Source of the DNA: Nitrospira sp.
GTDB lineage: Bacteria > Nitrospirota > Nitrospiria > Nitrospirales > Nitrospiraceae
Reading direction: 5' to 3'
Assembly (NCBI GenBank): GCA_024330965.1
Contig: JANDJL010000016.1
Location: 1 to 64,000 of the forward strand
DNA length: 64,000 bases
A program made the position numbers and the translations under genes. This document shows, in pieces, positions 1 through 64,000 of this stretch (the first letter of the stretch is position 1; the number at the start of each line of letters is the position of its first letter). The notes beneath the pieces are model-generated. The model ran no database searches, had not been told where the DNA came from, and saw only the letters and a list, made by a program, of their open reading frames with translations.

Positions 1-414
1 GGAGCCATCGTCTTAGAATGCGTCGGCTATGCCAGCCATGAAGAGGGATCGCAAACGATCCCGCCCGGTGTGCCCATCTCAGTTCCGACTGTGGGCAACT
101 TTCTCGGTGTGATTGGGAACCACGCATCGGCCTCCTTCACCCATGCTGTGGCCCAAGCCATGAGCCGCCATGTTCCAGTCATTCCCCTCATCGTTCCTGG
201 CAATGGCGAACTGCTCCCCGATACCAGACGCAGCGATCACACCGCCTTTTGGGAACAGGGCTTTCCCGCCGTTATGCTCACCGACACAGCCAACTTCAGA
301 AACCCGCACTACCATCAGCCCAGCGACACAATCGAGACATTAAACCTGGACTTCATGGCCTCAGTCACCGAGGCCGTCACAGCCGCCATCCTGTCCCTTG
401 CCGGCCCGGAGTAG
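1..414 (+). CDS. M28-family zinc peptidase, C-terminal part (5' end outside window)
   Basis: The reading frame is open from base 1 and ends with TAG at 412-414, so only the last 137 residues are present. The sequence SDHTAFWEQGFPAVMLTD followed by NPHYHQPSDTIETL is the typical C-terminal metal-binding and substrate-pocket part of M28 aminopeptidases (the SDH..F...G.PA and H...DT signatures). These enzymes use two zinc ions to remove N-terminal residues from peptides. The N-terminal part with the first metal ligands lies outside the window, so substrate and cell location cannot be judged. A REP-like sequence begins directly after the stop codon. Confidence 0.85.
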   Translation, partial: GAIVLECVGYASHEEGSQTIPPGVPISVPTVGNFLGVIGNHASASFTHAVAQAMSRHVPVIPLIVPGNGELLPDTRRSDHTAFWEQGFPAVMLTDTANFRNPHYHQPSDTIETLNLDFMASVTEAVTAAILSLAGPE

Positions 415-448
415 AAACGGGGGTTGGGAGTCGTTCTTTGACGTTCAA
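415..448 (+). repeat. REP-like element, single copy (R1)
   Basis: This contains GGGTTGGGAGTCGTTCTTTG, matching the window consensus AAAGGGGTCGGGAGTCGTTT followed by CTTGAC. It begins on the base after the peptidase stop codon. It has the same orientation as R2 at 1187. Confidence 0.55.
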
Positions 449-499
449 GGAGCAGGCAGGGGTCGCTTTCTGCTGACATCTTGTGCGATACCATGATCC

Positions 500-1189
500 A
501 TGGGGAAGCAACTCTCTTTCACGACACGCCAGATGACCACCCACCTCTTCGAGCTTCTGGATTACCAGAAACTCGGCCCCATCTACTGTTACGAAGGGGG
601 CGCGGAGTTCTGGCGAGCAAAACGGGTCCCCTGCCAGCGCCTGGGGCTCCGACTAGCCGAATCTCTGGTAAGGAAACTCCGCCGCGGTGGACGGAGCCTT
701 TATGTAGGCGCGGGGGTCGCGGAGCTTCCCTGTCTCGTGGCCGAAACCTATGACCTCGATCGCCAGGTTGAGCCCTACAACCTCCGCCGCACGGAAGTGG
801 CAGTCCTCAACCGTGCCTGTCGTGGCACACCAATAACCTTTCGCGCCAAGCCAGCCGAGAGGGCAAGAGCCCCATTTGACCATCTCTGGATCGTGAGTGT
901 GCTGAACGACCCGGAGCGGTTTCCAGACCTTTCGGCCCTCTCATACGGAAATGCCAACCCCGTCACCTTTCACCTCGCTCGCTTCGAACAGCAACGCCGC
1001 CTTGTGCGTGTCCTCGTCGGTCGCTGTTTGGCCAAACTGAGCCTGCCAGGCCTCGTCACCACCTCGATCGAAGAAGTCATTTGGATCGCCGAGTGGTGCC
1101 ACCGACACAACATCCCCTACCACGTGGAACGCCGCTGCTACCCCACCGCCTTGGTCGGAGATCCGGTGTGCTTTATGTGGATAGGATAA
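500..1189 (+). CDS. Hypothetical protein, possibly methyltransferase-like
   Basis: This is a 229-residue soluble protein with no signal peptide or membrane segment. Residues near 67-75 (LYVGAGVAELP) resemble the glycine-rich motif I of SAM-dependent methyltransferases, and an acidic stretch follows (ETYDLD). The rest does not match a family I can name. The ATG at 500 has no clear ribosome-binding site; a second Met about 12 residues in (MTTHLFEL) is an alternative start. Coding potential is supported by a long frame, charged and hydrophobic alternation, and a stop just before the next REP element. A methyltransferase role is only a guess from the motif. Confidence 0.7.
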   Translation: MGKQLSFTTRQMTTHLFELLDYQKLGPIYCYEGGAEFWRAKRVPCQRLGLRLAESLVRKLRRGGRSLYVGAGVAELPCLVAETYDLDRQVEPYNLRRTEVAVLNRACRGTPITFRAKPAERARAPFDHLWIVSVLNDPERFPDLSALSYGNANPVTFHLARFEQQRRLVRVLVGRCLAKLSLPGLVTTSIEEVIWIAEWCHRHNIPYHVERRCYPTALVGDPVCFMWIG

Positions 1190-1221
1190 AACGGGGTCGG
1201 GAGTCGTTTCTTGACTCGAAC
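1187..1221 (+). repeat. REP-like element, single copy (R2)
   Basis: ACGGGGTCGGGAGTCGTTTC followed by TTGAC overlaps the stop codon of the preceding gene. It is the best match to the consensus of the dispersed family in this window and has the same orientation as R1. Confidence 0.6.
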
Positions 1222-1263
1222 GTCGCTCTTCAGCGGCGCGTCCGCTGCATGGGCTTGTTGGCC
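1219..1263. repeat. Imperfect palindrome resembling an integron attC site
   Basis: Outer AAC (1219-1221) and GTTGG (1257-1261) flank an inner perfect stem CAGCGG/CCGCTG (1231-1236 and 1242-1247). Read on the minus strand it begins CCAACAAGCCCATGCAGCGG, which resembles the left part of many attC sites. No integrase or gene cassette lies nearby, and the right-hand simple site is poor. Confidence 0.3.
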
Positions 1264-1508
1264 GTCGTCTGCTTGCGCTGCGGGGACCTTGAAAAGCATG
1301 GTGCCGAGTTAGATCTCGCGACCAGGGTCACCTCGCTTTGCGACCCGACCGCTGGCAATATCTGCGCACGACGCACATGATCGAGTTGCCGATCGCCGCC
1401 TGGTTCCATTTCCACACCTATTGACAAAGCCTCCTTCATGCGAAAGAAACGCCCGTCGTTTCCGTGACACTCCCGGGCCGCGAATCCGTTGACGGTATTT
1501 TTCTGCTG
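1264..1508. other. Intergenic, no gene recognised
   Basis: Between the attC-like palindrome and the end of the glucan phosphorylase gene there is no convincing reading frame, RNA gene or terminator. Confidence 0.5.
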
Positions 1509-3260
1509 TCAGCCTCGACGAACATATTCTCCGGTCAAGCGATAGGCTTTGTGCAGATATTGCGACACCATACGCTGCGTATTGAAAAATCCGCCATTGA
1601 GAGCGATCGCATGACGCATGATCTCGAGGAACCGCTCCCGTTTCTCATAAAAGGCCGGCAGAATCTTCTCCTCGAGTTTGCCGTAGAGCTCCGCCGCGTG
1701 GGCGGCATCCAGATCCTGGGTTGTTTCCTTCCCCGCCTCACGCTCGCCGATCGACCAGCCAGTGACATCTTCCGCATGGCCTTCGATCCACCAGCCGTCG
1801 AGCACGCTTAGGCTGGGCACGCCATTGATCGCCGCCTTCATGCCACTGGTGCCTGACGCCTCCATCGGAGGCAGGGGGGTGTTCAACCAGACATCCGATC
1901 CGGCGCAGATCAACCGCGCCAGCGTCATATCGTAATTCGGCAGATAGACCACCCCGATCTTGCCACGCAACGCCTGACGAATCTCATGGATCCGGTGAAT
2001 CATCGCTTTGCCGTCATGATCGCGGGGATGGGCTTTCCCGCCAAAGACAATTTGAATGGGCCCGGCCCGCTCGGCGATGGCGACCAGCCGCTCCAGGTCG
2101 CGAAAGATCAAGGTGCTTCGTTTGTAGGCCGTCGCCCGCCTGGCGCAGCCGATCGTGAGCACATCGCGGTCGAAGCCGGCATTGGCTTCGCGGTTCACGT
2201 AATCGATCAAGGCACGCTTCGCGGCGAGGTGCGCCTCCCAAATTTCCTCGAGCGGAATGCCAACCGCATAGCGCAGCGAGAGTTGATCGCGACGCCAATC
2301 AGGCAGGCGCCGGTCAAACAGGGCTTGAAACGAGGGTGCGGCCCACGTGACCGCATGGACACCGTTCGTGATGGAGTGGATGGGATAGCCGGGAAACAAG
2401 CTGTTGGACACTTCGCCATGTTTCATCGCCACGCCGTTGATGAATCGAGACCCGCGCAGCGCCAAGTGAGTCATATTCAAACTCTGATGCTGGATGCAGG
2501 CTTCTAGCCACCTGCAACGCCTCTCGCCGAGGACGCGGCGCGCTAGATCCATCGAGAACTGGTCATGACCGGCGGGAACCGGCGTATGGGTCGTGAAGAC
2601 ACAGTGCTCGCGAACAGCATCGATCAGATCAGCGGGGACCGCATGCTCGGACGATCGGGAGGCTAACTTCTCCTCCAACAGCGCCAGAACCAAGAGCGCT
2701 GCATGGCCTTCATTGAGATGGAACCGCCGGATCTGGGTATAGCCAAGGGCCTGCAACAGGCGATACCCTCCAAATCCCAGCACGACTTCCTGGCACAGCC
2801 GATACCGGTCGTCACCTCCGTAGAGCAGGTCGGTCAAGGTTCGATCCCATGAGTCGTTCTCAGGAAGATCCGTGTCCAGCAAATACACCGGCACGTCGCC
2901 TCCCGTTTCGCCCCTCACGCGGATTTGCCAAGCTCCGATCTGCACCGTTCGATTTTCGATCTCGACCGTCACACGCTGAGGGATCAGATGACAGTAATCA
3001 TTGATCGGCCAGGCGACCGGTTCTTCACGCTGCCACCCCTGCTCATCCAGTCGCTGATAAAAATACCCCCGGCGGTGCAACAGTGTGACCGCAACCATGG
3101 GGATTTCCAGATCGGCTGCCGATCGGATCGTATCCCCTGCCAACACCCCCAAGCCCCCCGCGTAGGTCGGCATCCCTGGATCAATGCCGATCTCCATGGA
3201 GAAATAGGCAACCAGCGGTTGCTCGATTCCTCCCGTCTTGAGAAACAGTCCGTCCGTCAT
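1509..3260 (-). CDS. glgP: Alpha-glucan family phosphorylase (short type)
   Basis: This GT35-family enzyme of 583 residues would release glucose-1-phosphate from glycogen or maltodextrin with pyridoxal phosphate in the cytoplasm. The motif GTSGMKAAINGVPSLSVLDG carries the Lys that binds the cofactor, and the N-terminal VAYFSMEIGI and PTYAGGLGVLAGD segments are typical of the family. It is shorter than E. coli-type GlgP (about 800 residues) and matches the short alpha-glucan phosphorylase type. The ATG at 3260 is preceded by GGAGGTGAGG; a frame extension to 3332 lacks such a site. It is the last gene of the minus-strand export region, about 95 bases after an ABC permease, with no obvious functional link. 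Confidence 0.92.
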   Translation of the reverse strand: MTDGLFLKTGGIEQPLVAYFSMEIGIDPGMPTYAGGLGVLAGDTIRSAADLEIPMVAVTLLHRRGYFYQRLDEQGWQREEPVAWPINDYCHLIPQRVTVEIENRTVQIGAWQIRVRGETGGDVPVYLLDTDLPENDSWDRTLTDLLYGGDDRYRLCQEVVLGFGGYRLLQALGYTQIRRFHLNEGHAALLVLALLEEKLASRSSEHAVPADLIDAVREHCVFTTHTPVPAGHDQFSMDLARRVLGERRCRWLEACIQHQSLNMTHLALRGSRFINGVAMKHGEVSNSLFPGYPIHSITNGVHAVTWAAPSFQALFDRRLPDWRRDQLSLRYAVGIPLEEIWEAHLAAKRALIDYVNREANAGFDRDVLTIGCARRATAYKRSTLIFRDLERLVAIAERAGPIQIVFGGKAHPRDHDGKAMIHRIHEIRQALRGKIGVVYLPNYDMTLARLICAGSDVWLNTPLPPMEASGTSGMKAAINGVPSLSVLDGWWIEGHAEDVTGWSIGEREAGKETTQDLDAAHAAELYGKLEEKILPAFYEKRERFLEIMRHAIALNGGFFNTQRMVSQYLHKAYRLTGEYVRRG

Positions 3261-3355
3261 GACCACCTCACCTCCAAAGGCCGATCGGTACACGGCTCGC
3301 TGTGACGGGCTCCGCAGTTCGCGGCAAGACAACCTGCTGTAAGGTCGCGCGCCTT

Positions 3356-4528
3356 TTACTCAAATTGCCTGTGAAACCGCCACATGCCCAGACCGAACAA
3401 CATTCCCCCCAACAGAACCATCGCCAAGATGGAATCCCACAGGACATCGACTCCCACCCCCTTGAGCAAGATTCCGTACGTCACGTCAACGAAGTAACGG
3501 AGCGGAGACAGCGCCATAAGAGACTGCACCCAGGAGGGCATCGCTTCAAACGGCGTCGTGATGCCGGACAGCAGCAGCATTGGCGCAATCACCAGCAGGG
3601 AGACCATCCCTATCTGCGCCTGGTTTCTCGTCACGGTGGCGGCAAACAGGCCCAGCCCGGCCATTGTGAAACTATAGAGCGCCGTCAGGATCAAAAACAG
3701 CGCGAAGCTGCCCTTCACCGGCACGCCGAAGACAGGCTTCAGGATGATCGCCACCGCACCCATCGTGGACACCAGGACGACCAGCGTCATCGCCAACACC
3801 TTGGACAACATGATCTGGAGAGGAGTGACGGGCGCCACCAGCAACTGCTCCACAGTACCGTGCTCCTTTTCCCGAACGAGGGCCGCCGCCGGGAGTAAGA
3901 ATGCAAACAGCGTGATCATGCGCAGGAGATGCGCAATCGACTGCAACCACGTTTCATCTTGATTCGGGTTATACCATACCCGATGGGCGCTCTCGACGAT
4001 CGGCACGTCCATCCGGCCACCCGATGCCCCGATGAGGCGAGACGACGTCAGATCGAAGGAAAACTCGCCGACGACGCGGGCGGCATAGGAAGCCGCTGAC
4101 AATCCTTGAGGCGCATTGGTCGTATCAACCTGCAACTGGACCGAGACCGGCTCTCGCGCCATGATGGCTTCATGAAACCGCGGTGGAATGTCCAGCAACA
4201 ACATCGACGTTCCCCGGTCCAGCCGTTCCAACCCCATCCTTGGATCATGCACCTCTCCGTCGAACCGAAAATACGGCTCGTGGAACCGATGGATCAGCTC
4301 ACGCGACGATTCGCTGCGGTCTCCGTCATGCACCACCAGGCCGGCATTGTTCAATTGCATCATCATTCCCGCACCGCTGATATAGACGGACAGGGAAAAG
4401 GAATAGATCAAGAACAGGAGCAACGGCACATCGCGCCCCAGTTGCAGCAACTCCTTTCTCGTCATCACGAAGAGACGGAGCGCCCACACACGCACGGCTT
4501 CGCTTCCCCCGAGGCCGTTTCCCTTCAC
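3356..4528 (-). CDS. ABC-2 type transporter permease (YbhR/YhhJ-like)
   Basis: This 390-residue inner-membrane protein has one N-terminal membrane helix (about 28-50), a large extracytoplasmic loop and five to six C-terminal helices. The C-terminal part contains REKEHGTVEQLLVAPV, the signature between loop and helices in ABC-2 exporters. With the next permease it should form a heterodimeric channel driven by the double ATPase at 5717. The start is GTG at 4528, preceded by GGAGGAGG. It follows the second permease after 37 bases, so it is probably in the same transcript. Substrate is unknown; relatives handle hydrophobic drugs or cations. Confidence 0.9.
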   Translation of the reverse strand: MKGNGLGGSEAVRVWALRLFVMTRKELLQLGRDVPLLLFLIYSFSLSVYISGAGMMMQLNNAGLVVHDGDRSESSRELIHRFHEPYFRFDGEVHDPRMGLERLDRGTSMLLLDIPPRFHEAIMAREPVSVQLQVDTTNAPQGLSAASYAARVVGEFSFDLTSSRLIGASGGRMDVPIVESAHRVWYNPNQDETWLQSIAHLLRMITLFAFLLPAAALVREKEHGTVEQLLVAPVTPLQIMLSKVLAMTLVVLVSTMGAVAIILKPVFGVPVKGSFALFLILTALYSFTMAGLGLFAATVTRNQAQIGMVSLLVIAPMLLLSGITTPFEAMPSWVQSLMALSPLRYFVDVTYGILLKGVGVDVLWDSILAMVLLGGMLFGLGMWRFHRQFE

Positions 4529-4565
4529 CGCTCCTCCTCCACATTACCCTTTCGAACGAATCGGC

Positions 4566-5720
4566 TCAGGTCTTCGGCCGCTTCGTAAAAAGACCGTAGG
4601 CGACGAGCCAAAGCGCCACGGCGAAGCCAGCCAGCGCAAGCATGTCCGTCCACATGGCACCCAGATCCAGGCCCTTGAGAAAACTGGTCCGCGCCACATC
4701 GGTGTAATACATGGCCGGGAATGCGTGGGCCTGCAGCCGCGCCCCCGGACTCAACGATGACACCGGCACCAGCAATCCGGAAAAGAGGATGGTGGGCACC
4801 ATCGCCATGATGATCGTGATGATCAGCGCGGCCATCTGCGTGCGCACCAGCAACGAGATCACGAGTCCGATCCCCGTGCCGCACAGGATAAAAAGCAGGG
4901 AGGCCGTGACAAACAACGTCGCGCTTCCCTTGAAGGGGACGCCGAAGAGCCAAACGGCGATCGCCCAGAGCACGGCGACATTGATCGCCGAGATGATGAA
5001 ATAGGGGGCGAGTTTACCGACGAGAAATTCGGCCTTGCTGACCGTAGAACCGTAGGCATTGTAGATCGAACCAGTTTCCTTCTCCCGAACCACGCCCAAC
5101 GCCGTCAAGAGCGGAGACGTCACCATCAACGTGAACATGATCAGCGCCGGCACCATCGACCACGTGCTGCGGACTTCTTCGTTGTAGAGATATCGGGTTT
5201 CTAGCGTCACCGGCTCCACGAGCCGTCGGGTCTCCGCCGACGTCACTCCTCTTGTGCGGGCCAGAAAGCCGGCAAGCAGTTCCTGTGAAAAGGCACGGTT
5301 GAGCGCGATGACATAGCTCTTCATCGTATCGGCGTGAAGGGGGAAGGTTCCGTCCAACAGGGTTTGGACGGTCACGGCCCGTCCCGCCGACAGCCGTTCT
5401 TCAAACCGCTGGGGGATGACAATCGCCATACGGATCGCCGTATCGCCCAACATCCGGTCGATCTCCCGTTCATCCTGGACGGAGCCTCGATAGTCGAAAT
5501 AGCGCGACTCGATGAACCGGTAGACGTAATCGCGGCTCAACGATGATTGATCTCGATCCAACACCGCAAAGGGAATATGTTCGACGTCCAACACCAGGCC
5601 GTACGAGAACACCACCATCCAGAGCGGCGGGAGCAGAAAGGCCATGAGCAAAAACAGCCGATTGCGGACCGTCTCCCTCCATTCCTTCCCCGCCACAGCG
5701 GCACTACGCCTCAGATTCAT
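4566..5720 (-). CDS. ABC-2 type transporter permease (YbhS-like)
   Basis: This 384-residue permease is a paralogue of the one at 3356: an N-terminal helix at about 24-46, an extracytoplasmic domain and a helix bundle from about residue 190. The motif REKETGSIYNAYG is the family signature. Its ATG overlaps the stop codon of the ATPase gene by four bases (5717-5720), indicating translational coupling. ATPase, two permeases, a HlyD adaptor and a TolC channel together match the YbhGFSR/YhiI type of envelope-spanning ABC exporter. Confidence 0.9.
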   Translation of the reverse strand: MNLRRSAAVAGKEWRETVRNRLFLLMAFLLPPLWMVVFSYGLVLDVEHIPFAVLDRDQSSLSRDYVYRFIESRYFDYRGSVQDEREIDRMLGDTAIRMAIVIPQRFEERLSAGRAVTVQTLLDGTFPLHADTMKSYVIALNRAFSQELLAGFLARTRGVTSAETRRLVEPVTLETRYLYNEEVRSTWSMVPALIMFTLMVTSPLLTALGVVREKETGSIYNAYGSTVSKAEFLVGKLAPYFIISAINVAVLWAIAVWLFGVPFKGSATLFVTASLLFILCGTGIGLVISLLVRTQMAALIITIIMAMVPTILFSGLLVPVSSLSPGARLQAHAFPAMYYTDVARTSFLKGLDLGAMWTDMLALAGFAVALWLVAYGLFTKRPKT

Positions 5721-7696
5721 GCGCCCACCGTTTGCCCGAATGGCCGTTCCACTCGTTCGAGTTCCATGATGCGGTATACAAAGACATCTTCCAAACTCAA
5801 CGGCCGTTCATTCACCGACAGGACGTTCACTCCGCTTTCTTCGAGCACGCGGCGCGCACAAGCCTTGTCCTGATCGCGGTCCCGGCAAAAGAAATGTAAT
5901 TTGGTCCCATAGAGCGCCGTGACGAGAAAGCCCGCCCCCTGCAATCGCGTCAATGCCCGTCCGGGCTGATCGACCACGACTTCAAACAGCGAGCCGGCCT
6001 CCCGTCTGACTTGACGCTGCAAATCCGCTGGAGACCCCTCCGCCACGATCCGGCCTGCGTGCATGAGCGCGAGTCTGTCACAATGTTCGGCTTCGCTCAT
6101 ATAATGGGTGGTGATCAGAATCGCCACGCCTTGCTCCCTGGCGAGCATGGCCAGCAGGTCCCAAAACCGCCGTCGTCCCAACGGATCGACCCCCGCGGTC
6201 GGTTCGTCAAGAAACAACACGCGCGGGCCATGCACCAACGCGCAGCCGAGCGCGAGCCGTTGGCGAACTCCCATCGGCAACCGGCCGGTCACACTTGATT
6301 CATATCCGGACAATCCCGCCATGGCGACGATCCACCGCAACCGCTCCGTCGTCGCTCGCCGATCGAGGCCGTAGATCCCGGCGAAGAGCCTGATGTTTTC
6401 TTCCACGGTCAAATCAAGATAGAGCGAGAACGCCTGAGACATATATCCGATCCGTTCCTTGATGGAGCGGGCCGCGGTCTGCATGTCCGCCCCCGCCACC
6501 AGGCCCGTCCCGGCCGTAGGAGGGAGAATACCGGTCAGCATCTTGATGACTGTCGTCTTGCCTGCTCCATTGGCGCCCAGCAAGCCGAAGATCTCCCCTT
6601 GCTTGACTTGAAAGGTGACGTGGTCCACCGCGCGGAAAGATCCGAAATCCCGCGTGAGCGCTTCTGCTTCGATCGCCGCCTCACCGCAATCGTACGCTGC
6701 GGCCCCGGCCTGTACAGGGCCCGGCGGCTCCCGCCGCCCGGCCCTTTGAAGCAACAGCGACGCAAACACATCCTCCAATTCCGGCTCGCTGACGCTAATT
6801 ACCGAGCACGCCAGATCTCCGACGGCGGCTGCGACTCGCCGCCTCGCCTCCACCTGATCGTCCCCGTCGATGAAGACGCGCACCGATGGACCGAACGAGT
6901 CGACCTGTCTGAACGATTGCTTCAATCGGGTAATCGCTTCACGCTGAGACGCCACTTCGAAGGTCGCCACGAAACCGGGAACCGCCGCCCGCACCTTCGC
7001 AGGCGCGCCGGAAGCCAAGACCTTGCCATTCGAGAGAAAGGACAGGTGATGAAACCGCTCGGCTTCGTCCATGTAGGCCGTAGAGACCAACGCCGTCATA
7101 CCCTTTTCCTGCACCAGTTCGGACAGAATCGACCAGAAATCCCGGCGTGAGACGGGATCAACACCGGTGGTCGGCTCGTCAAGAACGGCCAGTTCCGGTT
7201 CATGAATGAGGGTGCAGATCAATCCGAGTTTCTGTTTCATCCCGCCGGACAGATGTTTCATGGGGCGGTCGCGAAACCGATCGAGCTTGGTCAACGCCAG
7301 CAACCCGGCCTTTCGCCTGTCCAGCATGTCGCGTGGGACCGCATGAAGATCGGCAAAGAAATCGATGTTCTCCTCAACGGACAACTCCGGATACAGATTC
7401 AGACCGAGTCCTTGAGGCAAAAATCCGATCCTCGACTTGATGCGCTCTGCGGCCTGTTCCGAATCGACCGTGATCCCGAACACTTCGACGACGCCTTCGT
7501 CGTACGTCAGCACGCCGGCGACGGCCTTCATCAGACTGCTTTTGCCGGCGCCGTCAGGCCCAATCAAGCCGTAGATCTCACCCTTGTTCACGGTGAGATC
7601 GATTCCGTCGACGGCCACGTGTTTTTTGTATCGTTTGCGAAATCCCGCAACCCGAACGACCGGTGAATCCGGCCCATGTGAGGCGCCGCTCGTCAT
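5717..7696 (-). CDS. ABC exporter ATPase with two nucleotide-binding domains (YbhF-like)
   Basis: About 659 residues with two ATP-binding domains fused in one chain. Domain 1 has Walker A GPDGAGKSS, signature LSGGMKQK and Walker B LAVLDEPTTG. Domain 2 has Walker A GANGAGKTT and Walker B VLFLDEPTAG, but the signature reads LPMGVRQR instead of LSGGQ, as is usual in the second half of this subfamily. It should energise the two permeases encoded downstream. The ATG at 7696 was chosen; an in-frame GTG at 7720 is possible, and neither has a strong ribosome-binding site. It follows the HlyD-like gene after about 50 bases. Confidence 0.92.
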   Translation of the reverse strand: MTSGASHGPDSPVVRVAGFRKRYKKHVAVDGIDLTVNKGEIYGLIGPDGAGKSSLMKAVAGVLTYDEGVVEVFGITVDSEQAAERIKSRIGFLPQGLGLNLYPELSVEENIDFFADLHAVPRDMLDRRKAGLLALTKLDRFRDRPMKHLSGGMKQKLGLICTLIHEPELAVLDEPTTGVDPVSRRDFWSILSELVQEKGMTALVSTAYMDEAERFHHLSFLSNGKVLASGAPAKVRAAVPGFVATFEVASQREAITRLKQSFRQVDSFGPSVRVFIDGDDQVEARRRVAAAVGDLACSVISVSEPELEDVFASLLLQRAGRREPPGPVQAGAAAYDCGEAAIEAEALTRDFGSFRAVDHVTFQVKQGEIFGLLGANGAGKTTVIKMLTGILPPTAGTGLVAGADMQTAARSIKERIGYMSQAFSLYLDLTVEENIRLFAGIYGLDRRATTERLRWIVAMAGLSGYESSVTGRLPMGVRQRLALGCALVHGPRVLFLDEPTAGVDPLGRRRFWDLLAMLAREQGVAILITTHYMSEAEHCDRLALMHAGRIVAEGSPADLQRQVRREAGSLFEVVVDQPGRALTRLQGAGFLVTALYGTKLHFFCRDRDQDKACARRVLEESGVNVLSVNERPLSLEDVFVYRIMELERVERPFGQTVGA

Positions 7697-7748
7697 TCCA
7701 TGTCTTTCCACGTCTTCCACCGCGTATCGACCGCACGACCATCATCCA

Positions 7749-8882
7749 TTATCGCGGTTTCACCCATGCCACATCATCTTTCCATCGAATGACCGCGTCG
7801 GCCGGGAGGCCGGGCGTGAGCCGGTGGTCCGGGTTCTCGTTCAGAGAGAGCTTGACGGCATAGACGAGCTTGACCCGCTCATCCTGAGTCTGGACTTCCT
7901 TAGGCGTGAACTCGGCTTTGGAGGCAATATGGGTAACTCTGGCCTCAAACGGACGGTCGGGAAAGGCATCGACATAGATCCGGGCCGGTAAGTCCAGCCG
8001 AACTTTCCCGATCTGCGCTTCCGGCACATACACTTTGAGATACAGGAAGTCGAGATCGACCAGTTCGAGCAGGGGCGAACCGGCCGCGACGACCTCGCCC
8101 ACGTTGACCATCTTTGTGGTGATCGTGCCGCTTGCGGGAGCCGTGATGGTGAGATCCCTCAGCACGCTTTCGGCCTCGTCAAGGACCGCGTCGGCGTGAT
8201 CTCGCTGCCGTTCGAGGGCTGCCACCTCTTCCTCCTTCGCCTTGATCCGATTCCATCCGAGCTCCGCCTGCGCCAGTTCCTTTTTCGCCTGCGTCAGACC
8301 AGAGAACGCCGCCGCCACTTCATTGTGTGCCACGTTCCACCGCATCTGGGCTTGATCGCGCTGCTGGAGAGAGGCCTGGTCTTTGTCCGCCAATTGCCGG
8401 AATCGTTCCGCGTCGCTTCTGGCTTCCTGCTCCACCGCAATCGCCTTGTCCCAAAGTGCCTGGGCCCGAACCACCTGTGCCTGAGCCGCTTCGATCATCA
8501 AGGGAACCTCAAGGTTCAACACGGCGAGTTGGGTGTGCGCGGCCTTCACTTGCGCCTCCAACACCTCGACCGCACGTTTCGCCTGCCGAACACGGGCACC
8601 TGCCTGACTGTCATCCAATCGAATCAGCACCTGACCGGCCGTGACCGTCTCCCCTTCACGCACAAGCAGCTCGCGGACACGGCCTGGGAACTTGCTCGAC
8701 ACCGTGATAGGGTCACCCTCGATGCGACCATTCGCCTGAATCAACCCTTCCGGCAACCCGCTGTCTCCAATCCAACGATCGAGCGCAAGATACCCCCCGA
8801 TTCCCACGCCCATCACGAGCACCGCCATCCCGAGCCATTTCCAGCCTCTTTCCATGAACCGCGTCGTGCCATTCATCGTCAT
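7749..8882 (-). CDS. HlyD-family periplasmic adaptor (membrane fusion protein)
   Basis: This 377-residue protein has one N-terminal membrane anchor (about 15-35), a biotinyl-lipoyl half-motif (VSSKFPGRVRELLVREGETV), a long Ala/Gln/Glu-rich coiled coil (about 90-230), a second half-motif (APASGTITTKMVNVGEVV) and beta-barrel domains. It should link the inner-membrane ABC exporter encoded downstream to an outer-membrane channel, probably the TolC-like protein encoded upstream. Adaptor, double ATPase and two permeases in this order match the YbhGFSR layout. A second Met two residues in is an alternative start. Confidence 0.92.
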   Translation of the reverse strand: MTMNGTTRFMERGWKWLGMAVLVMGVGIGGYLALDRWIGDSGLPEGLIQANGRIEGDPITVSSKFPGRVRELLVREGETVTAGQVLIRLDDSQAGARVRQAKRAVEVLEAQVKAAHTQLAVLNLEVPLMIEAAQAQVVRAQALWDKAIAVEQEARSDAERFRQLADKDQASLQQRDQAQMRWNVAHNEVAAAFSGLTQAKKELAQAELGWNRIKAKEEEVAALERQRDHADAVLDEAESVLRDLTITAPASGTITTKMVNVGEVVAAGSPLLELVDLDFLYLKVYVPEAQIGKVRLDLPARIYVDAFPDRPFEARVTHIASKAEFTPKEVQTQDERVKLVYAVKLSLNENPDHRLTPGLPADAVIRWKDDVAWVKPR

Positions 8883-8970
8883 CCGTCACTCGCAGGCCCG
8901 TCGCGATATGCTTCCCTGCTCTCCATGCGATTGACGAGTACAGCTCGCCTCTTCCGGCATTCAGGATTCA

Positions 8971-10365
8971 TCAAAACAGTTTTTCAATCTCTCCCTTGGC
9001 CCGCGCCAGATTGATACGCGAGGCGTTGAACCGGAAGAGCGCTTCGATCTGATTGTCCCGCGCCCTTGCCAGAGAGGTTTGGGCGTTCGTCACGTCGATA
9101 TTGGTTCCCAATCCGGCAGTAAACCGATCTCGCGCAAAGGCCAGTTCCTTCAGCGCCAATTCCATCCCCTTTTCGGCGACGGCGACCTGCTGAATCGAAG
9201 ACTCCAGGGTCAACAACGCGTTGCGCACCTCCAACGTCACTTGATCCGACACGTCCTTCATGCGGATCAGCTCCTGCCTCACCCGGCTTTTGGTTTCGGA
9301 AATGCGGGCCTCCCGCTGGCCTCCATCGAAAATGGGAATCGAGAACGTCAGTCCGATCGAATGGGTTGCCATCGCGTCTTCCGGCTTGACTCCGATCCAC
9401 CCATAATCGCCGTTGAGCGAGAGCGTCGGCACCCGTTCACCCACCACAGAACTGAGGCTGAGCGACGCCAGTTTCTGCCGCGTTTCCTGCGCCTTCAATT
9501 CCAGCCGCTGCTCTCGTGCGGCGGCGAGCGCCTCCTCCGGCCGCTCAAGCTCAACAGGCTGCAATTTCAATTCGTCGGTCAACGTCAGCCGCACATCGAA
9601 GGAAATGCCAAGGGCGCGAAGCAGATTGAGCCGCGCACTTTCCCGTTCATTCTGAGACATCAGCAGCCGCTGTTTGTGATTCTCCAATTGGACTTCTTCC
9701 CTGGTCACATCCAAACCGGTCGCAATGCCGGCTGCCTTACGGTCTTGCGCCAGTTTGAGCAGTTGCCGACTGAGTTCGATGTCGGCCTCTCTCGCCTTCA
9801 CGGCCTCGTCGGCTCGTAAGGCCTCCATGTACAACAAACCGACCGTCGCCATGACATCGCGCTTGGTCACCTCCGCTTCCAGCGACGCGACATCCACACT
9901 TGTTTTGGCGGCGCGCCATCGCTGAATAAGGCTGAGGCTGAACAGGTTTTGCACCAACGTCCCCCTCGCATCATAGACTTGAAAAGGCTCGGTCACGCTC
10001 CGGGTCAATCCGAAATTCGCAAACTGATCCATCGGAAGGCCGAAGGCGGCCAGGTTCACCGTCTGACTTCGACCGTTAACGTATCCGGATACATTCGGGA
10101 GCAGCGCGCCGAGGCTGGCGCTGGCCTGGGCCTGCGCGGCGGCGATCCGTTCCTTGAGCAGACGGACGTTCACGTTGTTGTCGATCGCCGCTTCAATGGC
10201 GTCCCGTAAACTGAGTCGTAGTTCAGGAGGAGCGGTTCCCTCACGCTCTTCCGCGGCATCGGCTCGACCGCTCGAGACCATAATGCCAGACACCACTACA
10301 CATGCCATCGCCGCGCCGACGGCGCGACAGCCCATCACGATCCTGACCCGTTGAAGGAACATCAT
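8971..10365 (-). CDS. TolC-family outer-membrane efflux channel
   Basis: This 464-residue protein has a signal peptide (about 1-37, ending SSGRADA) and two similar halves of long helical repeats typical of outer-membrane efflux proteins, e.g. LRDAIEAAIDNNVNVRLL near the start and ALLTLESSIQQVAVAEKGME in the second half. It should form a trimeric channel through the outer membrane and periplasm. The ATG at 10365 has GGGAGGA six bases upstream. It lies between an RND pump and an ABC-exporter adaptor and is the only channel gene seen in this region, so it may serve both pumps. Confidence 0.93.
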   Translation of the reverse strand: MMFLQRVRIVMGCRAVGAAMACVVVSGIMVSSGRADAAEEREGTAPPELRLSLRDAIEAAIDNNVNVRLLKERIAAAQAQASASLGALLPNVSGYVNGRSQTVNLAAFGLPMDQFANFGLTRSVTEPFQVYDARGTLVQNLFSLSLIQRWRAAKTSVDVASLEAEVTKRDVMATVGLLYMEALRADEAVKAREADIELSRQLLKLAQDRKAAGIATGLDVTREEVQLENHKQRLLMSQNERESARLNLLRALGISFDVRLTLTDELKLQPVELERPEEALAAAREQRLELKAQETRQKLASLSLSSVVGERVPTLSLNGDYGWIGVKPEDAMATHSIGLTFSIPIFDGGQREARISETKSRVRQELIRMKDVSDQVTLEVRNALLTLESSIQQVAVAEKGMELALKELAFARDRFTAGLGTNIDVTNAQTSLARARDNQIEALFRFNASRINLARAKGEIEKLF

Positions 10366-10549
10366 GAAAGTCCTCCCTCACTCAACAACCGTGCCACGTG
10401 CGCGGCGAGATGAGTCGCGCTGTCAACACGGACCATCTCAACAGGTTCCTAGCCGGCCGGACCTTCGAAACGAGAAGACGATCTCTTCACACCGGGAATC
10501 CTGCGACAGGAGCAATGCAGATCTGTTGCGGAACGCCACAGTCCTCGGT

Positions 10550-13500
10550 TCATACCGGCATGCTTTCTTCGCGCGGCTGATGAACGGCCGCTTCACCACT
10601 TCTCACGACGGTTTCGGCCGTCTGGTTCCCAGTCCCGATCCGTGCCGCCCTCCTCCCTACCAATCGGTAATACAACACGGGGATCACGATCAGCGTGAGC
10701 AATGTGGAGGCCCCCACGCCGAACAGCAGCGACACCGCCAACCCCTGGAAAATCGGATCGAGGATGATGACGAAGGCGCCGACCATCAACGCCGCCGCCG
10801 TCAAGAGAATCGGTCTGGTCCTGATGACCCCCGCGGTCATCACCGCCTCCAACGGCGGAACCCCGCTCCGTTCTTGAAGCTGGATGAAATCGACCAACAG
10901 AATCGAGTTGCGGACGATAATGCCGGCCAGCGCGATGAAGCCGATCATCGACGTGGCCGTGAAATACGACCCCAGCAACCAATGGCCCGGCAGGATGCCG
11001 ATCAACGTGAGCGGGATCGGCGCCATGATGATCAACGGTGTGAGAAACGATTGGAACTGGCCCACGATCAGTAAATAGATGAGCACCATCGCAATGGCGA
11101 ACGCCACCCCCATGTCCCGAAACGTTTCGTAGGTGATGTGCCATTCGCCGTCCCATTTCATCGAGAGCTTTTCTTCGGACCACGGTTGGGAGGCGTAGTA
11201 TTGTTCGATCCGATAGCCTTCGGCCGGTCGATAGTCTTCCAGTTTCTTTCCGACGCCCAACACTCCATAGACAGGGCTTTCGGCTTTCTCCGCTCCCACC
11301 CCTCCCACGTCGGCCACGACATAGACCACCGGCTTTTGGTTCTTATGGTAGATCGATTTCTCTTGGACCGTGTGCTCCACAGAAATCAGCTCCGACAACT
11401 GTACAAGCCCGCCGCTCTTGGTTCGCAACGCGATCTCTCCCAAATGCTCAAGTCCCGTCCGTTCTTCCAAGGGAAGACGCAGTGTGATCGGCACCGGTCG
11501 TTTCTCGTGGGGAATATGAACCAGCCCGACGGCCGTCCCTTCCAGCGCCATGCGCAACGTGTGCACGATCTCCTCGGAAGGAATCCCGGCCAACGCCGCC
11601 TTCGCCCGATCGACTGTCACCACGTACTTCACCTGATCCGCCTCGATCGAGTCGTCCACGTCAACGACGCCGGGCGTGGATTCGAACAGGGCGCGGATCT
11701 CCTTCGCCACAGCGAGTTGTCGATCATAGTTCGGCCCATAGATCTCCGCCACCAACACGGACTGGACAGGGGGGCCTGGCGGCACTTCGACGACCTTGAC
11801 GTTCGCTCCGTACCGGCGCGCAATGTCTTGGAGGGGAGGGCGGATCCGCCGTGCAATTTCATGACTTTGGGCTTCCCGCTCATCCTTGGCCACCAGGTTG
11901 ATCTGAATATCCCCCTCATGCGGCTGTGAGCGGAGAAAATAATGACGCACCAGACCATTAAAATTAAAAGGAGAGGCCGTGCCGACATAGGCTTGATAGT
12001 CGCGAACCTCTGGAACCGTGCGGATGTAGGACGTGAGCGCCTTCGCCACACGGGCAGTTTCCTCCAACGTCGTCCCCTCCGGCATGTCGATCACGACCTG
12101 AATCTCGCTCTTGTTGTCGAACGGCAACATCTTCACGGCCACATGGCGCGTGTAGAACATAAAACAGGACCCGACCAGCAAGAGCGCCACCAGGGTCAAA
12201 AACGAGTAGGCCAAGAAGGGCCGTCGCAAAAGCGGCGTCAGCACCAGGCGATAGAGCCGTGCCGTCAGGCCGGCTTCGCCTCCCTCATGTTCGACTCCCT
12301 TGACGGTCGTCCCCGGCCGGTAACAGGTGCGGCAGAACCATGGAATCACAACGAAGGCGACCAGGAGGGAAAAGAACATGGCGATGGAAGCGTTGATCGG
12401 GATCGGCCTCATGTACGGACCCATCAGGCCAGAGACGAAGGCCATCGGCAGCAGCGCGGCGATGACGGTGAACGTAGCGAGGATCGTGGGATTGCCGACC
12501 TCATCGACCGCGTGGATGGAGGCTTCGTCGTGGGGACGAAGGCGGAGCATCAGGTGCCGATAGGTGTTCTCGACAACGACGATGGCATCATCGACCAAGA
12601 TCCCGATGGAGAAGATCAACGCAAAGAGCGTGACGCGGTTGATCGTATACCCGATTAACATGGAGGTAAAAAGCGTCAACGCCAGGGTCAAGGGAATGGC
12701 GATCGACACGACGAAGGCGGGGCGCGGCCCCAAGGCGATGCCGAGGAACACGACGACTGCGATGACGGCGACGGCCAGATGCCACAGCAACTCATTGGCT
12801 TTCTCTTGAGCCGTCTCCCCATAGTTGCGTGTGACGGTGACGCGGACGTCCGCCGGCACCAGCACCCCCTTCATTTCCTCCACCCTGCGGATGACCTGCT
12901 CGGCCACGGCAACGGCGTTGACGCCTCCCTGTTTGGCAATGGCCACGGTCACCGCCGGCTCTTCTTCGGCCATGGATTCCCCGCCGACCATCGTCGGCGG
13001 CGCTTCTCGTCCCTCCGATGTTGAGGGTGATGAACGGCGAGCCATCGCCCCCTCTCCAAACCAGACGTAACCGGTCGCTTCAACCGGACCGTCGATTACG
13101 TCGGCCACTTGCCGCAAATAGACCGGCCGTCGCTCGTTGACACCGACGACCAGCCCTTCTAAATCTTCTCGCGAGCCAATGAAACGGCCGGCCTCCACAA
13201 GGAAGTTCTGATTTCGGCTGTCGAATCGACCGGTCGGCAGGGCCCGATTCTCCCCTCGGATGATTCCCGCGATCTGGAGCGGGGTGAGTCCATAGGCTTT
13301 TAATCGCGCCGGGTCGAGCTGCACCCGCAATTCGCGGGGCCGGCCGCCGACGATGAATCCTCCGGCCGTGCCGCTGATTTTTTTGATCTCCTCCAGCACC
13401 TGTTCGGCCAAGCGGGACAGTTCGAAGGCGCCGTACCGCCGGCTCGACAAGGTCATGGTAACGATCGGGACGTCGTTCACATCTTTCGGTTTGACCAGAA

Positions 13501-13927
13501 ACGGCTCTGCGCCGGGAGGCAGGAGATCTTGGTTCGACATCAGCTTGTCATAGAGATCGACCAAACTCTGCTCCAGCGGTTGACCCACGTAAAAGCGGAC
13601 GATGATCAATGCACCGCCCGGACGGGAAATCGAATAGACATATTCGACGCCTTTGATCTCCGAGATCTTTCGTTCGAACGGCTTGGTCAACTGCTCTTCG
13701 ACGACGTTGGCCGAGGCGCCGGGAAAAGGCAGCCAGACGTCGGCCATGGGCACGACGATCTGCGGCTCTTCCTCACGGGGCGTGGCGATGACGGCGAACA
13801 GGCCGAGCAGCAAGGCCCCCAGGATGATCAGCGGCGTCAACTTGCTTGTAATGAAGAGGGCGGCGATGCGGCCGGACAGGCCGTACCGGGCTGGTGCGCT
13901 AGGAGAGGATGTGGGATGACCGGTCAT
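10550..13927 (-). CDS. RND-superfamily efflux pump, inner-membrane subunit (AcrB/MdtB-like)
   Basis: This 1125-residue proton-driven pump has the expected 12-helix plan with two large periplasmic loops. Typical signatures are FPGASANVVEEQLTKPFE in the first loop, GILVDDAIVVVEN with the helix-4 acidic residues used in proton transfer, and GIIVRNSILLVDFI in the C-terminal half. It lacks the extra Met/Asp pattern that would mark a clear CusA-type metal pump, so it is more like the drug or hydrophobe class; substrate is uncertain. The ATG at 13927 has AGGA at good spacing. Its adaptor gene lies 130 bases upstream and the TolC gene about 185 bases downstream. Confidence 0.93.
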   Translation of the reverse strand: MTGHPTSSPSAPARYGLSGRIAALFITSKLTPLIILGALLLGLFAVIATPREEEPQIVVPMADVWLPFPGASANVVEEQLTKPFERKISEIKGVEYVYSISRPGGALIIVRFYVGQPLEQSLVDLYDKLMSNQDLLPPGAEPFLVKPKDVNDVPIVTMTLSSRRYGAFELSRLAEQVLEEIKKISGTAGGFIVGGRPRELRVQLDPARLKAYGLTPLQIAGIIRGENRALPTGRFDSRNQNFLVEAGRFIGSREDLEGLVVGVNERRPVYLRQVADVIDGPVEATGYVWFGEGAMARRSSPSTSEGREAPPTMVGGESMAEEEPAVTVAIAKQGGVNAVAVAEQVIRRVEEMKGVLVPADVRVTVTRNYGETAQEKANELLWHLAVAVIAVVVFLGIALGPRPAFVVSIAIPLTLALTLFTSMLIGYTINRVTLFALIFSIGILVDDAIVVVENTYRHLMLRLRPHDEASIHAVDEVGNPTILATFTVIAALLPMAFVSGLMGPYMRPIPINASIAMFFSLLVAFVVIPWFCRTCYRPGTTVKGVEHEGGEAGLTARLYRLVLTPLLRRPFLAYSFLTLVALLLVGSCFMFYTRHVAVKMLPFDNKSEIQVVIDMPEGTTLEETARVAKALTSYIRTVPEVRDYQAYVGTASPFNFNGLVRHYFLRSQPHEGDIQINLVAKDEREAQSHEIARRIRPPLQDIARRYGANVKVVEVPPGPPVQSVLVAEIYGPNYDRQLAVAKEIRALFESTPGVVDVDDSIEADQVKYVVTVDRAKAALAGIPSEEIVHTLRMALEGTAVGLVHIPHEKRPVPITLRLPLEERTGLEHLGEIALRTKSGGLVQLSELISVEHTVQEKSIYHKNQKPVVYVVADVGGVGAEKAESPVYGVLGVGKKLEDYRPAEGYRIEQYYASQPWSEEKLSMKWDGEWHITYETFRDMGVAFAIAMVLIYLLIVGQFQSFLTPLIIMAPIPLTLIGILPGHWLLGSYFTATSMIGFIALAGIIVRNSILLVDFIQLQERSGVPPLEAVMTAGVIRTRPILLTAAALMVGAFVIILDPIFQGLAVSLLFGVGASTLLTLIVIPVLYYRLVGRRAARIGTGNQTAETVVRSGEAAVHQPREESMPV

Positions 13928-14056
13928 GGATTTCCTGTCTCCCTTTCACCACGTCACCATTTCAGTCAGTCCCCCATTTCACGCTCAGGGGTTGGAGCAT
14001 GAATAACATCCTGCCGAACGAGAGGTTCCACACTTTAAGCCAGGACGATGCAAGAT

Positions 14057-15112
14057 TTACGACGTGGCCGAACCGACGGCGTGATCCGGCGGATTGACCA
14101 ACGCTCCATCGGCACCGATGGCCGCCTCACGCAGCACCGATTCCCCGACGTTGACGCCGGACAGAATCTCCACCTGGCTGTCGAATCGCCTGCCCGTCTT
14201 GACCCACCGGAGGCCGGCAATTCCATCCGGACCGACGACGAAGATGCTCACAAGTTGACCGCGCTCTGCAAGAGCCGTGTCGGGCAGGAGGATGGTCTGG
14301 TGCGTTCCCCTTTCCAATTGGAATCGCCCGAACATGCCGCTTTTCAGCCCCGGCGTCGCCGGCAGGTCCACGTTCACGGTAAAGGTGTGGGTTTGAGGAT
14401 CACCAGCCGGAAGGATCTGCGCGACGGTCCCAGTCAACTCCTGCGCACCCAAGGCATCGATGACCACGGGGATCTTATCGCCCGGTGACAGGGATTTTAT
14501 GTCCCTCTCCGCGACGGTCGCCTCAAGCCGGAGCAGTCGCGGATTTTCCATCCGCAACAGCGGCTGCCCCGGCGACGCCAACTCGCCGGCCTCCACCAAT
14601 TTCTCGGTGATGACGCCGTCGAACGGTGCCTTCACGATCGTATAGCTCAACTGCGCTTCGATCGCCTTTCGGCCGGCTTCAGCCACCTTATACGCCCGGG
14701 TGGCGTTTTCCATCTCCTGTTTCGACACGGCATCCCGCTCGTAGAGCTGATTCATCCGGTCAAGGTGCGCGATTGCATTGTCCAGTTCGGCGGAGACACG
14801 AGCCAATTCCGCCTCCAGATCCCGGCTGTCAAGGTAGATGACAGGCTGGCCCTTGGAAACCACCATCCCCTCCCGTACCAACAGCTTCTTAATGGTGCTT
14901 TGAATCCGACTGGAGAGCGTGGCCTGATAGACGGCGGTGACCTGACCGGTCACCTCGATGCGGATGGGCACCGAGGTCTGGACGACTTTGATCACCTCGG
15001 CACGGATCGTCCTTCGGGCTTCGGAAGAATTCGTCACGGGGGTTGATTCTTCCTTCAACCCGCATCCGGCCAATGTCAAGACGACCAGGGCCGCGATGAC
15101 CGCTCGTTTCAT
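14057..15112 (-). CDS. RND efflux periplasmic adaptor, lipoprotein
   Basis: This 351-residue protein has a lipobox at LTLAGCGL (Cys near residue 16), so it should be anchored by lipid to the inner membrane. It contains the lipoyl halves (STIKKLLVREGMVVSKGQPV and APFDGVITEKLVEAGELA) flanking a short helical hairpin, then beta-barrel and membrane-proximal domains. It would assemble with the RND pump encoded immediately downstream. The ATG at 15112 is preceded by GAGGAGA; an earlier in-frame Met at 15142 adds only a basic stretch without a ribosome-binding site. Confidence 0.92.
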   Translation of the reverse strand: MKRAVIAALVVLTLAGCGLKEESTPVTNSSEARRTIRAEVIKVVQTSVPIRIEVTGQVTAVYQATLSSRIQSTIKKLLVREGMVVSKGQPVIYLDSRDLEAELARVSAELDNAIAHLDRMNQLYERDAVSKQEMENATRAYKVAEAGRKAIEAQLSYTIVKAPFDGVITEKLVEAGELASPGQPLLRMENPRLLRLEATVAERDIKSLSPGDKIPVVIDALGAQELTGTVAQILPAGDPQTHTFTVNVDLPATPGLKSGMFGRFQLERGTHQTILLPDTALAERGQLVSIFVVGPDGIAGLRWVKTGRRFDSQVEILSGVNVGESVLREAAIGADGALVNPPDHAVGSATS

Positions 15113-15311
15113 TCTGCGTCTCCTCGTGGTGTCACGCTCCACCTCGGGTTTTCAGCCCATCAGTTCTTTCCCCGCCGAACCAATGGGCTCTGCCATCACG
15201 CTGGATATCCGCCCCGTTTTTCATCAAGTTCAGAACCGCCACCGACCGGCCTGCCCGCTCCGGCTGGAAACCAAGAACCGGGGCTCTTTGCTGGTTGACA
15301 CGCCGTCGTGC

Positions 15312-15500
15312 TTACTCCTGCACACCGAGCTTCCGCAGCAGGGCCATCATCGGGCACCATCCGGTAAAGGCCGATTGGATCAGATTCACCGCCACAAAGG
15401 CTGCAAAATAATTCCAATAGGGATGGACTGTCGCGCCCAAAATAATGGCGATGAGAACAAACACGCCGGCGATCAATCTCAACAGTTCATTGAGGTTCAT
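15312..15500 (-). CDS. DUF2892-family small membrane protein
   Basis: This 62-residue protein has two membrane segments (about 6-27 and 30-48) and the segment FTGWCPMMALLRKLGV, typical of the DUF2892 family. Members often sit next to or are fused to rhodanese or sulfur-handling proteins. The ATG has AGGAGG eight bases upstream. It follows the sulfide:quinone-oxidoreductase-like gene after about 60 bases on the same strand, which supports a sulfur-related role. The conserved Cys (residue 49) could carry sulfur, but this is inference. Confidence 0.88.
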   Translation of the reverse strand: MNLNELLRLIAGVFVLIAIILGATVHPYWNYFAAFVAVNLIQSAFTGWCPMMALLRKLGVQE

Positions 15501-15542
15501 GGACGCCTCCTTTCTGCTTGCTTATGTGAGGCGCCGTTCATT

Positions 15543-15568
15543 CAAAGGATTCATGCAAAGGATTCACG
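15543..15568. repeat. Short direct repeat at the end of the SQR-like gene
   Basis: CAAAGGATTCA occurs twice in tandem around the stop codon of the flavoprotein gene. It may be a local duplication; no function is proposed. Confidence 0.5.
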
Positions 15569-16823
15569 TCTTCCCCGACCCGGACTTCTCGAGTTTATCA
15601 ATGCCCATGGTTCTCAGGATGGCCCTTTCAAAGAACGGTTCGCTCACGCCCCTTTTCATTTTCATCAGGAAATATTTTTCCAGCCCGATTTTCGCCAGGT
15701 GCACCCACTTGCCCTTCTTGGCCCAGGTGACGTTGCGCGGCGCCATCTGCGGCAGAGCGACGAATGCCATGCCGGTGTCGCCCATGTCGGCCAGGCAGAC
15801 CGCGTTCCAGGTCGCCGTTTCTTTCTTCCCGTCGTTCTCCATGTCGGCTTTGATATTGTGGACGGCAGCGGACACCATGGACTCGATCATATAGCCGGTT
15901 TTGGGCGCGCCGGTCGGAACCGGTGTCTGCTCAACCGGAGGAATCGCGACACAGACCCCGACCGCGTAGATATTCCGATAGGTGGGATTCGCCTGATAGG
16001 CGTCGATGTTGACGAAGCCCTTGGGGTTACAGAGTCCCGGCGTTCCTGCCACGGCATCGACGCCGACGAACGGTGGAATCATCATGGAATAACGGAACGG
16101 CACTTCCTGTCCGTCCTCCAGAATCATTTTTCCGGGCCGCACTTCTTTGATCGCGGCGTTGGGAATTGTCTTGATCGCGTGCTCGGCACATTCATCTTCC
16201 ATCAGCCGACGAGACCTGCCCACCCCTGCCAAACCCATATGGCCGATATAGGGTTCCGGGGTCACAAAATACATGGGCACTTTCTTCCGCAGTTTTTTCC
16301 GTCGGAGGTCCGCATCCAAGATGAAGGCCATCTCATAGGCGGGGCCGAAGCAAGACGCCCCTTGCGCGGCGCCGATCACGATGGGACCGGGATCCTTGAG
16401 AAAACTTTGGTACGCCCCCCAGGCTTGTTCGGCATGGTCCACGGTGCACACCGATTGGGTGAACCCGCTGGGGCCGAGACCCGGCACGGCGCCGAAGTTC
16501 AGTTTGGGGCCGGTGGCGATGATGAGATAATCGTAGGGCACCTCGCCTTTCGACGTGATGACCCGATTCTGGTTCGGTTCGATCCGCTCGGCCGCCGCGC
16601 TGACGAATTCAATGCCTTTCTTCTCCAAGACCGGTCCCAACAAAAAACTGATGTCTTTTCTTGTCCGCCAGCCGACCGCCACCCACGGATTGGAGGGAAC
16701 AAAATGAAAGTACTCCACGTTGGAAATGACCGTGACCTTGTGTTTCTTGTCCAACAACGCCCGCGCTTCATACGCAGCCGGAAGCCCTCCGATGGATGCG
16801 CCGATAATGACGACTCGTGCCAT
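15564..16823 (-). CDS. FAD/NAD(P)-binding oxidoreductase, sulfide:quinone oxidoreductase family
   Basis: This 419-residue flavoprotein starts with the FAD-binding motif VVIIGASIGGLPAA. Its layout is that of sulfide:quinone oxidoreductases, which oxidise sulfide and pass electrons to membrane quinone. Three cysteines sit in contexts like the SQR active-site cysteines: SVCTVDHA (near 130), GASCFGPAYE (near 150) and AVGVCVAIPP (near 305). The basic C-terminal stretch (EKYFLMKMKRG) could be a membrane-binding helix. The ATG has GAGGAGG upstream. The DUF2892 gene downstream is a common sulfur-related partner. Sulfide as substrate is likely but not certain, since related flavoproteins use other donors. 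Confidence 0.82.
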   Translation of the reverse strand: MARVVIIGASIGGLPAAYEARALLDKKHKVTVISNVEYFHFVPSNPWVAVGWRTRKDISFLLGPVLEKKGIEFVSAAAERIEPNQNRVITSKGEVPYDYLIIATGPKLNFGAVPGLGPSGFTQSVCTVDHAEQAWGAYQSFLKDPGPIVIGAAQGASCFGPAYEMAFILDADLRRKKLRKKVPMYFVTPEPYIGHMGLAGVGRSRRLMEDECAEHAIKTIPNAAIKEVRPGKMILEDGQEVPFRYSMMIPPFVGVDAVAGTPGLCNPKGFVNIDAYQANPTYRNIYAVGVCVAIPPVEQTPVPTGAPKTGYMIESMVSAAVHNIKADMENDGKKETATWNAVCLADMGDTGMAFVALPQMAPRNVTWAKKGKWVHLAKIGLEKYFLMKMKRGVSEPFFERAILRTMGIDKLEKSGSGKT

Positions 16824-17123
16824 GTTGCACCTCCTCGCTGAATGTACGATGTTACGCCTTCGTTCTGGACCGTTTCACGAACGGCTCGGCCCTTTTCGAT
16901 CTGTCATCATTCGGCACATCGGCCGTGCCAACGAACCTCTTGCCACGAACTTCTTGTATTGAGGCGTTTTTTCTCAGAAAGATTCAAGCGGATCGGCTGA
17001 CCCCAGGGAAAACGCAGCCTTATCGTGACCCGCCAAAACGATACATACCGTGACAGGCCGTACAGCGGGCCGTTATGTCCGAGAGGCGCTGGAAGATCTC
17101 TCGAGTGGTCGCTCCCTCAGCAA
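16824..17123. other. Intergenic, no gene recognised
   Basis: This is the leader of the SQR-like gene on the minus strand (ribosome-binding site at about 16827-16840). No convincing reading frame or terminator was seen in the remainder. Confidence 0.45.
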
Positions 17124-17384
17124 TCACACAGCAATCACATCCGCCAGCCCGTCCCTGTCCTTATGGATCGACATGCCCAATTGTTTGAGCGGCAGCGGGA
17201 GTTTGGCCATGATCATTGGCTCAATATCAGCCGCCATCTCCATGCCCGCTTCCCTGGCGATCGCGGCCAAGGTCTGTCGCTCAATCTCTGGGTCTCCGAG
17301 GCCGCGGAGAATGCCGCCGACTGCCTTCAAAAGCCGTTTGCGTTCGGCTGGAGCATGGCTCTCGCCCAAGGCCTCTATCGGCAA
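17124..17384 (-). CDS. Possible small hypothetical protein
   Basis: This 86-residue frame is in the same frame as the CopD-like gene upstream, after its TAA. It is helical and charged (e.g. ERKRLLKAVGGILRGLGDPE and AAIAREAGMEMAADIEPM), which looks more protein-like than the overlapping plus-strand frames. It has only a TTG start and no good ribosome-binding site. A 12-base tandem duplication (GCCTCTATCGG) lies at the putative start. It may be a real small protein, a C-terminal remnant of a longer gene, or chance. Confidence 0.3.
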   Translation of the reverse strand: MPIEALGESHAPAERKRLLKAVGGILRGLGDPEIERQTLAAIAREAGMEMAADIEPMIMAKLPLPLKQLGMSIHKDRDGLADVIAV

Positions 17385-17456
17385 GGCCTCTATCGGATGG
17401 AGCGCATGCTTATCGAAATCCCCCTGCCATGCAACCAGGCAAGCCGAAACAACGGG

Positions 17457-17951
17457 TTAAGAACGGGCCAGGACCACCGCCACGACAACGACAGCCAGCG
17501 CCAAGAGAAGAGAAAATCGAGGCAGCCATCGAGCGGTGCCCACCACCAGTTTATCCCATGGCGTTCGCGAAGAAGGGGGAATCGATGAAGCCCGACCGAC
17601 TTGAGGGCCCAGAACCAAATCGTGAAGGGCGGTAACGATCAGGAGCAACAACACAAGCCCGATCTTGACTGTCACGACCGACGACCATGATGCGGGGCTT
17701 GTCAGCATCATGCCTCGTCGTGCCAACAGAAGGGGACCGGTCGTGAGCAAGACGGCGATGGCCGTCCACACCACGATACGAAATCTGAGTGCCGCGGAGC
17801 GAAACACCGCCATAAATTCCGGCGCCGCCTTCCGGTTTTTGACAAGAGGCGCAAACACCAGGCTTAAAAAAAGCATGCCGCCGATCCAGGCCACGGCAGC
17901 CAAGAGATGAAGGGCGACGAGCGTCTGATACATGGCGCTAATATAGTACAT
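17457..17951 (-). CDS. CopD-like integral membrane protein
   Basis: About 164 residues with four membrane helices. The first helix contains ALHLLAAVAWIGGMLFLSL, the signature of the CopD/YozB-like group, in which a conserved His and Trp line the membrane face. CopD proteins are linked to copper uptake or tolerance, but many short members are uncharacterised. The ATG at 17951 is preceded by GAGG at five bases; longer frames upstream lack a site, and MYQTL six residues in is an alternative. It is divergent from the first FGE-domain gene. Confidence 0.75.
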   Translation of the reverse strand: MYYISAMYQTLVALHLLAAVAWIGGMLFLSLVFAPLVKNRKAAPEFMAVFRSAALRFRIVVWTAIAVLLTTGPLLLARRGMMLTSPASWSSVVTVKIGLVLLLLIVTALHDLVLGPQVGRASSIPPSSRTPWDKLVVGTARWLPRFSLLLALAVVVVAVVLARS

Positions 17952-18078
17952 TTGAACCTCACAATACTGACCTTCGCACGAAAGACATGAGAATCGTATG
18001 ATTGTGAGAAGACTGACGAGCACCGGCACTCAGCTCGCTCATCGCCTGCCGCAATTGACAACTGCAAGGAGCACAGCC

Positions 18079-18954
18079 ATGGTTCAGGGAGCCTTGTCCT
18101 TTTTTCTTTTGGTGGCGGTCGGTTGGCATGGGTGGGCTCATTCGAGGCTCGTTGCCTTTGAGGATTTCAGTCCGGCTGAGCAAATTGCTCGCTCTGCCGT
18201 CAGCTCTCCTCTGGAAGTCGTGCCCGAGGGATTTTTTTTGATGGGAACGGCCCATCACGGAGGAAAACCCTATGGCTTCGAAACACAGTATGACGATACC
18301 GAACAACCCCGGCGCCGGATTTGGCTTAATGCCTTTCTCATCGACCGCTACGAGGTCAGCCTTGGTGAATACCTACGATGGCTTCAGGCAGAACAGCGAC
18401 CTCTGCCCAAAGAACTGCGCGACCTGATCAATCATATGATCACGGTCCACGCCGTTCAGCCTGCTGCGCTCGCCCACTGGCCGGCACTGTATGTCACCTG
18501 GCAAGAAGCCTCGGCCTTTTGTCGAGCGCAGGGCAAGCGACTTCCAACAGAAGCCGAGTGGGAAAAGGCAGCACGTGGCGTCCATGGTCAACTCTTCCCG
18601 TGGGGATCTCAAGCCCCTTCGCCGATCCTGGCCAGGTTCGGCCAATATCATGTCCATGAAATTCCACTCGTCGAACCGGTCGAGAGTCGGAAAGAGGGTC
18701 GTAGTCCCTATGGATTGCACCATATGGCCGGCAATGCCGCCGAGTGGGTCGCCGATTGGTTTGGGACCGACTACTATGCAATCATGCCGACGACCAACCC
18801 GTCCGGCCCCTCCACTGGGCGGTACAAGAGCGTTCGTGGAGGATCGTGGAAAAGTTCTCCGCAGATGCTGCGAGCAGCCACAAGAGGAGGAGCCTTACCG
18901 GAGCAACGGGCCGCGACGATCGGATTTCGGTGTGCAAAGTCAGGGGGGTCGTGA
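18079..18954 (+). CDS. Exported FGE-sulfatase (SUMF1)-domain protein 1
   Basis: This 291-residue protein has an N-terminal signal (about 1-22) and then the formylglycine-generating-enzyme fold. Signatures include GFFLMGTAHHGG, KRLPTEAEWEKAARG, MAGNAAEWVADWFG, RGGSW and the C-terminal GFRCA. True FGEs use a Cys pair spaced C-x4-C near the end; here only the second Cys is present, so sulfatase activation is unlikely and a structural or binding role fits better. The ATG at 18079 has AAGGAG at seven bases. It is one of four such proteins within 10 kb and is the only one on the plus strand. Confidence 0.88.
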   Translation: MVQGALSFFLLVAVGWHGWAHSRLVAFEDFSPAEQIARSAVSSPLEVVPEGFFLMGTAHHGGKPYGFETQYDDTEQPRRRIWLNAFLIDRYEVSLGEYLRWLQAEQRPLPKELRDLINHMITVHAVQPAALAHWPALYVTWQEASAFCRAQGKRLPTEAEWEKAARGVHGQLFPWGSQAPSPILARFGQYHVHEIPLVEPVESRKEGRSPYGLHHMAGNAAEWVADWFGTDYYAIMPTTNPSGPSTGRYKSVRGGSWKSSPQMLRAATRGGALPEQRAATIGFRCAKSGGS

Positions 18955-19089
18955 TACGCCAAAAGAAAAGAGATCGGCCGGTACAGAAACATGGACTTCA
19001 AGATCTTTAAACAGAGACGAGAGCCGGGACTCCTCTAACGCTGATTCCTGCACGCCCCCGCTCTACACACGTCTGAAAGTGCGTTGCGG

Positions 19090-20133
19090 TCACCCACCTC
19101 CTAATACGACATGCAGGGTCAAGTCGACATCGACTCGGCGCACCTTCACCGCAACGGTTTGCCCAGGAGTCGTTCGCTCAATCAGATAATTTTTGAGTTG
19201 CGCTCCATCAATAATCTCAACCCCATCGATCTCCAGGAGAAGATCGTGCTTTTGCAAGCCTGCCGATTTGGCCGGCTCCATCACCTCCTTGACGACCGTC
19301 CGTAACTTGGTTCCTTCTCTCACCGCTGTCAACTGCACCCCCAAGCGTGAAAAGGCCAGTGGCTTTCCTGCAATGGCGGAGGAAACGATCCGCTCAGCAA
19401 GGATTCCGGGAATGGCAAACGTCAGTCTGCTGCATGACGACGTCGTTTCTTCTTTTTCCGTCCGAATCACGGCATGAACGATGCCGATGACCTCCCCTTG
19501 AGCATTAAAGACTCCTCCACCTGAATTACCACTGCAGGAGGACAAATCCGCTTGGATTAAGCGGGTCTCTACCGTTGGAAGAAAGACGTTCGTGTTCCCC
19601 ACTCGGCCAAACGCCATGGTCGGCCCCCAGCCGAGAGGATATCCAACCGTGAAGACCTCCGTGCCGATAGCCACATCCGCCACGTTGAACACCGTGCCGC
19701 CCGGAACGATAGAGCGATGCTCTTCCGGCACCCGATAGACCACCACATCCATGAAGGCATTTTCCCCCACGAGCATGGCTGGGAGCTCATGCAGGTTGTC
19801 CGTCAAGATGCGGATCTGTTTGGGGATTATCGAGCCCGTCGCTGGTTCGTATTTTTCTGCCGCATGCCTTGCCGTCACAATATAGCCGTCTTTTAGGTGG
19901 AAGCCCGTCCCTCGCACAACGAGTTTTCCTGGTACGTCGGACATTCGTGGGTCCTGCGTATCAGCCAGAATGCCAACGGTCGCCTGTTTCGCACGAAGAA
20001 ACGCTGATTGATCAAGTTGACTCTGCCCCGCATGAAGCTGAACAGTGAATAGGAACACCCCTCCCCAGGTCATCAGCCCTTGCATCAGCCATTGAAAGAG
20101 AACGGAGAGGTTCGGTGTGCAGTGCGTGCGCAT
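19090..20133 (-). CDS. S1C (DegP/HtrA-like) trypsin-fold protease with PDZ domain
   Basis: This 347-residue protein has an N-terminal signal or anchor (about 11-35), a trypsin-like domain and one C-terminal PDZ domain (about 255-345). The catalytic triad is visible: His90 in VTARHAAE, Asp129 in AFMDVVVYR and Ser204 in SCSGNSGGG. It should act in the periplasm as a quality-control or processing protease. AGGAT sits six bases before the ATG. It lies inside the block of exported FGE-domain and copper-type proteins, so it may process or police them; this is inferred from position only. Confidence 0.9.
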   Translation of the reverse strand: MRTHCTPNLSVLFQWLMQGLMTWGGVFLFTVQLHAGQSQLDQSAFLRAKQATVGILADTQDPRMSDVPGKLVVRGTGFHLKDGYIVTARHAAEKYEPATGSIIPKQIRILTDNLHELPAMLVGENAFMDVVVYRVPEEHRSIVPGGTVFNVADVAIGTEVFTVGYPLGWGPTMAFGRVGNTNVFLPTVETRLIQADLSSCSGNSGGGVFNAQGEVIGIVHAVIRTEKEETTSSCSRLTFAIPGILAERIVSSAIAGKPLAFSRLGVQLTAVREGTKLRTVVKEVMEPAKSAGLQKHDLLLEIDGVEIIDGAQLKNYLIERTTPGQTVAVKVRRVDVDLTLHVVLGGG

Positions 20134-20325
20134 AGTGATCCTTTCTTTATCGGTCGGCTGTCGGCGACAATCTTTTCCTGTTCATCATCATGGTCTTCTC
20201 TACCCATGGCCTCCCACGCCAGATCGGATAGGTCAGGACTCCTCGTATGAGGGCTTGCCATACTCCCAGAGCAGCGTCTGGTCAAGCGCAGCCGCCTGAG
20301 ATTGGCGATATTTTAATGTTCATTG

Positions 20326-20334
20326 TGCTATAAT
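20326..20334 (+). promoter_or_regulatory. Extended -10 promoter of the DUF4412-like gene
   Basis: TGCTATAAT is a perfect extended -10 (TGN-TATAAT). It ends only 10 bases before the ATG at 20345, so the transcript would have a leader of a few bases at most. No good -35 lies at 17 bases. Confidence 0.55.
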
Positions 20335-20344
20335 TTCGACACCT

Positions 20345-20935
20345 ATGAGATGGTGGTTTCTCCTTCTAGCCCTTACGAGTCTACCTTCCGTCGTCTCCAC
20401 TGCCCATGCGCTCGAGTTTACGGCCGACCAGGTGACCAAGATCAATGGAAAATCACGGAAGGCCAACATCTATTACCGCGATACCATGTGGCGGATCGAG
20501 CACCACACGATGGGACCTGTCAATGTCACGATCGTCCGAAAGGATAAGCAAGTGGTCTGGTTGCTCCTGTCTCGGATGAAACATTTTAAAACCATTCCCT
20601 ATAATCCAGAGCAAGATCTCAGAGTCACCGAACGATTAGAGGGAGAGATCTCGCGCGAAGTCATCGGCACAGAGGTGCGAGAGGGGCATCCCACGACGCT
20701 CTATGAAGTCACGACTAAACAGGGTGAGCAGATAGCGGTCTACTATCAATGGGTGGCGACGGATATTCATTTCCCCCTGAAACTCACAAAAAAAGACGGA
20801 AGCTGGACCATGGAATATCAGCACGTGCGGTTCCGTCCACTTCCTGACTCTCTGTTCAATCTGCCTCTCAACTTTCAGCCGCTGGAAGAGTTTGAAGCGT
20901 CAGGTACTTCCGCTCACGAAGGATCGGGCATGTAG
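20345..20935 (+). CDS. Exported DUF4412-like protein
   Basis: This 196-residue protein has a clear signal peptide (MRWWFLLLALTSLPSVVSTAHA, cut near 22) followed by a beta-rich domain, as in DUF4412/LolA-like periplasmic proteins. These proteins often have the start pattern seen here: an exported domain that measures or carries a hydrophobic ligand. There is no ribosome-binding site before the ATG, and the promoter is so close that the mRNA would be almost leaderless. It is divergent from the protease and convergent with an FGE-domain gene. Function is unknown. Confidence 0.75.
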   Translation: MRWWFLLLALTSLPSVVSTAHALEFTADQVTKINGKSRKANIYYRDTMWRIEHHTMGPVNVTIVRKDKQVVWLLLSRMKHFKTIPYNPEQDLRVTERLEGEISREVIGTEVREGHPTTLYEVTTKQGEQIAVYYQWVATDIHFPLKLTKKDGSWTMEYQHVRFRPLPDSLFNLPLNFQPLEEFEASGTSAHEGSGM

Positions 20936-20961
20936 CGAGGGATCCGTGCGGCGAGCATGGC

Positions 20962-20981
20962 CTCAGCCCTTATGGGCTGAG
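20962..20981. terminator. Hairpin between convergent genes
   Basis: CTCAGCCC-TTAT-GGGCTGAG is a perfect 8-bp stem between the ends of the DUF4412-like gene (20935) and an FGE-domain gene (20991). There is no T run, so it may act as a bidirectional weak terminator or RNA 3' end. Confidence 0.45.
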
Positions 20982-20990
20982 CTGTCTGAG

Positions 20991-21863
20991 CTATGGAGCA
21001 GTCTCCCTACCCACCGTGGCATCGGCAGCACAGCGGAATCCGGTTGATTCGTTTCTATTGGTTGGATCGCTCTCAACGCGGGTAAAGATGCGGACCGTCG
21101 GGGTCTCGCTCTGCCAACCAGCTCCACGTAAGACTTTCTTCGTCCCCCTCTCTGGACCCTTGGGGTTATGTGCAGGGCTATTTTCGTAGTATCGTGCACT
21201 GTACCAGTCATTGACCCATTCCCATACATTCCCCGCCATATCGTAGACCCCATAGGGGCTCTTTCCAGCTTCGTAACTGCCCACCGGCATCAATGTTTTT
21301 TCACCGATCCACCTCTGATTGTAGTTGAGATGTTTGTCCGTCGGCTCGACATTGCCCCACGGAAACCGCCGGTCAGTTGTTCCTTTTGCCGCTTTCTCCC
21401 ACTCTGCCTCGGTCGGCAAACGTTTGCCGGCCCACTGACAGTAGGCCGCGGCATCGTACCAATCCACATTCACGACGGGCCGATCCGCCAGCGATTCACT
21501 GATCTCCATCCCTTGCCAGAGACTGCGTGAGGGATTCGTGGGGTGGGAGGGGATACGGTGCCCTGTTGCTTTCACAAAATTGAGGTAGCGGGCGTTTGTG
21601 ACTTCAAATTGATCGATGAAATACGCGTCAAGGAAGACTTCATGCCTTGGGTATTCATCGCGTCCTCCGTCTCGATCCCCTGCCGGAACTCCCATGGGAA
21701 AGACACCGGCAGGAATCAAGACCATCGGCGCACCATCGTTGCCGACTACAGTAGTGACTTCCTTTGCCTGTGCAGACGACTCAGCGGCAAGGCTTTCAGA
21801 TCCCCCGGCCAGCAAGCCCCATACGATCAGGATCGCGCTGATCGGAGTCAGCGCTCTTGTCAT
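20991..21863 (-). CDS. Exported FGE-sulfatase (SUMF1)-domain protein 2
   Basis: About 290 residues with a signal peptide (MTRALTPISAILIVWGLLAG) and the FGE-type fold: PMVLIPAGVFPMG, AAYCQWAGKRLPTEAEWEKA, MAGNVWEWVNDWY and terminal GFRCAA. The residue five before the last Cys is Ser, so the FGE catalytic Cys pair is incomplete. The start at 21863 was chosen because the signal peptide begins there; in-frame Mets at 21893 and 21923 are possible and none has a strong ribosome-binding site. It follows the HEAT-repeat gene closely and is probably cotranscribed with it. Confidence 0.85.
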   Translation of the reverse strand: MTRALTPISAILIVWGLLAGGSESLAAESSAQAKEVTTVVGNDGAPMVLIPAGVFPMGVPAGDRDGGRDEYPRHEVFLDAYFIDQFEVTNARYLNFVKATGHRIPSHPTNPSRSLWQGMEISESLADRPVVNVDWYDAAAYCQWAGKRLPTEAEWEKAAKGTTDRRFPWGNVEPTDKHLNYNQRWIGEKTLMPVGSYEAGKSPYGVYDMAGNVWEWVNDWYSARYYENSPAHNPKGPERGTKKVLRGAGWQSETPTVRIFTRVESDPTNRNESTGFRCAADATVGRETAP

Positions 21864-21945
21864 GCGCTCTACCGCCTGATGATAGAAGAACATTGGTGTC
21901 ACGGTTGAGATTGCGCCCACCATCAGTGGAGGCACAGAACTTCCC

Positions 21946-23388
21946 TCACTTGGAAGCCGTCGATAACTCTCCTTGCCTGGCTTGGAGCGAAAGCACATAG
22001 AGCAGTTCTCCTCCCGCCGTTGCGCGAACGGCGTCATCCTCATCGTGGAGTCCCTGTTTAAGCAATGGGAGCGCTTCCATCCCCTCCAACTTGGCGACCG
22101 CCTTAAGAGCCGCCATTCGCACCCGCGAGATCGTATCAATGCATAGCGTTTCTAAGATCGGCCGCACATCTTTTCGATGCTTGGCAGAAGCACGGCCTAA
22201 AGCCCGAGCCAAAGCTGCGCGCGTGGCTGGATTGCGAGACGTTGAAAGGGTTGCAATTGGCTGAGCCAGTCCCTGGTACGATTCCCCCAGCTCCAACAAG
22301 CTCCCTATCACAAAAGATTGAACGGACGCATCATGATCATCAAGAGCCTTTTGTAACAGCGGCACGCTACTCGCTGCTGGAAACTGACCGAGACTCACTG
22401 CGGCGGCAACGCGGACGGGCGGAACGGGGTCGTGAAGCAGTCTTGCCAAAGCTTCCAAGGCCTCTGGCCGTTTGGTCTGTGCAAAGCCAGAGGCTGCTGC
22501 GCCACGGACCGATGGTTGGGTATGCCGACTTGCCTCGAGAAGAAACGGCAGCGCCAAGGCTCCTCGCCACTCCGTTAAGGAAGCAATCGCCGCCGCTGCT
22601 TCCTCCGGGTTCGAAGAAGCCGCGAATTGCTCTAATCGAGTACAGTTTTGAGTCCGGCCGAGGCGACAGAGCGCTTCAGTTGCTGCCACTCTCACCCGCG
22701 CCTCAGGATCTTCTAGGCTTGGTTCAACCAGTGCGATGACCGATCCATCGCCCGACTTTCCAAAGGCTTTGAGTACGATCGCCTTGACGAGAGCTGCTTC
22801 ATCATCGACGGCGTCACGAAAACGGGTGGACCGATAGCCCTCCTTGAATTTCCCCAACCCTTCCGCCGCTAGGGCCCGCACTAATCCTGATCGATCTTTC
22901 AAGCCATCTTCGAAGAAAGGAATCGCTCCGGGATTTCTCCATTCCTTTAGGGCCGTGTAGGCTGCTCCTCTCATCTGTTCGCGCATGTCATTGACCATGA
23001 CAGCAACAAACCCCAGGGCGATTTCTTGAAGTAGGGGGAGATCATCGTGCTGGAGCGCCGTGGTGAGACGGTCGTATTCGGTAAGGGCCTCCTTCGGATT
23101 GCCCTCTCTCAACAACGAGCGAATTTTTTGGCGATTGGCCGCAGAAGAACTGGTTCGATCGAGATCCCCTGCGCCGTGGTCCTTGGCGAGAATTGTCTGC
23201 CACTCTCTTGAAGACTGCTGCTCCTCTTTGCCCACAAGTAAGCCAGAGGCCGGAGCTTCCATTGGAACAGCCAGGAGGGTACCAAACAGAAAACCGCCCC
23301 ATGTTATCCCCGTAATCCCCCACAGACACAGTCTGGGACTCCTCCGCAACCTGGTTACCCCATCGGTCGCCCACTTGTCTTTCGCCAT
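21946..23388 (-). CDS. Exported HEAT-repeat protein
   Basis: This 480-residue protein has an N-terminal hydrophobic signal (about 20-45) and then about nine helical repeats of the HEAT type over residues 110-470. Repeats carry patterns such as DPEARVRVAATEALCRLG, DPVPPVRVAAAVSLGQF and DAVRATAGGELLYVL. Such repeats form curved scaffolds for protein binding; no catalytic site is seen. Its place between a cupredoxin-like gene and an FGE-domain gene suggests a scaffold or assembly factor for the exported complex. No clear ribosome-binding site precedes the ATG at 23388. Confidence 0.85.
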   Translation of the reverse strand: MAKDKWATDGVTRLRRSPRLCLWGITGITWGGFLFGTLLAVPMEAPASGLLVGKEEQQSSREWQTILAKDHGAGDLDRTSSSAANRQKIRSLLREGNPKEALTEYDRLTTALQHDDLPLLQEIALGFVAVMVNDMREQMRGAAYTALKEWRNPGAIPFFEDGLKDRSGLVRALAAEGLGKFKEGYRSTRFRDAVDDEAALVKAIVLKAFGKSGDGSVIALVEPSLEDPEARVRVAATEALCRLGRTQNCTRLEQFAASSNPEEAAAAIASLTEWRGALALPFLLEASRHTQPSVRGAAASGFAQTKRPEALEALARLLHDPVPPVRVAAAVSLGQFPAASSVPLLQKALDDHDASVQSFVIGSLLELGESYQGLAQPIATLSTSRNPATRAALARALGRASAKHRKDVRPILETLCIDTISRVRMAALKAVAKLEGMEALPLLKQGLHDEDDAVRATAGGELLYVLSLQARQGELSTASK

Positions 23389-23572
23389 AACATGTGTGCG
23401 TGGTGGTCGCCCCTCGTGCTTTTGGCTTAGGGTCTCAGTTGGCTCCTACAGTGATCCGCCACCCGCTGCTTTGGTCAGCCGTTGTCCCGTTGCATCGGCA
23501 GTCTTTCGACGCTGGTGTCGGTACTGGAACAATCGCGCAAACGGCTATCATCGGTCACCGTCGCTTTGCGCA

Positions 23573-24520
23573 TCACCGTTGGAGCTCAACCAGGGGTTGA
23601 ATATCAACGGGATAGCCCAAGGCCTCGAGGCCAAAACGTGGGTTCTCCACCACCCGGTATGCCGTCCAATTCCCTTTTGGCGCTTGAATGACGAAGTTCC
23701 TAGTCAGATGATCATCTGGCTTGATCACGACCGTCACGGATTGTCCCGGTCCTGTCCTGGGATGCCACACTACCACGTGATAGGTACCGGGCGGAATGTC
23801 TTCGATAGTATAGTGCCCATGTTCATCAGTCAGTGCATAGTAGGGATTGTCAACCGCCATCGCCCAGCTTTCCATGTAGGCATGGAATCCACATTGCATG
23901 TAGAACATGCGCCGACCGGCGCTCAATCTGATCGGCCCTATGAGCGATTTCCCCGGAGCATGGTTGTGAGTCGCGCGAAGGTCACCACGTCGGTGCTGGT
24001 GATTCATAATCAAGGGGCTGTTAAAGATCACGCGGGCTCCCGTCACAAGGGAAGTCTCATAACCTTGGATATCGTGCATGACCGGATCCATGTTCACCAC
24101 TTCAACTGCATGGCCGTTCCGCACGACTGTCATGAAGGGGGAAAAGGTGCAGTCTCGGGCTTCGATGAGGGGAACGGAGACCTCGAAGGGCTTGCCAGCC
24201 TCCACCTCTTCGAACAAGACGATAGCATTTTTGAGTCCCCCCTCCGCATCGACGGCAAAATCATACAACAACCGCCACCCTTTCCCATTTGAGATACGGC
24301 CGCAATACTCCGGATCAGGAAACGTGATCAGATTGAACCCCCTCGGCTCAGGAACCTCGCCAACCAATGTGACCTTACCGGTTAACGTTCCACCGTGTTG
24401 GACATCCTTCACCGTATAGGCATGCGCCGCATCGGCCCAAACCAAACACGCTGTCATGGCTAGGATCACACAGAGGGGCCTGTAGCCGCCTCCCACGTTT
24501 GCGCGGTAGCCCCTGACCAT
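23573..24520 (-). CDS. Exported cupredoxin/carboxypeptidase-regulatory-like protein 1 (methylamine-utilization-like)
   Basis: This 315-residue protein has a signal peptide (about 1-34, ending DAAHA). The N-terminal half carries EARDCTFSPFMTVVRNG and VVNMDPVMHDIQGYE, the middle MQCGFHAYMESWAMA, and the C-terminal part a regulatory-like beta-sandwich (TIEDIPPGTYHVVVWHP). The Met/His/Cys motifs resemble plastocyanin-type copper sites (a His and a Cys-His-Met cluster), so copper binding is plausible but unproven. GAGGAGA precedes the ATG. A close paralogue lies at 27687, next to the multicopper oxidase gene, which suggests that both are electron or metal partners of the oxidase. Confidence 0.85.
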   Translation of the reverse strand: MVRGYRANVGGGYRPLCVILAMTACLVWADAAHAYTVKDVQHGGTLTGKVTLVGEVPEPRGFNLITFPDPEYCGRISNGKGWRLLYDFAVDAEGGLKNAIVLFEEVEAGKPFEVSVPLIEARDCTFSPFMTVVRNGHAVEVVNMDPVMHDIQGYETSLVTGARVIFNSPLIMNHQHRRGDLRATHNHAPGKSLIGPIRLSAGRRMFYMQCGFHAYMESWAMAVDNPYYALTDEHGHYTIEDIPPGTYHVVVWHPRTGPGQSVTVVIKPDDHLTRNFVIQAPKGNWTAYRVVENPRFGLEALGYPVDIQPLVELQR

Positions 24521-24718
24521 CGTTCTTCTCCTCGATTACTATGTTTCATGCCTGCTCGGCGCTGATTCTTCCTGATCCTATCAGGAGTTCCAGCACGTTC
24601 ACCACCTTCTCGATCAGGTGTCTATCCCTTCGCTGTCTGTTCGGTTCGCGACCCAACAGTCTTTACTCTCTCGACAGTTCCTGCCCCTCACCATCCTGCG
24701 GTGACGGGGCATCTCCGT

Positions 24719-25399
24719 CTATTTTCCTAATACTTTTTTGTTGGCCATGCTCTGTACATCCATTTCCAGCCTCACAGGGCTGTTGGGATTCCGGAGATCG
24801 ACTCGGTGAGGCCATTGGTCCACCATCAGTTTCGTGATGGGAATCGCTGCGATCAGTACCGCCCCTTCCCACGGTTGGGAATAGAGCGCGCATCGGAATG
24901 CCTTTCCCCTCCGTTCGGCCATGAGTTCAGGAGCCGCGGTCTGTTCGATAAAGCCGACCAGCATCCCACTCCCATCGGCAAGTTTGTGAATTTCATACGA
25001 GTCGGACGTAGATGCCGTCTTCTCCAGGACGAGATCCGGACTCTGAGTGATCAAGGCCAGCGCCAAACGTCGGGAGGCGATAAAGCCATAGCTCCCGGCC
25101 TGTGCTTCTGAGAAACGGACCATGGGAAGCTGTAGCTCTTCCACTCGGTTCTTATCACGTAGGAGTCGTCTCAGATCCGATTCCGTACGAGTGGCATCCA
25201 TGAGCACAATTGGTGGAACCGTTTTGTGGACGCTCAGGACTTCTTTTTTCTCGCTCCTTTCACTCGTCGCCGCCTCGAGAGCGAATGGCCATAGGCTCAC
25301 CCCAACGAGTGCCCAGACGACAAGGGGCCAGACCTTCATGGTCCGCACGGACCATTGCACCCAATGGAGCGGGGGTATGACGATACGGGTCCTGACCAT
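24719..25399 (-). CDS. Exported hypothetical protein
   Basis: About 226 residues: a basic N-terminus, one hydrophobic signal segment (VWPLVVWALVGVSLWPFALEA) and a soluble domain with no family I recognise. The rest is mixed alpha/beta with segments such as LLRDKNRVEELQLPMVRF and SYGFIASRRLALALI. The start at 25399 has GGAAGAG at ten bases; ATG at 25339 would start directly at the signal. It lies between a cupredoxin-like and an FGE-domain gene on the same strand and is probably part of the same envelope module. Confidence 0.65.
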   Translation of the reverse strand: MVRTRIVIPPLHWVQWSVRTMKVWPLVVWALVGVSLWPFALEAATSERSEKKEVLSVHKTVPPIVLMDATRTESDLRRLLRDKNRVEELQLPMVRFSEAQAGSYGFIASRRLALALITQSPDLVLEKTASTSDSYEIHKLADGSGMLVGFIEQTAAPELMAERRGKAFRCALYSQPWEGAVLIAAIPITKLMVDQWPHRVDLRNPNSPVRLEMDVQSMANKKVLGK

Positions 25400-25550
25400 A
25401 GGGAGCTTTCTCTTCCTGAAGGTTACCGCGCCATGACCGAACAAGGCGTCACTCATGTTTTCCCCATTTTCGCCTGCTGGTTCGTCGATGTGATGATAGG
25501 AAGTCTCCCTCCATGGACACCCTATAGACACGGCATTCCCCTCCAGTCGG

Positions 25551-26552
25551 TCATTCTGTCGGGCTTGTCATTGTAGGTGAGGATGCTACTTCGGACGCAC
25601 GAGGCTGTCCTCCGGACTGTTGCCCGTCATCAACAGACCTGGCACAGCGGAACCCCAGCCAATTGTATTTACTGTTCGGGTCTGCCCCATTTCTCATGGC
25701 GACTCGCATGGTAGTGGTGCTATCGATCCATCCTCCTCCCCGGAAGGCTTTCGTGCTGCCTGATTCTGGACCACGAGGGTTTCGGTCTGGGGCTTTCCGA
25801 TAATAATCAGGGTCATACCAATCCGCCACCCATTCTGCCACATTTCCAATCATCTGATGAAGGCCATAGGGACTCACTGAATTGGGATATTTGTCAACGG
25901 AGATAATGGGAGGATAAAGCAATAATCGCTCTGGGCGATCGCGCACTGGACCAGACAGGCCGGTTCGTCCAAAATTCGCTCGGGAAAGACCGGCTGGCTC
26001 ATCGCCCCATGGATACAGGCGGCCATCGACTCCTCTGGCAGCCTTTTCCCATTCAGCTTCCGTCGGAAGGCGCATACCCCTCCATTTGCAATAGGCGTCG
26101 GCGTCGTACCAGGAGACATGCATCACCGGGTGATGAGCCATCGACTCCTGAAAATTCCCCCCGTCATATCGCCAGTCAATTTGAGGTGAGCGGTTGGTCT
26201 CAAGAACAAACTTGAGGTATTCCAGTGCCGTGACTTCATATTTGCTGATCTCGAACGCATCAAGATAGACTTGGCGCTGGGGGAGTTCGCTCCGATAAGC
26301 GAGGCGATCTTTTTTCTTATCGCTGCCCATAAGAAATTCACCTGCCGGCACGAGCACCATTTCCGTCTTCGGCTTCCATGTCTCGACTCGGTGCGCAGCA
26401 AGCTTTTTGCCTTCTTGAGTCCATTCGATCACGATGTCCTGGGTATCCAATCCCCAAACATATCCTCCGCCAACAACCATGGCAACACAGCCCAGCAGCA
26501 CACTAAACGCCCCCAATACCCTTCTGCCATTTATTTGCATCTCTTTATGCAT
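25551..26552 (-). CDS. Exported FGE-sulfatase (SUMF1)-domain protein 3
   Basis: This 333-residue protein has a signal peptide or anchor (about 10-34), then FGE-type signatures MVLVPAGEFLMGSDKKKD, DADAYCKWRGMRLPTEAEWE, MIGNVAEWVADWYDPDYY, FRGGGW and terminal WLGFRCAR. The position five before the last Cys is Trp, not Cys. AGGAGA precedes the ATG at ten bases. It is more similar to copy 4 (26656) than to copies 1 and 2: both share MVLVPAG, MGSD.RKD and WADWFDP-type segments, suggesting a recent duplication. Confidence 0.88.
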   Translation of the reverse strand: MHKEMQINGRRVLGAFSVLLGCVAMVVGGGYVWGLDTQDIVIEWTQEGKKLAAHRVETWKPKTEMVLVPAGEFLMGSDKKKDRLAYRSELPQRQVYLDAFEISKYEVTALEYLKFVLETNRSPQIDWRYDGGNFQESMAHHPVMHVSWYDADAYCKWRGMRLPTEAEWEKAARGVDGRLYPWGDEPAGLSRANFGRTGLSGPVRDRPERLLLYPPIISVDKYPNSVSPYGLHQMIGNVAEWVADWYDPDYYRKAPDRNPRGPESGSTKAFRGGGWIDSTTTMRVAMRNGADPNSKYNWLGFRCARSVDDGQQSGGQPRASEVASSPTMTSPTE

Positions 26553-26655
26553 GTTGTCGTTTCTCCTGATTTCCCATTTTCACTATTCGTTTGTTTTCCG
26601 TGTATGTGTTCGTCTTGATCTGCGCGTGAGGTCTCGACTTTGACGAAAGGTCTCG

Positions 26656-27564
26656 CTATTTTTCCTTTGCCTGTCCGTCTTCACTCCTTTGAATGGTTGA
26701 GGGGGATGCCTGAGCGTCTCGGGCACAGCGGAAGCCGATAAGGTAACTACGATGATCTGGCTGGGCTGCATTTCGTCCGGCAGAGCGGGCAACCTCTGGA
26801 TCTTCATTCCATGATCCGCCGCGGAATACTTTCAGTTGTCCTGTTGCTGGTCCTTTGGGATTCACCACCTCATCTTTTTGATAATACCGTGGATCAAACC
26901 AGTCTGCGACCCACTCGCTGACATTCCCTGCCATCTGATAGACTCCATAGGGACTGACCCCTTTTTCATACCGTGTTACATTCGCAAGGGGAGGATACTT
27001 GATCCCTCGTTTTGAGCCAGGATGGGCAATGTTGCTTTTGAGCCAGCCTGCTGGCTCATCACCCCAGGGAAAGATCGCTCCCCCCTCTCCCCTGGCTGCC
27101 TTCTCCCATTCTGCTTCAGTGGGGAGACGTTTTTGTGCCCACTGGCAATAAGCCTCTGCCTCATACCAGGTCACTCCAATGACGGGATGGAGTGCCATCT
27201 TCTCTGAAAATGGATTCTCGCGCCAATAGGGAGGCCATGGGGCTCCAGTCGCCCACACGAACAGCAAATAATCAATGTTGGACACTTCGTATCGATCGAT
27301 CCAGAAAGCATCAAGAAACACCTGTCTCTGTGGAAGTTCCTGAGGCCCTGCTGCTCGGTCTTTCCGCGGATCGCTTCCCATGAGAAACGGCCCTGCCGGC
27401 ACAAGCACCATGCCCTCCGGTCGCTTTAAGATGGCCAGTCGTTCAGCCTCATCCCACGGAGTCCAGAGCGGAGGCTGAGACCGTTGTTGTTCATGATCAG
27501 CCAGGGCAGGAGCAGCTGCGCCCCCCACGGCCATGGCTAGGGTCAGCATGACCGCCCGATACAT
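26656..27564 (-). CDS. Exported FGE-sulfatase (SUMF1)-domain protein 4
   Basis: About 302 residues with a signal peptide (MYRAVMLTLAMAVGGAAAPA then LA) and the FGE fold: MVLVPAGPFLMGSDPRKD, EAYCQWAQKRLPTEAEWE, MAGNVSEWVADWFDPRYY, FRGGSW and LIGFRCARD. The position five before the last Cys is Leu, so it is not a standard FGE. The ATG at 27564 was chosen for the signal peptide and a GGTGGAGG run upstream; the frame extends to 27672 with a charged, unlikely leader. It lies between copy 3 and the second cupredoxin-like gene. Confidence 0.87.
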   Translation of the reverse strand: MYRAVMLTLAMAVGGAAAPALADHEQQRSQPPLWTPWDEAERLAILKRPEGMVLVPAGPFLMGSDPRKDRAAGPQELPQRQVFLDAFWIDRYEVSNIDYLLFVWATGAPWPPYWRENPFSEKMALHPVIGVTWYEAEAYCQWAQKRLPTEAEWEKAARGEGGAIFPWGDEPAGWLKSNIAHPGSKRGIKYPPLANVTRYEKGVSPYGVYQMAGNVSEWVADWFDPRYYQKDEVVNPKGPATGQLKVFRGGSWNEDPEVARSAGRNAAQPDHRSYLIGFRCARDAQASPSTIQRSEDGQAKEK

Positions 27565-27686
27565 CCTCCACCTTTTATGACTGATTATTGGCTTTCTTCG
27601 TGCTGATTCGAATGTCTGGGTAAGCAACTGAGCAAAGAAGCGCAGAAAAGACCGCCGCACAATGGCACACACGTATTCGTCACGTC

Positions 27687-28646
27687 TTAGGGATGTTCTT
27701 GTCTTTCAATCACTGGCTCAATCTCTCGCTTGACATCTTCAGTAACCTTGTATCGAACATAGGTATGGTCTAACACTTCGTTCGCGTAGAGCCTCCCCGT
27801 TGGGGCCTCAATAGAGACATGGGTATGAACCGTCTCTCCTGCCCGCACGACGACCGTTTGTTCGAATCTCTGCCTTATATAGGGATGCCATGCCACGAGC
27901 CTGTACGTGCCGGGGGGGACATCGGAAATAGTGAACCGACCCGCTTCATCCGTTTTTGCATAGTACGGATTGGTGATAGCTAGGGCCCAACTTTCCATGT
28001 ACGCATGAAACCCACATTGCATCACAAAGACATTGCGCCCCTTGGTCAGGTTGATCTGTTGCTTCATTGGCTGACCAGCCATGTGTTTATGATAGAGCCC
28101 AGCATCGGTTCTGTCTTTGAAATTCCTTGGGTGCTGAGGGTTCATAGGCAATGGAACATTGAAAAGCACTCGCGCTCCCATTTGAGAAGTCTCATATGCT
28201 TGGATGTCATGCATGACAGGGTCCATGTTGACCACCGTCACCGTCTGATTGTTTCGCACTACTGTGATAAACGGGACAAAGAGACAATCGCGCGCCTCAA
28301 TGGCCACTCCATCACTCTCACCGAAGGCTTTTCCTTTTTCGATATCTTCCAGATACATCACCACATCTTGAAACTCACCATGGGGTCCCACCTCGAAAGG
28401 CTGAAGAATGCGCCACCCTTGGCCATCCGAAATTCTCCCACAATAGAATTGGTCTGGCAATGTCGTCAGATTATATCCTTTGGGTTTTGGAACGGATCCC
28501 TCTAGGGTGACCGTTCCTGTAATCGTTCCTCCATCCGAGACATAGATTTCCTGGTATCCGAATGCTTCTGACGTTATGGCAAGTATGCAGGGAAAGAGGA
28601 TCACCCATATTTTTCGTTTTGTACGAATTTGCATTTGATGTTCCAT
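27687..28646 (-). CDS. Exported cupredoxin/carboxypeptidase-regulatory-like protein 2 (methylamine-utilization-like)
   Basis: This 319-residue protein has a signal peptide (about 1-30) and shares its whole plan with the protein at 23573: EARDCLFVPFITVVRNN, VVNMDPVMHDIQAYE, MQCGFHAYMESWALA and ISDVPPGTYRLVAWHP. The conserved Met, His and Cys residues suggest a metal or redox site. It is the first gene after the multicopper oxidase on this strand, separated by a strong hairpin at 28833-28868. An N-terminal ATG (28646) and a second Met four residues in are possible starts; neither has a clear ribosome-binding site. Confidence 0.87.
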   Translation of the reverse strand: MEHQMQIRTKRKIWVILFPCILAITSEAFGYQEIYVSDGGTITGTVTLEGSVPKPKGYNLTTLPDQFYCGRISDGQGWRILQPFEVGPHGEFQDVVMYLEDIEKGKAFGESDGVAIEARDCLFVPFITVVRNNQTVTVVNMDPVMHDIQAYETSQMGARVLFNVPLPMNPQHPRNFKDRTDAGLYHKHMAGQPMKQQINLTKGRNVFVMQCGFHAYMESWALAITNPYYAKTDEAGRFTISDVPPGTYRLVAWHPYIRQRFEQTVVVRAGETVHTHVSIEAPTGRLYANEVLDHTYVRYKVTEDVKREIEPVIERQEHP

Positions 28647-28832
28647 TGGATGTTGAATGCTATTCTTCGGTGGTAGACTTTTCTCATTGAGCAGTGTCGA
28701 GAGGCAGCATTGAACACTACTTCTACCATGCTTCCATAATCAATGCCTCCATCACATTCGCATCGAGTGACACTTCTCTACCTTCATTTACCGTTAGACC
28801 CCATCCACATTCGTCTAACATCTTGAAAGACC

Positions 28833-28868
28833 AGTGGGGGACCTCTATTTTTATAGAGGTCCCCCACT
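28833..28868. terminator. Strong 16-bp hairpin after the multicopper oxidase gene
   Basis: AGTGGGGGACCTCTAT, a TTTT loop and its exact complement form a perfect 16-bp stem 35 bases past the oxidase stop codon. There is no long T tract on either strand, so it may be a Rho-independent terminator of reduced efficiency or an RNA stabiliser that sets different levels for the oxidase and the downstream genes. Confidence 0.6.
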
Positions 28869-28902
28869 CATTTTGACCACTGACGATCGATTCTGACGGC
28901 GG

Positions 28903-31900
28903 CTACTTCAGAGCCGTTGGTACCACATGCGGTATTTCCTCTTCCGCTGCCCGCTTAACCCCAGGAGCGGTCACTCCAAGCGGGAGGATCCTTGGATCAC
29001 CAGCTGGAAGAACTCGCATGTACCCCCACTGCCCAGACTGAGTATAAGGTAGCCGCTGATTGGACCATACAAAATTCGCTGCTTGTCGGTATGGCCCACC
29101 TGCTCCTCCCTTTATGAACACATCAAGCGTTTCCGATCCAGCATACTCCACTACGCTAATCATATCAGCTCCCGGCATGTAGGGTTCAATCGGCCACTCG
29201 TGACCTTCAATCCCAAACATACCATTCTGCTCACTATTTGCCCCTATGACGTGGATCCGAACAGGATCACCCGCATGGGCCTCAATTAATGGCGTCACGG
29301 GATCTTCCGGTTTATCAACCACGCAAGGCTGGAATATCCTCCCAAGCGTACAGCCTTGATCTTCTCGGAACTTGTACGGCTCAGCACGATAGTTGACTGC
29401 TGTCAACCCAGCCACATTTTGCACATAGGGCATAAAGGATGTCCCGATGATGTTATCCTCATCTTGGAAGAAAAGAGCAAAATCTCGGTAATTCTGCTTC
29501 CCGGCGTTCTCCGGCAAGCTGGTATCAACGATCACGTCCGCTCTCCAAGAATTTTTCAACGAAATATCTTCACCCGTGACAGGATCACGATATTGCGAGC
29601 CAGGTGGCCCAACAATGATCGCCCCGTAGAGTCCATTCCTTGGATTCACGACAATATTACCACCATCCCAAACAAGAGACGTTGTCTCCTTGTTCAACGG
29701 ATGAGCATAATAAGTATAAGTACGGCTCTCTCCTGGACCAATTGTCTGATCACCAGGATTGTTCCCAACATTCAACCCCATACTGTCTCTTGGATCAAAC
29801 GCTAATCCAGGCGCAAAGAACGACGCCCGGCTTGCCTTCATTTTGTTCTTGAGGTGAACTTTGATACAGTCACCGACATTCACACGAAGCGTCAGCGGAT
29901 GCGGCATGATATCGGAGGCCACCTTTGTCACTTCGTCTTCAAGTGCAAAGATTTTACCCTCCGGCATTGTCATCTCAATTTTTCGCTCAAAGTCCACTTC
30001 TATGGTGTCCGGGGCCTTCGGATGCAGCCTCATCGGCCGATCTATGGCAACCACGTTGAATGACTTCACCGGTGCATCAGCCGGACAGACAGAACTCGGT
30101 GTTGGTGGAATCCCAAGCGGATTCGTCCCTTTCGGGAGCGGCATCAGATCCGGCACGAGCTTGTCGAGGACACGGACAATACCCCACCCACCCTCGGCAA
30201 AATGGGAACTCCGGCCATTGAAATGGATATAGTCACCCGGCATTCTCTGAAATCCGCCCGCTGTCGTTACAAGATCATATCTCTCAGCAATTCCCACGTG
30301 GATTGAATATTTTCTATTCGCATCGGACGCATAACGTTCGGTTAAAAACGTATGCCCCGCGATAGTCCATACGTGGGACTCATTCATCAGTTGATGCAAC
30401 AACCGGAACACGATGGTATCCCCCACATAGGCACGAAGCAAAGGCGTATCGGGATCACCATGAATCTTGCTGTTAAAGAGCTGCGAGGTATCGGGATTGT
30501 TTGCCAGGCGTTGCGCAAATGGCTCCGCTCTGAAGTTAAATCCGCTCCCCGTTGTATGTGTACCTCCATTAATGTATGGGTTTGGCGCTTTCAGAATTTT
30601 TTCTGGCATTTGGAATGACACTGTCTTTCCCGCCTCCAGAGCTACTTCAATCGGTTGACCCGGAGGATTTCCCGCTTCAATCACATTGACAGTGTGTGGA
30701 ACCGTATCGTGAATCGAAACCATGAGTTCGCGGAAGCTTCCGCTCACCCCGGCCCCGATAGGCTCGTTCGTATGGATGTCCGCAATGGGACCGCTCCAGA
30801 CAAGCTTACCGTTCTTGGGATCGTGATACGTTGATCCCACCGGCTCCACAATCGTGACACCAAACCCTCCGTGGGGCCAGGTGGTTGCCCCAAACGCATG
30901 GTCATGCCAGAACACCGTTCCCACATCAGCATCAACCCACCAGCGGTACCGCACAAACTCCGGAGACACAAGATCATTTGGTGGATGGTTATACTTCAAC
31001 GGCTTATAGAAGGTGATCCGATCGCCCTTGATTTCTTTGATACGAGCAACCTCTGAGCAACTCTTATCACGTGGAAGTGAGGCAGTAGGATCGTTCCCCT
31101 TCTCCAAACAGTCCATCCCGACCATTACTTCTGTATTCTCATGGAACTTCGTCGCACCGGGCGCCATTTGAATCTTGATGGAAGTAGCACCCGCCTTGGC
31201 CCCTCCGATGATTTTGGCGACCATAGGAGCCGGCAACCCATGCTTGGTTTGCTTACCCCACATGGTGAAGGGCCTCATCGACATCTCATACTCAAATCCA
31301 GAGATGACGCCATCTGAGTTACCAGTATCAAATTGGAAGAAATGCGGATGAATATTGACTTTTGATGACTGGAAGTTCGTGTAATCGTCATCGTCCCATT
31401 CACTGGTCAATACCAAGTCTACACAGTCGTAGACGTTGGCCCTGATGACAGCGGGATACTTCAAGTCATCGTTCGCACGTATCAACCGCTCTTCCTCATG
31501 CAGCACATAGATTAACCCATCCTTGTCGACAATAGGCGGTTCATTGCCCTGCTGTTTTGCCAATGTGATGGGCAGTCGAATGAAGTGAATGTTGTAAAAT
31601 TTTTGATTGGCATTCTCAGGGCACAGACTCCAGCGACCATTTTCACCGGGCTTGGCCGGCTCTGATGTCCGCTCGCCGTTTTCATCCTGATGAATCGGCT
31701 CTAACCATGGTGCACCGCTATGGTTGGCAGAAAACGGCACACGCTTGCCAAAGTGCGGCTTGAACAACGGCCATGCGATCTTCCCCGTGACCGGATCAAA
31801 CAGGATGGGAGGCCGAGTCGAGTCATCCCACTTTTCAGCCCACTGATACTTGGGGTTCGGAGCTGTGCTCTCTCGCTCGCCAAAGGCAACATTCCCTCTC

Positions 31901-33846
31901 CATTTCCAATCCCAGACTGTCGCATCATAGGCAAGAATCTGCTCTCTCTCATCATCTGTATGGCCAGGCCGACCTTGAGCCGGCAAGAACATTTCTACCC
32001 AATCCTTGATGTTCACAACTACCGGATCAGCTTTCCAATTGGTTTTTTGATTCCGATCGACGATCTTGAATTTCTTGCCAAACCAATCAACCGTTGTTCC
32101 AATCAGCTTGTCGGATGTCACTCCAAGCTTCATCCGACCCTTTCGATCAGGGAGTTCCCGCAGATCAGGCATCGTATCAGTATGGCCTTCCCCAACCTGC
32201 AGTGTATTGTAAAACCGACCATAGCCCCACATCCCTGCCACATAATGATGGGCGACGTGGCAGTGATAGAGGAACTCGCCGGCTAAATGCTGGCACCCAC
32301 CACCTCCACACTCCGGCTCCAGATCCAGCGCCTCCGATGGGCCAATAACTTCGACATCCACACGGTCCGATTTGGTTCGAACCACTGGATATTTGACCGG
32401 ACCATCCTGACCTGCCGCCCAGAGGTTGTTCGGCTCTGTACCGGGACTCCGCTGCCACCGAATCGACCCACTATGTGGATGATGCGAGTGAAACACTTCA
32501 GACCCTCCATGCACCACCCGCCACTTGACAGGGTCGCCTAAATACCCACGGGCGATCGTAGTTGGCGTGTCACCGAACGTGTAGGCACTGTAGCCCATTG
32601 ACTCGTCTTCGAAGCCGAAATACTCATGCTGCAGATGCATTTGATCAATGCCAAATGGCTCGCTCCGGTAGTTGAGGGCCCTCCCTCCCGGGCGGTACGC
32701 ATCAGTCAACGGATCCCGCTGAGGGAGGAAGTCTCCCTTTTTATTCAAGGGCCGAAACGCTTCATCTCCGATCTCATGATAGAAAAGGACATACTCGCGA
32801 AAGTCCGGCCCCGTACCATTCTGGATATTGACCTGCCATCCGCTCTTCACCTCTCTCTCCGGCCCGGTTCCCAGCGAATCCAGATAACGAGAACCTCTCG
32901 GCTCCACCACAAAAGCACCAAAGAGGCCGAGCACTGTCAATTCCCTGTCATGGCTATAAGAATGAAACTGCCGCACCCCCTCTTGCATGGACGGGTGGAT
33001 ATACCATTCAAAGTCCTGAGACTTGCCAGGAGGAACAATGGAGTCCGGATTCGTCGTGGTCGCCGGCTTTCCAGTGGCACTCACAACCATGCTTGATGCC
33101 TGGATAAAGAGACTGCCATCCTCACCTTCCATCTGATTACGAAGAGTAATTTTGACACAGTCTCCCTGATTGGCTCGGAGCACAAGCGGTTGAATGACAT
33201 CACCCTGCAACCCCGTGCTGACAGCACCAGGATCAAAGCCTTCCTTTTCTCGCGCCTCCCTGTTCCGCTGCTCCTCAGCGCGAGCCTTCTCAATATCTTC
33301 GGTGTTGATGTACATGTACCCTGGATAGTAATCCAGCCACCGGTTCAACGTGATTTCGATGTTGATCATCGAAATATCATACTTTCGCACCGGAGCATTG
33401 GCAGGACACCGCCCACCCGTGCTCAGAACCGGCTCGCCCTTCCCCCTATCACTCATCAGCAGAAAGCTACTTCCATCCTGCCCCATATACTGATGCATCA
33501 TCGACATGTTATTGAACATGCCTGAAGTTGGGTGGGCGACAGCATCCTGCCCCGCCTGCTGCGCGAGCTTCTCCATCAATCGATGATGCTGTTGTTCCGT
33601 TCTTTGTGCGTGCTCGGCCCGCCCTTCGATGGCATTTTCAACAATGGTCTGCCCTTTCAATTGCTGAGTCCACGCCGGCATGGATACCGGGGTAGCCAGA
33701 CTCGTATGCTGATGCTCCGACTGTTCCGCACTCGACCATCCAGGCCCTCCCACCACCAAACCGCCACTTAACACAAGAAACCCAAGAGCCCGCGAGGCCC
33801 TTACCAACCAGCCAGCTTCACCGAGTGCATAGCGCAAAACTCTCAT
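28903..33846 (-). CDS. Giant multi-domain multicopper oxidase, MofA-like
   Basis: This 1647-residue exported protein has a signal peptide (about 1-42) and several cupredoxin domains. Copper motifs occur in a permuted order. A type-3/type-2 set HSHHPH (453-458) and the type-1 set HCHVAHHYVAGMWG (528-541, with Cys529, His534 and Met539) come first; HPH (833-835) and WHDH (980-983) come later. The C-terminal third has degenerate copies such as HFNGRSSHFAEGGWG. Size and motif order resemble MofA of Leptothrix, a putative Mn(II) oxidase, recalled from general knowledge. The ATG has GGAGGGAGG nine bases upstream. Substrate could be Mn(II), Cu(I) or Fe(II). It should act in the periplasm or on the outer surface. 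Confidence 0.88.
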   Translation of the reverse strand: MRVLRYALGEAGWLVRASRALGFLVLSGGLVVGGPGWSSAEQSEHQHTSLATPVSMPAWTQQLKGQTIVENAIEGRAEHAQRTEQQHHRLMEKLAQQAGQDAVAHPTSGMFNNMSMMHQYMGQDGSSFLLMSDRGKGEPVLSTGGRCPANAPVRKYDISMINIEITLNRWLDYYPGYMYINTEDIEKARAEEQRNREAREKEGFDPGAVSTGLQGDVIQPLVLRANQGDCVKITLRNQMEGEDGSLFIQASSMVVSATGKPATTTNPDSIVPPGKSQDFEWYIHPSMQEGVRQFHSYSHDRELTVLGLFGAFVVEPRGSRYLDSLGTGPEREVKSGWQVNIQNGTGPDFREYVLFYHEIGDEAFRPLNKKGDFLPQRDPLTDAYRPGGRALNYRSEPFGIDQMHLQHEYFGFEDESMGYSAYTFGDTPTTIARGYLGDPVKWRVVHGGSEVFHSHHPHSGSIRWQRSPGTEPNNLWAAGQDGPVKYPVVRTKSDRVDVEVIGPSEALDLEPECGGGGCQHLAGEFLYHCHVAHHYVAGMWGYGRFYNTLQVGEGHTDTMPDLRELPDRKGRMKLGVTSDKLIGTTVDWFGKKFKIVDRNQKTNWKADPVVVNIKDWVEMFLPAQGRPGHTDDEREQILAYDATVWDWKWRGNVAFGERESTAPNPKYQWAEKWDDSTRPPILFDPVTGKIAWPLFKPHFGKRVPFSANHSGAPWLEPIHQDENGERTSEPAKPGENGRWSLCPENANQKFYNIHFIRLPITLAKQQGNEPPIVDKDGLIYVLHEEERLIRANDDLKYPAVIRANVYDCVDLVLTSEWDDDDYTNFQSSKVNIHPHFFQFDTGNSDGVISGFEYEMSMRPFTMWGKQTKHGLPAPMVAKIIGGAKAGATSIKIQMAPGATKFHENTEVMVGMDCLEKGNDPTASLPRDKSCSEVARIKEIKGDRITFYKPLKYNHPPNDLVSPEFVRYRWWVDADVGTVFWHDHAFGATTWPHGGFGVTIVEPVGSTYHDPKNGKLVWSGPIADIHTNEPIGAGVSGSFRELMVSIHDTVPHTVNVIEAGNPPGQPIEVALEAGKTVSFQMPEKILKAPNPYINGGTHTTGSGFNFRAEPFAQRLANNPDTSQLFNSKIHGDPDTPLLRAYVGDTIVFRLLHQLMNESHVWTIAGHTFLTERYASDANRKYSIHVGIAERYDLVTTAGGFQRMPGDYIHFNGRSSHFAEGGWGIVRVLDKLVPDLMPLPKGTNPLGIPPTPSSVCPADAPVKSFNVVAIDRPMRLHPKAPDTIEVDFERKIEMTMPEGKIFALEDEVTKVASDIMPHPLTLRVNVGDCIKVHLKNKMKASRASFFAPGLAFDPRDSMGLNVGNNPGDQTIGPGESRTYTYYAHPLNKETTSLVWDGGNIVVNPRNGLYGAIIVGPPGSQYRDPVTGEDISLKNSWRADVIVDTSLPENAGKQNYRDFALFFQDEDNIIGTSFMPYVQNVAGLTAVNYRAEPYKFREDQGCTLGRIFQPCVVDKPEDPVTPLIEAHAGDPVRIHVIGANSEQNGMFGIEGHEWPIEPYMPGADMISVVEYAGSETLDVFIKGGAGGPYRQAANFVWSNQRLPYTQSGQWGYMRVLPAGDPRILPLGVTAPGVKRAAEEEIPHVVPTALK

Positions 33847-34849
33847 AAATGTGGCCTCCCTCCACTTTGCCTGTCATTTAGGCCAGACAACGTGTCGCTT
33901 GTGTGAACATATCTTTACATTTCGCCATAGCCGACACAGCAACCCCCTCTACGCGTGAGCGGCAGTCTCAGACTTGGCAACTCTGACTACCCGCAGTTGA
34001 ACTCCCAACTGGTTTCAACAGTGTTCCACACTTTCAACGACCCCGTTTCTTTAGTTTCCTTCTTCTTTTTTCCCGCCCCTCTCGTTTGCCACTCTTCTCG
34101 ATCTTTTTTGTTTATTGTTTATTCTTCTCACATGGAATTAGGCACATTGTTCATTTTTGCTTAGTGAGCTCAAAAAAATCAAGTTCAAAAATCACGCCCC
34201 GGTCCCTACTCACCCTCCCCTCCTCAGCACCGCTTACTTGGGGGGTTATTGCTTCTGATCTGATTTGTTTGACGAGCATCCCCCGGCCTCCGAAGCTCCG
34301 GCCTCTTGATCGAAATTAAGCACCTCAATACTCGGAAGGAGCTGGTGAAGGGTCCTTCTTACGAAGGAAAGGGTCATTCGGAGGCCGGTCCAAAATCACC
34401 CAAACCTTCACCAGCGACCACACATTGCAGCAACGGCCGTGCCCAACAGATTATTCCTTGGGACAATAGATGCAATCCGCTGAAAACACAGCGAACTGGC
34501 GACAGGGGCTGCTCGTTTAACTCAAAAATAGGAAACTCATTTCGCCAGTCCCAGGAATCCACAGGGTTGGACAGAAGTCGCCCCGCACCTTCATAGCCTT
34601 GAAATTTCCACTTGTTGGACTGTCCATCCTACTAGACACTCCAAACGCTCATAATGAGGCAATTCGTCGCATCCTTCTCCTCTTTTCTCCTCTGAAGATA
34701 GATGGCAAAGGGAGAGATGAAAATGCTGACGGCCCGGCAAAACCAGGGGAGATTCCAATGAAGAGGGCACTCCCCTTTGTCCGGGACTCTCGCTGGGGAT
34801 GCCAACTGTCGGAGACAAGAGGAGGACACCGGGCCGACAGACCCGGCAC
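33847..34849. other. 1-kb intergenic region upstream of the multicopper oxidase
   Basis: It holds the oxidase ribosome-binding site (about 33852-33862) and a pyrimidine-rich stretch (34045-34140; purine-rich in the oxidase leader). A short hairpin TCCTTC-TTAC-GAAGGA lies at 34353-34368. No frame on either strand looks like a real protein. Regulatory sites for the oxidase are likely here but none can be named. Confidence 0.5.
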
Positions 34850-35344
34850 TCAGCAACGCAGGTTGGGGCACCACGCGACTTCGGACCGTTGCGCTAATTC
34901 GGCAAGGGAGATCGTGTTTGCTCTTGTCGGGCGATCACCTTGATCACCTAGGAGGGCACAGCACGTCGTACACACAATCCAACAGCGGGGAAGACAGGTG
35001 TGATCTGGACAGAACCCGCTACGTCTAGAATCTTCCAGAAACCGCCGACACTCACCTCCCCCCGTTCGGAGGCTCTGCCAGTAACAGAGGAGAGCCGTAT
35101 AAAAGTTGGGCACGTTCTCGATCGGCTTTCCATCGAGCACAATCCGGACTCCGCTGAAATCATCGACCTCCGACAGCAACCCAGCAACGGCCTCGACCGA
35201 CTGTGGAAAGTCGTTAAACATCGCAACATACAACGTTCCCTCTTCGTCAGCCTCCACCGAGCAGGCCGCCGCAGTTCTGAGCCACCGCAACAGAGCGGGA
35301 ACATTGCTCGTCCGGGATTCGGAAATCGCGACGGACAGATGCAT
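34850..35344 (-). CDS. Hypothetical protein
   Basis: This 164-residue frame starts at an ATG with GAGGGAGG just upstream and lies 15 bases after the 2OG oxygenase stop, so it is probably cotranscribed with it. The first about 95 residues look like a soluble alpha/beta domain (e.g. GTLYVAMFNDFPQSVEAVAG and DFSGVRIVLDGKPIENVP). The last 70 residues are Cys-rich (eight or more Cys) and less protein-like. I recognise no family. Confidence 0.55.
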   Translation of the reverse strand: MHLSVAISESRTSNVPALLRWLRTAAACSVEADEEGTLYVAMFNDFPQSVEAVAGLLSEVDDFSGVRIVLDGKPIENVPNFYTALLCYWQSLRTGGGECRRFLEDSRRSGFCPDHTCLPRCWIVCTTCCALLGDQGDRPTRANTISLAELAQRSEVAWCPNLRC

Positions 35345-35359
35345 CGCCTCCCTCGACGC

Positions 35360-36106
35360 TCATCTCGATCGTGATCGAGTCACAAACACAGCGGGGCCGA
35401 AATAGGCAAAGGCGTCTTTGAGGTTTGAAAACAATTGGTTCAAGGGCCCCATCCGCTGATCAGTGACGTACTGAAGCGTCAAAATAATCCGCCGCTCATG
35501 AGGCCCCAGTGGTGTGACGGCATGCCAGAGTTTATCGCCATTGAACACCACCATGGTTCCTGGTTCCATCGCAATGCGCGTTTCACTGATCTCCACAGGA
35601 CTGGAGCCCGTTCGCACACGAGCAACCAAGCGACACTGTTCAGACTCTTCCACCATCCCCACCAAAACCGTATAGCGGGCGCCCTGGTAGTAAGACCTGT
35701 CATAGTGAAAGCCGATGTGGTCACCGGGCTTCGTGTAATAGTACAAGGCGCAGGAATGGGGATCACGTTCCGGACACAGATGAAGTGCGGTACCAATAAC
35801 CTGGCTCAAAAACGAGCGGAGCCCCTCTGACCGATACAGCGCCAGGAGACTGGGGGCTTTTTCCTTAATGCTGTAAAAACTGACACTTCCTCCTTGTTTA
35901 TGACCCGGCACATAGTTGCGGTGGACGTCGCCGTCAAGTTGCTCCATGTCATGCAAACACCGATCGATCACTGCCGGCGGGAGAAACCGCTCCAGCAGGA
36001 CAAACTCATTCTGTTCCCAATAGGTTCGATGGATCCATGACACATCCACCGACTCGATCGCACGAACGAGATGTCCTTCGACGTCCAACATTGCTTTCGT
36101 CTTCAT
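35360..36106 (-). CDS. 2-oxoglutarate/Fe(II)-dependent dioxygenase
   Basis: This 248-residue cytoplasmic protein carries the jelly-roll iron motif: His134 and Asp136 in HIGFHYDRS, His195 in KLWHAVTPL, and an Arg (205-206, HERRIILTL) for 2-oxoglutarate. The segment LYYYTKPGDHIGFHYD is close to that of small 2OG oxygenases that hydroxylate proteins or peptides. AAGG lies eight bases before the ATG. Its substrate is unknown. It could modify a neighbouring exported protein before export, but position is the only argument. Confidence 0.82.
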   Translation of the reverse strand: MKTKAMLDVEGHLVRAIESVDVSWIHRTYWEQNEFVLLERFLPPAVIDRCLHDMEQLDGDVHRNYVPGHKQGGSVSFYSIKEKAPSLLALYRSEGLRSFLSQVIGTALHLCPERDPHSCALYYYTKPGDHIGFHYDRSYYQGARYTVLVGMVEESEQCRLVARVRTGSSPVEISETRIAMEPGTMVVFNGDKLWHAVTPLGPHERRIILTLQYVTDQRMGPLNQLFSNLKDAFAYFGPAVFVTRSRSR

Positions 36107-36557
36107 ATATCACCCTTCTCAGCACCGCCCCCGACCCTATGGACCAGTTATGAACCCGTTGAAACTTCCTTCACTCGGAGGGGAGAGATCCCCTTTCCTT
36201 CAGACAGATATCCGCAGATATTCGGCCCCTCACATAGGGCGAGCAATACCTTGTCTCATTTAGACTTTTCTTTGCACACTTTCTCCACGCCAGAGACCAA
36301 AGCCACGCTTCCCATTTTTCATCCAATCTATGCTCGATCAATTGTTTTCCCCAGGCAGTTACGAGCATCTGCTCTCGGCCTCTGGCTCCTATGGAGCACA
36401 GACCGAGTCCACAGAGCCTTTCCTCAGCGAGCCTACCGATGCCCATCCATTTTGCATCCTGCTTTCATCGCACCCACGACAGGAATGATCCCCCCTCCCC
36501 CTTTCACTGCTTCAACTGTACGTCTGTACGTCCAGCGAACTGGCTCTTCTCTCGCAA
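36107..36557. other. Intergenic, no gene recognised
   Basis: This carries the oxygenase leader. A minus-strand frame at 36171-36446 reads as a helical peptide but has no start signal or known relatives. Nothing else is supported. Confidence 0.4.
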
Positions 36558-37265
36558 CTAGAACGTGATGCCTAGGTACGGGCCGACCTGCATGAAATTG
36601 TTCGTGACACTGTTGGTCATGTTCGCTGCGAGGTGGTATCGCGCTTCCAACCCAATCCGAAAGGCTTTCCACACGTTGTAGTCCACTCCCGCGCCGAATT
36701 GAACTCCCACATCAAGATATTGCGCCCCGTTCGAGGGGGGGCTAAAGACAAGGATGTCCAACCCTCCTGGAATGATCCAGGGACTGAGACGGCTACTCTG
36801 CATAAAGCGAATCTTCGGCGCGACTGAGACCGTGACCATCGTCAACTCCTGAAGAGCCGGAGTCGCATGAACGGCCCCTAGACCGCCTCCTGTGAGACCG
36901 AGGTTGCTCGTGCTGAGGACTTCTTTCGAGGCAATTCGATTAAACTGTAAGCCAATTTCCCCCACGACCGCTGTGTCAGCGATCATCCCCCAGACGTCCG
37001 GAGAGAGCAGGTGATCCAGCCAGGCTCCGACATACCAGCCATGTCGGCTGTCGTTCAAACCACCAGCCCCGTGCACATCGGTAAACAGTTCATTGCCCCG
37101 ACCACTATCCAAATGAACATAGCCCCCTCGAAACGCCACCATGTTCCCAGAGCCACTCGACTCGCCAGCCCAAGTCACCTCGACGGCACCCATGGCGAAC
37201 ATGGCTACGGCCAAAACTGTGATGGCCCCTCCCGTAAGCCTCTCCCTCCTTTTGCAGACCTGCAT
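36558..37265 (-). CDS. Outer-membrane beta-barrel protein
   Basis: This 235-residue protein has a signal peptide (about 1-33, ending VTWA) and alternating hydrophobic and polar beta strands with aromatic girdles: GWYVGAWLDHLL, LDVGVQFGAGVDYNVW and FRIGLEARYHLA. It ends in Phe (YLGITF), the usual signal for the BAM complex. It should form a small 8- to 10-strand barrel. GGGAGGAG is seven bases upstream of the ATG. Function is unknown; it may belong to the envelope module to its right or stand alone. Confidence 0.8.
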   Translation of the reverse strand: MQVCKRRERLTGGAITVLAVAMFAMGAVEVTWAGESSGSGNMVAFRGGYVHLDSGRGNELFTDVHGAGGLNDSRHGWYVGAWLDHLLSPDVWGMIADTAVVGEIGLQFNRIASKEVLSTSNLGLTGGGLGAVHATPALQELTMVTVSVAPKIRFMQSSRLSPWIIPGGLDILVFSPPSNGAQYLDVGVQFGAGVDYNVWKAFRIGLEARYHLAANMTNSVTNNFMQVGPYLGITF

Positions 37266-37851
37266 GATATGCTCCTCCCTCTAATCTAAAAAGTTGGCCT
37301 CGAAGACGACCGTTCTCCGTCTAGGACAGACTCCCTCTCCACTCCCCAGAGTGCGTGCCGTAAGGTACACGGTGTACAGACGCGAATTGACCTTGGTACT
37401 GTGACGGCTTGTTCGTCCCTCGTCGTGTGTGATCTCCCGTTTCTGTTCTCTTCCCGCCGCCATTGCCGGTACAGCCGCCTGGTGCGATCATTAGGATCCA
37501 TCGTGAGACCTCGTCTCTCTGGCTCACCCTCCGGTCAAACTCGAGCGCACGGCCTGACCGGTGAACCATCCGAAAATTCGAAAACTGCAGGCGAGAATCG
37601 CACTAGGGAAGAGAGCAACCTTTATACCCTCTCCCCTGATCCTTTCTTTTTGGGCTCCTTCTACGTTCAGCAGGTACTTCAGGAGACAGCGGCGGGTTGG
37701 AGACAGGTAACCTCCCGGCAGGTGAATCATCCAGTTTGATGGACAGTTTCTCGGGTGATGCCAAAACAAGCGTGGTTATTCAACCACTTCCGGTGTCCAG
37801 TCTAATAAACCTTCAAGGAAGGTCGGAGAGGCAAGAAGGGACACTGCGAAT
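37266..37851. other. 586-base intergenic region, no gene recognised
   Basis: No convincing reading frame, tRNA or known riboswitch was seen. It probably contains the promoter of the outer-membrane protein gene on the minus strand. Confidence 0.45.
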
Positions 37852-39240
37852 TTATTCAATGCCGTAAGCGCGGAGCTTGTTGTAGAGGCTCGCTCGGCTG
37901 ATCTTCAGCAACTTAGCCGCCTTGACACGGTTGCCATTGGTTTTCTTCAATGCCTCGAGGATTCGAGCACGTTCGGTTTGGGCGATAACCCCTCGCGTGG
38001 CCGAACGGAGGTCGTCTCCTTCATCCATCGCGCTCATGGCCAGGAGATCATCGCACCCGATCGTAGGCCCTGTAGTCGTCACGACGGCCCGTTCAATATA
38101 GTGTTGCAGCTCCCTCACATTTCCGGGCCATGCGGCTTTGCTCAACGCCCGTCTCGCCTGATCCGACAACGTGCGAACCGGCTGCTGATGCCGCCGGCAC
38201 GATCGAGCAATGAAGTGTTCGGCCAACAAAGGAATATCCTCTCGTCGATCGCGGAGCGGAGGCACATAGAGCGGCAAGACTGCCAGACGATAATACAGGT
38301 CCTGCCGAAACGCCTTTTCCTTCACGAGATCCGCGAGATCTTTATTCGTCGCGGAAATGACCCGCACGTCAACTTTGATCGGCTTGGTCCCGCCGACGGG
38401 CCTGATCTCGCCCTCTTGCAGCACACGCAGCAACTTGGCTTGAAACACCGGCGTCGTGTCGGCGATTTCATCAAGAAAAATCGTCCCCGAGTCCGCTTCC
38501 TCGAACAACCCGCGTTTATTCGCCACCGCTCCGGTAAAGGAACCTTTCACATGGCCGAACAACTCGCTTTCCAATAACGTTTCCGGCAACGCGCCGCAAT
38601 CAACGACGATAAACGGCTTGTCTTTCCTCCGGCTCAAGGCGTGAATCGTTCTCGCAAGCAGTTCCTTGCCCGTTCCGCTTTCGCCCTGAATCAGGACCGT
38701 CGCCGAACTTTCCGCCACCAGGCTCACCATGTCGAAAAGCCGCTGCATAACGGGGCTTCGGCCGATCAATTCACCCAGCGAGTCACGCACCGCCCCGCGC
38801 TCCTGCTGGGGGGAAACATGATCCGTCGCCGTCCGCTTGCCGTTGAATAACACCAGCATCGAACCGACGTCACCCCCACCGGTGACAAGCGGAAATGCTT
38901 GGTGCATCCCGCAGACCGTTCCATCGCCCCCGATAGGACAAGAGACCGACCGCACTCCTGGTGCCTCAAACACCTTGATTGCCGGACAAGCCTCGCACGG
39001 ATCGGCACGATGGGCGAAGGCCTCGTAGCACTTGGCCCGCTGGCTCTCCGGCTTCGTGGTCGCCGCAGACGACCACGCCGGCTCGTTCGCGTACACCACA
39101 TTAAAATGTCGGTCCATGACTGCCACGCGATCTGTTAAGCCACCGGCCAGTTGAGCAATCGCTTCCACCCTTGCACGCAAGATAGGATCACTAAATGGCA
39201 ACGCCCCCTCTTCATTCTGAAATTCCACGCTGTTTGGCAT
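37852..39240 (-). CDS. Sigma-54-dependent transcriptional activator with Cys-rich PAS domain
   Basis: This 462-residue regulator has an N-terminal PAS-like sensor (about 24-135) with clustered Cys at 71, 82, 85, 101 and 110, then an AAA+ domain (Walker A GESGTGKE at 186-193; sigma-54 contact GSFTGA instead of GAFTGA) and a Fis-type helix-turn-helix (NRVKAAKLLKISRASLYNKL). It has no receiver domain, so the signal is sensed directly, possibly redox or metal through the cysteines. GAGAG lies six bases before the ATG. It is the nearest regulator to the multicopper oxidase module. Confidence 0.9.
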   Translation of the reverse strand: MPNSVEFQNEEGALPFSDPILRARVEAIAQLAGGLTDRVAVMDRHFNVVYANEPAWSSAATTKPESQRAKCYEAFAHRADPCEACPAIKVFEAPGVRSVSCPIGGDGTVCGMHQAFPLVTGGGDVGSMLVLFNGKRTATDHVSPQQERGAVRDSLGELIGRSPVMQRLFDMVSLVAESSATVLIQGESGTGKELLARTIHALSRRKDKPFIVVDCGALPETLLESELFGHVKGSFTGAVANKRGLFEEADSGTIFLDEIADTTPVFQAKLLRVLQEGEIRPVGGTKPIKVDVRVISATNKDLADLVKEKAFRQDLYYRLAVLPLYVPPLRDRREDIPLLAEHFIARSCRRHQQPVRTLSDQARRALSKAAWPGNVRELQHYIERAVVTTTGPTIGCDDLLAMSAMDEGDDLRSATRGVIAQTERARILEALKKTNGNRVKAAKLLKISRASLYNKLRAYGIE

Positions 39241-39344
39241 CCTCCGCTCTCGTGTGTCGTCTGCTATCTGTTGTTCATGACCGGCTCTCGCTGTCGTCTC
39301 CCATGCTCCGGCTCATGGGTCTCTTTCCCCCCCAGAAAACCCCC

Positions 39345-39701
39345 TCATGGCGGCTGGCGATTCAGCAACCGCTGTACGCAGGCCTTCAAATCCGCAATCC
39401 GCACCGGCTTATTGAAATACGCATCGGCGCCCGCTTTCAAGACATCCTGCTCGGCCCGCGCGTCACCGAACGCTGTCATCACAATGATGGGACACCGGGG
39501 AGCGATGGTTCTCAACCGACTGATATAGTCCGGTCCTCCGGCCGGCATGCGGAGATCGGTGAGGATCAAATCCGGCACGGACTCCATCACCATCCGAAAG
39601 GCTTCGTCACCGTCCCTCGCCTGCCGCACCTGATAGTCGGGACTCCAAAATTCGTCACAGAGCAGACTGAGCATCTCTCGGTCATCCTCAACGATCAGCA
39701 T
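39345..39701 (-). CDS. Single-domain response regulator
   Basis: This 118-residue receiver domain has acidic residues at 6-7 (VEDD), phosphoacceptor Asp49 (LILTDLRMP) and Lys98 (YFNKPV). No output domain follows. The ATG at 39701 is preceded by GAGGAAGG; longer frames to 39734 or 39821 add a leader with no receiver sequence. It lies between a kinase gene and a sigma-54 activator and may pass phosphate within that group. Confidence 0.82.
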   Translation of the reverse strand: MLIVEDDREMLSLLCDEFWSPDYQVRQARDGDEAFRMVMESVPDLILTDLRMPAGGPDYISRLRTIAPRCPIIVMTAFGDARAEQDVLKAGADAYFNKPVRIADLKACVQRLLNRQPP

Positions 39702-39830
39702 GACGGCCACCCTTCCTCTTGTCACGGTCGCCATCCCCGCAGTCCTACCTTCCGTTTCTCTGGCGCTTGAAATAGGGTCTGGCAAGGGATATGCCGACGG
39801 GGAACGGATGAAAACCTTCAAAATTAGGGA

Positions 39831-39849
39831 TGGTTTTCACGGAAAACCA
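39831..39849. terminator. Hairpin between kinase and receiver genes
   Basis: TGGTTTTC-ACG-GAAAACCA is a perfect 8-bp stem. On the minus strand it follows the end of the kinase gene by about 120 bases and is followed by a T-rich stretch, so it could be a weak terminator or an operator. Confidence 0.4.
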
Positions 39850-39969
39850 CACCGACAGGCCGTTGCTGGAGACAAAGGCGACAACCCGAGGGGACTCGCT
39901 GGCGCGTCGTGCTACAGTGACACGAGGCGACATGCCGTCTGCTCGAACCACCGAACTCCTCAACCGCTG

Positions 39970-41892
39970 TTATTTTTTCTTATGTTCGTGGCTTTTCGGC
40001 AACGAAATCGTAAACGTCGTTCCCTTTCCCTCTTCGCTTTCGACGGTAATCGCGCCCTGATGTTCGTCGATGATCCCCTTGACGACGGTTAACCCAAGGC
40101 CGGTCCCCTTGCCAAATTCCTTCGTCGTGAAGAACGGCTCGAACACCTTCGGCAACAGCTCTTGCGGAATCCCATGCCCCGTATCGCTCACCGTCAGCTT
40201 GACCGAATTCTGGTCCTGCGCCAATTCAATCCGCAAGGTCCCCCCCTCCGGCATGGCATGGATGGCGTTCGCCACCAAATTGATGAACACCTGACTCATT
40301 TGATCCGCGTCAGCCATCACGGACGGGCATCGGTCGTCCACTATCAATTCCACCGCCACTCGGTTTCTATCGAGACGCTCCCGAAACAATTCCATACCGT
40401 CTTCAACAATGTCTTTCAATTGGAGAGGCCGACGCTCAGGGGGTTTACGTCTCGCAAACGCAAGCAACTGATTCATCACTCTCGTGATTCGCTCGACCTG
40501 GGCGATGATCGTTTTGAGCCCCTTCTTGATTGACTCGTCGTTGACGCGGTCCATCATGTATTCGGCGCGACCCAAAATCACGTTCATGGGCGTGCCGATT
40601 TCGTGTGCCATGCCCGAGGCGAGGGTCCCCAACTCCGCAATCCGCTCAGTCCTCCGGAGCTGTTCCTGAACCTGTTTGAGCTCCGTCACGTCGATTCCTG
40701 CCGCCACGATGTAGTCCGCATGCCCCGATGAATCGGGGATCACCGTGTTCGCCCACGCGATGCGCCGCCTCCTTCCGTCTTTGCTCACCCAGTCGTGCTC
40801 ATGCTCATTGCGAAGCTCTCCCCCCACGAGGCGATCGAACACCGCTTTGACCGACTCGACTTCCTCGGGCGGCAAAAGAAGGCTCCAGACCGTTTTCCCC
40901 ATGACCTCTTCCGAACTGTAGCCGGTCGCCTGCTCACATGCGCGATTGAATCGAAGTATCCTGCCTTCTCGATCCAACACGACGACCAACGCTCCCGCAG
41001 TTTCCAAGACTGCTTCGATGAATGCGTGCTGTCTCCGCAGTTCTTCTACAACCCGTTGGTGCTCGGTGATGTCCCGAAGAATGACGGTATAGTACCGCTT
41101 ACCCTCGACGGAGACGTGCGAAATGGCCGCCTCGATGGGGAATTCTTCTCCGTTGGCCCGTAACCCCATCACCACCCCCAGTTTACCCATTTTTCGGCTT
41201 GTCACGTTGGATTGCCCGAACGCCTGTACTTGCTGCCGATGCGCTTCGCGGAACCGGGCCGGCAGGAAGCGATCAAGGGAATGCCCAACGGCTTCTTCCG
41301 CGGTGCAGCCGAACATCTGCTCGGCCGCTCGGTTGAACAACACGACCTTCTGCTCGTGATCCGTGGTGATGATGGCGTCCATGGCGGATTGGATGATGCT
41401 GTCCAGCCGAAGTTGACTGACCAACAGTTTTTCTTCCGCCATCCGCAGACCGACAACGGCTCCCAGCGCCGTCTCGTTCGCATGGGAACGGGCCTCCTGT
41501 GCCTCGATCATCAGTCCTTCGGCATGGGCCCGTTCGACCTGTTCGAGCTTCAATTTGTCCTGAGTCCGCCGGTAATGGACCAATCCGGTCGCGATCATCC
41601 AGAGGACCACCGTGCCCAGCGTTCGGTTGAACAACGCATAGGGCGCCGACTGCGCCGCCGGCTTCAGCAGAAAAACGCCCCACATGAATACCGTCGCGAG
41701 AGCCGCATAAGAGAGCGGGAGAGATCGGCCAGGCAATACAAAGGTCAGCAGCAATGGAAGGACATAGAGCATCGAGGCCGCCATTTCGAGCGGCGCCAGC
41801 GCATCGATCAGCAAGACGGCGATCGTGATGGCCGCAACCATCATCGGTGCCACGCGCATGATTCGACGACCCATCCCCTTCATCCGATCCAT
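39970..41892 (-). CDS. PAS-domain sensor histidine kinase
   Basis: This 640-residue membrane kinase has N-terminal helices (about 14-110), a coiled linker, two PAS domains (about 165-290 and 290-415), the dimerisation and phosphorylation box SGMAHEIGTPMNVILG and a catalytic ATP domain (NLVANAIHAM, DTGHGIP, GTGLGLTVVKG). It should sense a signal at the membrane or through PAS and phosphorylate a receiver. The next gene upstream on this strand, at 41948, is an NtrC-type activator with a receiver, its likely partner, and the lone receiver follows downstream. Close spacing (55 bases) suggests one operon. Confidence 0.92.
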   Translation of the reverse strand: MDRMKGMGRRIMRVAPMMVAAITIAVLLIDALAPLEMAASMLYVLPLLLTFVLPGRSLPLSYAALATVFMWGVFLLKPAAQSAPYALFNRTLGTVVLWMIATGLVHYRRTQDKLKLEQVERAHAEGLMIEAQEARSHANETALGAVVGLRMAEEKLLVSQLRLDSIIQSAMDAIITTDHEQKVVLFNRAAEQMFGCTAEEAVGHSLDRFLPARFREAHRQQVQAFGQSNVTSRKMGKLGVVMGLRANGEEFPIEAAISHVSVEGKRYYTVILRDITEHQRVVEELRRQHAFIEAVLETAGALVVVLDREGRILRFNRACEQATGYSSEEVMGKTVWSLLLPPEEVESVKAVFDRLVGGELRNEHEHDWVSKDGRRRRIAWANTVIPDSSGHADYIVAAGIDVTELKQVQEQLRRTERIAELGTLASGMAHEIGTPMNVILGRAEYMMDRVNDESIKKGLKTIIAQVERITRVMNQLLAFARRKPPERRPLQLKDIVEDGMELFRERLDRNRVAVELIVDDRCPSVMADADQMSQVFINLVANAIHAMPEGGTLRIELAQDQNSVKLTVSDTGHGIPQELLPKVFEPFFTTKEFGKGTGLGLTVVKGIIDEHQGAITVESEEGKGTTFTISLPKSHEHKKK

Positions 41893-41947
41893 CCCGGCCT
41901 GATTTGGAGCAGGCGGTCCCGCTCCCTGTGATGGTCAGAGGCGGTTT

Positions 41948-43327
41948 CTAGTCTTCTGGGTGAGGCTTCCCTTCGATTTCGGCGAGCTTGCGATAAAGGG
42001 TCTTGCGATCGATGCCCAGGACCTGGGCGGCCTGATACTTGTTGCCGCCGGTCTTTTCGAGGATCTTTTTAATGTATTCCTTTTCGACCTCGTGGAGGGG
42101 CAGACTCTTCTCAGCCGCATCGTCCAGCACTCGGCGGTCGCCGCGCGCCCCTTGCACCGCCGGAGGCAAATCATCCGGAGAAACCTTCTCGCCGCGGCTC
42201 AACGTGACGGCCCGTTCGATCACATTCTCGAGTTCGCGTACGTTGCCCGGCCAAGAATAGTCGATCAACATCGCCAAAGCCGCTTCGCTGATCCCTTTGA
42301 CCGTCCTTCCGCCGGCCTCGGCACACTTCTTCAAAAAAGCATCAACCAGCAACGGAATATCCTCCCGCCGTTCGCGCAAAGGAGGCAGTTTTAATTCAAT
42401 GACGTTGAGCCGATAGTAGAGGTCTTCGCGGAACCGCTTGTTCTTGACTTCGTCGGCCAAATTGAGATTCGTCGCTGCGATGATCCGCACATCCACTGCG
42501 ATCGGCTTGGTGGCCCCGACCCGCCGGATTTCCTTTTCCTGGATCGCCCGCAGCAGTTTGGCCTGCAACATGAGCGGCAACTCGCTGATCTCGTCTAGAA
42601 ACAACGTCCCCTTCTGCGCTTCCTCGAACAGGCCGCGCTTGTCCGTCTTGGCGTCGGTGAACGCCCCCCGCATGTGCCCGAACAACTCGCTCTCCAGCAG
42701 TTGTTCCGGAATCGCGGCGCAGTTGACCGGAATAAACGGCGCCTCCTTTCGGCTGCTGTTGTAGTGAATCGCTTTGGCGACGAGCTCCTTGCCCGTGCCG
42801 CTTTCCCCCGTGATCAACACATTGGTCGGGCTGTCGGCCACCCGGCGAATCAAATCAAACACCGCCTGAATCGCCTTGCTCTTGCCCAGAATCTGGTGAA
42901 AACTGTATTCCTTGCGTACTTCCTTGCGGAGCCGGTCCACTTCTCTCCGGAGCGCCGCTTCTCTGATCACCCGCTCGACGACGCGGATCAGCTCATCCTT
43001 CTTGACCGGCTTCGTGAGATAATCGCTGGCGCCGTGCTTCATCGCTTCGACGGCGGTATCCACCGACCCAAACGCCGTCATAAGCACCACGTTGACCTCC
43101 GGATGCTCTCGTTTGATTTGATTGAGCAATTCGAGCCCCTGCATGCCTTTCATGCGAAGGTCCGTCAGCACCACGGCATAATCTTCTTCCGCCAACAGTT
43201 TCAAGGCCTCTTCCCCACTACCAGCCACTGAAACTTGATGCCCCCGATCCTTCAACATGTCTTGGGCCAACTCCCGCATGTCGGCATCGTCGTCGACGAC
43301 CAGGATTGCTCCCCATTCTTCCGTCAT
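41948..43327 (-). CDS. NtrC-family response regulator, sigma-54 activator
   Basis: About 459 residues: a receiver with Asp56 (VVLTDLRMKG), an AAA+ domain (GESGTGKE; sigma-54 loop GAFTDA) and a Fis-type DNA-binding end (NKYQAAQVLGIDRKTLYRKL). The ATG at 43327 follows a CGGAGT site; GTG at 43330 is the alternative. Its kinase is encoded directly downstream. A sigma-54-like promoter (44479) lies 1.2 kb away in front of a PepSY gene and is a reasonable target candidate. Confidence 0.92.
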   Translation of the reverse strand: MTEEWGAILVVDDDADMRELAQDMLKDRGHQVSVAGSGEEALKLLAEEDYAVVLTDLRMKGMQGLELLNQIKREHPEVNVVLMTAFGSVDTAVEAMKHGASDYLTKPVKKDELIRVVERVIREAALRREVDRLRKEVRKEYSFHQILGKSKAIQAVFDLIRRVADSPTNVLITGESGTGKELVAKAIHYNSSRKEAPFIPVNCAAIPEQLLESELFGHMRGAFTDAKTDKRGLFEEAQKGTLFLDEISELPLMLQAKLLRAIQEKEIRRVGATKPIAVDVRIIAATNLNLADEVKNKRFREDLYYRLNVIELKLPPLRERREDIPLLVDAFLKKCAEAGGRTVKGISEAALAMLIDYSWPGNVRELENVIERAVTLSRGEKVSPDDLPPAVQGARGDRRVLDDAAEKSLPLHEVEKEYIKKILEKTGGNKYQAAQVLGIDRKTLYRKLAEIEGKPHPED

Positions 43328-43605
43328 CACAGACTCCGTCTGCTCAAAAATCCTTACGCCACTTCACTCCCAGAGAAACACTCGCCTTGCTGCCCCAAAC
43401 TGCAACAGCACGGCAGCCGGATAGTCGCATTATGCGCCATCACGAGCCGACTTTTGCCATTATTCGGAAGAACAGTGCAAAGGCGAGGCCACATCTTCGT
43501 GTAGTTCCTGGGAGTGGTTTCACTCAATACAGGATGCTCATAGAAACCGTGCTGCAAGACTGGGGCAAGAAGAGCATACCACTGGGATAATAATTCTGAG
43601 GCCGG

Positions 43606-44190
43606 TCAGTGAGATCGATCCACCGTTCGCCACCATTTCTTGATCGCCACCACGGCCTGTTTGGCCTCCGCTTCGTCAAGACCGATGCCAAATCGACGGG
43701 TCACCCCTCCATAGTCAAAAGCGATCGTTCCGCCACCGATGCCCCATAATTGCAGCGCCATCGACAAATCCATGGGATCAAACACGGCCGGCTCAGCTCG
43801 CAGTTCACGCACCTCGCTCAGGTCATACACCTTGTCAAGGCCGAACCCTCCGACGTCACGGCGAAGAGCGAGAGAACCTTCCCGCACGGTCACAATTTCT
43901 TTCCCCATCACCTGCCACAACCAGGCATAGACGGCTAACACACCAGCCACCGTCCAAACCACGAACCAGGCGACCATCAACGACCATCCGCCTGGAGGCG
44001 CCTCTCCCTCTAGAAATCGGAGGGGGATAATGACCTCGGCCACAGCCCAGGCACAGATCCAAAATCCCAAAAACCCGATCACGAACCAGCTCCGGCTATA
44101 GGGAATCACCAGACGAAGACAGTCCGAGGTCTCCGTAATCATCACCCGTGAGGGAAGTGGGCGGGGAGAAGTCGATCGGCTCTTGGCCAT
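43606..44190 (-). CDS. Membrane protein with two helices and a soluble C-terminal domain
   Basis: About 194 residues: a polar N-terminus, two close membrane helices (FVIGFLGFWICAWAVAEVII, then MVAWFVVWTVAGVLAVYAWL) and a beta-rich C-terminal domain (about 110-190) that resembles PH-like domains of small bacterial membrane proteins. The start at 44190 gives a sensible topology; the frame opens further upstream to 44259. No family name is certain. It is divergent from the PepSY gene. Confidence 0.7.
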   Translation of the reverse strand: MAKSRSTSPRPLPSRVMITETSDCLRLVIPYSRSWFVIGFLGFWICAWAVAEVIIPLRFLEGEAPPGGWSLMVAWFVVWTVAGVLAVYAWLWQVMGKEIVTVREGSLALRRDVGGFGLDKVYDLSEVRELRAEPAVFDPMDLSMALQLWGIGGGTIAFDYGGVTRRFGIGLDEAEAKQAVVAIKKWWRTVDRSH

Positions 44191-44478
44191 TAAACGCTCG
44201 GTGTTGAAATGGCCGGTATTATGGCACGAAGGGCCGGGGAATCCGCCAAGGAAAAACAATCATCGATAACGCTGTTCCCCATTTTTGAGCCCATAGCAAG
44301 ATCGACGATTCGTCGGACCTTGTGGCATTCGGCCACAGACATTCCCGGATCATTGCCGAAAAAATCCTCACGCCGACTCATCGAAGCCAGGAACTCCGGC
44401 CAACAACATCACGGATGGGAAGGGCTTCGTTTACGAATGTTCGGCGTTGGCCTTTTCCGAACGGTACGCGAAGCGCAA
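44191..44478. other. Divergent intergenic region
   Basis: Two small hairpins lie here: CGACG-ATT-CGTCG at 44303-44315 and TGTGGC-ATTCG-GCCACA at 44321-44337. They may be operators or leader structures. No protein-coding gene was recognised; a longer frame that runs into the PepSY gene has no start site. Confidence 0.4.
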
Positions 44479-44494
44479 TGGCACCCAACATGCA
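44479..44494 (+). promoter_or_regulatory. Sigma-54-like promoter of the PepSY gene
   Basis: TGGCACCCAACATGCA has the GG and GC elements exactly 10 bases apart, as in the -24/-12 consensus TGGCAC-N5-TTGCA, with one mismatch in the -12 box (ATGC). The start codon is 95 bases downstream. Two sigma-54 activators are encoded nearby. Confidence 0.5.
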
Positions 44495-44588
44495 GAGCAG
44501 TATGGGCCCCCGCATGGAAGACCGGCGGTGGGACCGATTTGAGCACAGCTCGCAATCCATCAACAATCTCATTTTGAAGGAGGGAATC

Positions 44589-44939
44589 ATGCAACGACAT
44601 CCATTGAGCTCAATGATGCTGGCAATCTTGTGTGCAACCGCTGTCCTTATCGCCGGCGAATCGGCCTACGCAGGCGACAAGGGCAAGAAAGAAAAGGTCG
44701 AGATGGCGCAGGGGGCCAAGGTGTCGATTGAGCAAGCCATCCAAACCGCGTTGGAGAAGGTATCGGGCAAGGTCATCGAAGCCGAACTGGAGCACAAGCA
44801 CAAGACACTCGTATGGGAAGTCGAGGTCGTAACGCCCGAAAATAAAATTGTGGAGGTCCACATTGACGCAGAGAGCGGAGCCGTCATCGATGTTGAAGAA
44901 GAAAAGCCCAAACCCATCCGCTCGCCCAAGAACCGGTAG
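44589..44939 (+). CDS. PepSY-domain periplasmic protein
   Basis: This 116-residue protein has a signal peptide (about 1-28, ending SAYA), then a PepSY domain (about 42-105: VSIEQAIQTALEKVSGKVIE and WEVEVVTPENKIVEVHIDAE) and a charged tail. PepSY proteins inhibit peptidases or bind cell-envelope ligands. AAGGAGGG lies just before the ATG. It sits under a sigma-54-like promoter and ends before a terminator, so it is probably transcribed alone and induced by an activator. Confidence 0.88.
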   Translation: MQRHPLSSMMLAILCATAVLIAGESAYAGDKGKKEKVEMAQGAKVSIEQAIQTALEKVSGKVIEAELEHKHKTLVWEVEVVTPENKIVEVHIDAESGAVIDVEEEKPKPIRSPKNR

Positions 44940-45027
44940 GCTACCGCAAGACTGTCATGATCCAGTTCGGTTCTCTGACGGGGCAGTGGAGAAAAGGACC
45001 GCAGAGGGGCACCCCCAAAAGGGAGAG

Positions 45028-45065
45028 AGCTTTCGCCATCCTGCCAGGCGGCTGGAAGCTTTTTT
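45028..45065 (+). terminator. Rho-independent terminator of the PepSY gene
   Basis: Stem AGCTT/AAGCT with inner CGCC/GGCG pairing is followed by TTTTTT (45060-45065), about 90 bases after the stop codon. The T run overlaps the stop codon of the convergent gene. Confidence 0.55.
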
Positions 45066-47763
45066 AAGAAGGAGCAACCTCTCGTCTTAACAATGCGACA
45101 TGGTCATGGAGCGTCGCAGCGATCCGCCGATAGCGATCGGCTCCGCTGTCAGTGGGGTCCAGCAGAGTGGGGTCGATCGGTTTGCCAAACAGGATCGTGA
45201 CAGGCCGTCGGCGTGGCCAGCGGGCGCTGGTCGGAAGTGCCTCAAAGGTCCCTTGAACCCACACCGGAATGACAGGGACTCGATACGCTGTCACCAACAG
45301 ACCGATTCCTGCTTGAAACGGTTGGAGGACACCGTCGTGCGATCTCCCTCCTTCTGGAAACCACACCAGGTGGTAGCCACGTGCAAGCACTGCCGCTCCG
45401 ACGGCTATATCAGCCAACGGTCGCCCGCTCTGGCTGATGGGCACCACACGAACCGCGCGGCTGATTAGCCGCATCAGGGGATTTCTGAACATAATCCCAG
45501 TCCATCCTCCCCAGAAGGTTCGGTGCAAGAACTCATCAGGAAGGGCCGCCATAATGACCAGCGGATCCAACAGACTGACATGGTTGGAAATCACGATGCA
45601 CGGCCCCTCCATTTGCCCTATCCATTCGCCTCCTTTCACGTTGAGCCCGAACACCACCCGCATGAGCAAACGGGTCACCCGGAACAACACCGTCCCCAAT
45701 CCTCGCGTCACCCATCCCCTCTCGTCCAGCCAGCGCCGTTGTTGCTGATCCAGCAATGCGTCAGGCTGTTGCAACTGAAGGACAGGATCCTTCCCCCCGC
45801 CGGTCACCTGTTCCGCATCGACGACTTCACGCAACAGCTCTCGCACGGTACCGACCCTCGCAACAGCCTCTTCGTGCAGATCGATGCCGAACCGATCACG
45901 CAATTCCAACGTCAGCGCCAGCCAGGCCAACGAATCCAGACCGAGATCGAGCGTCATGTGCGTGTCCGGCGTCAATCGCACAGCGGGAAACCGCGTGGCC
46001 AGCCACCCCCAGACCCTCAGCGCAACCTGGTCCTCGAGCAGTTGCCGATCCTCCGGTGCCATTGACTCAATGGCCATCGGGCCGGCCTCGACGTGTGGTG
46101 ATTTTTGTTCGCGTTTTCCAGCCTCAAACAGATCCGCCAGTTTATGTCGTTGGAGCTTGCCGAGTCTCGTCCTGGGCAACGGCTCAAACCTGATAACGAA
46201 TTCCGTGAGGCGGCAATAAGACGGCAACTGGCGCAACTGGACGTCAAGTTCGGTGCGAATGACCTGGACCAAACGGGCAAGCTCTTCCTCGCGGACTGAG
46301 AGAACGCGAGGCACGATGATGCCCACCAACCGGCCGTCGCGGGCCAGCACCGCCGATTCTCGTATGGAAGGAGCCTGGTCCAAGACCTGTTCAATCCGCT
46401 CCGGCCAGACCTTTTCGCCACCTGGCAAGGTGAGGCGAGAGGAAGCACGACCCACGATGCGAAGATAGCCGTCCTTGTCGATATAGCCCAAGTCTCCTGT
46501 CCGAAACCATCCATCTTCCGTAAAGACCTCCGCTGTTTTCTCCGGCAGATGCCGATAACCGGTAAAGACGTTGGGGCCCTTGGCTTGAATTTCCCCCTGT
46601 CCAGTTTCTGGATCTGCGCCTGCAATACGAAGATGAACACCTGGGAGCGGTTGACCCGCGGTGTCGATCACGCGACTGCCTGGAAGAGTCAAGGTGAGAA
46701 TGGGAGAGGTCTCCGTGAGCCCATACCCTCCCGCCACCTGCCAGCCCAAACCTGTCAATCGCCAGGCAAGATCCGAAGGCATGGCCGCCCCTCCATACAC
46801 CAACGTTCGGAGGTGAGGCGCCATCTGCCTTCTGACAGGTGCAAACAGCCGTTCACCCAGGCGCAGACCATACCGCCGGGCCAACAGGGTGGACAGCGCA
46901 AGCAAGCCACGGACGAATGTCGAGACCGCCCGCCCCCTCTGCCGGAACCGTTCCTCTATCGCGGCGTAGAGGGCGGAATAGAGGCGGGGAACGCCGATGA
47001 TCGCCGTGACGCGACCGTCCCGCAGCGCGCGGAGCATCTGGGGACCGGTCAAGGAATGGGGGAGAATAATAGGCAGTCCAAGCGCGCAGGGCGCCAAGAA
47101 ACCGACCATGAACGGGTACACATGGTGAAGCGGCAACGGCAGGAGCACCCGTTCGTCCGGCTGATAGACGAGGATCCCGATCAATGCCTCCAGATTGGAG
47201 ATCACATTGGCGTGTGTCAGCGGCACACCTTTGGGCCGTCCGCTGACCCCCGACGTGTAGAACAACAGCGCTTGATCTTCAGACTTGACGACACAGCCTG
47301 GCTCGCTCGGAGCGCCGAGAAGCCGCCGCCAGCTTCGTGGATCACGCTCGTCGGCATCCAAGACGATGAGGGAATGCCCCTGATCGAGACCGAGCTGCGA
47401 CAGCCGTTCAACCAACGGCTGAACGGTCACGATCCAGCGCGCATCACTGTCATGGATGATATGGACGAGATCTTCGCCGACCGATTGAGAATCGACCGGG
47501 ACCGGCACGGCACCGATGGAGAGCAGCGCCAGACAGGCGATGATCCATTCGGGCCGATTGGGCGAGTAGAGCGCCACCGGCTCTCCTGCTCGCAGACCGG
47601 CTTTGAGCAGACCGGCAGCCAGCTTTCCGACGTCTTCCGACAGCTCTGTAAACGATCTGGTCTCAACCTCGTATTTGTGAAACGCGACAATCGCCGCTCG
47701 ATCTCCGTGGTTCCACAGGTGTTGAACCAACGCTTGGAGGGTGTCCCACCGGGGTTTGGACAT
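45064..47763 (-). CDS. Fused AMP-binding acyl-activating enzyme, acyl carrier domain and PlsC-type acyltransferase
   Basis: This 899-residue fusion has an adenylating domain (about 1-540; LLFYTSGVSGRPKGVPLTH and GYGLTETSP), an acyl-carrier-like domain with the phosphopantetheine Ser in LGLDSLAWL (about 600-660) and a PlsC-like acyltransferase domain (about 690-890; NHVSLLDPLV with the His-x4-Asp motif, and FPEGGRS). It could load a fatty acid on the carrier and pass it to a lysophospholipid or other acceptor. Similar Aas-type fusions recycle or remodel membrane lipids. It follows three envelope genes on the same strand. Confidence 0.9.
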   Translation of the reverse strand: MSKPRWDTLQALVQHLWNHGDRAAIVAFHKYEVETRSFTELSEDVGKLAAGLLKAGLRAGEPVALYSPNRPEWIIACLALLSIGAVPVPVDSQSVGEDLVHIIHDSDARWIVTVQPLVERLSQLGLDQGHSLIVLDADERDPRSWRRLLGAPSEPGCVVKSEDQALLFYTSGVSGRPKGVPLTHANVISNLEALIGILVYQPDERVLLPLPLHHVYPFMVGFLAPCALGLPIILPHSLTGPQMLRALRDGRVTAIIGVPRLYSALYAAIEERFRQRGRAVSTFVRGLLALSTLLARRYGLRLGERLFAPVRRQMAPHLRTLVYGGAAMPSDLAWRLTGLGWQVAGGYGLTETSPILTLTLPGSRVIDTAGQPLPGVHLRIAGADPETGQGEIQAKGPNVFTGYRHLPEKTAEVFTEDGWFRTGDLGYIDKDGYLRIVGRASSRLTLPGGEKVWPERIEQVLDQAPSIRESAVLARDGRLVGIIVPRVLSVREEELARLVQVIRTELDVQLRQLPSYCRLTEFVIRFEPLPRTRLGKLQRHKLADLFEAGKREQKSPHVEAGPMAIESMAPEDRQLLEDQVALRVWGWLATRFPAVRLTPDTHMTLDLGLDSLAWLALTLELRDRFGIDLHEEAVARVGTVRELLREVVDAEQVTGGGKDPVLQLQQPDALLDQQQRRWLDERGWVTRGLGTVLFRVTRLLMRVVFGLNVKGGEWIGQMEGPCIVISNHVSLLDPLVIMAALPDEFLHRTFWGGWTGIMFRNPLMRLISRAVRVVPISQSGRPLADIAVGAAVLARGYHLVWFPEGGRSHDGVLQPFQAGIGLLVTAYRVPVIPVWVQGTFEALPTSARWPRRRPVTILFGKPIDPTLLDPTDSGADRYRRIAATLHDHVALLRREVAPS

Positions 47764-47797
47764 CGGGAACGTCCATAGGATGGAACGTAACGCGCAC

Positions 47798-48451
47798 TTA
47801 TGAGATCGCCTGTGACGCCTTGAGTCGCAGCCTTCGTTGATCGACCGTCGTATCCTGCATCAACCGGCTGAAGCTGTCGGCTAACACCCCATTGATCACG
47901 GCCTCCACATCTTCGGCCTCGAACCAGAAGACATTTTCGGTGCCGGTTCCGTTCAGCACCATCCGCACCGCACTGCCATCGGCCGTGTTGGCGGCTTGGA
48001 TCACCATCCTCGCACGTGCCGTGATCTCAGTGAATCCGAATCCGCTCTTGGCATGGACGGCACAATCCTCCACCCTTCCGGTCAGGATCACGTCCACATC
48101 CACTTTCCCGTCCCTTTGATCGCCGCCCTCGGTGGAGACCACCTGCCAGCCCTTGGCCACCAGGTGCTCTCGTAACGCCTGGGTGATCGCCTCCGTCAGC
48201 TTGCTCCCTGGCACGTCGAAATAACTCACTCCTCCCCACAGATGGGTCCGCACTCCTAAACCAGTCTGGTGCCGGCGGCCGTCTTCAAACGGTCCGATGG
48301 CCACCCGTACCGGCTGAGGCTGAACGGCCACCTTCTCGGTTGACGGAGCAACACCGTGCAGATGGATGGGAATCACGGCTCCAGTCCCGGCACATCCGAT
48401 CATCGTCACCAGCCCTACCCCTCCGATCCATGGCACCACGGTCTGTTTCAC
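47798..48451 (-). CDS. YajG-like lipoprotein
   Basis: About 217 residues with a lipoprotein signal whose Cys lies in VTMIGCAG (near residue 20). The mature part has the YajG-like plan, with GPFEDGR and VDVDVILTGRVED segments. A GTG at 48451 with GGGAGG four bases upstream fits best; an ATG at 48469 is possible. It follows the Pal-like gene after 30 bases. Its function in the family is unknown; it is probably bound to the inner face of the outer membrane. Confidence 0.78.
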   Translation of the reverse strand: MKQTVVPWIGGVGLVTMIGCAGTGAVIPIHLHGVAPSTEKVAVQPQPVRVAIGPFEDGRRHQTGLGVRTHLWGGVSYFDVPGSKLTEAITQALREHLVAKGWQVVSTEGGDQRDGKVDVDVILTGRVEDCAVHAKSGFGFTEITARARMVIQAANTADGSAVRMVLNGTGTENVFWFEAEDVEAVINGVLADSFSRLMQDTTVDQRRLRLKASQAIS

Positions 48452-48481
48452 GGTACCCTCCCGGTTCATCTCTTTATCATT

Positions 48482-49099
48482 TCATTGCAGCCTGAAATGT
48501 GCCCGCCGATTGGACTGCCAACACGCTTCGCTGTGCTCCGTGCAAAAGGGCCGTTCCTTCCCATAACTAACGATCGTGATTCGGGACGGCGTCACTCCCA
48601 AATCTTGCAAGTATCGCTTCGCGGCCGAAGCACGCCGTTCTCCCAAGACAAGGTTGTACGCACTGGTACCTCGCTCATCACAATGACCTTCAATCAGCAC
48701 CGTCCGATCCGGTCGTGCCTTAAGGAAGACGGCATTGGTTTCCAACACCGATTGTGCATTGCTCCGAATCACGTGTTGATCGTAATCGAAATAAATGTCC
48801 GCCAACGCCACCTGCGGTTGGGACGGTGCGGGAGCAGGCTCTGCGGGAGTAGGCTCCGAAGGAGGCGCGGTCACGCTCGGCTCTTGGACGACACGCCTCT
48901 CTTCGGTCAAAGGTCCCGTGGCCGGTGGTCCTCCCCCTGATGGTTGCCTTGTCTCTCGCTCCGCGGAAACCGTCGGAGACGGAGCGGACGGAATAACCTG
49001 CCCCTCGACCGCGGTCGTCACCCTCTGTCCTGTGCATCCGGCTATGACCGCCACCCCCACCAATCCTACGAACAACCAACCCGTCATCTTTGTCGTCAT
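48482..49099 (-). CDS. Pal/OmpA-type peptidoglycan-associated lipoprotein
   Basis: About 205 residues: a lipobox (GVAVIAGCTG, Cys near 22), a Pro/Ala/Ser-rich linker (about 30-95) and a C-terminal OmpA-like domain with DIYFDYDQHVI, IEGHCDERGTSAYNLVLGER and RITIVSYGKERPFC. The NAD-like peptidoglycan-binding Asp and Arg are in that domain. It links the outer membrane to the cell wall. GGAGGAG precedes the ATG. The linker is longer than in E. coli Pal (173 residues). No tol genes are nearby, so it may be an extra Pal paralogue. Confidence 0.9.
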   Translation of the reverse strand: MTTKMTGWLFVGLVGVAVIAGCTGQRVTTAVEGQVIPSAPSPTVSAERETRQPSGGGPPATGPLTEERRVVQEPSVTAPPSEPTPAEPAPAPSQPQVALADIYFDYDQHVIRSNAQSVLETNAVFLKARPDRTVLIEGHCDERGTSAYNLVLGERRASAAKRYLQDLGVTPSRITIVSYGKERPFCTEHSEACWQSNRRAHFRLQ

Positions 49100-49123
49100 A
49101 GCGGCTCCTCCGTTCATCTCTTC

Positions 49124-49507
49124 TCAGTGGACGCGAATCGACTGGGCCAGCAGCCCCTCGGAAGTCTTGAGATAGGTGATCTCGGCGGTCTGGCCGGCCT
49201 TCAGGTCCGCTAATTGGGCAGCCTGCTTACCCTTGGTGATCTTGGTGTCGGCAGACACGCGGGCGCCCACGATCATTTCTTCTTTGCTGGGAAGCAGCAC
49301 TCTCACCACGATAATTTGTGGATTCGCTTCAACGTTCGTCGCGACCACCGTACCGCGTACTGTCCGTTGGATCACCTCACCAGCAGAACCGGATCCGGGC
49401 AGCACCGCCCCACCCGTACCCAACGCCAGCAGCCATACAAGGAACAGAACCGGTATTGTCCTCATCCTCCCACCCTGATGAATGGATGCTTGTGCATTCT
49501 TTCTCAT
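49124..49507 (-). CDS. Exported hypothetical protein, OB-like
   Basis: This 127-residue protein has a signal peptide (about 15-42, from MRTIPVLFLVWLLALGTG) and a small beta-rich domain with VRGTVVATNVEANPQIIVVR and VSADTKITKG, which resembles OB-fold or DUF5666-like proteins. The ATG at 49507 has AGGAGG eight bases upstream; an internal ATG at the signal is also possible. It precedes the Pal-like gene by about 25 bases. I cannot name its role. Confidence 0.72.
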   Translation of the reverse strand: MRKNAQASIHQGGRMRTIPVLFLVWLLALGTGGAVLPGSGSAGEVIQRTVRGTVVATNVEANPQIIVVRVLLPSKEEMIVGARVSADTKITKGKQAAQLADLKAGQTAEITYLKTSEGLLAQSIRVH

Positions 49508-49849
49508 GCGATCTCCCTCCTGGTTTTAGGATTGATCCCCCTCGCAAAAACGACGCCGCGCAACCAGCTCACGATTCGACTGCACAATCGATTGATTCAC
49601 AAGAGAGCTAAGGACAGGGCTCACGGACGAAGTCATTCCGTTTCTTTCTCTCTCTTGAGGCAATCCGCCCCACCAATTTCCATTTCCCTGTTGCTAAAGG
49701 GCACAGGGAAGCCGAAAAGAGCGCGGTGCCGAGCACATTCTTTCGACCGAGGCATTTCCCCTTGAAGGCCATTGTCCCATCGGCTGCTGGTCTGTAGTCT
49801 AGTCTAATAGTTCTCTCTCTTCCTTGAATCAAGGGGCCACCCACGGCAC
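49508..49849. other. Divergent intergenic region
   Basis: This holds the leader of the OB-like gene on the minus strand and the upstream region of the archease-rtcB operon. A TAGTCTAGTCTAATAG direct repeat lies at 49796-49811. No gene is supported. Confidence 0.4.
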
Positions 49850-49865
49850 CGGCACTCCTATTGCT
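49850..49865 (+). promoter_or_regulatory. Sigma-54-like promoter of the archease-rtcB operon
   Basis: CGGCACTCCTATTGCT matches TGGCACG-N4-TTGCW with mismatches only at the first and seventh positions, and GG and GC are 10 bases apart. Transcription would start near 49876, so the archease start must be downstream of that. Confidence 0.55.
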
Positions 49866-49997
49866 CTCGTCATTTGGAAGAGACAGAGGATGCCTGTTCG
49901 TCCGATCTCCGATCCCTTGCACCCTTGTCTCACCAGAGACTCTCAGGCCACAATAATCTCAATGGTCGAACGGAGACGTGACGTTCAAGACGTTCAA

Positions 49998-50465
49998 ATG
50001 GATCAACCGGCCATGCCATCTCCCCTTGCTCCCCAAGTCGAGACCGCGCAGGCCCATTGGGAACATTTCCCCCACCAAGCCGACATGGGCGTGAGGGGCC
50101 TTGGCCCGACCAAGGAATCGGCTTTCGAACAGGCGGCAGTGGCCGTAACAGCCGTGATCGCGAATCCCGAAGCCGTAAGGCCGGTGGAAGTGGTCTCCTT
50201 CTCGTGCGAAGCGCCGGACGATGAACTCCTTTTGGTTGATTGGCTCAACGCACTGATTTTTGAAATGGCCACGAGGAAAATGTTATTCGCCCGCTTTGCC
50301 ATCCAGATACACGATCACCACCTTGAGGCAACCGCCTGGGGAGAACCGGTTGATGTGGTACGGCATCAGCCTGCGGTCGAAGTCAAAGGGGCGACCTATA
50401 CCGCCCTGTCGGTCACGCAGGAGCCGGATGGCCGATGGGTCGCCCAATGTGTCGTGGACGTATGA
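49998..50465 (+). CDS. Archease, RtcB activator
   Basis: About 155 residues with the archease signature WEHFPHQADMGVRGLGPT, a middle DELLLVDWLNALIFEM and the metal-site segment ATAWGEPVDVVRHQPAVEVKGATY. Archease speeds up guanylylation and turnover of the RNA ligase RtcB. The ATG at 49998 was chosen because the sigma-54-like promoter at 49850 would place the 5' end near 49876; ATG at 49962 is a possible start, and none has a strong ribosome-binding site. It precedes rtcB by 36 bases. Confidence 0.87.
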   Translation: MDQPAMPSPLAPQVETAQAHWEHFPHQADMGVRGLGPTKESAFEQAAVAVTAVIANPEAVRPVEVVSFSCEAPDDELLLVDWLNALIFEMATRKMLFARFAIQIHDHHLEATAWGEPVDVVRHQPAVEVKGATYTALSVTQEPDGRWVAQCVVDV

Positions 50466-50501
50466 TATGTCAAGGAGCGAGAGGATCCCGGGAGGAGCCA
50501 G

Positions 50502-51932
50502 ATGGACCTTCAACGATTAACCCAGCGCAACCCTCATGAATGGCACATCGAGCCGCAGGGGAAGATGCGAGTGCCCGGTGTCATCTACGCGACCGAATCC
50601 TTGATCCGGGAGATGGATGATAAGGTCTATGAACAAGTCGTCAATGTCGCGACCTTACCGGGAATCGTCAAGGCATCCTACGCCATGCCTGACGCCCACT
50701 GGGGCTATGGATTTCCCATCGGAGGCGTGGCGGCGTTCAACCCTGATGAGGGCGGCGTCGTCTCCGCCGGCGGCGTAGGCTTTGACATTTCCTGCGGCGT
50801 CCGCCTGCTGCGGACAGGACTCACGGTGGAAGACATTCAACCGCTCAAGGAGCAACTGGCCGACACGTTGTTTCATCACATTCCCGCCGGCGTCGGCAGC
50901 ACCGGGCAAGTACGGCTCAATCCCGACGACATGGAGGCCATGCTGGTAGGGGGCGCGAAATGGGCTGTCTCCAAAGGCTATGGCCTGCGTGAAGACCTGG
51001 CCTTGATCGAAGAAGGAGGGTGCATGGCCGGTGCCGATCCGGCCTGTGTCTCCGACCAGGCCAAAAAGCGACAGCGGGATGAAATGGGCACACTCGGCTC
51101 CGGCAACCATTATCTCGAAGTGCAACGGGTGGCCAGGATTTTCGATGACACGATCGGAGCAAGTTTCGGCCTCCACGAAGGCGATGTGGTCGTGAGCATC
51201 CACTGTGGTTCGCGGGGCCTAGGCCATCAAATCGGCACCGAATTCTTAAAGCGCATGGCCGTCAGCGCCTCACGCCATCAGATTGCGTTGCCCGATCGCG
51301 AGCTGGCCTGTGCCCCGATCCATTCGGAGGAGGGACAAGAGTATCTCGGCGCCATGCGCGCGGCGATCAACTGTGCACTCGCCAACCGCCAGATCATCAC
51401 CCATTTGGTCAGAGAGGTGTTTGAGAAGCTCCTGCCACAGGCCTCACTCACCCTGCTCTACGACGTCTCACACAACACCTGTAAAGTCGAAACCCATGAG
51501 ATCGACGGGAAGCCGACCCGTCTGTTCGTCCATCGAAAGGGAGCCACACGGGCCTTTGGTCCTGGCCATCCCGATCTCCCCCCCTCACTTCGAGCCATTG
51601 GCCAACCGGTTCTCATCGGAGGCACGATGGGCACAGCCTCTTATGTCCTTGCCGGAACGACAAAGGGCATGGCCTTGGCCTATGGCTCCGCCTGCCATGG
51701 GGCTGGTCGCAGCATGAGCCGCCATCAAGCCACCAGACGGTGGCAGGGCCGAGAGGTGGTCAAGGAACTGGCCGGGCGAGGCATTCTGATTCGCAGTCCG
51801 TCCATGCGCGGAGTCGCCGAGGAAGCGCCAGGCGCCTACAAAGATGTGAGCGAGGTGGTCGATGCAGCGGACGAAGCCGGATTGGCCAAGAAGGTCGCCC
51901 GGCTCGAACCTCTGGTCTGTATCAAGGGGTAG
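50502..51932 (+). CDS. rtcB: RNA-splicing ligase RtcB
   Basis: This 476-residue ligase joins RNA 2',3'-cyclic phosphate or 3'-phosphate to 5'-hydroxyl ends using GTP and Mn2+. Metal and catalytic residues are in place: Asp95 and Cys98 (GFDISCGVRL), the GSGNHYLEV His, SIHCGSRGLGH, and the guanylate-accepting His399 in SACHGAGRSMSR. The ATG at 50502 lies 36 bases after the archease stop. Gene order with archease and a sigma-54-like promoter resembles the stress-inducible RNA-repair operons known in other bacteria. No RtcR-type activator is seen in the window. Confidence 0.95.
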   Translation: MDLQRLTQRNPHEWHIEPQGKMRVPGVIYATESLIREMDDKVYEQVVNVATLPGIVKASYAMPDAHWGYGFPIGGVAAFNPDEGGVVSAGGVGFDISCGVRLLRTGLTVEDIQPLKEQLADTLFHHIPAGVGSTGQVRLNPDDMEAMLVGGAKWAVSKGYGLREDLALIEEGGCMAGADPACVSDQAKKRQRDEMGTLGSGNHYLEVQRVARIFDDTIGASFGLHEGDVVVSIHCGSRGLGHQIGTEFLKRMAVSASRHQIALPDRELACAPIHSEEGQEYLGAMRAAINCALANRQIITHLVREVFEKLLPQASLTLLYDVSHNTCKVETHEIDGKPTRLFVHRKGATRAFGPGHPDLPPSLRAIGQPVLIGGTMGTASYVLAGTTKGMALAYGSACHGAGRSMSRHQATRRWQGREVVKELAGRGILIRSPSMRGVAEEAPGAYKDVSEVVDAADEAGLAKKVARLEPLVCIKG

Positions 51933-51935
51933 CCA

Positions 51936-52346
51936 ATGCCTCGTCACACCAATGAGCCGGAGGGCATGAAAGACCGTCTGGCCCTTGGCACCACCCTCTT
52001 CGCGATTCACTCGTTTGCCTCGTTCCTGACGTTTCTCTATTGCCATATCAATACCGAGAGCCAGGCGGTGTTCGCCTATTTTCTCTTCTTCGTCGTGGAT
52101 GCGCCGACCGTTCCCTGGGCTTTCGAGATCGAAGGCAGAATCGGGGTTCTCTCCCACCTTGCCGACATGTGGACCGGCCTGTGGTACTACGGCCACCAAG
52201 GCGTCAACCTGAGAGCCTTCATTCTGACAGCGACATTTGGGGGGCTCCATTGGTTTGCCATCGGGAATCTGCTGACGTACCTGTTCGGGCGGATTCACCA
52301 CCGACTCCAACGACGGCCGATGTCATCAACGATTCGGTTCGCATGA
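51936..52346 (+). CDS. Hypothetical membrane protein
   Basis: This 136-residue protein has three probable membrane segments (about 15-40, 44-66 and 93-116) and no known family. Its ATG lies four bases after the rtcB stop codon, so it is likely cotranscribed with archease and rtcB. The segment LWYYGHQGVNL and the basic C-terminus are the only clear features. Whether it takes part in RNA repair is unknown. Confidence 0.65.
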   Translation: MPRHTNEPEGMKDRLALGTTLFAIHSFASFLTFLYCHINTESQAVFAYFLFFVVDAPTVPWAFEIEGRIGVLSHLADMWTGLWYYGHQGVNLRAFILTATFGGLHWFAIGNLLTYLFGRIHHRLQRRPMSSTIRFA

Positions 52347-52386
52347 AACGCGAAACGAGAAACAGAGTGTGACCAGGCGAGGTGTT

Positions 52387-53733
52387 TTATGTTCTGCGCC
52401 ACCGCCATACCATGTAGAGGGGTGCGCCGGCCAACACCGTCGCCATTCCCATCGCCCCCTCGATCGGTCGCTCATGCAGGGCGTTCCAGACGATCACAAC
52501 CGAGACAACAATGAACAAGGCGGGAACAACGGGGTAGAGCGGCGTGCGATAGGGGCGAGGAAGGTCTGGTTCTCGATGGCGGAGCACGAAGACGGCTCCG
52601 ACCGCCAGGGCGCTGAAGATGGTCAGCACGGTGCCGCTATAGATCACCAGTCGTTCGAAGCTTCCCGACAGAATCAAGACGGAAGCCCACAAGCTCTGGA
52701 GAAGAACGGCAGAAGTCGGTGTGCCTCGCCTGCCGGAGATTCGACAAAAGGCCGTTGGAATCATCCCGTCTTTCGCCATCGCATAATAGACACGAGGTCC
52801 GGCCCACACCATCGCGCTGACGGCTCCTGCCATTGACAGGCACAAGATCGTCGTCACAAGGCGAGCGGCATCTGTCCCCAGCAGCGCCACAGCAACTTTG
52901 TTGGCAACAGGCAACAGCGGTGGATCAGCCAGAGCCGCCGCTGGCAAGGCGTAGAAATAGAGCACGTTCAGGACGAGATAGAGGAGCACGACAAACACCG
53001 TACCGCCGATCAGCGCACGAGGAAGGGTGCGAGCCGGCTCCACCACCTCTCCGGCCAAATACACCGCGGCATTCCATCCCGAATAGGCATAGAGCGCAAA
53101 GATCAACGAGACGATGCACAGTCCGATACTCGGCGTGGCACGGGCATCGGGGACTGCAAGGTGGGCCCAGTCACCCTTTCCCGCTATCAAGCCCGCCACA
53201 ACGAGAAACAGGATCGCCCCGACGTTTAGCATGGTGAGTGCCTGTTGAAGGAATTCCCCCGCTCCGACTCCGAGAAGGTGAAATCCCGTGATGACCCACA
53301 GGAGGGCAAGGGCCACGAGGATGGGCAGAACCCCCTCCGTCGATTCACCCCCGAATCGAACGAGTTCAAGAACATAGGAAGCGAAGGTCATGGCTCCAGC
53401 CGCAATGGCTGCACTGAAGCCGACGGCGAAGGATGTCCACCCGCTCAGAAACCCGACGAACGGCCCATAGGCCCGATGGAGATACACGTACTCTCCGCCT
53501 GTGACCGGAAGTGCCGTGCCCAATTCACTATAGGACAGGGCCCCCGCAAGCGCGATCAACCCCCCTGTCACCCATACGGCAAGGATCAAGCCGGGATGGC
53601 CGAGATCTCGAGCCATAAAGCCCGTGGTGGTAAAGATCCCGGTGCCGATGACGTTGCTGATCAGGACACAGGCGGCGGTGAACCAGCCGAGCCGGCGGGA
53701 TAGGACGGACCGGCCCTGCTCGGTCGTGTTCAT
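52387..53733 (-). CDS. APC-family amino acid permease
   Basis: This 448-residue protein has 12 membrane helices with the APC start motif VIGTGIFTTTGF and the helix-6 region with ALYAYSGWNAAVYLAGE. It should be an amino acid or polyamine transporter or antiporter; the substrate is not evident. Its ATG overlaps the stop codon of the pcm gene (53730-53733), indicating translational coupling to that gene. Confidence 0.9.
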   Translation of the reverse strand: MNTTEQGRSVLSRRLGWFTAACVLISNVIGTGIFTTTGFMARDLGHPGLILAVWVTGGLIALAGALSYSELGTALPVTGGEYVYLHRAYGPFVGFLSGWTSFAVGFSAAIAAGAMTFASYVLELVRFGGESTEGVLPILVALALLWVITGFHLLGVGAGEFLQQALTMLNVGAILFLVVAGLIAGKGDWAHLAVPDARATPSIGLCIVSLIFALYAYSGWNAAVYLAGEVVEPARTLPRALIGGTVFVVLLYLVLNVLYFYALPAAALADPPLLPVANKVAVALLGTDAARLVTTILCLSMAGAVSAMVWAGPRVYYAMAKDGMIPTAFCRISGRRGTPTSAVLLQSLWASVLILSGSFERLVIYSGTVLTIFSALAVGAVFVLRHREPDLPRPYRTPLYPVVPALFIVVSVVIVWNALHERPIEGAMGMATVLAGAPLYMVWRWRRT

Positions 53734-54500
53734 CTGCGTCCCTCCGACTTCGTTCCCGTCGGACGGACCAACGGAACAAATCGGACAAGCATAATGGTTT
53801 TCCGTTCATAGCCGGTTCCGGTCCGGCGATGGAGTTCCAGCGTTTGCGAGTACGTACCGACAGGAAGAATGAGTCGTCCGCCGACGGCCAATTGATCAAG
53901 CAAGGGCTGAGGCACATGATCTGGTGCGGCCGTCACGATGATCGCGTCGAACGGCGCTTCTTCGGGCCACCCTTCATAGCCATCTCCCACACGCACGCGG
54001 ACATTTCTGTAACCCAGCTCGGCCAACGTGTGTGCCGCCTGGCGGGCAAGTGGTTCCACGATTTCCACCGTGAACACCTGGTCGGCCAGTTCGGCAAGAA
54101 CGGCGGCTTGGTAACCTGAGCCCGTTCCAACCTCCAACACCTTATCCGTCTTTCTGAGCTGCAAATGCGCCGTCATCTCGGCGACCAGCGAGGGCTGTGA
54201 AATGGTCTGACCGTAGCCAATGGGCAGAGGACCGTCGACATAGGCGAACAACGAATATTTTCCCGGCACGAAGCGATGGCGCGGCACATGTCTCATTGCA
54301 GCAAGCAAGGCAGGATCGTTCATACCGCGAGGAATGATATATTGATCGACCATCCGTGCCCGTTCGAGGTCGCGCATGGAACCCTCGCCTTTTTCACCAT
54401 GGCATGATGCAATCCCCCCCGAGAGAGCAACCACGGCCATGGCAAGGAATGTGACTCGCAGGGCCCGGGTTTTCACGCAAACTTCAGGAGCCTCGATCAT
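53730..54500 (-). CDS. pcm: Exported protein-L-isoaspartate O-methyltransferase
   Basis: About 256 residues. The methyltransferase core has motif I EVGTGSGYQAAVLAEL and substrate-site segments GYGQTISQPSLVAEM and AAPDHVPQPLLDQLAVGG. It methylates damaged isoaspartyl residues so that they can be repaired. Unusually, the N-terminus begins with a signal-like hydrophobic stretch ending VVALSGGIASCHGEKGEG, with a possible lipobox Cys, so the enzyme may be placed in the envelope. SAM would not be expected there, so the sequence may instead be an anchor. The start was chosen at 54500; the frame opens earlier. It is coupled to the APC permease downstream. Confidence 0.87.
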   Translation of the reverse strand: MIEAPEVCVKTRALRVTFLAMAVVALSGGIASCHGEKGEGSMRDLERARMVDQYIIPRGMNDPALLAAMRHVPRHRFVPGKYSLFAYVDGPLPIGYGQTISQPSLVAEMTAHLQLRKTDKVLEVGTGSGYQAAVLAELADQVFTVEIVEPLARQAAHTLAELGYRNVRVRVGDGYEGWPEEAPFDAIIVTAAPDHVPQPLLDQLAVGGRLILPVGTYSQTLELHRRTGTGYERKTIMLVRFVPLVRPTGTKSEGRR

Positions 54501-54554
54501 ATTTGTCTGAACGAAGCAATCACAATGCCCTGTTCGCCGGCCCAGCAATCAACA

Positions 54555-54632
54555 AACAGGTTAAGAGAACAGACGTTCGCGATTTGATCGTCTTCTGTAG
54601 CGTTCGGCTACGGAGGCGTTCTCTTTGCTGTT
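54555..54632. ncRNA. Candidate structured RNA with a three-way junction
   Basis: An outer stem AACAG-AAGAGAAC pairs with GTTCTCTT-CTGTT (13 bp with one internal loop). Inside lie AGACG/CGTCT (54571-54593) and CTGTAGC/GCTACGG with one G-U pair (54595-54613). A separate 6-bp hairpin TCCGCT-TGAG-AGCGGA follows at 54663-54678. The element lies between the divergent pcm and radical SAM genes and could be a leader element of either. No known riboswitch was recognised. Confidence 0.4.
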
Positions 54633-54760
54633 GCACATTGTCCCCTCTAACGGTTCGTCGAATCCGCTTGAGAGCGGAAACTTATCGGCGCGGCAGGTCT
54701 CTTCGTCAGAACTCCCATCGGCACCGGCCTTGCTTTATCCAGTGAGGGTGAGCCATTGCC

Positions 54761-55897
54761 ATGTCTCCTTTTCATGCTGATCTCAAAGCCGCGCTCTATT
54801 ACGAACCCCTGCCTGACCAATTCGTCCGCTGCACCCTCTGTCCGCATGATTGCCGGATCGCACCGGATCACCGGGGTGTCTGTGGAGTTCGAATCAACCG
54901 TGGGGGCCGACTCTTCACGCAGGTCGCAGACCGCATCGTGTCAGCGCACATCGATCCGATCGAAAAGAAACCCTTGTTTCATTTCCTTCCCGGAAGCTCG
55001 ACGTACTCGATCGCCACGGTCGGCTGCAATCTGCGCTGCCGATTCTGCCAGAACTGGATCATCTCCCAATGGCCGAAACTCCAGAAGTCGATGGATCACG
55101 GCGACGGAGTGTCTTCACCGGTCGGAGCGCACCCGAACGATGAGTGGTGCCCGGACACAGAACCACCGAACACACGAGCTGGGATTGGCACGATGGTGAC
55201 TCCCTCCGAGATCGTGTCCCTCGCCCGACGAGCCGGCTGCAAAACCATCGCCTATACCTACACGGAACCGACGATCTTCTATGAGCTGGCCCTCGCGACC
55301 GCGCGACTGGCATCAACAGCCGGACTCGGCAATGTGTTTGTCACCAACGGGTTTATCTCGCTCGATCCACTGCGAGAGATTGCGCCGTACCTCGGCGCCG
55401 CCAACATCGACCTCAAGTCCTTCCGCGACAGTTATTACAAGAAAGTGTGCGGAGCCAGGCTGGAGCCGGTTTTGGCGGCCGTTCGAGAATACAAACGGCT
55501 CGGGGTCTGGATCGAGCTCACCACGTTGCTGATCCCCGGACTGAACGACGAGGAGAGCGAACTGCGAGACATCGTCCGATTCATCGCCAGCGAGCTGGGC
55601 ACTGATGTACCCTGGCATATCAGCCGTTTCTTCCCCGCCTACCAGATGGAGCACTGGCAGGAAACGCCCGTTCGATCGTTGCTGCGGGCCAGAGACATCG
55701 GTCAGGAGGAGGGGTTGCGTTACATCTACTTGGGAAACGTCCCGCAAGAGGAAGGGGCCGAGAATACCATCTGCCCCGATTGTGGGGTGGTCCTCATCAG
55801 GCGATGGCAATTCGCGGTCTTCGAGAATCGGTTGCAAGCCGGCCACTGCCCGAACTGCGGCCGGCTTGTGGCGGGACGGTGGGCCATTAGCGACTGA
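54761..55897 (+). CDS. amrS: AmmeMemoRadiSam-type radical SAM enzyme (AmrS-like)
   Basis: This 378-residue enzyme has the radical SAM motif C89-x3-C93-x2-C96 (CNLRCRFC), an N-terminal Cys cluster (C24, C27, C31, C41) and a C-terminal zinc-ribbon-like pair of CxxC motifs (CPDCG and CPNCGR). This fits the AmmeMemoRadiSam radical SAM family, related to pyruvate formate-lyase activases, whose reaction is not well known. The usual AmmA/Memo partners are not in the window. An archaeal-type SAM synthetase is encoded 38 bases downstream and could supply the cofactor. Confidence 0.88.
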   Translation: MSPFHADLKAALYYEPLPDQFVRCTLCPHDCRIAPDHRGVCGVRINRGGRLFTQVADRIVSAHIDPIEKKPLFHFLPGSSTYSIATVGCNLRCRFCQNWIISQWPKLQKSMDHGDGVSSPVGAHPNDEWCPDTEPPNTRAGIGTMVTPSEIVSLARRAGCKTIAYTYTEPTIFYELALATARLASTAGLGNVFVTNGFISLDPLREIAPYLGAANIDLKSFRDSYYKKVCGARLEPVLAAVREYKRLGVWIELTTLLIPGLNDEESELRDIVRFIASELGTDVPWHISRFFPAYQMEHWQETPVRSLLRARDIGQEEGLRYIYLGNVPQEEGAENTICPDCGVVLIRRWQFAVFENRLQAGHCPNCGRLVAGRWAISD

Positions 55898-55935
55898 ACG
55901 GGCCCACGGCCATCAAGATCGCAGAGGTCCGAATC

Positions 55936-57150
55936 GTGAAACTGATCGAACCGATGATCATTGAGTCTTCCCGACTTGCACCAGCAGAGGAAGCGTTCGA
56001 AATCGTTGAACGGAAGGGCTTGGGCCATCCGGATACCATCTGCGACGCCGTGATGGAGGCCGTGGCCGTCCAATTGGCCCAGGCGTACCTCACGATCTGC
56101 GGCCGTGTCCTCCATTTCAACGCCGACAAGGGGATGTTGGTGGCTGGTCAAGTCGAGTGCCGATTCGGCGGCGGCTCCGTGCTCACCCCCATGCGGTTGG
56201 TTATGGGTGATCGAGCCACCTTTCAGTGGCGGAACAAGCAAATCCCGGTAAAGGCCATCGCCGAACGGACCGCCTACCGCTGGTTTCAACGTCGCCTGCC
56301 CCGTATTCAGCCGCACAAGGATGTGGAGTGTCAGGTGGAACTGAAACCAGCGTCGGAGGAGTTGCAATCCGTGACCGAACGGCCACACGAAGCTGTGGCC
56401 AACGACACCTCCGCCACCGTCGGCTATGCCCCCCTCACACCGACGGAACGGCTCGTCCTGCAGATCGAGCGGTTTCTCAACGGGCGTGCGTTCAAGAAGG
56501 AGTTTCCGGACACGGGCGAAGACGTCAAGGTCCTCGCCATCCGCCGAGAGCAGGAACTGACCGTCACGGTGGCCATGCCGTTTCTGGCTCCACAGATTCG
56601 CAACGAGGCTCAATATTTCAAACGGAAAGCAGCGGCAGAACGTATCCTGACCGATTTTGTGACACGCGAGTGTGCGGCGGGCCTCTCTCCACGTATCTTC
56701 TTGAACGTGTTGGATCGATGTGGGGCCGGTGAGGCTGGGACCTACCTGACGCTGCTCGGGACGTCGGCCGAGGCGGGTGATTCCGGTGAAGTCGGGCGAG
56801 GCAACCGCGTTTGCGGAATCATTTCACTGAGACGGCCAGCCAGCGCCGAAGCCGCCCCGGGCAAGAATCCTGCAGCACATGTCGGAAAGATCTATAACGT
56901 GTTGGCTCAGACCTTGGCCGAAACCCTTTACAACAAGATACGCGGCTTACGAGACGTGACCGTGTGGATCACGAGCCAGATCGGTCGGCCGATTTCCTCA
57001 CCGCAATCAGTGGTCGTTGACGTGATGCCGGCAAGGGGCACGACGCTGGCGACTGTGCGGCCGCAGATCGAGCGCGAAATTCGAACGGCCTTCACCCATC
57101 TGCCCCTGTTTTGTAAGAAATTGGCGCGAGGGCTGTATTCGATGTACTGA
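55936..57150 (+). CDS. Archaeal-type S-adenosylmethionine synthetase
   Basis: This 404-residue enzyme is of the archaeal MAT type, not the common bacterial MetK. Signatures are ERKGLGHPDTICDAVMEA, AGQVECRFGGGS and ANDTSATVGYAPLTPTE near the middle. It makes SAM from methionine and ATP. It lies directly downstream of the radical SAM gene and near an exported isoaspartyl methyltransferase, so three SAM-related genes are clustered. Archaeal-type MAT genes occur in some bacteria, probably through transfer, so a bacterial MetK may also be present in the genome outside the window. Confidence 0.92.
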   Translation: MKLIEPMIIESSRLAPAEEAFEIVERKGLGHPDTICDAVMEAVAVQLAQAYLTICGRVLHFNADKGMLVAGQVECRFGGGSVLTPMRLVMGDRATFQWRNKQIPVKAIAERTAYRWFQRRLPRIQPHKDVECQVELKPASEELQSVTERPHEAVANDTSATVGYAPLTPTERLVLQIERFLNGRAFKKEFPDTGEDVKVLAIRREQELTVTVAMPFLAPQIRNEAQYFKRKAAAERILTDFVTRECAAGLSPRIFLNVLDRCGAGEAGTYLTLLGTSAEAGDSGEVGRGNRVCGIISLRRPASAEAAPGKNPAAHVGKIYNVLAQTLAETLYNKIRGLRDVTVWITSQIGRPISSPQSVVVDVMPARGTTLATVRPQIEREIRTAFTHLPLFCKKLARGLYSMY

Positions 57151-57238
57151 CCTTCGCACGCGCGACCTGTGCGGCATGCGCTGGGCTCGGCCACTTTGGT
57201 CATGACCGCCGGAGACGGTCCCGCGCCTGCGCCAGCCA

Positions 57239-57979
57239 ATGAGAATGACGGTACGCATCACACCCGGCGCCGCAGGAACACCGGGCAGACGACGTGGGCT
57301 CCCCGGTTTCCTGCAAAGGTGGCACAAGACCGATCCTGTTCCGCCGATGACCGGCGTCATAGTCCTCTGCCTGATTTCGGCCTGCACGTCGCCGGTCGAA
57401 AGCCTGCGGTCGGTCTCTTCGGACGTTCCCCTTCGAACCATCTTCGTCTCACTCGATACGTGGCATGCGATGATTGCGTTTCCAGCCGACGAGCCGAACC
57501 GTTCATCTGCCCCCCTGATGTATGAGGAATGGGGCTATGCCGAGCGCGCCTGGTACATTGAAGGCCGGCAAGGGTTAGGCGGCATCGTGCGCGCCCTGTT
57601 CTGGCCTTCAGAGGGGGTCGTGGAAGTCGGACGATACGATCAGGTCTGGGCGGATCGCACACCGCAACCGCCCGCCGAGCTGTTCGTGTTTCGGGTGGAC
57701 GATGCGGCCTATCGACGCTTGCGCCGTCACTTGCACAACACCCTTTCGAATGAGACGCCGATCACCTCGATCGGACAATCCGTGTTCTATCCCTCGGCCC
57801 GTTCCTATCATCTGTTTCACACCTGCCATCACTACGCCGCGTATGCCTTGCGGGAAGCCGGGCTCCCCATCTCACCCTTGTGGAGCTTCAATCGGACCAC
57901 CTTGGCCTGGCAACTCCGGTATGCTGCTCGGCTTCGTGATGGACCCTCGACTGGCGTTCCTGCTGGTGAGCTCCATTAG
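57239..57979 (+). CDS. DUF2459-like lipoprotein or exported protein
   Basis: This 246-residue protein has a hydrophobic segment with a possible lipobox (VIVLCLISACTS, Cys near 49), and the later part has HTCHHYAAYALREAGLP and SIGQSVFYPSARSY, which fit the DUF2459 plan. The start at 57239 may be too early; a Met near residue 37 (MTGVIVLCLI) would begin directly at the signal. The function of DUF2459 is unknown. It follows the SAM synthetase on the same strand after about 90 bases. Confidence 0.68.
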   Translation: MRMTVRITPGAAGTPGRRRGLPGFLQRWHKTDPVPPMTGVIVLCLISACTSPVESLRSVSSDVPLRTIFVSLDTWHAMIAFPADEPNRSSAPLMYEEWGYAERAWYIEGRQGLGGIVRALFWPSEGVVEVGRYDQVWADRTPQPPAELFVFRVDDAAYRRLRRHLHNTLSNETPITSIGQSVFYPSARSYHLFHTCHHYAAYALREAGLPISPLWSFNRTTLAWQLRYAARLRDGPSTGVPAGELH

Positions 57980-58290
57980 GTTCCTCCTGCTCCAGGGAGC
58001 CCTTCTGCATCATCATGAAGAAGAACTCACGGAACAGGAAGGTCCAGACACCTTTCGCCCTGGCCAGCTACTGAGGGATTCTTCTCGACAGGGACCGCTA
58101 TAGGAATGCCGAAGCAAAGGTAGGATTCTTCTCTCATCTCTTTGAGGTAAGCTAGCCCAAGCTGACGCCTGAGAAGTTCTTCCCAAGATGATCCTTTTCA
58201 GCGGGCCATCCCCTTCGGACTAGAGAGCGACTCGCTGTCCGGCTTTCTGCAGACAACCCAACAGTTCGCCGCCCCAGTCAGTAGGAATGG
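57980..58290. other. Intergenic, no gene recognised
   Basis: This stretch precedes the REPIN at 58291. No gene, terminator or other structure was recognised. Confidence 0.4.
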
Positions 58291-58347
58291 AAGGGGCGGG
58301 AGTCTTCATTGTCCGCGATCTATCGTGAAAAGACTCCCGGCCCCTTT
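58291..58347. repeat. REPIN-like inverted repeat pair (R3)
   Basis: Left arm AAGGGGCGGGAGTCTTCA (58291-58308) and right arm TGAAAAGACTCCCGGCCCCTTT (58326-58347) are near-perfect inverted copies of the window REP consensus, about 17 bases apart. Confidence 0.6.
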
Positions 58348-58427
58348 TCTTCTGGAGCCTGGAGCCCAGCACAGCTTGATAGAGTTCAAAGTCGCGCATG
58401 GCTCAGCACCACCCTGCGTCGAGAATC

Positions 58428-58455
58428 GAGGTCAGGAGTCGTTTTTCTCAAGACA
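58428..58455 (+). repeat. REP-like element, single copy (R4)
   Basis: GAGGTCAGGAGTCGTTTTTC followed by TCAAGAC matches the consensus in the same orientation as R1 and R2. Confidence 0.55.
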
Positions 58456-58543
58456 TGCCCTCTTCACCCATCCCAGTGGTCGGTGATTCCATAGGTGTCG
58501 TGCACAGGGAGCATGTTCCCGGAAAAAACAGGGTCCGAAGCCA

Positions 58544-59080
58544 TTACACGACGAAGCCCGTTGGCCTCGAGGGAGGGTCCATGTAGGTGCGGGCGTACCG
58601 CACATAGTTCGAGGCCGATTCCTTGATCCAGGCCACTTCCTCGTCCGTGACTGGTCGTTTGACCCGGGCCGGAGCCCCCAGCACAAGACTCTTGGGAGGA
58701 ATGACTGTCCGTTCCGTCACGAGGGCGCCGGCTCCCACGATCGAATCCTCCCCGATGACCGCCCCATCCATGATGATGGCGCCCATCCCCACGAGGACTC
58801 GGTCTTTGATCGTGCACCCATGGAGCACCACATGGTGGCCGATCGTCACGTCACTCCCGATGACCAACGGTGCCGTGTCATGCGTGACATGCAGCAACGA
58901 GAGATCCTGCACGTTGGTTCGGTCGCCGATGCGGATGTAGTGGACGTCGCCCCGAATCACAGCATGGAACCAGACGCTGCACTCCTCACCCATCACCACG
59001 TCGCCGATCACGACGGCTGTCTCTTCGAGGAAACAGGAGCGGCCGATCTTCGGGACAATCCCCTGAAAAGCGCGGATCAT
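58544..59080 (-). CDS. Gamma-class carbonic anhydrase family protein
   Basis: This 178-residue left-handed beta-helix protein has hexapeptide repeats (VIGDVVMGEE, VVLHGCTIKDRVLVGMGA) and His residues near 64-67, 82-83 and 87 (GHHVVLHGC) in the metal-binding region. Family members hydrate CO2 or have other acyl or metal roles; activity cannot be decided from sequence. The family has Glu residues for proton transfer that are not clear here. The ATG at 59080 has no strong ribosome-binding site. Confidence 0.87.
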   Translation of the reverse strand: MIRAFQGIVPKIGRSCFLEETAVVIGDVVMGEECSVWFHAVIRGDVHYIRIGDRTNVQDLSLLHVTHDTAPLVIGSDVTIGHHVVLHGCTIKDRVLVGMGAIIMDGAVIGEDSIVGAGALVTERTVIPPKSLVLGAPARVKRPVTDEEVAWIKESASNYVRYARTYMDPPSRPTGFVV

Positions 59081-59154
59081 GGCGCCATGCTACTGGCGGT
59101 TGCCTGCCGAATCAAGCGCACGACCGTCTCGGGATAACGTCGCGCCGCTTTCAC
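59081..59154. other. Short intergenic stretch upstream of REPIN R5
   Basis: It lies between the gamma carbonic anhydrase gene and the REPIN and contains no recognised gene or site. Confidence 0.4.
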
Positions 59155-59245
59155 AGGGGACCAACGGGAGCCGTTTGATTTGGTTACCGACTCCGGTCGC
59201 GAGTCGGAGTTCACGATTCAAGAAATGGCTTCCGACCCCTTTGGC
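59155..59245. repeat. REPIN-like inverted repeat with inner hairpin (R5)
   Basis: The right arm (about 59219-59244, minus orientation) reads CCAAAGGGGTCGGAAGCCAT then TTCTTG, close to the consensus. The left arm is more decayed (AACGGGAGCCGTTT). A perfect 7-bp hairpin CCGACTC/GAGTCGG sits between them at 59187-59207. Confidence 0.5.
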
Positions 59246-59410
59246 TTTCTCTCCCAGCCCTGGCCGCATCCAATCGGATCGAATTCGATCGGCTGCACGT
59301 CGGAGGTTAGGTGCGCGATCCGTTCGAGCTTGGGGGTAAACCGCTAACTGGGCTCACCTGACGCCCTCTCCGTGACAAGGTCCTCGAAGCAGAATCCGCT
59401 CCCCACTGAT
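59246..59410. other. Intergenic, no gene recognised
   Basis: This is the remainder after REPIN R5, up to the end of the DUF72 gene. No further structure is evident. Confidence 0.4.
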
Positions 59411-60166
59411 TCAGGATGATTCAGTCCCTCGGAGTAATCGCCCGAGCGTCATGGCGTTCGCCACTGCATGGCCTGACGCGTCGTTGTTGAAATAGGCATA
59501 GACATCCAGCCCGTCGCGCATGTAGCGCCTGATCCGCCCGGCTTCCTCAGCCAATTCCTGATCCGTGTACTTCGACGCAAACAGTTCGGTGCGGCCGTGG
59601 AACCGGATGTACACGAACTCGGCCGTCGCTTCATCCCGTCGCGGATACCGCGGCGAATCGGCGATGCAGAGCGCCGCATGGTGCTCTCGGAGCAACGCAG
59701 AGATCGCCTCCGTGAACCAGGATTCATGGCGAAACTCGAAGGCCAACCGCAGGGGATGAGATGTGGGCGCAGGCCGCTGCGCGATCTTGAGAAACTTCGC
59801 GAGCAGCTTCTGATCGCACCGCAGCGATGGGGGGAATTGGAGCAGAATCGGGCCAAGGTGCGGCCCCAGCGCCAGCCCGTTCCGAACGAACGTTGCCCAT
59901 GCCTCCTCCACATCAACCAGACGCTTGACGTGCGTGAGAAACCGGCTGGCCTTGAGCGCAAAGACGAACTCGTCCGGAACCTGAGCCGCCCACGTTTGAT
60001 AGGTGCTCGGCCTGGGCAGATGGTAGAAAGAATAGTTGACTTCGGTCGTGTCGAAGACCCTGGCGTAAAATGGGAGAAACTGGCGGCTCGGCAGGTCGTC
60101 CGGATAGAAGGTGCCTTTCCAACTTGAATAGGTCCAGCCAGAGGTGCCAACGAAGAGGCGCGCCAT
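59411..60166 (-). CDS. DUF72-family protein
   Basis: About 251 residues of the DUF72 (YecE-like) TIM-barrel family, with the start RLFVGTSGWTYSSWKGTFYP and FEFRHESWF and YIRFHGRTELF near the centre and end. The family function is unknown; it is linked to DNA repair or Fe-S proteins in some species. The ATG at 60166 starts the domain; a GTG two residues upstream and a longer frame are possible. It is next to a CapA-like gene on the same strand. Confidence 0.9.
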   Translation of the reverse strand: MARLFVGTSGWTYSSWKGTFYPDDLPSRQFLPFYARVFDTTEVNYSFYHLPRPSTYQTWAAQVPDEFVFALKASRFLTHVKRLVDVEEAWATFVRNGLALGPHLGPILLQFPPSLRCDQKLLAKFLKIAQRPAPTSHPLRLAFEFRHESWFTEAISALLREHHAALCIADSPRYPRRDEATAEFVYIRFHGRTELFASKYTDQELAEEAGRIRRYMRDGLDVYAYFNNDASGHAVANAMTLGRLLRGTESS

Positions 60167-60274
60167 GCTCACCCAGGTTCGATCACCCAGCTCTGGAAGG
60201 CAATCGGGCAGAAAGACTTTCCCCCAGTTTGGCACCGGCCGCAGATGAAATTCGGAGCAAGAACATACAGCATG

Positions 60275-61264
60275 TCAACAGACCATAATCGTGCCGACGC
60301 CGTTCTGAAACTCGACGACCGTGCCGAAGAGGGCGCACGTGGTTCGCATCCGGCCACTCACGAGTTTCGCTTCCTGTCCCCGCGCGAGCCGGACGCCAAA
60401 ATCCTCGATCTGGACCGGGTGCAGCCGAACCTGTGTAGTCCGGTTCCCTACTATCTCAACCGTGAACAGACACGACAGGTCATTGCGTTCTTCGGGATCT
60501 ACTGCATAGTCGTCGATAAAATCTCCGGCCGAATAGAGAATCACCCGGCCTTGGAAGAGCTCAATCCCTTGTGGCGTGTGGTTGGAATGGCCCCAGTAGA
60601 AATCTGCACCAAGTGAGAGGATCTCCTGGGCCAGGGCACGCATCGCCGCAGACGGTGGGCCCCAGTTTGGCCCGACGTGGGCGCTCACGATCACGAAGTC
60701 GGCCTGTTCGCGGGCCCGAGCGAGCACCTCGGTAAGACGGGACCGATGGGGTTCGAGCAGACCACGGCGATCGTAGGCGACGAAGTGCACACCTGGCGTC
60801 TCCGGACCGGCCTCCCAGTCCTGTTCATTGTCGGTCACTGCAACGACCGCCAACCGGCCTTGCGGCGAGTGAAGCCATGCCGGCGCCGATGCTTCGTTCA
60901 GGTTTGAACCGGCCCCGCACCGAGCAATCCCCGCCCGGTCCAACAACGTCAGGCAATCCAGCAGCGCATCGGCGCCGTAATCCAGCACATGGTTGTTCGC
61001 CAGGGTGACGCAATCGATCTTGGCGGCTTGGAGGAACTCGATCGCGCGAGGGTGAGCACGAAAGTGGAACGCCTTTGTCAACGGATGCCAGGGTTGCCCT
61101 TTGGCACTGATGACACACTCGAGATTGATGAGTCGGTAGTCCGCCGCCAACATCACAGGCAGGACATCGCCCCAGATCCCTGCCGGTGAGCTGGTCGGAT
61201 TGCGGATGATCGATTCATCCACCCCCCTGCCCAGCATGACATCCCCACATAACGCAATCCGCAT
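60275..61264 (-). CDS. CapA-family metallophosphatase-like protein
   Basis: This 329-residue protein has the calcineurin-like metal-binding signatures of the CapA/PgsA family: ALCGDVMLGRG, INLECVIS, LANNHVLDYG, VSAHVGPNW and GHSNHTPQGIE. Family members take part in poly-gamma-glutamate or other capsule work, but cytoplasmic members without a signal exist, as here. GAGGAG is seven bases before the ATG. No capsule genes are nearby, so the role is open. Confidence 0.88.
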   Translation of the reverse strand: MRIALCGDVMLGRGVDESIIRNPTSSPAGIWGDVLPVMLAADYRLINLECVISAKGQPWHPLTKAFHFRAHPRAIEFLQAAKIDCVTLANNHVLDYGADALLDCLTLLDRAGIARCGAGSNLNEASAPAWLHSPQGRLAVVAVTDNEQDWEAGPETPGVHFVAYDRRGLLEPHRSRLTEVLARAREQADFVIVSAHVGPNWGPPSAAMRALAQEILSLGADFYWGHSNHTPQGIELFQGRVILYSAGDFIDDYAVDPEERNDLSCLFTVEIVGNRTTQVRLHPVQIEDFGVRLARGQEAKLVSGRMRTTCALFGTVVEFQNGVGTIMVC

Positions 61265-61598
61265 GTGGCTCGCTCCTCAGCTCGAACGAAAAGTTGGACA
61301 CGCTTGGCACTCGATCGACCATGACCTTCAGCATCTCGCCCGCCGAGAGAGAGATCACCGCATGATCCCAGCCCGACACGATGCTCAGCGCCTTCTGATC
61401 AGACTGGGTGGGCGAGCCAGAAGCTCTCCACGATCATCGTGGGTTCTTCATGACGACCCATGCCAACCCACACATAGCGACACACGCGGCCGATGGACCG
61501 GATTGGCATTTTACCCCCTCCTCCCAATTCGGACCAACGCCTGATCTTCCCGGTGAACAAATCCAGGATTTGGCCTTTCGTTAGTTCCTTGGCATGGA
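61265..61598. other. Intergenic, no gene recognised
   Basis: This is the region upstream of the CapA gene, with its ribosome-binding site at 61272-61279. No gene or other site is supported. Confidence 0.4.
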
Positions 61599-61652
61599 CA
61601 AAAGGGAGTCGGCAGTCATTGTTTGAAGAGATGACTCCGCCCCCCTTTGTTT
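61599..61652. repeat. REPIN-like inverted repeat pair (R6)
   Basis: Left arm AAAAGGGAGTCGGCAGTCAT and right arm GATGACTCCGCCCCCCTTTG are inverted copies of the window REP family with a few mismatches, about 11 bases apart. Confidence 0.55.
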
Positions 61653-61795
61653 GTTTCTTACCTCATATAGTGACTTGACATACTCGCCTACGGGTTCGGA
61701 CAACAAGTCTTGTGGGTGATCACCGCCACAGGTTGCGAGGCCACTCTTGCCTTTGATCATTACTGAATCGATGGTCTCAGAATTTGCCGTATCGA

Positions 61796-62035
61796 TTATT
61801 GAACCTGAATCCTGCGTGAAAAGTGCTGCCTGTAGAGTTTGAGTCTCTCGATCTGGTGTAGGGCATATTGCCAGGCCGTTTCCCGAGCACCACTGGCGGG
61901 TAAGGCCAAGCAGGGTCGATTGTCGGTTCGCCGCAGCATAGCCGGCATCACCAGGATTTGGTGCCGAAGGGGCTGCAACGTGGCATTCTGAAACTCGGGC
62001 GGCAGGCAGAGCCGCTTGAACCACCGCCTCCACCG
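61796..62035 (-). pseudogene. Transposase remnant, C-terminal part (DDE type, IS1380-like)
   Basis: The minus-strand frame from about 62035 to the stop at 61796 reads like the C-terminal end of a DDE transposase: RRWFKRLCLPPEF, then LVMPAMLRRTDNRPCLALPA and ALHQIERLK. Only about 79 residues remain, cut off by a TGA at 62036-62038, with no start codon, no catalytic DDE region and no terminal inverted repeats visible. It is a decayed insertion element of a type resembling IS1380. REP sequences R6 and R7 lie on either side. Confidence 0.55.
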
Positions 62036-62053
62036 TCAATGGCACGGCCAACT

Positions 62054-62084
62054 GTCGAGAAACGACCCCCGACCCCCTTTTCGC
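62054..62084 (-). repeat. REP-like element, single copy (R7)
   Basis: On the minus strand it reads AAAAGGGGGTCGGGGGTCGT then TTCTCGAC, a close match to the consensus in the opposite orientation to R1, R2 and R4. Confidence 0.6.
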
Positions 62085-62090
62085 TTTCGA

Positions 62091-62621
62091 TCAGCCGCAG
62101 CGATACGTCTTCAGTGATCCGGCGGCCACCTCACGCTCCACATCCTCGATCGAACGGCCAGACAGCGCCGAGGTCGTCCATTCCTCGGTCGCCTGAAACC
62201 CAGGCCGAGCCGCTTTATCTCGCTGTTTGATGAGCAGCCACTGCCGCGGACGTCCTTTCATCCGGACGAGCGAAAACCGCCCGCGCAACCTGTGTCCATG
62301 CAAGCGGATATCCAGCGTTCCCGCTTTCCACATGGCCTCGGCCGACGGCGCGGCTGTTCCCTGATCGGTTGGCTCGAACCAGCCGGTGTCCCACACCAGC
62401 ACCGGTCCGGCTCCATAGCTTCCCTCTTCAATGACCCCTTCGAAGTCGGCGTACGCCAGGTCGTGATCTTCAACTTCCACCGCCAGCCGCTTGACCGCCG
62501 GATCAAGCGATGGTCCCTTTGGAATCGCCCAAGATTTGAGCGTGCCGCCGATCTCGAGGCGGAAATCGTAATGCAGACGCGAGGCGCGATGCTTTTGGAC
62601 GGTGAAGATCGGCCGCTTCAT
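62091..62621 (-). CDS. LigD-type 3'-phosphoesterase (stand-alone)
   Basis: About 176 residues forming only the phosphoesterase domain of LigD, the NHEJ repair enzyme. The catalytic segment HRASRLHYDFRLEIGG has the His, His-Tyr-Asp and Arg pattern, and the His-x3-Tyr of EDHDLAYADFEG follows, as does SYGAGPVLVWDTG. It would remove ribonucleotides or 3'-phosphates from DNA ends. The polymerase and ligase domains and Ku are absent from the window. The ATG at 62621 is preceded by a weak site; GTG at 62624 is the alternative. Confidence 0.9.
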   Translation of the reverse strand: MKRPIFTVQKHRASRLHYDFRLEIGGTLKSWAIPKGPSLDPAVKRLAVEVEDHDLAYADFEGVIEEGSYGAGPVLVWDTGWFEPTDQGTAAPSAEAMWKAGTLDIRLHGHRLRGRFSLVRMKGRPRQWLLIKQRDKAARPGFQATEEWTTSALSGRSIEDVEREVAAGSLKTYRCG

Positions 62622-62646
62622 CACTCAGCACTTCTTTGCCGAGTAT

Positions 62647-63135
62647 TTACAGCTTGTACCCGAATTGTCGCAGCAGCGCCTTTCGCGCAGCGACATCGGT
62701 CTCTTGTTCGATCCCTTTGGGTTTCAGACCGTCCACCACACCGAGAATCCCCCGCCCCTGCTCGGTCTCCGCAAGGATCACCTCCACCGGATTGGCAGTG
62801 GCGCAGTAAATATGACACACCTCGGGAACTTGGCGGATAGCCGGGAGCACGTTAATGGGATAGCAGTTTCTCAGCAGGATGAGGAAACTGTGCCCCGCTC
62901 CAATCGCCTGGGCATTGCCCCGTGCCAGCTCGATCAATTCCTGGTCTGTTCCGCTCCACCGGACGAGGCAGGGGCCCGACGATTCGCAGAAGGCCAAGCC
63001 GAACGCGATGTTCGGGACGGCTGTGACGAGCGCTTCGTGCAGGTCTTCGACCGTCTTGATAAAGTGAGCCTGGCCGAGAATCAGGTTCACCGCCTCAGGT
63101 TTCCGCACGGTAACCGCGATAATGTTCGGCGCCAT
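62647..63135 (-). CDS. Adenosine-specific kinase-like protein (PF04008)
   Basis: This 162-residue protein is of the adenosine-specific kinase family, mostly seen in archaea and thermophiles: NLILGQAHFIKTVEDLHEAL, AIGAGHSFLILLRNCYP and VCHIYCATANPVEVILAETE. The activity was named from one study and its biological role is not settled. GGGAGGAG lies nine bases before the ATG. It lies directly upstream of the LigD-type gene on the same strand. Confidence 0.88.
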   Translation of the reverse strand: MAPNIIAVTVRKPEAVNLILGQAHFIKTVEDLHEALVTAVPNIAFGLAFCESSGPCLVRWSGTDQELIELARGNAQAIGAGHSFLILLRNCYPINVLPAIRQVPEVCHIYCATANPVEVILAETEQGRGILGVVDGLKPKGIEQETDVAARKALLRQFGYKL

Positions 63136-63577
63136 GGCAATCGTCTCCTCCCTTCGTCATCCCCCGCACATCCGCTGCTCGGCTTCGTCGGGATTGTCAT
63201 TATGCCTCATTATGACGAGAATGATGGTGCCACAACATGACTGAGAAGCACCCGCGCCTCCGGCTGATGAAGACACGTCCCTCTCCATCGGGTGATCGCA
63301 CCGAAACACCGAAGTTCATCCAGCGCAACCACCATAGGCCTGTGTCCGTCCGCCTCGGTGTATGACTAAGCACCAGGCATGCCAGCAGACCTGGGCGATT
63401 CCGGCTCAGAGGCGGTGCGCCCCTCCCCTCCCAATCGTTCTACTGCATGGCTGTGAGTGAGCCTCGGCGTTTTTCTTTGAGAACAGGTCTCCACCGGTCC
63501 TAAAACGCCACAGATGCTCAATGGCAACTGTCGCATCAGGCCCCTTGATCGAATCATTGGTAAAAGATCTCTGCTGG
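63136..63577. other. Intergenic, no gene recognised
   Basis: This is the leader of the adenosine-kinase-like gene and a long stretch with no convincing frame, RNA gene or terminator. Confidence 0.4.
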
Positions 63578-63604
63578 TGGGGATGATACGATGGGGATGA
63601 TACG
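63578..63604. repeat. Tandem repeat
   Basis: TGGGGATGATACG occurs twice in tandem with a 14-base unit (63578-63591 and 63592-63604), just before a perfect palindrome. Confidence 0.6.
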
Positions 63605-63623
63605 TGGAAGGCTCTGCACCATA

Positions 63624-63643
63624 TCCCATGGGATCCCATGGGA
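63624..63643. repeat. Perfect 20-base palindrome
   Basis: TCCCATGGGA occurs twice in direct tandem, so the whole 20 bases (63624-63643) read the same on both strands. It resembles an operator or the site of a dimeric protein. Confidence 0.55.
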
Positions 63644-63687
63644 GACACAAAACAGGATTTCGAGAGAAGTGTTGCAGCATAAACACG

Positions 63688-63907
63688 CTCGCTCTTGTGT
63701 GAGCATCGGATCCGTCGACTGGCCGGGACCCGATCCGGTAACCCTCCAGTCGCCCGATTGGCTGGTTACCCCGCGCCTCCTCTCGAAGGGCTCGGTTTTA
63801 CGGCCGTGCCTACCAGCACCGGGAATGGATAGCGCGTACCCTGGACCAAGATCCCGCAACTGGCACGGAAGCGGTGCTCTCTTGCACGTTGGCTGCACAA
63901 GAGCGAG
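63688..63907. repeat. Long-range inverted repeat
   Basis: CTCGCTCTTGTG (63688-63699) and its exact complement CACAAGAGCGAG (63896-63907) are 196 bases apart. Between them GGTAACC (63737-63743) pairs with GGTTACC (63764-63770). The block could be a small non-autonomous element, but no target duplication was seen. Confidence 0.35.
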
Positions 63908-63976
63908 TCACGCATCCTGCGAGGTCGCTAGCCATCTTGAAGCTTCAGCCACCTCCTTTCGCTTAGAATGATAACC

Positions 63977-64000
63977 ATGCTCGACGGCGAATCAACCGCC
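63977..64000 (+). CDS. Possible start of a gene running off the window
   Basis: An ATG at 63977 opens a frame of eight codons to the window edge, with no strong ribosome-binding site. It may be the start of the next gene. Confidence 0.2.

Follow-up and report, generated by a model that had tools for sequence, protein, structure and literature searches.

A six-domain multicopper oxidase of MnxG-type architecture, core to the class Nitrospiria, with predicted blue-copper neighbours

Multicopper oxidases take up single electrons at a type-1 copper and pass them over an HCH bridge to a trinuclear site that reduces O2 to water. One member of this group, MnxG of Bacillus sp. PL-12 (PDB 9bxa, Mnx complex), has six cupredoxin domains. 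Its type-1 site lies in D2, its trinuclear ligands are shared between D2 and D3, and its copper motifs follow one another as C-D-A-B. A D2/D3 site has also been described for the six-domain oxidases of Leptothrix and Geobacter and, together with a type-1 site in D2 only, for all of the bacterial six-domain oxidases analysed in the same study (PMC3600357). MofA (Leptothrix) and OmpB (Geobacter) belong to the length class of the oxidase described here, and genes of the mofB, mofC and SCO1 kinds have been described as neighbours there (PMC5566968). Ceruloplasmin and hephaestin are likewise six-domain rings built from two-domain repeats, but they have a trinuclear site between D1 and D6 and three type-1 sites (PMC3600357). 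A putative Mn-oxidase-like multicopper oxidase has been reported from N. defluvii and Nitrospina gracilis (PMC3578206); it is probably of the same broad family as our oxidase, although the N. defluvii locus is not given there and three paralogues could be meant.

The oxidase and its copper ligands

The gene studied here lies in a window (the whole stretch of DNA that was analysed) of 64,000 nucleotides from Nitrospira sp. It is an open reading frame on the minus strand that begins with ATG and encodes 1647 aa, with a hydrophobic, signal-like stretch at the N-terminus. Its features are as follows.

28903..33846, minus strand: six-domain multicopper oxidase, 1647 aa (28903-33846; orthologues 75-94% identical across Nitrospira)
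32167..33435, minus strand: repeat 1, residues 138-560 (D1-D2; D2 with motifs C and D); hhalign to repeat 2 99.6%, to repeat 3 99.9%; aligns to MnxG D1-D2
30127..31650, minus strand: repeat 2, residues 733-1240 (D3-D4; D3 with motifs A and B), from hhalign
28906..30114, minus strand: repeat 3, residues 1245-1647 (D5-D6, without copper motifs), from hhalign
32473..32490, minus strand: motif C, HSHHPH, residues 453-458, kept in 112/112 homologues
32230..32265, minus strand: motif D, HCHVAHHYVAGM, residues 528-539 (type-1 Cys529 and Met539), kept in 112/112 homologues
31342..31350, minus strand: motif A, HPH, residues 833-835, from the alignment of 112 homologues
30898..30906, minus strand: motif B, HDH, residues 981-983, from the alignment of 112 homologues

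As read from the sequence, the ligands H453/H456/H458, H528-C529-H530-H534-M539, H833/H835 and H981/H983 fit a complete type-1 and trinuclear site (residues 528-541 are HCHVAHHYVAGMWG, and WHDH occupies 980-983). All 12 ligand positions are invariant across the 112 aligned homologues, the most distant of which are ~25% identical, and every one of these homologues has the motifs in the order C-D-A. The pattern of motif D, HCHxxxHxxxxM, appeared in 0/5000 shuffles of the oxidase sequence. An earlier note on this DNA had reported the order C-D-A-B, and the motifs are found exactly where it had placed them; its statement that the last third of the protein has no type-1 Cys also holds, as D5-D6 contains Cys only at 1254, 1327, 1499 and 1508, none of them within a type-1 motif. 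The same note had called the motifs permuted, which is true relative to laccases but not relative to six-domain bacterial oxidases, for which the D2/D3 layout is the published norm. The motif order and the absence of copper sites from the C-terminal third are therefore real features that are already known for the class, because the layout of MnxG is identical and the survey of bacterial six-domain enzymes says as much (PMC3600357). Within D3, between motifs A and B (residues 878-945), there are two further cysteines, Cys913 and Cys930, which are both present in only ~44/112 homologues.

The oxidase consists of three copies of one two-domain cupredoxin unit (hhalign among the repeats, 99.6-99.9%), with a type-1 site in D2 only and trinuclear ligands in D2 and D3, as in other prokaryotic six-domain oxidases. 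Compared with the D1/D6 site of ceruloplasmin, its site is shifted two domains round the ring. In a profile search the best solved relative was MnxG 9bxa (E 5.6e-84). An AlphaFold model of residues 138-1240 built from 31 sequences had a mean pLDDT of 54.7, with D1 and D3 usable and D2 (mostly <35) and D4 poor, yet even with this poor model 9bxa was still the top fold match in Foldseek (E 4e-27); ceruloplasmin and hephaestin were matched as well. We infer from homology to MnxG that the motif pairs of D2 and D3 meet in the oxidase. The two proteins nevertheless differ: identity is low, in the Nitrospira oxidase D2 and D3 are separated by an extra ~170 aa, D3 carries an insertion, and the gene is flanked by predicted cupredoxins, whereas partners like mnxE and mnxF were not recognised.

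Distribution, blue-copper neighbours and a proposed role

The oxidase family is core to the class Nitrospiria, a distribution that is new here: it was found in 185/186 genomes of at least 90% completeness and in 44/45 genera. In a sample of the phylum, 120/296 genomes matched the family, and the 6 matches outside the class were all weak. The closest loci are from Nitrospira (up to 94% identity). Paralogues are usual, with three in N. defluvii and four in N. moscoviensis, and there is a further clade at 52-57% identity; the genome of the window has one family member only. In GTDB, Nitrospiria includes an order with Mn-oxidising lithotrophs, and the class also contains the main nitrite oxidisers and all known comammox bacteria. 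The host itself is probably a comammox Nitrospira, since its genome carries an AMO-family gene (G000:C39:280-987; PF02461, 331 bits) and an NxrA-like reading frame. Recoding was considered for one oxidase copy (L040:10001-14875) and rejected, as its frame is broken at several places by frameshifts and in-frame stops that are probably assembly errors.

Two genes downstream of the oxidase are predicted to encode blue-copper proteins.

27687..28646, minus strand: P0002, predicted exported blue-copper (type-1) protein with a carboxypeptidase-regulatory-like domain (ligand motif, AlphaFold, Foldseek)
23573..24520, minus strand: P0003, second predicted blue-copper protein, 49-50% identical to P0002 (sequence comparison)

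Pfam finds only the C-terminal regulatory-like domain of P0002, and annotation therefore misses the copper domain. The motif N-x-D-x3-H ... C-x2-H-x2-M is kept in 118-121 of 121 relatives, and the AlphaFold model (pLDDT 90.6) matched plastocyanin, amicyanin, auracyanin and a Nitrosopumilus cupredoxin in Foldseek with probabilities of 0.99-1.00. P0002 is thus predicted to be a blue-copper protein, with a cupredoxin fold and His-Cys-His-Met type-1 ligands. Among loci with enough flank, a blue-copper gene lies no more than 1.5 kb downstream of the oxidase in 27/34 orthologous and 35/39 paralogous cases, and the pairing recurs in other Nitrospiria families (12/13 loci), where the oxidases are 56-59% identical. 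Some paralogues have no adjoining cupredoxin (e.g. L080/L151, L153 and L155); L151 (N. moscoviensis 4265415-4270142) is situated ~7 kb from an nxrA-like copy. The usual presence of a blue-copper gene 3' of the oxidase is new here, though the link between the two kinds of protein is not wholly so, because a multicopper oxidase and cupredoxin-like proteins had been noted together in the nxr cluster of Nitrospina (PMC3578206). The net charges calculated for the C-D motif loop of the oxidase and for both proteins did not suggest docking: the two partners are acidic alike.

Upstream of the gene there are two features that may bear on its regulation.

34430..34443, minus strand: GGCACGGCCGTTGC, candidate promoter element for sigma-54, ~590 bp upstream of where the oxidase gene starts (conservation across orthologues)
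37852..39240, minus strand: sigma-54-dependent activator (PF00158, 237 bits), recurrent upstream of orthologues

The pattern GGCA[CT]N5TTGC occurs no more than 600 bp upstream of 38/41 orthologues, against 0.22 expected from shuffles, and upstream of 1/45 paralogues of ~64-72% identity and 5/11 members of the 50-60% clade. A scan of the window alone was not significant, and the significance lies in the conservation. RpoN is present, and the conserved candidate element, which belongs to one subgroup, the orthologues, is new here. Sigma-70 promoter and terminator scans gave results at chance level.

A possible role for this protein, placed first among those considered and one to which we would give about an even chance, is that of an exported oxidase through which single electrons reach O2, the adjoining cupredoxins being its likely redox partners. 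If so, the oxidase would be exported and loaded with copper, and the type-1 copper of D2 would accept single electrons and hand them over the HCH bridge to a trinuclear cluster at the D2/D3 interface, assembled as in MnxG, where O2 would be reduced to water. The remaining domains, four in number, would be structural. The downstream blue-copper proteins may act as electron donor, or as a carrier from the same substrate, and in the orthologue group the oxidase would be induced via sigma-54. The substrate might be a metal (Mn, Cu or Fe) or the cupredoxin. Adjacency is no proof that electrons pass between the oxidase and P0002, and the oxidase could have a metal ion as its direct substrate and the cupredoxin a different function. 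What makes the locus interesting is the oxidase's core distribution and its pairing with a cupredoxin: a near-universal oxidase with a predicted blue-copper partner, and in one subgroup a sigma-54 element, points to a redox function in the periplasm that is core to the class, and the pairing makes the function of the oxidase, including any manganese oxidation by Nitrospira, a two-protein question.

Kinship with MnxG and other possible roles

Three other roles, of similar weight to one another, were considered beside that of a cupredoxin-partnered oxidase. The earlier note had likened the protein, by its length and motif order, to MofA of Leptothrix, a presumed Mn(II) oxidase. As an Mn(II) oxidase like MnxG or MofA, the protein would serve detoxification by forming Mn(III)/Mn(IV), or would supply Mn(III) as a protection against superoxide, as proposed for Nitrospina and Nitrospira. 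The closest solved relative is MnxG, a Mn(III)-based superoxide defence has been proposed for an MnxG-like oxidase conserved in N. defluvii (PMC3578206), and in sand filters Nitrospira abundance follows the removal of Mn (PMC12070406). However, the oxidase scores only 117 bits against the MnxG equivalog NF041487, of the Pseudomonas putida kind, whose curated cut-off is 3100. The architecture is common to both and the homology detectable, but the oxidase falls outside the equivalog. In the tree, the Nitrospiria oxidases split from the MnxG-like group with 100% support, although long branches make the deep joins unsure. A Streptomyces plasmid protein is related to the oxidase over its full length at 32% identity. 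An MnxG-like protein of Priestia (L115) matches 9bxa over its full length and has ligands and motif order as in the oxidase. None of the scanned genes flanking the oxidase was of the mofB (peptidyl-prolyl isomerase), mofC (cytochrome c) or SCO1 type. The oxidase is best explained as having the architecture of MnxG and belonging to a separate clade, core to Nitrospiria; the kinship with large prokaryotic Mn-oxidase-type enzymes thus stands at the level of architecture, and does not extend to membership of MnxG.

The host genome contains a second, separate relative of MnxG, a protein of 2249 aa (G000:C48:96637-103386, the same as L120:1138-7887; also L136) that scores 2129 bits to NF041487 and so is nearer to P. 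putida-kind MnxG than the oxidase is, yet also below 3100. Downstream of its gene lie two SCO1/SenC genes and a gene that weakly matches cytochrome c. Because it is a much closer relative of MnxG and lies beside SCO1 and cytochrome-c-like genes, an MnxG assignment and a manganese role would come more naturally to this protein, which is the better Mn-oxidase candidate; it may also be a protein of this second type that has been reported as MnxG from Nitrospira of sand filters. Strong MnxG matches (E <1e-40) are patchy in the class, occurring in 16/118 Nitrospiria genomes, whereas the oxidase family is universal. These comparisons separate the oxidase family from the MnxG homologue carried by some Nitrospira, and they leave an Mn(II) role for the window oxidase possible, though rather unlikely and not specifically supported. 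Just upstream of the second MnxG-like gene are Cas6 and Cas1-like genes (L135:5365-7427).

It is doubtful, to a similar degree, that the protein is a cuprous or ferrous oxidase with a protective role in the periplasm, directed against Cu(I) or Fe(II), in the manner of CueO, CopA or ceruloplasmin. Ammonia oxidation depends on copper, and distant plasmid relatives (L114, L115, L117 and L119) adjoin CopC in Streptomyces and Priestia, a heavy-metal P-type ATPase in Hymenobacter and a CusA/CzcA pump in Microvirga. The six-domain enzymes Fox1 and ceruloplasmin are, moreover, ferroxidases (PMC3600357). Against this, no copper-resistance gene was found in the conserved Nitrospira neighbourhood of the oxidase, direct reading of its sequence revealed no CueO-like Met-rich insert, and control by sigma-54 would be unusual for copper resistance. 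The score against TIGR01480, the CopA/PcoA family of copper-resistance oxidases, was 9.9 bits where the cut-off is 478.95.

A respiratory side branch would be a special case of the cupredoxin-partnered oxidase, in which nitrite or ammonia oxidation reduces cupredoxins and the oxidase re-oxidises them, either for the disposal of excess electrons or for the scavenging of O2. The predicted cupredoxin partner, the N. moscoviensis paralogue close to an nxrA-like copy and the occurrence of the family in nitrifiers throughout are all consistent with such a branch, but the family is equally universal in other Nitrospiria families, Manganitrophaceae have no nitrification genes (PMC9040806), and the copy in the window lies away from nxr; we regard this narrower role as improbable. 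Far less probable still is that oxidase and cupredoxins form an energy-conserving, metal-oxidising couple, in which a high-potential donor, Mn(II) or another, would give its electrons through the cupredoxin to the respiratory chain and not only to O2, a long shot that was considered because the two multicopper oxidases of Manganitrophaceae, if they served Mn lithotrophy, would require a periplasmic electron carrier (PMC9040806) and a candidate carrier is encoded beside the oxidase, and that, if true, would amount to an auxiliary lithotrophy for Nitrospiria at large.

Other genes around the oxidase

The genes downstream of the oxidase on the same strand encode, in order, a blue-copper protein, two SUMF1-domain proteins, a protein of no known family, the second blue-copper protein and a HEAT-repeat protein, and this order recurs in many orthologous loci.

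26656..27672, minus strand: SUMF1/FGE-domain protein (PF03781, 196 bits), conserved neighbour of orthologues
25551..26552, minus strand: SUMF1/FGE-domain protein (PF03781, 212 bits), conserved neighbour
24719..25531, minus strand: protein without a Pfam family, often linked to the oxidase, conserved neighbour
21946..23388, minus strand: HEAT-repeat protein (PF13646), recurrent in the cluster

In all, four SUMF1/FGE-domain genes surround the oxidase (17998-18954, 20991-22139, 25551-26552 and 26656-27672) and are conserved in relatives. Copper-dependent FGE catalysis by them is unlikely, the two that were examined closely carrying only the last of the two copper-site Cys. No Rfam RNA or tRNA was found in the window. 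An open reading frame at 35360-36106 matches the HalD halogenase/2OG-Fe(II) oxygenase families and lies near the oxidase in some relatives, and positions 3356-15142 on the minus strand hold a set of efflux genes comprising an ABC-2 exporter, HlyD, OEP and an AcrB-type pump.
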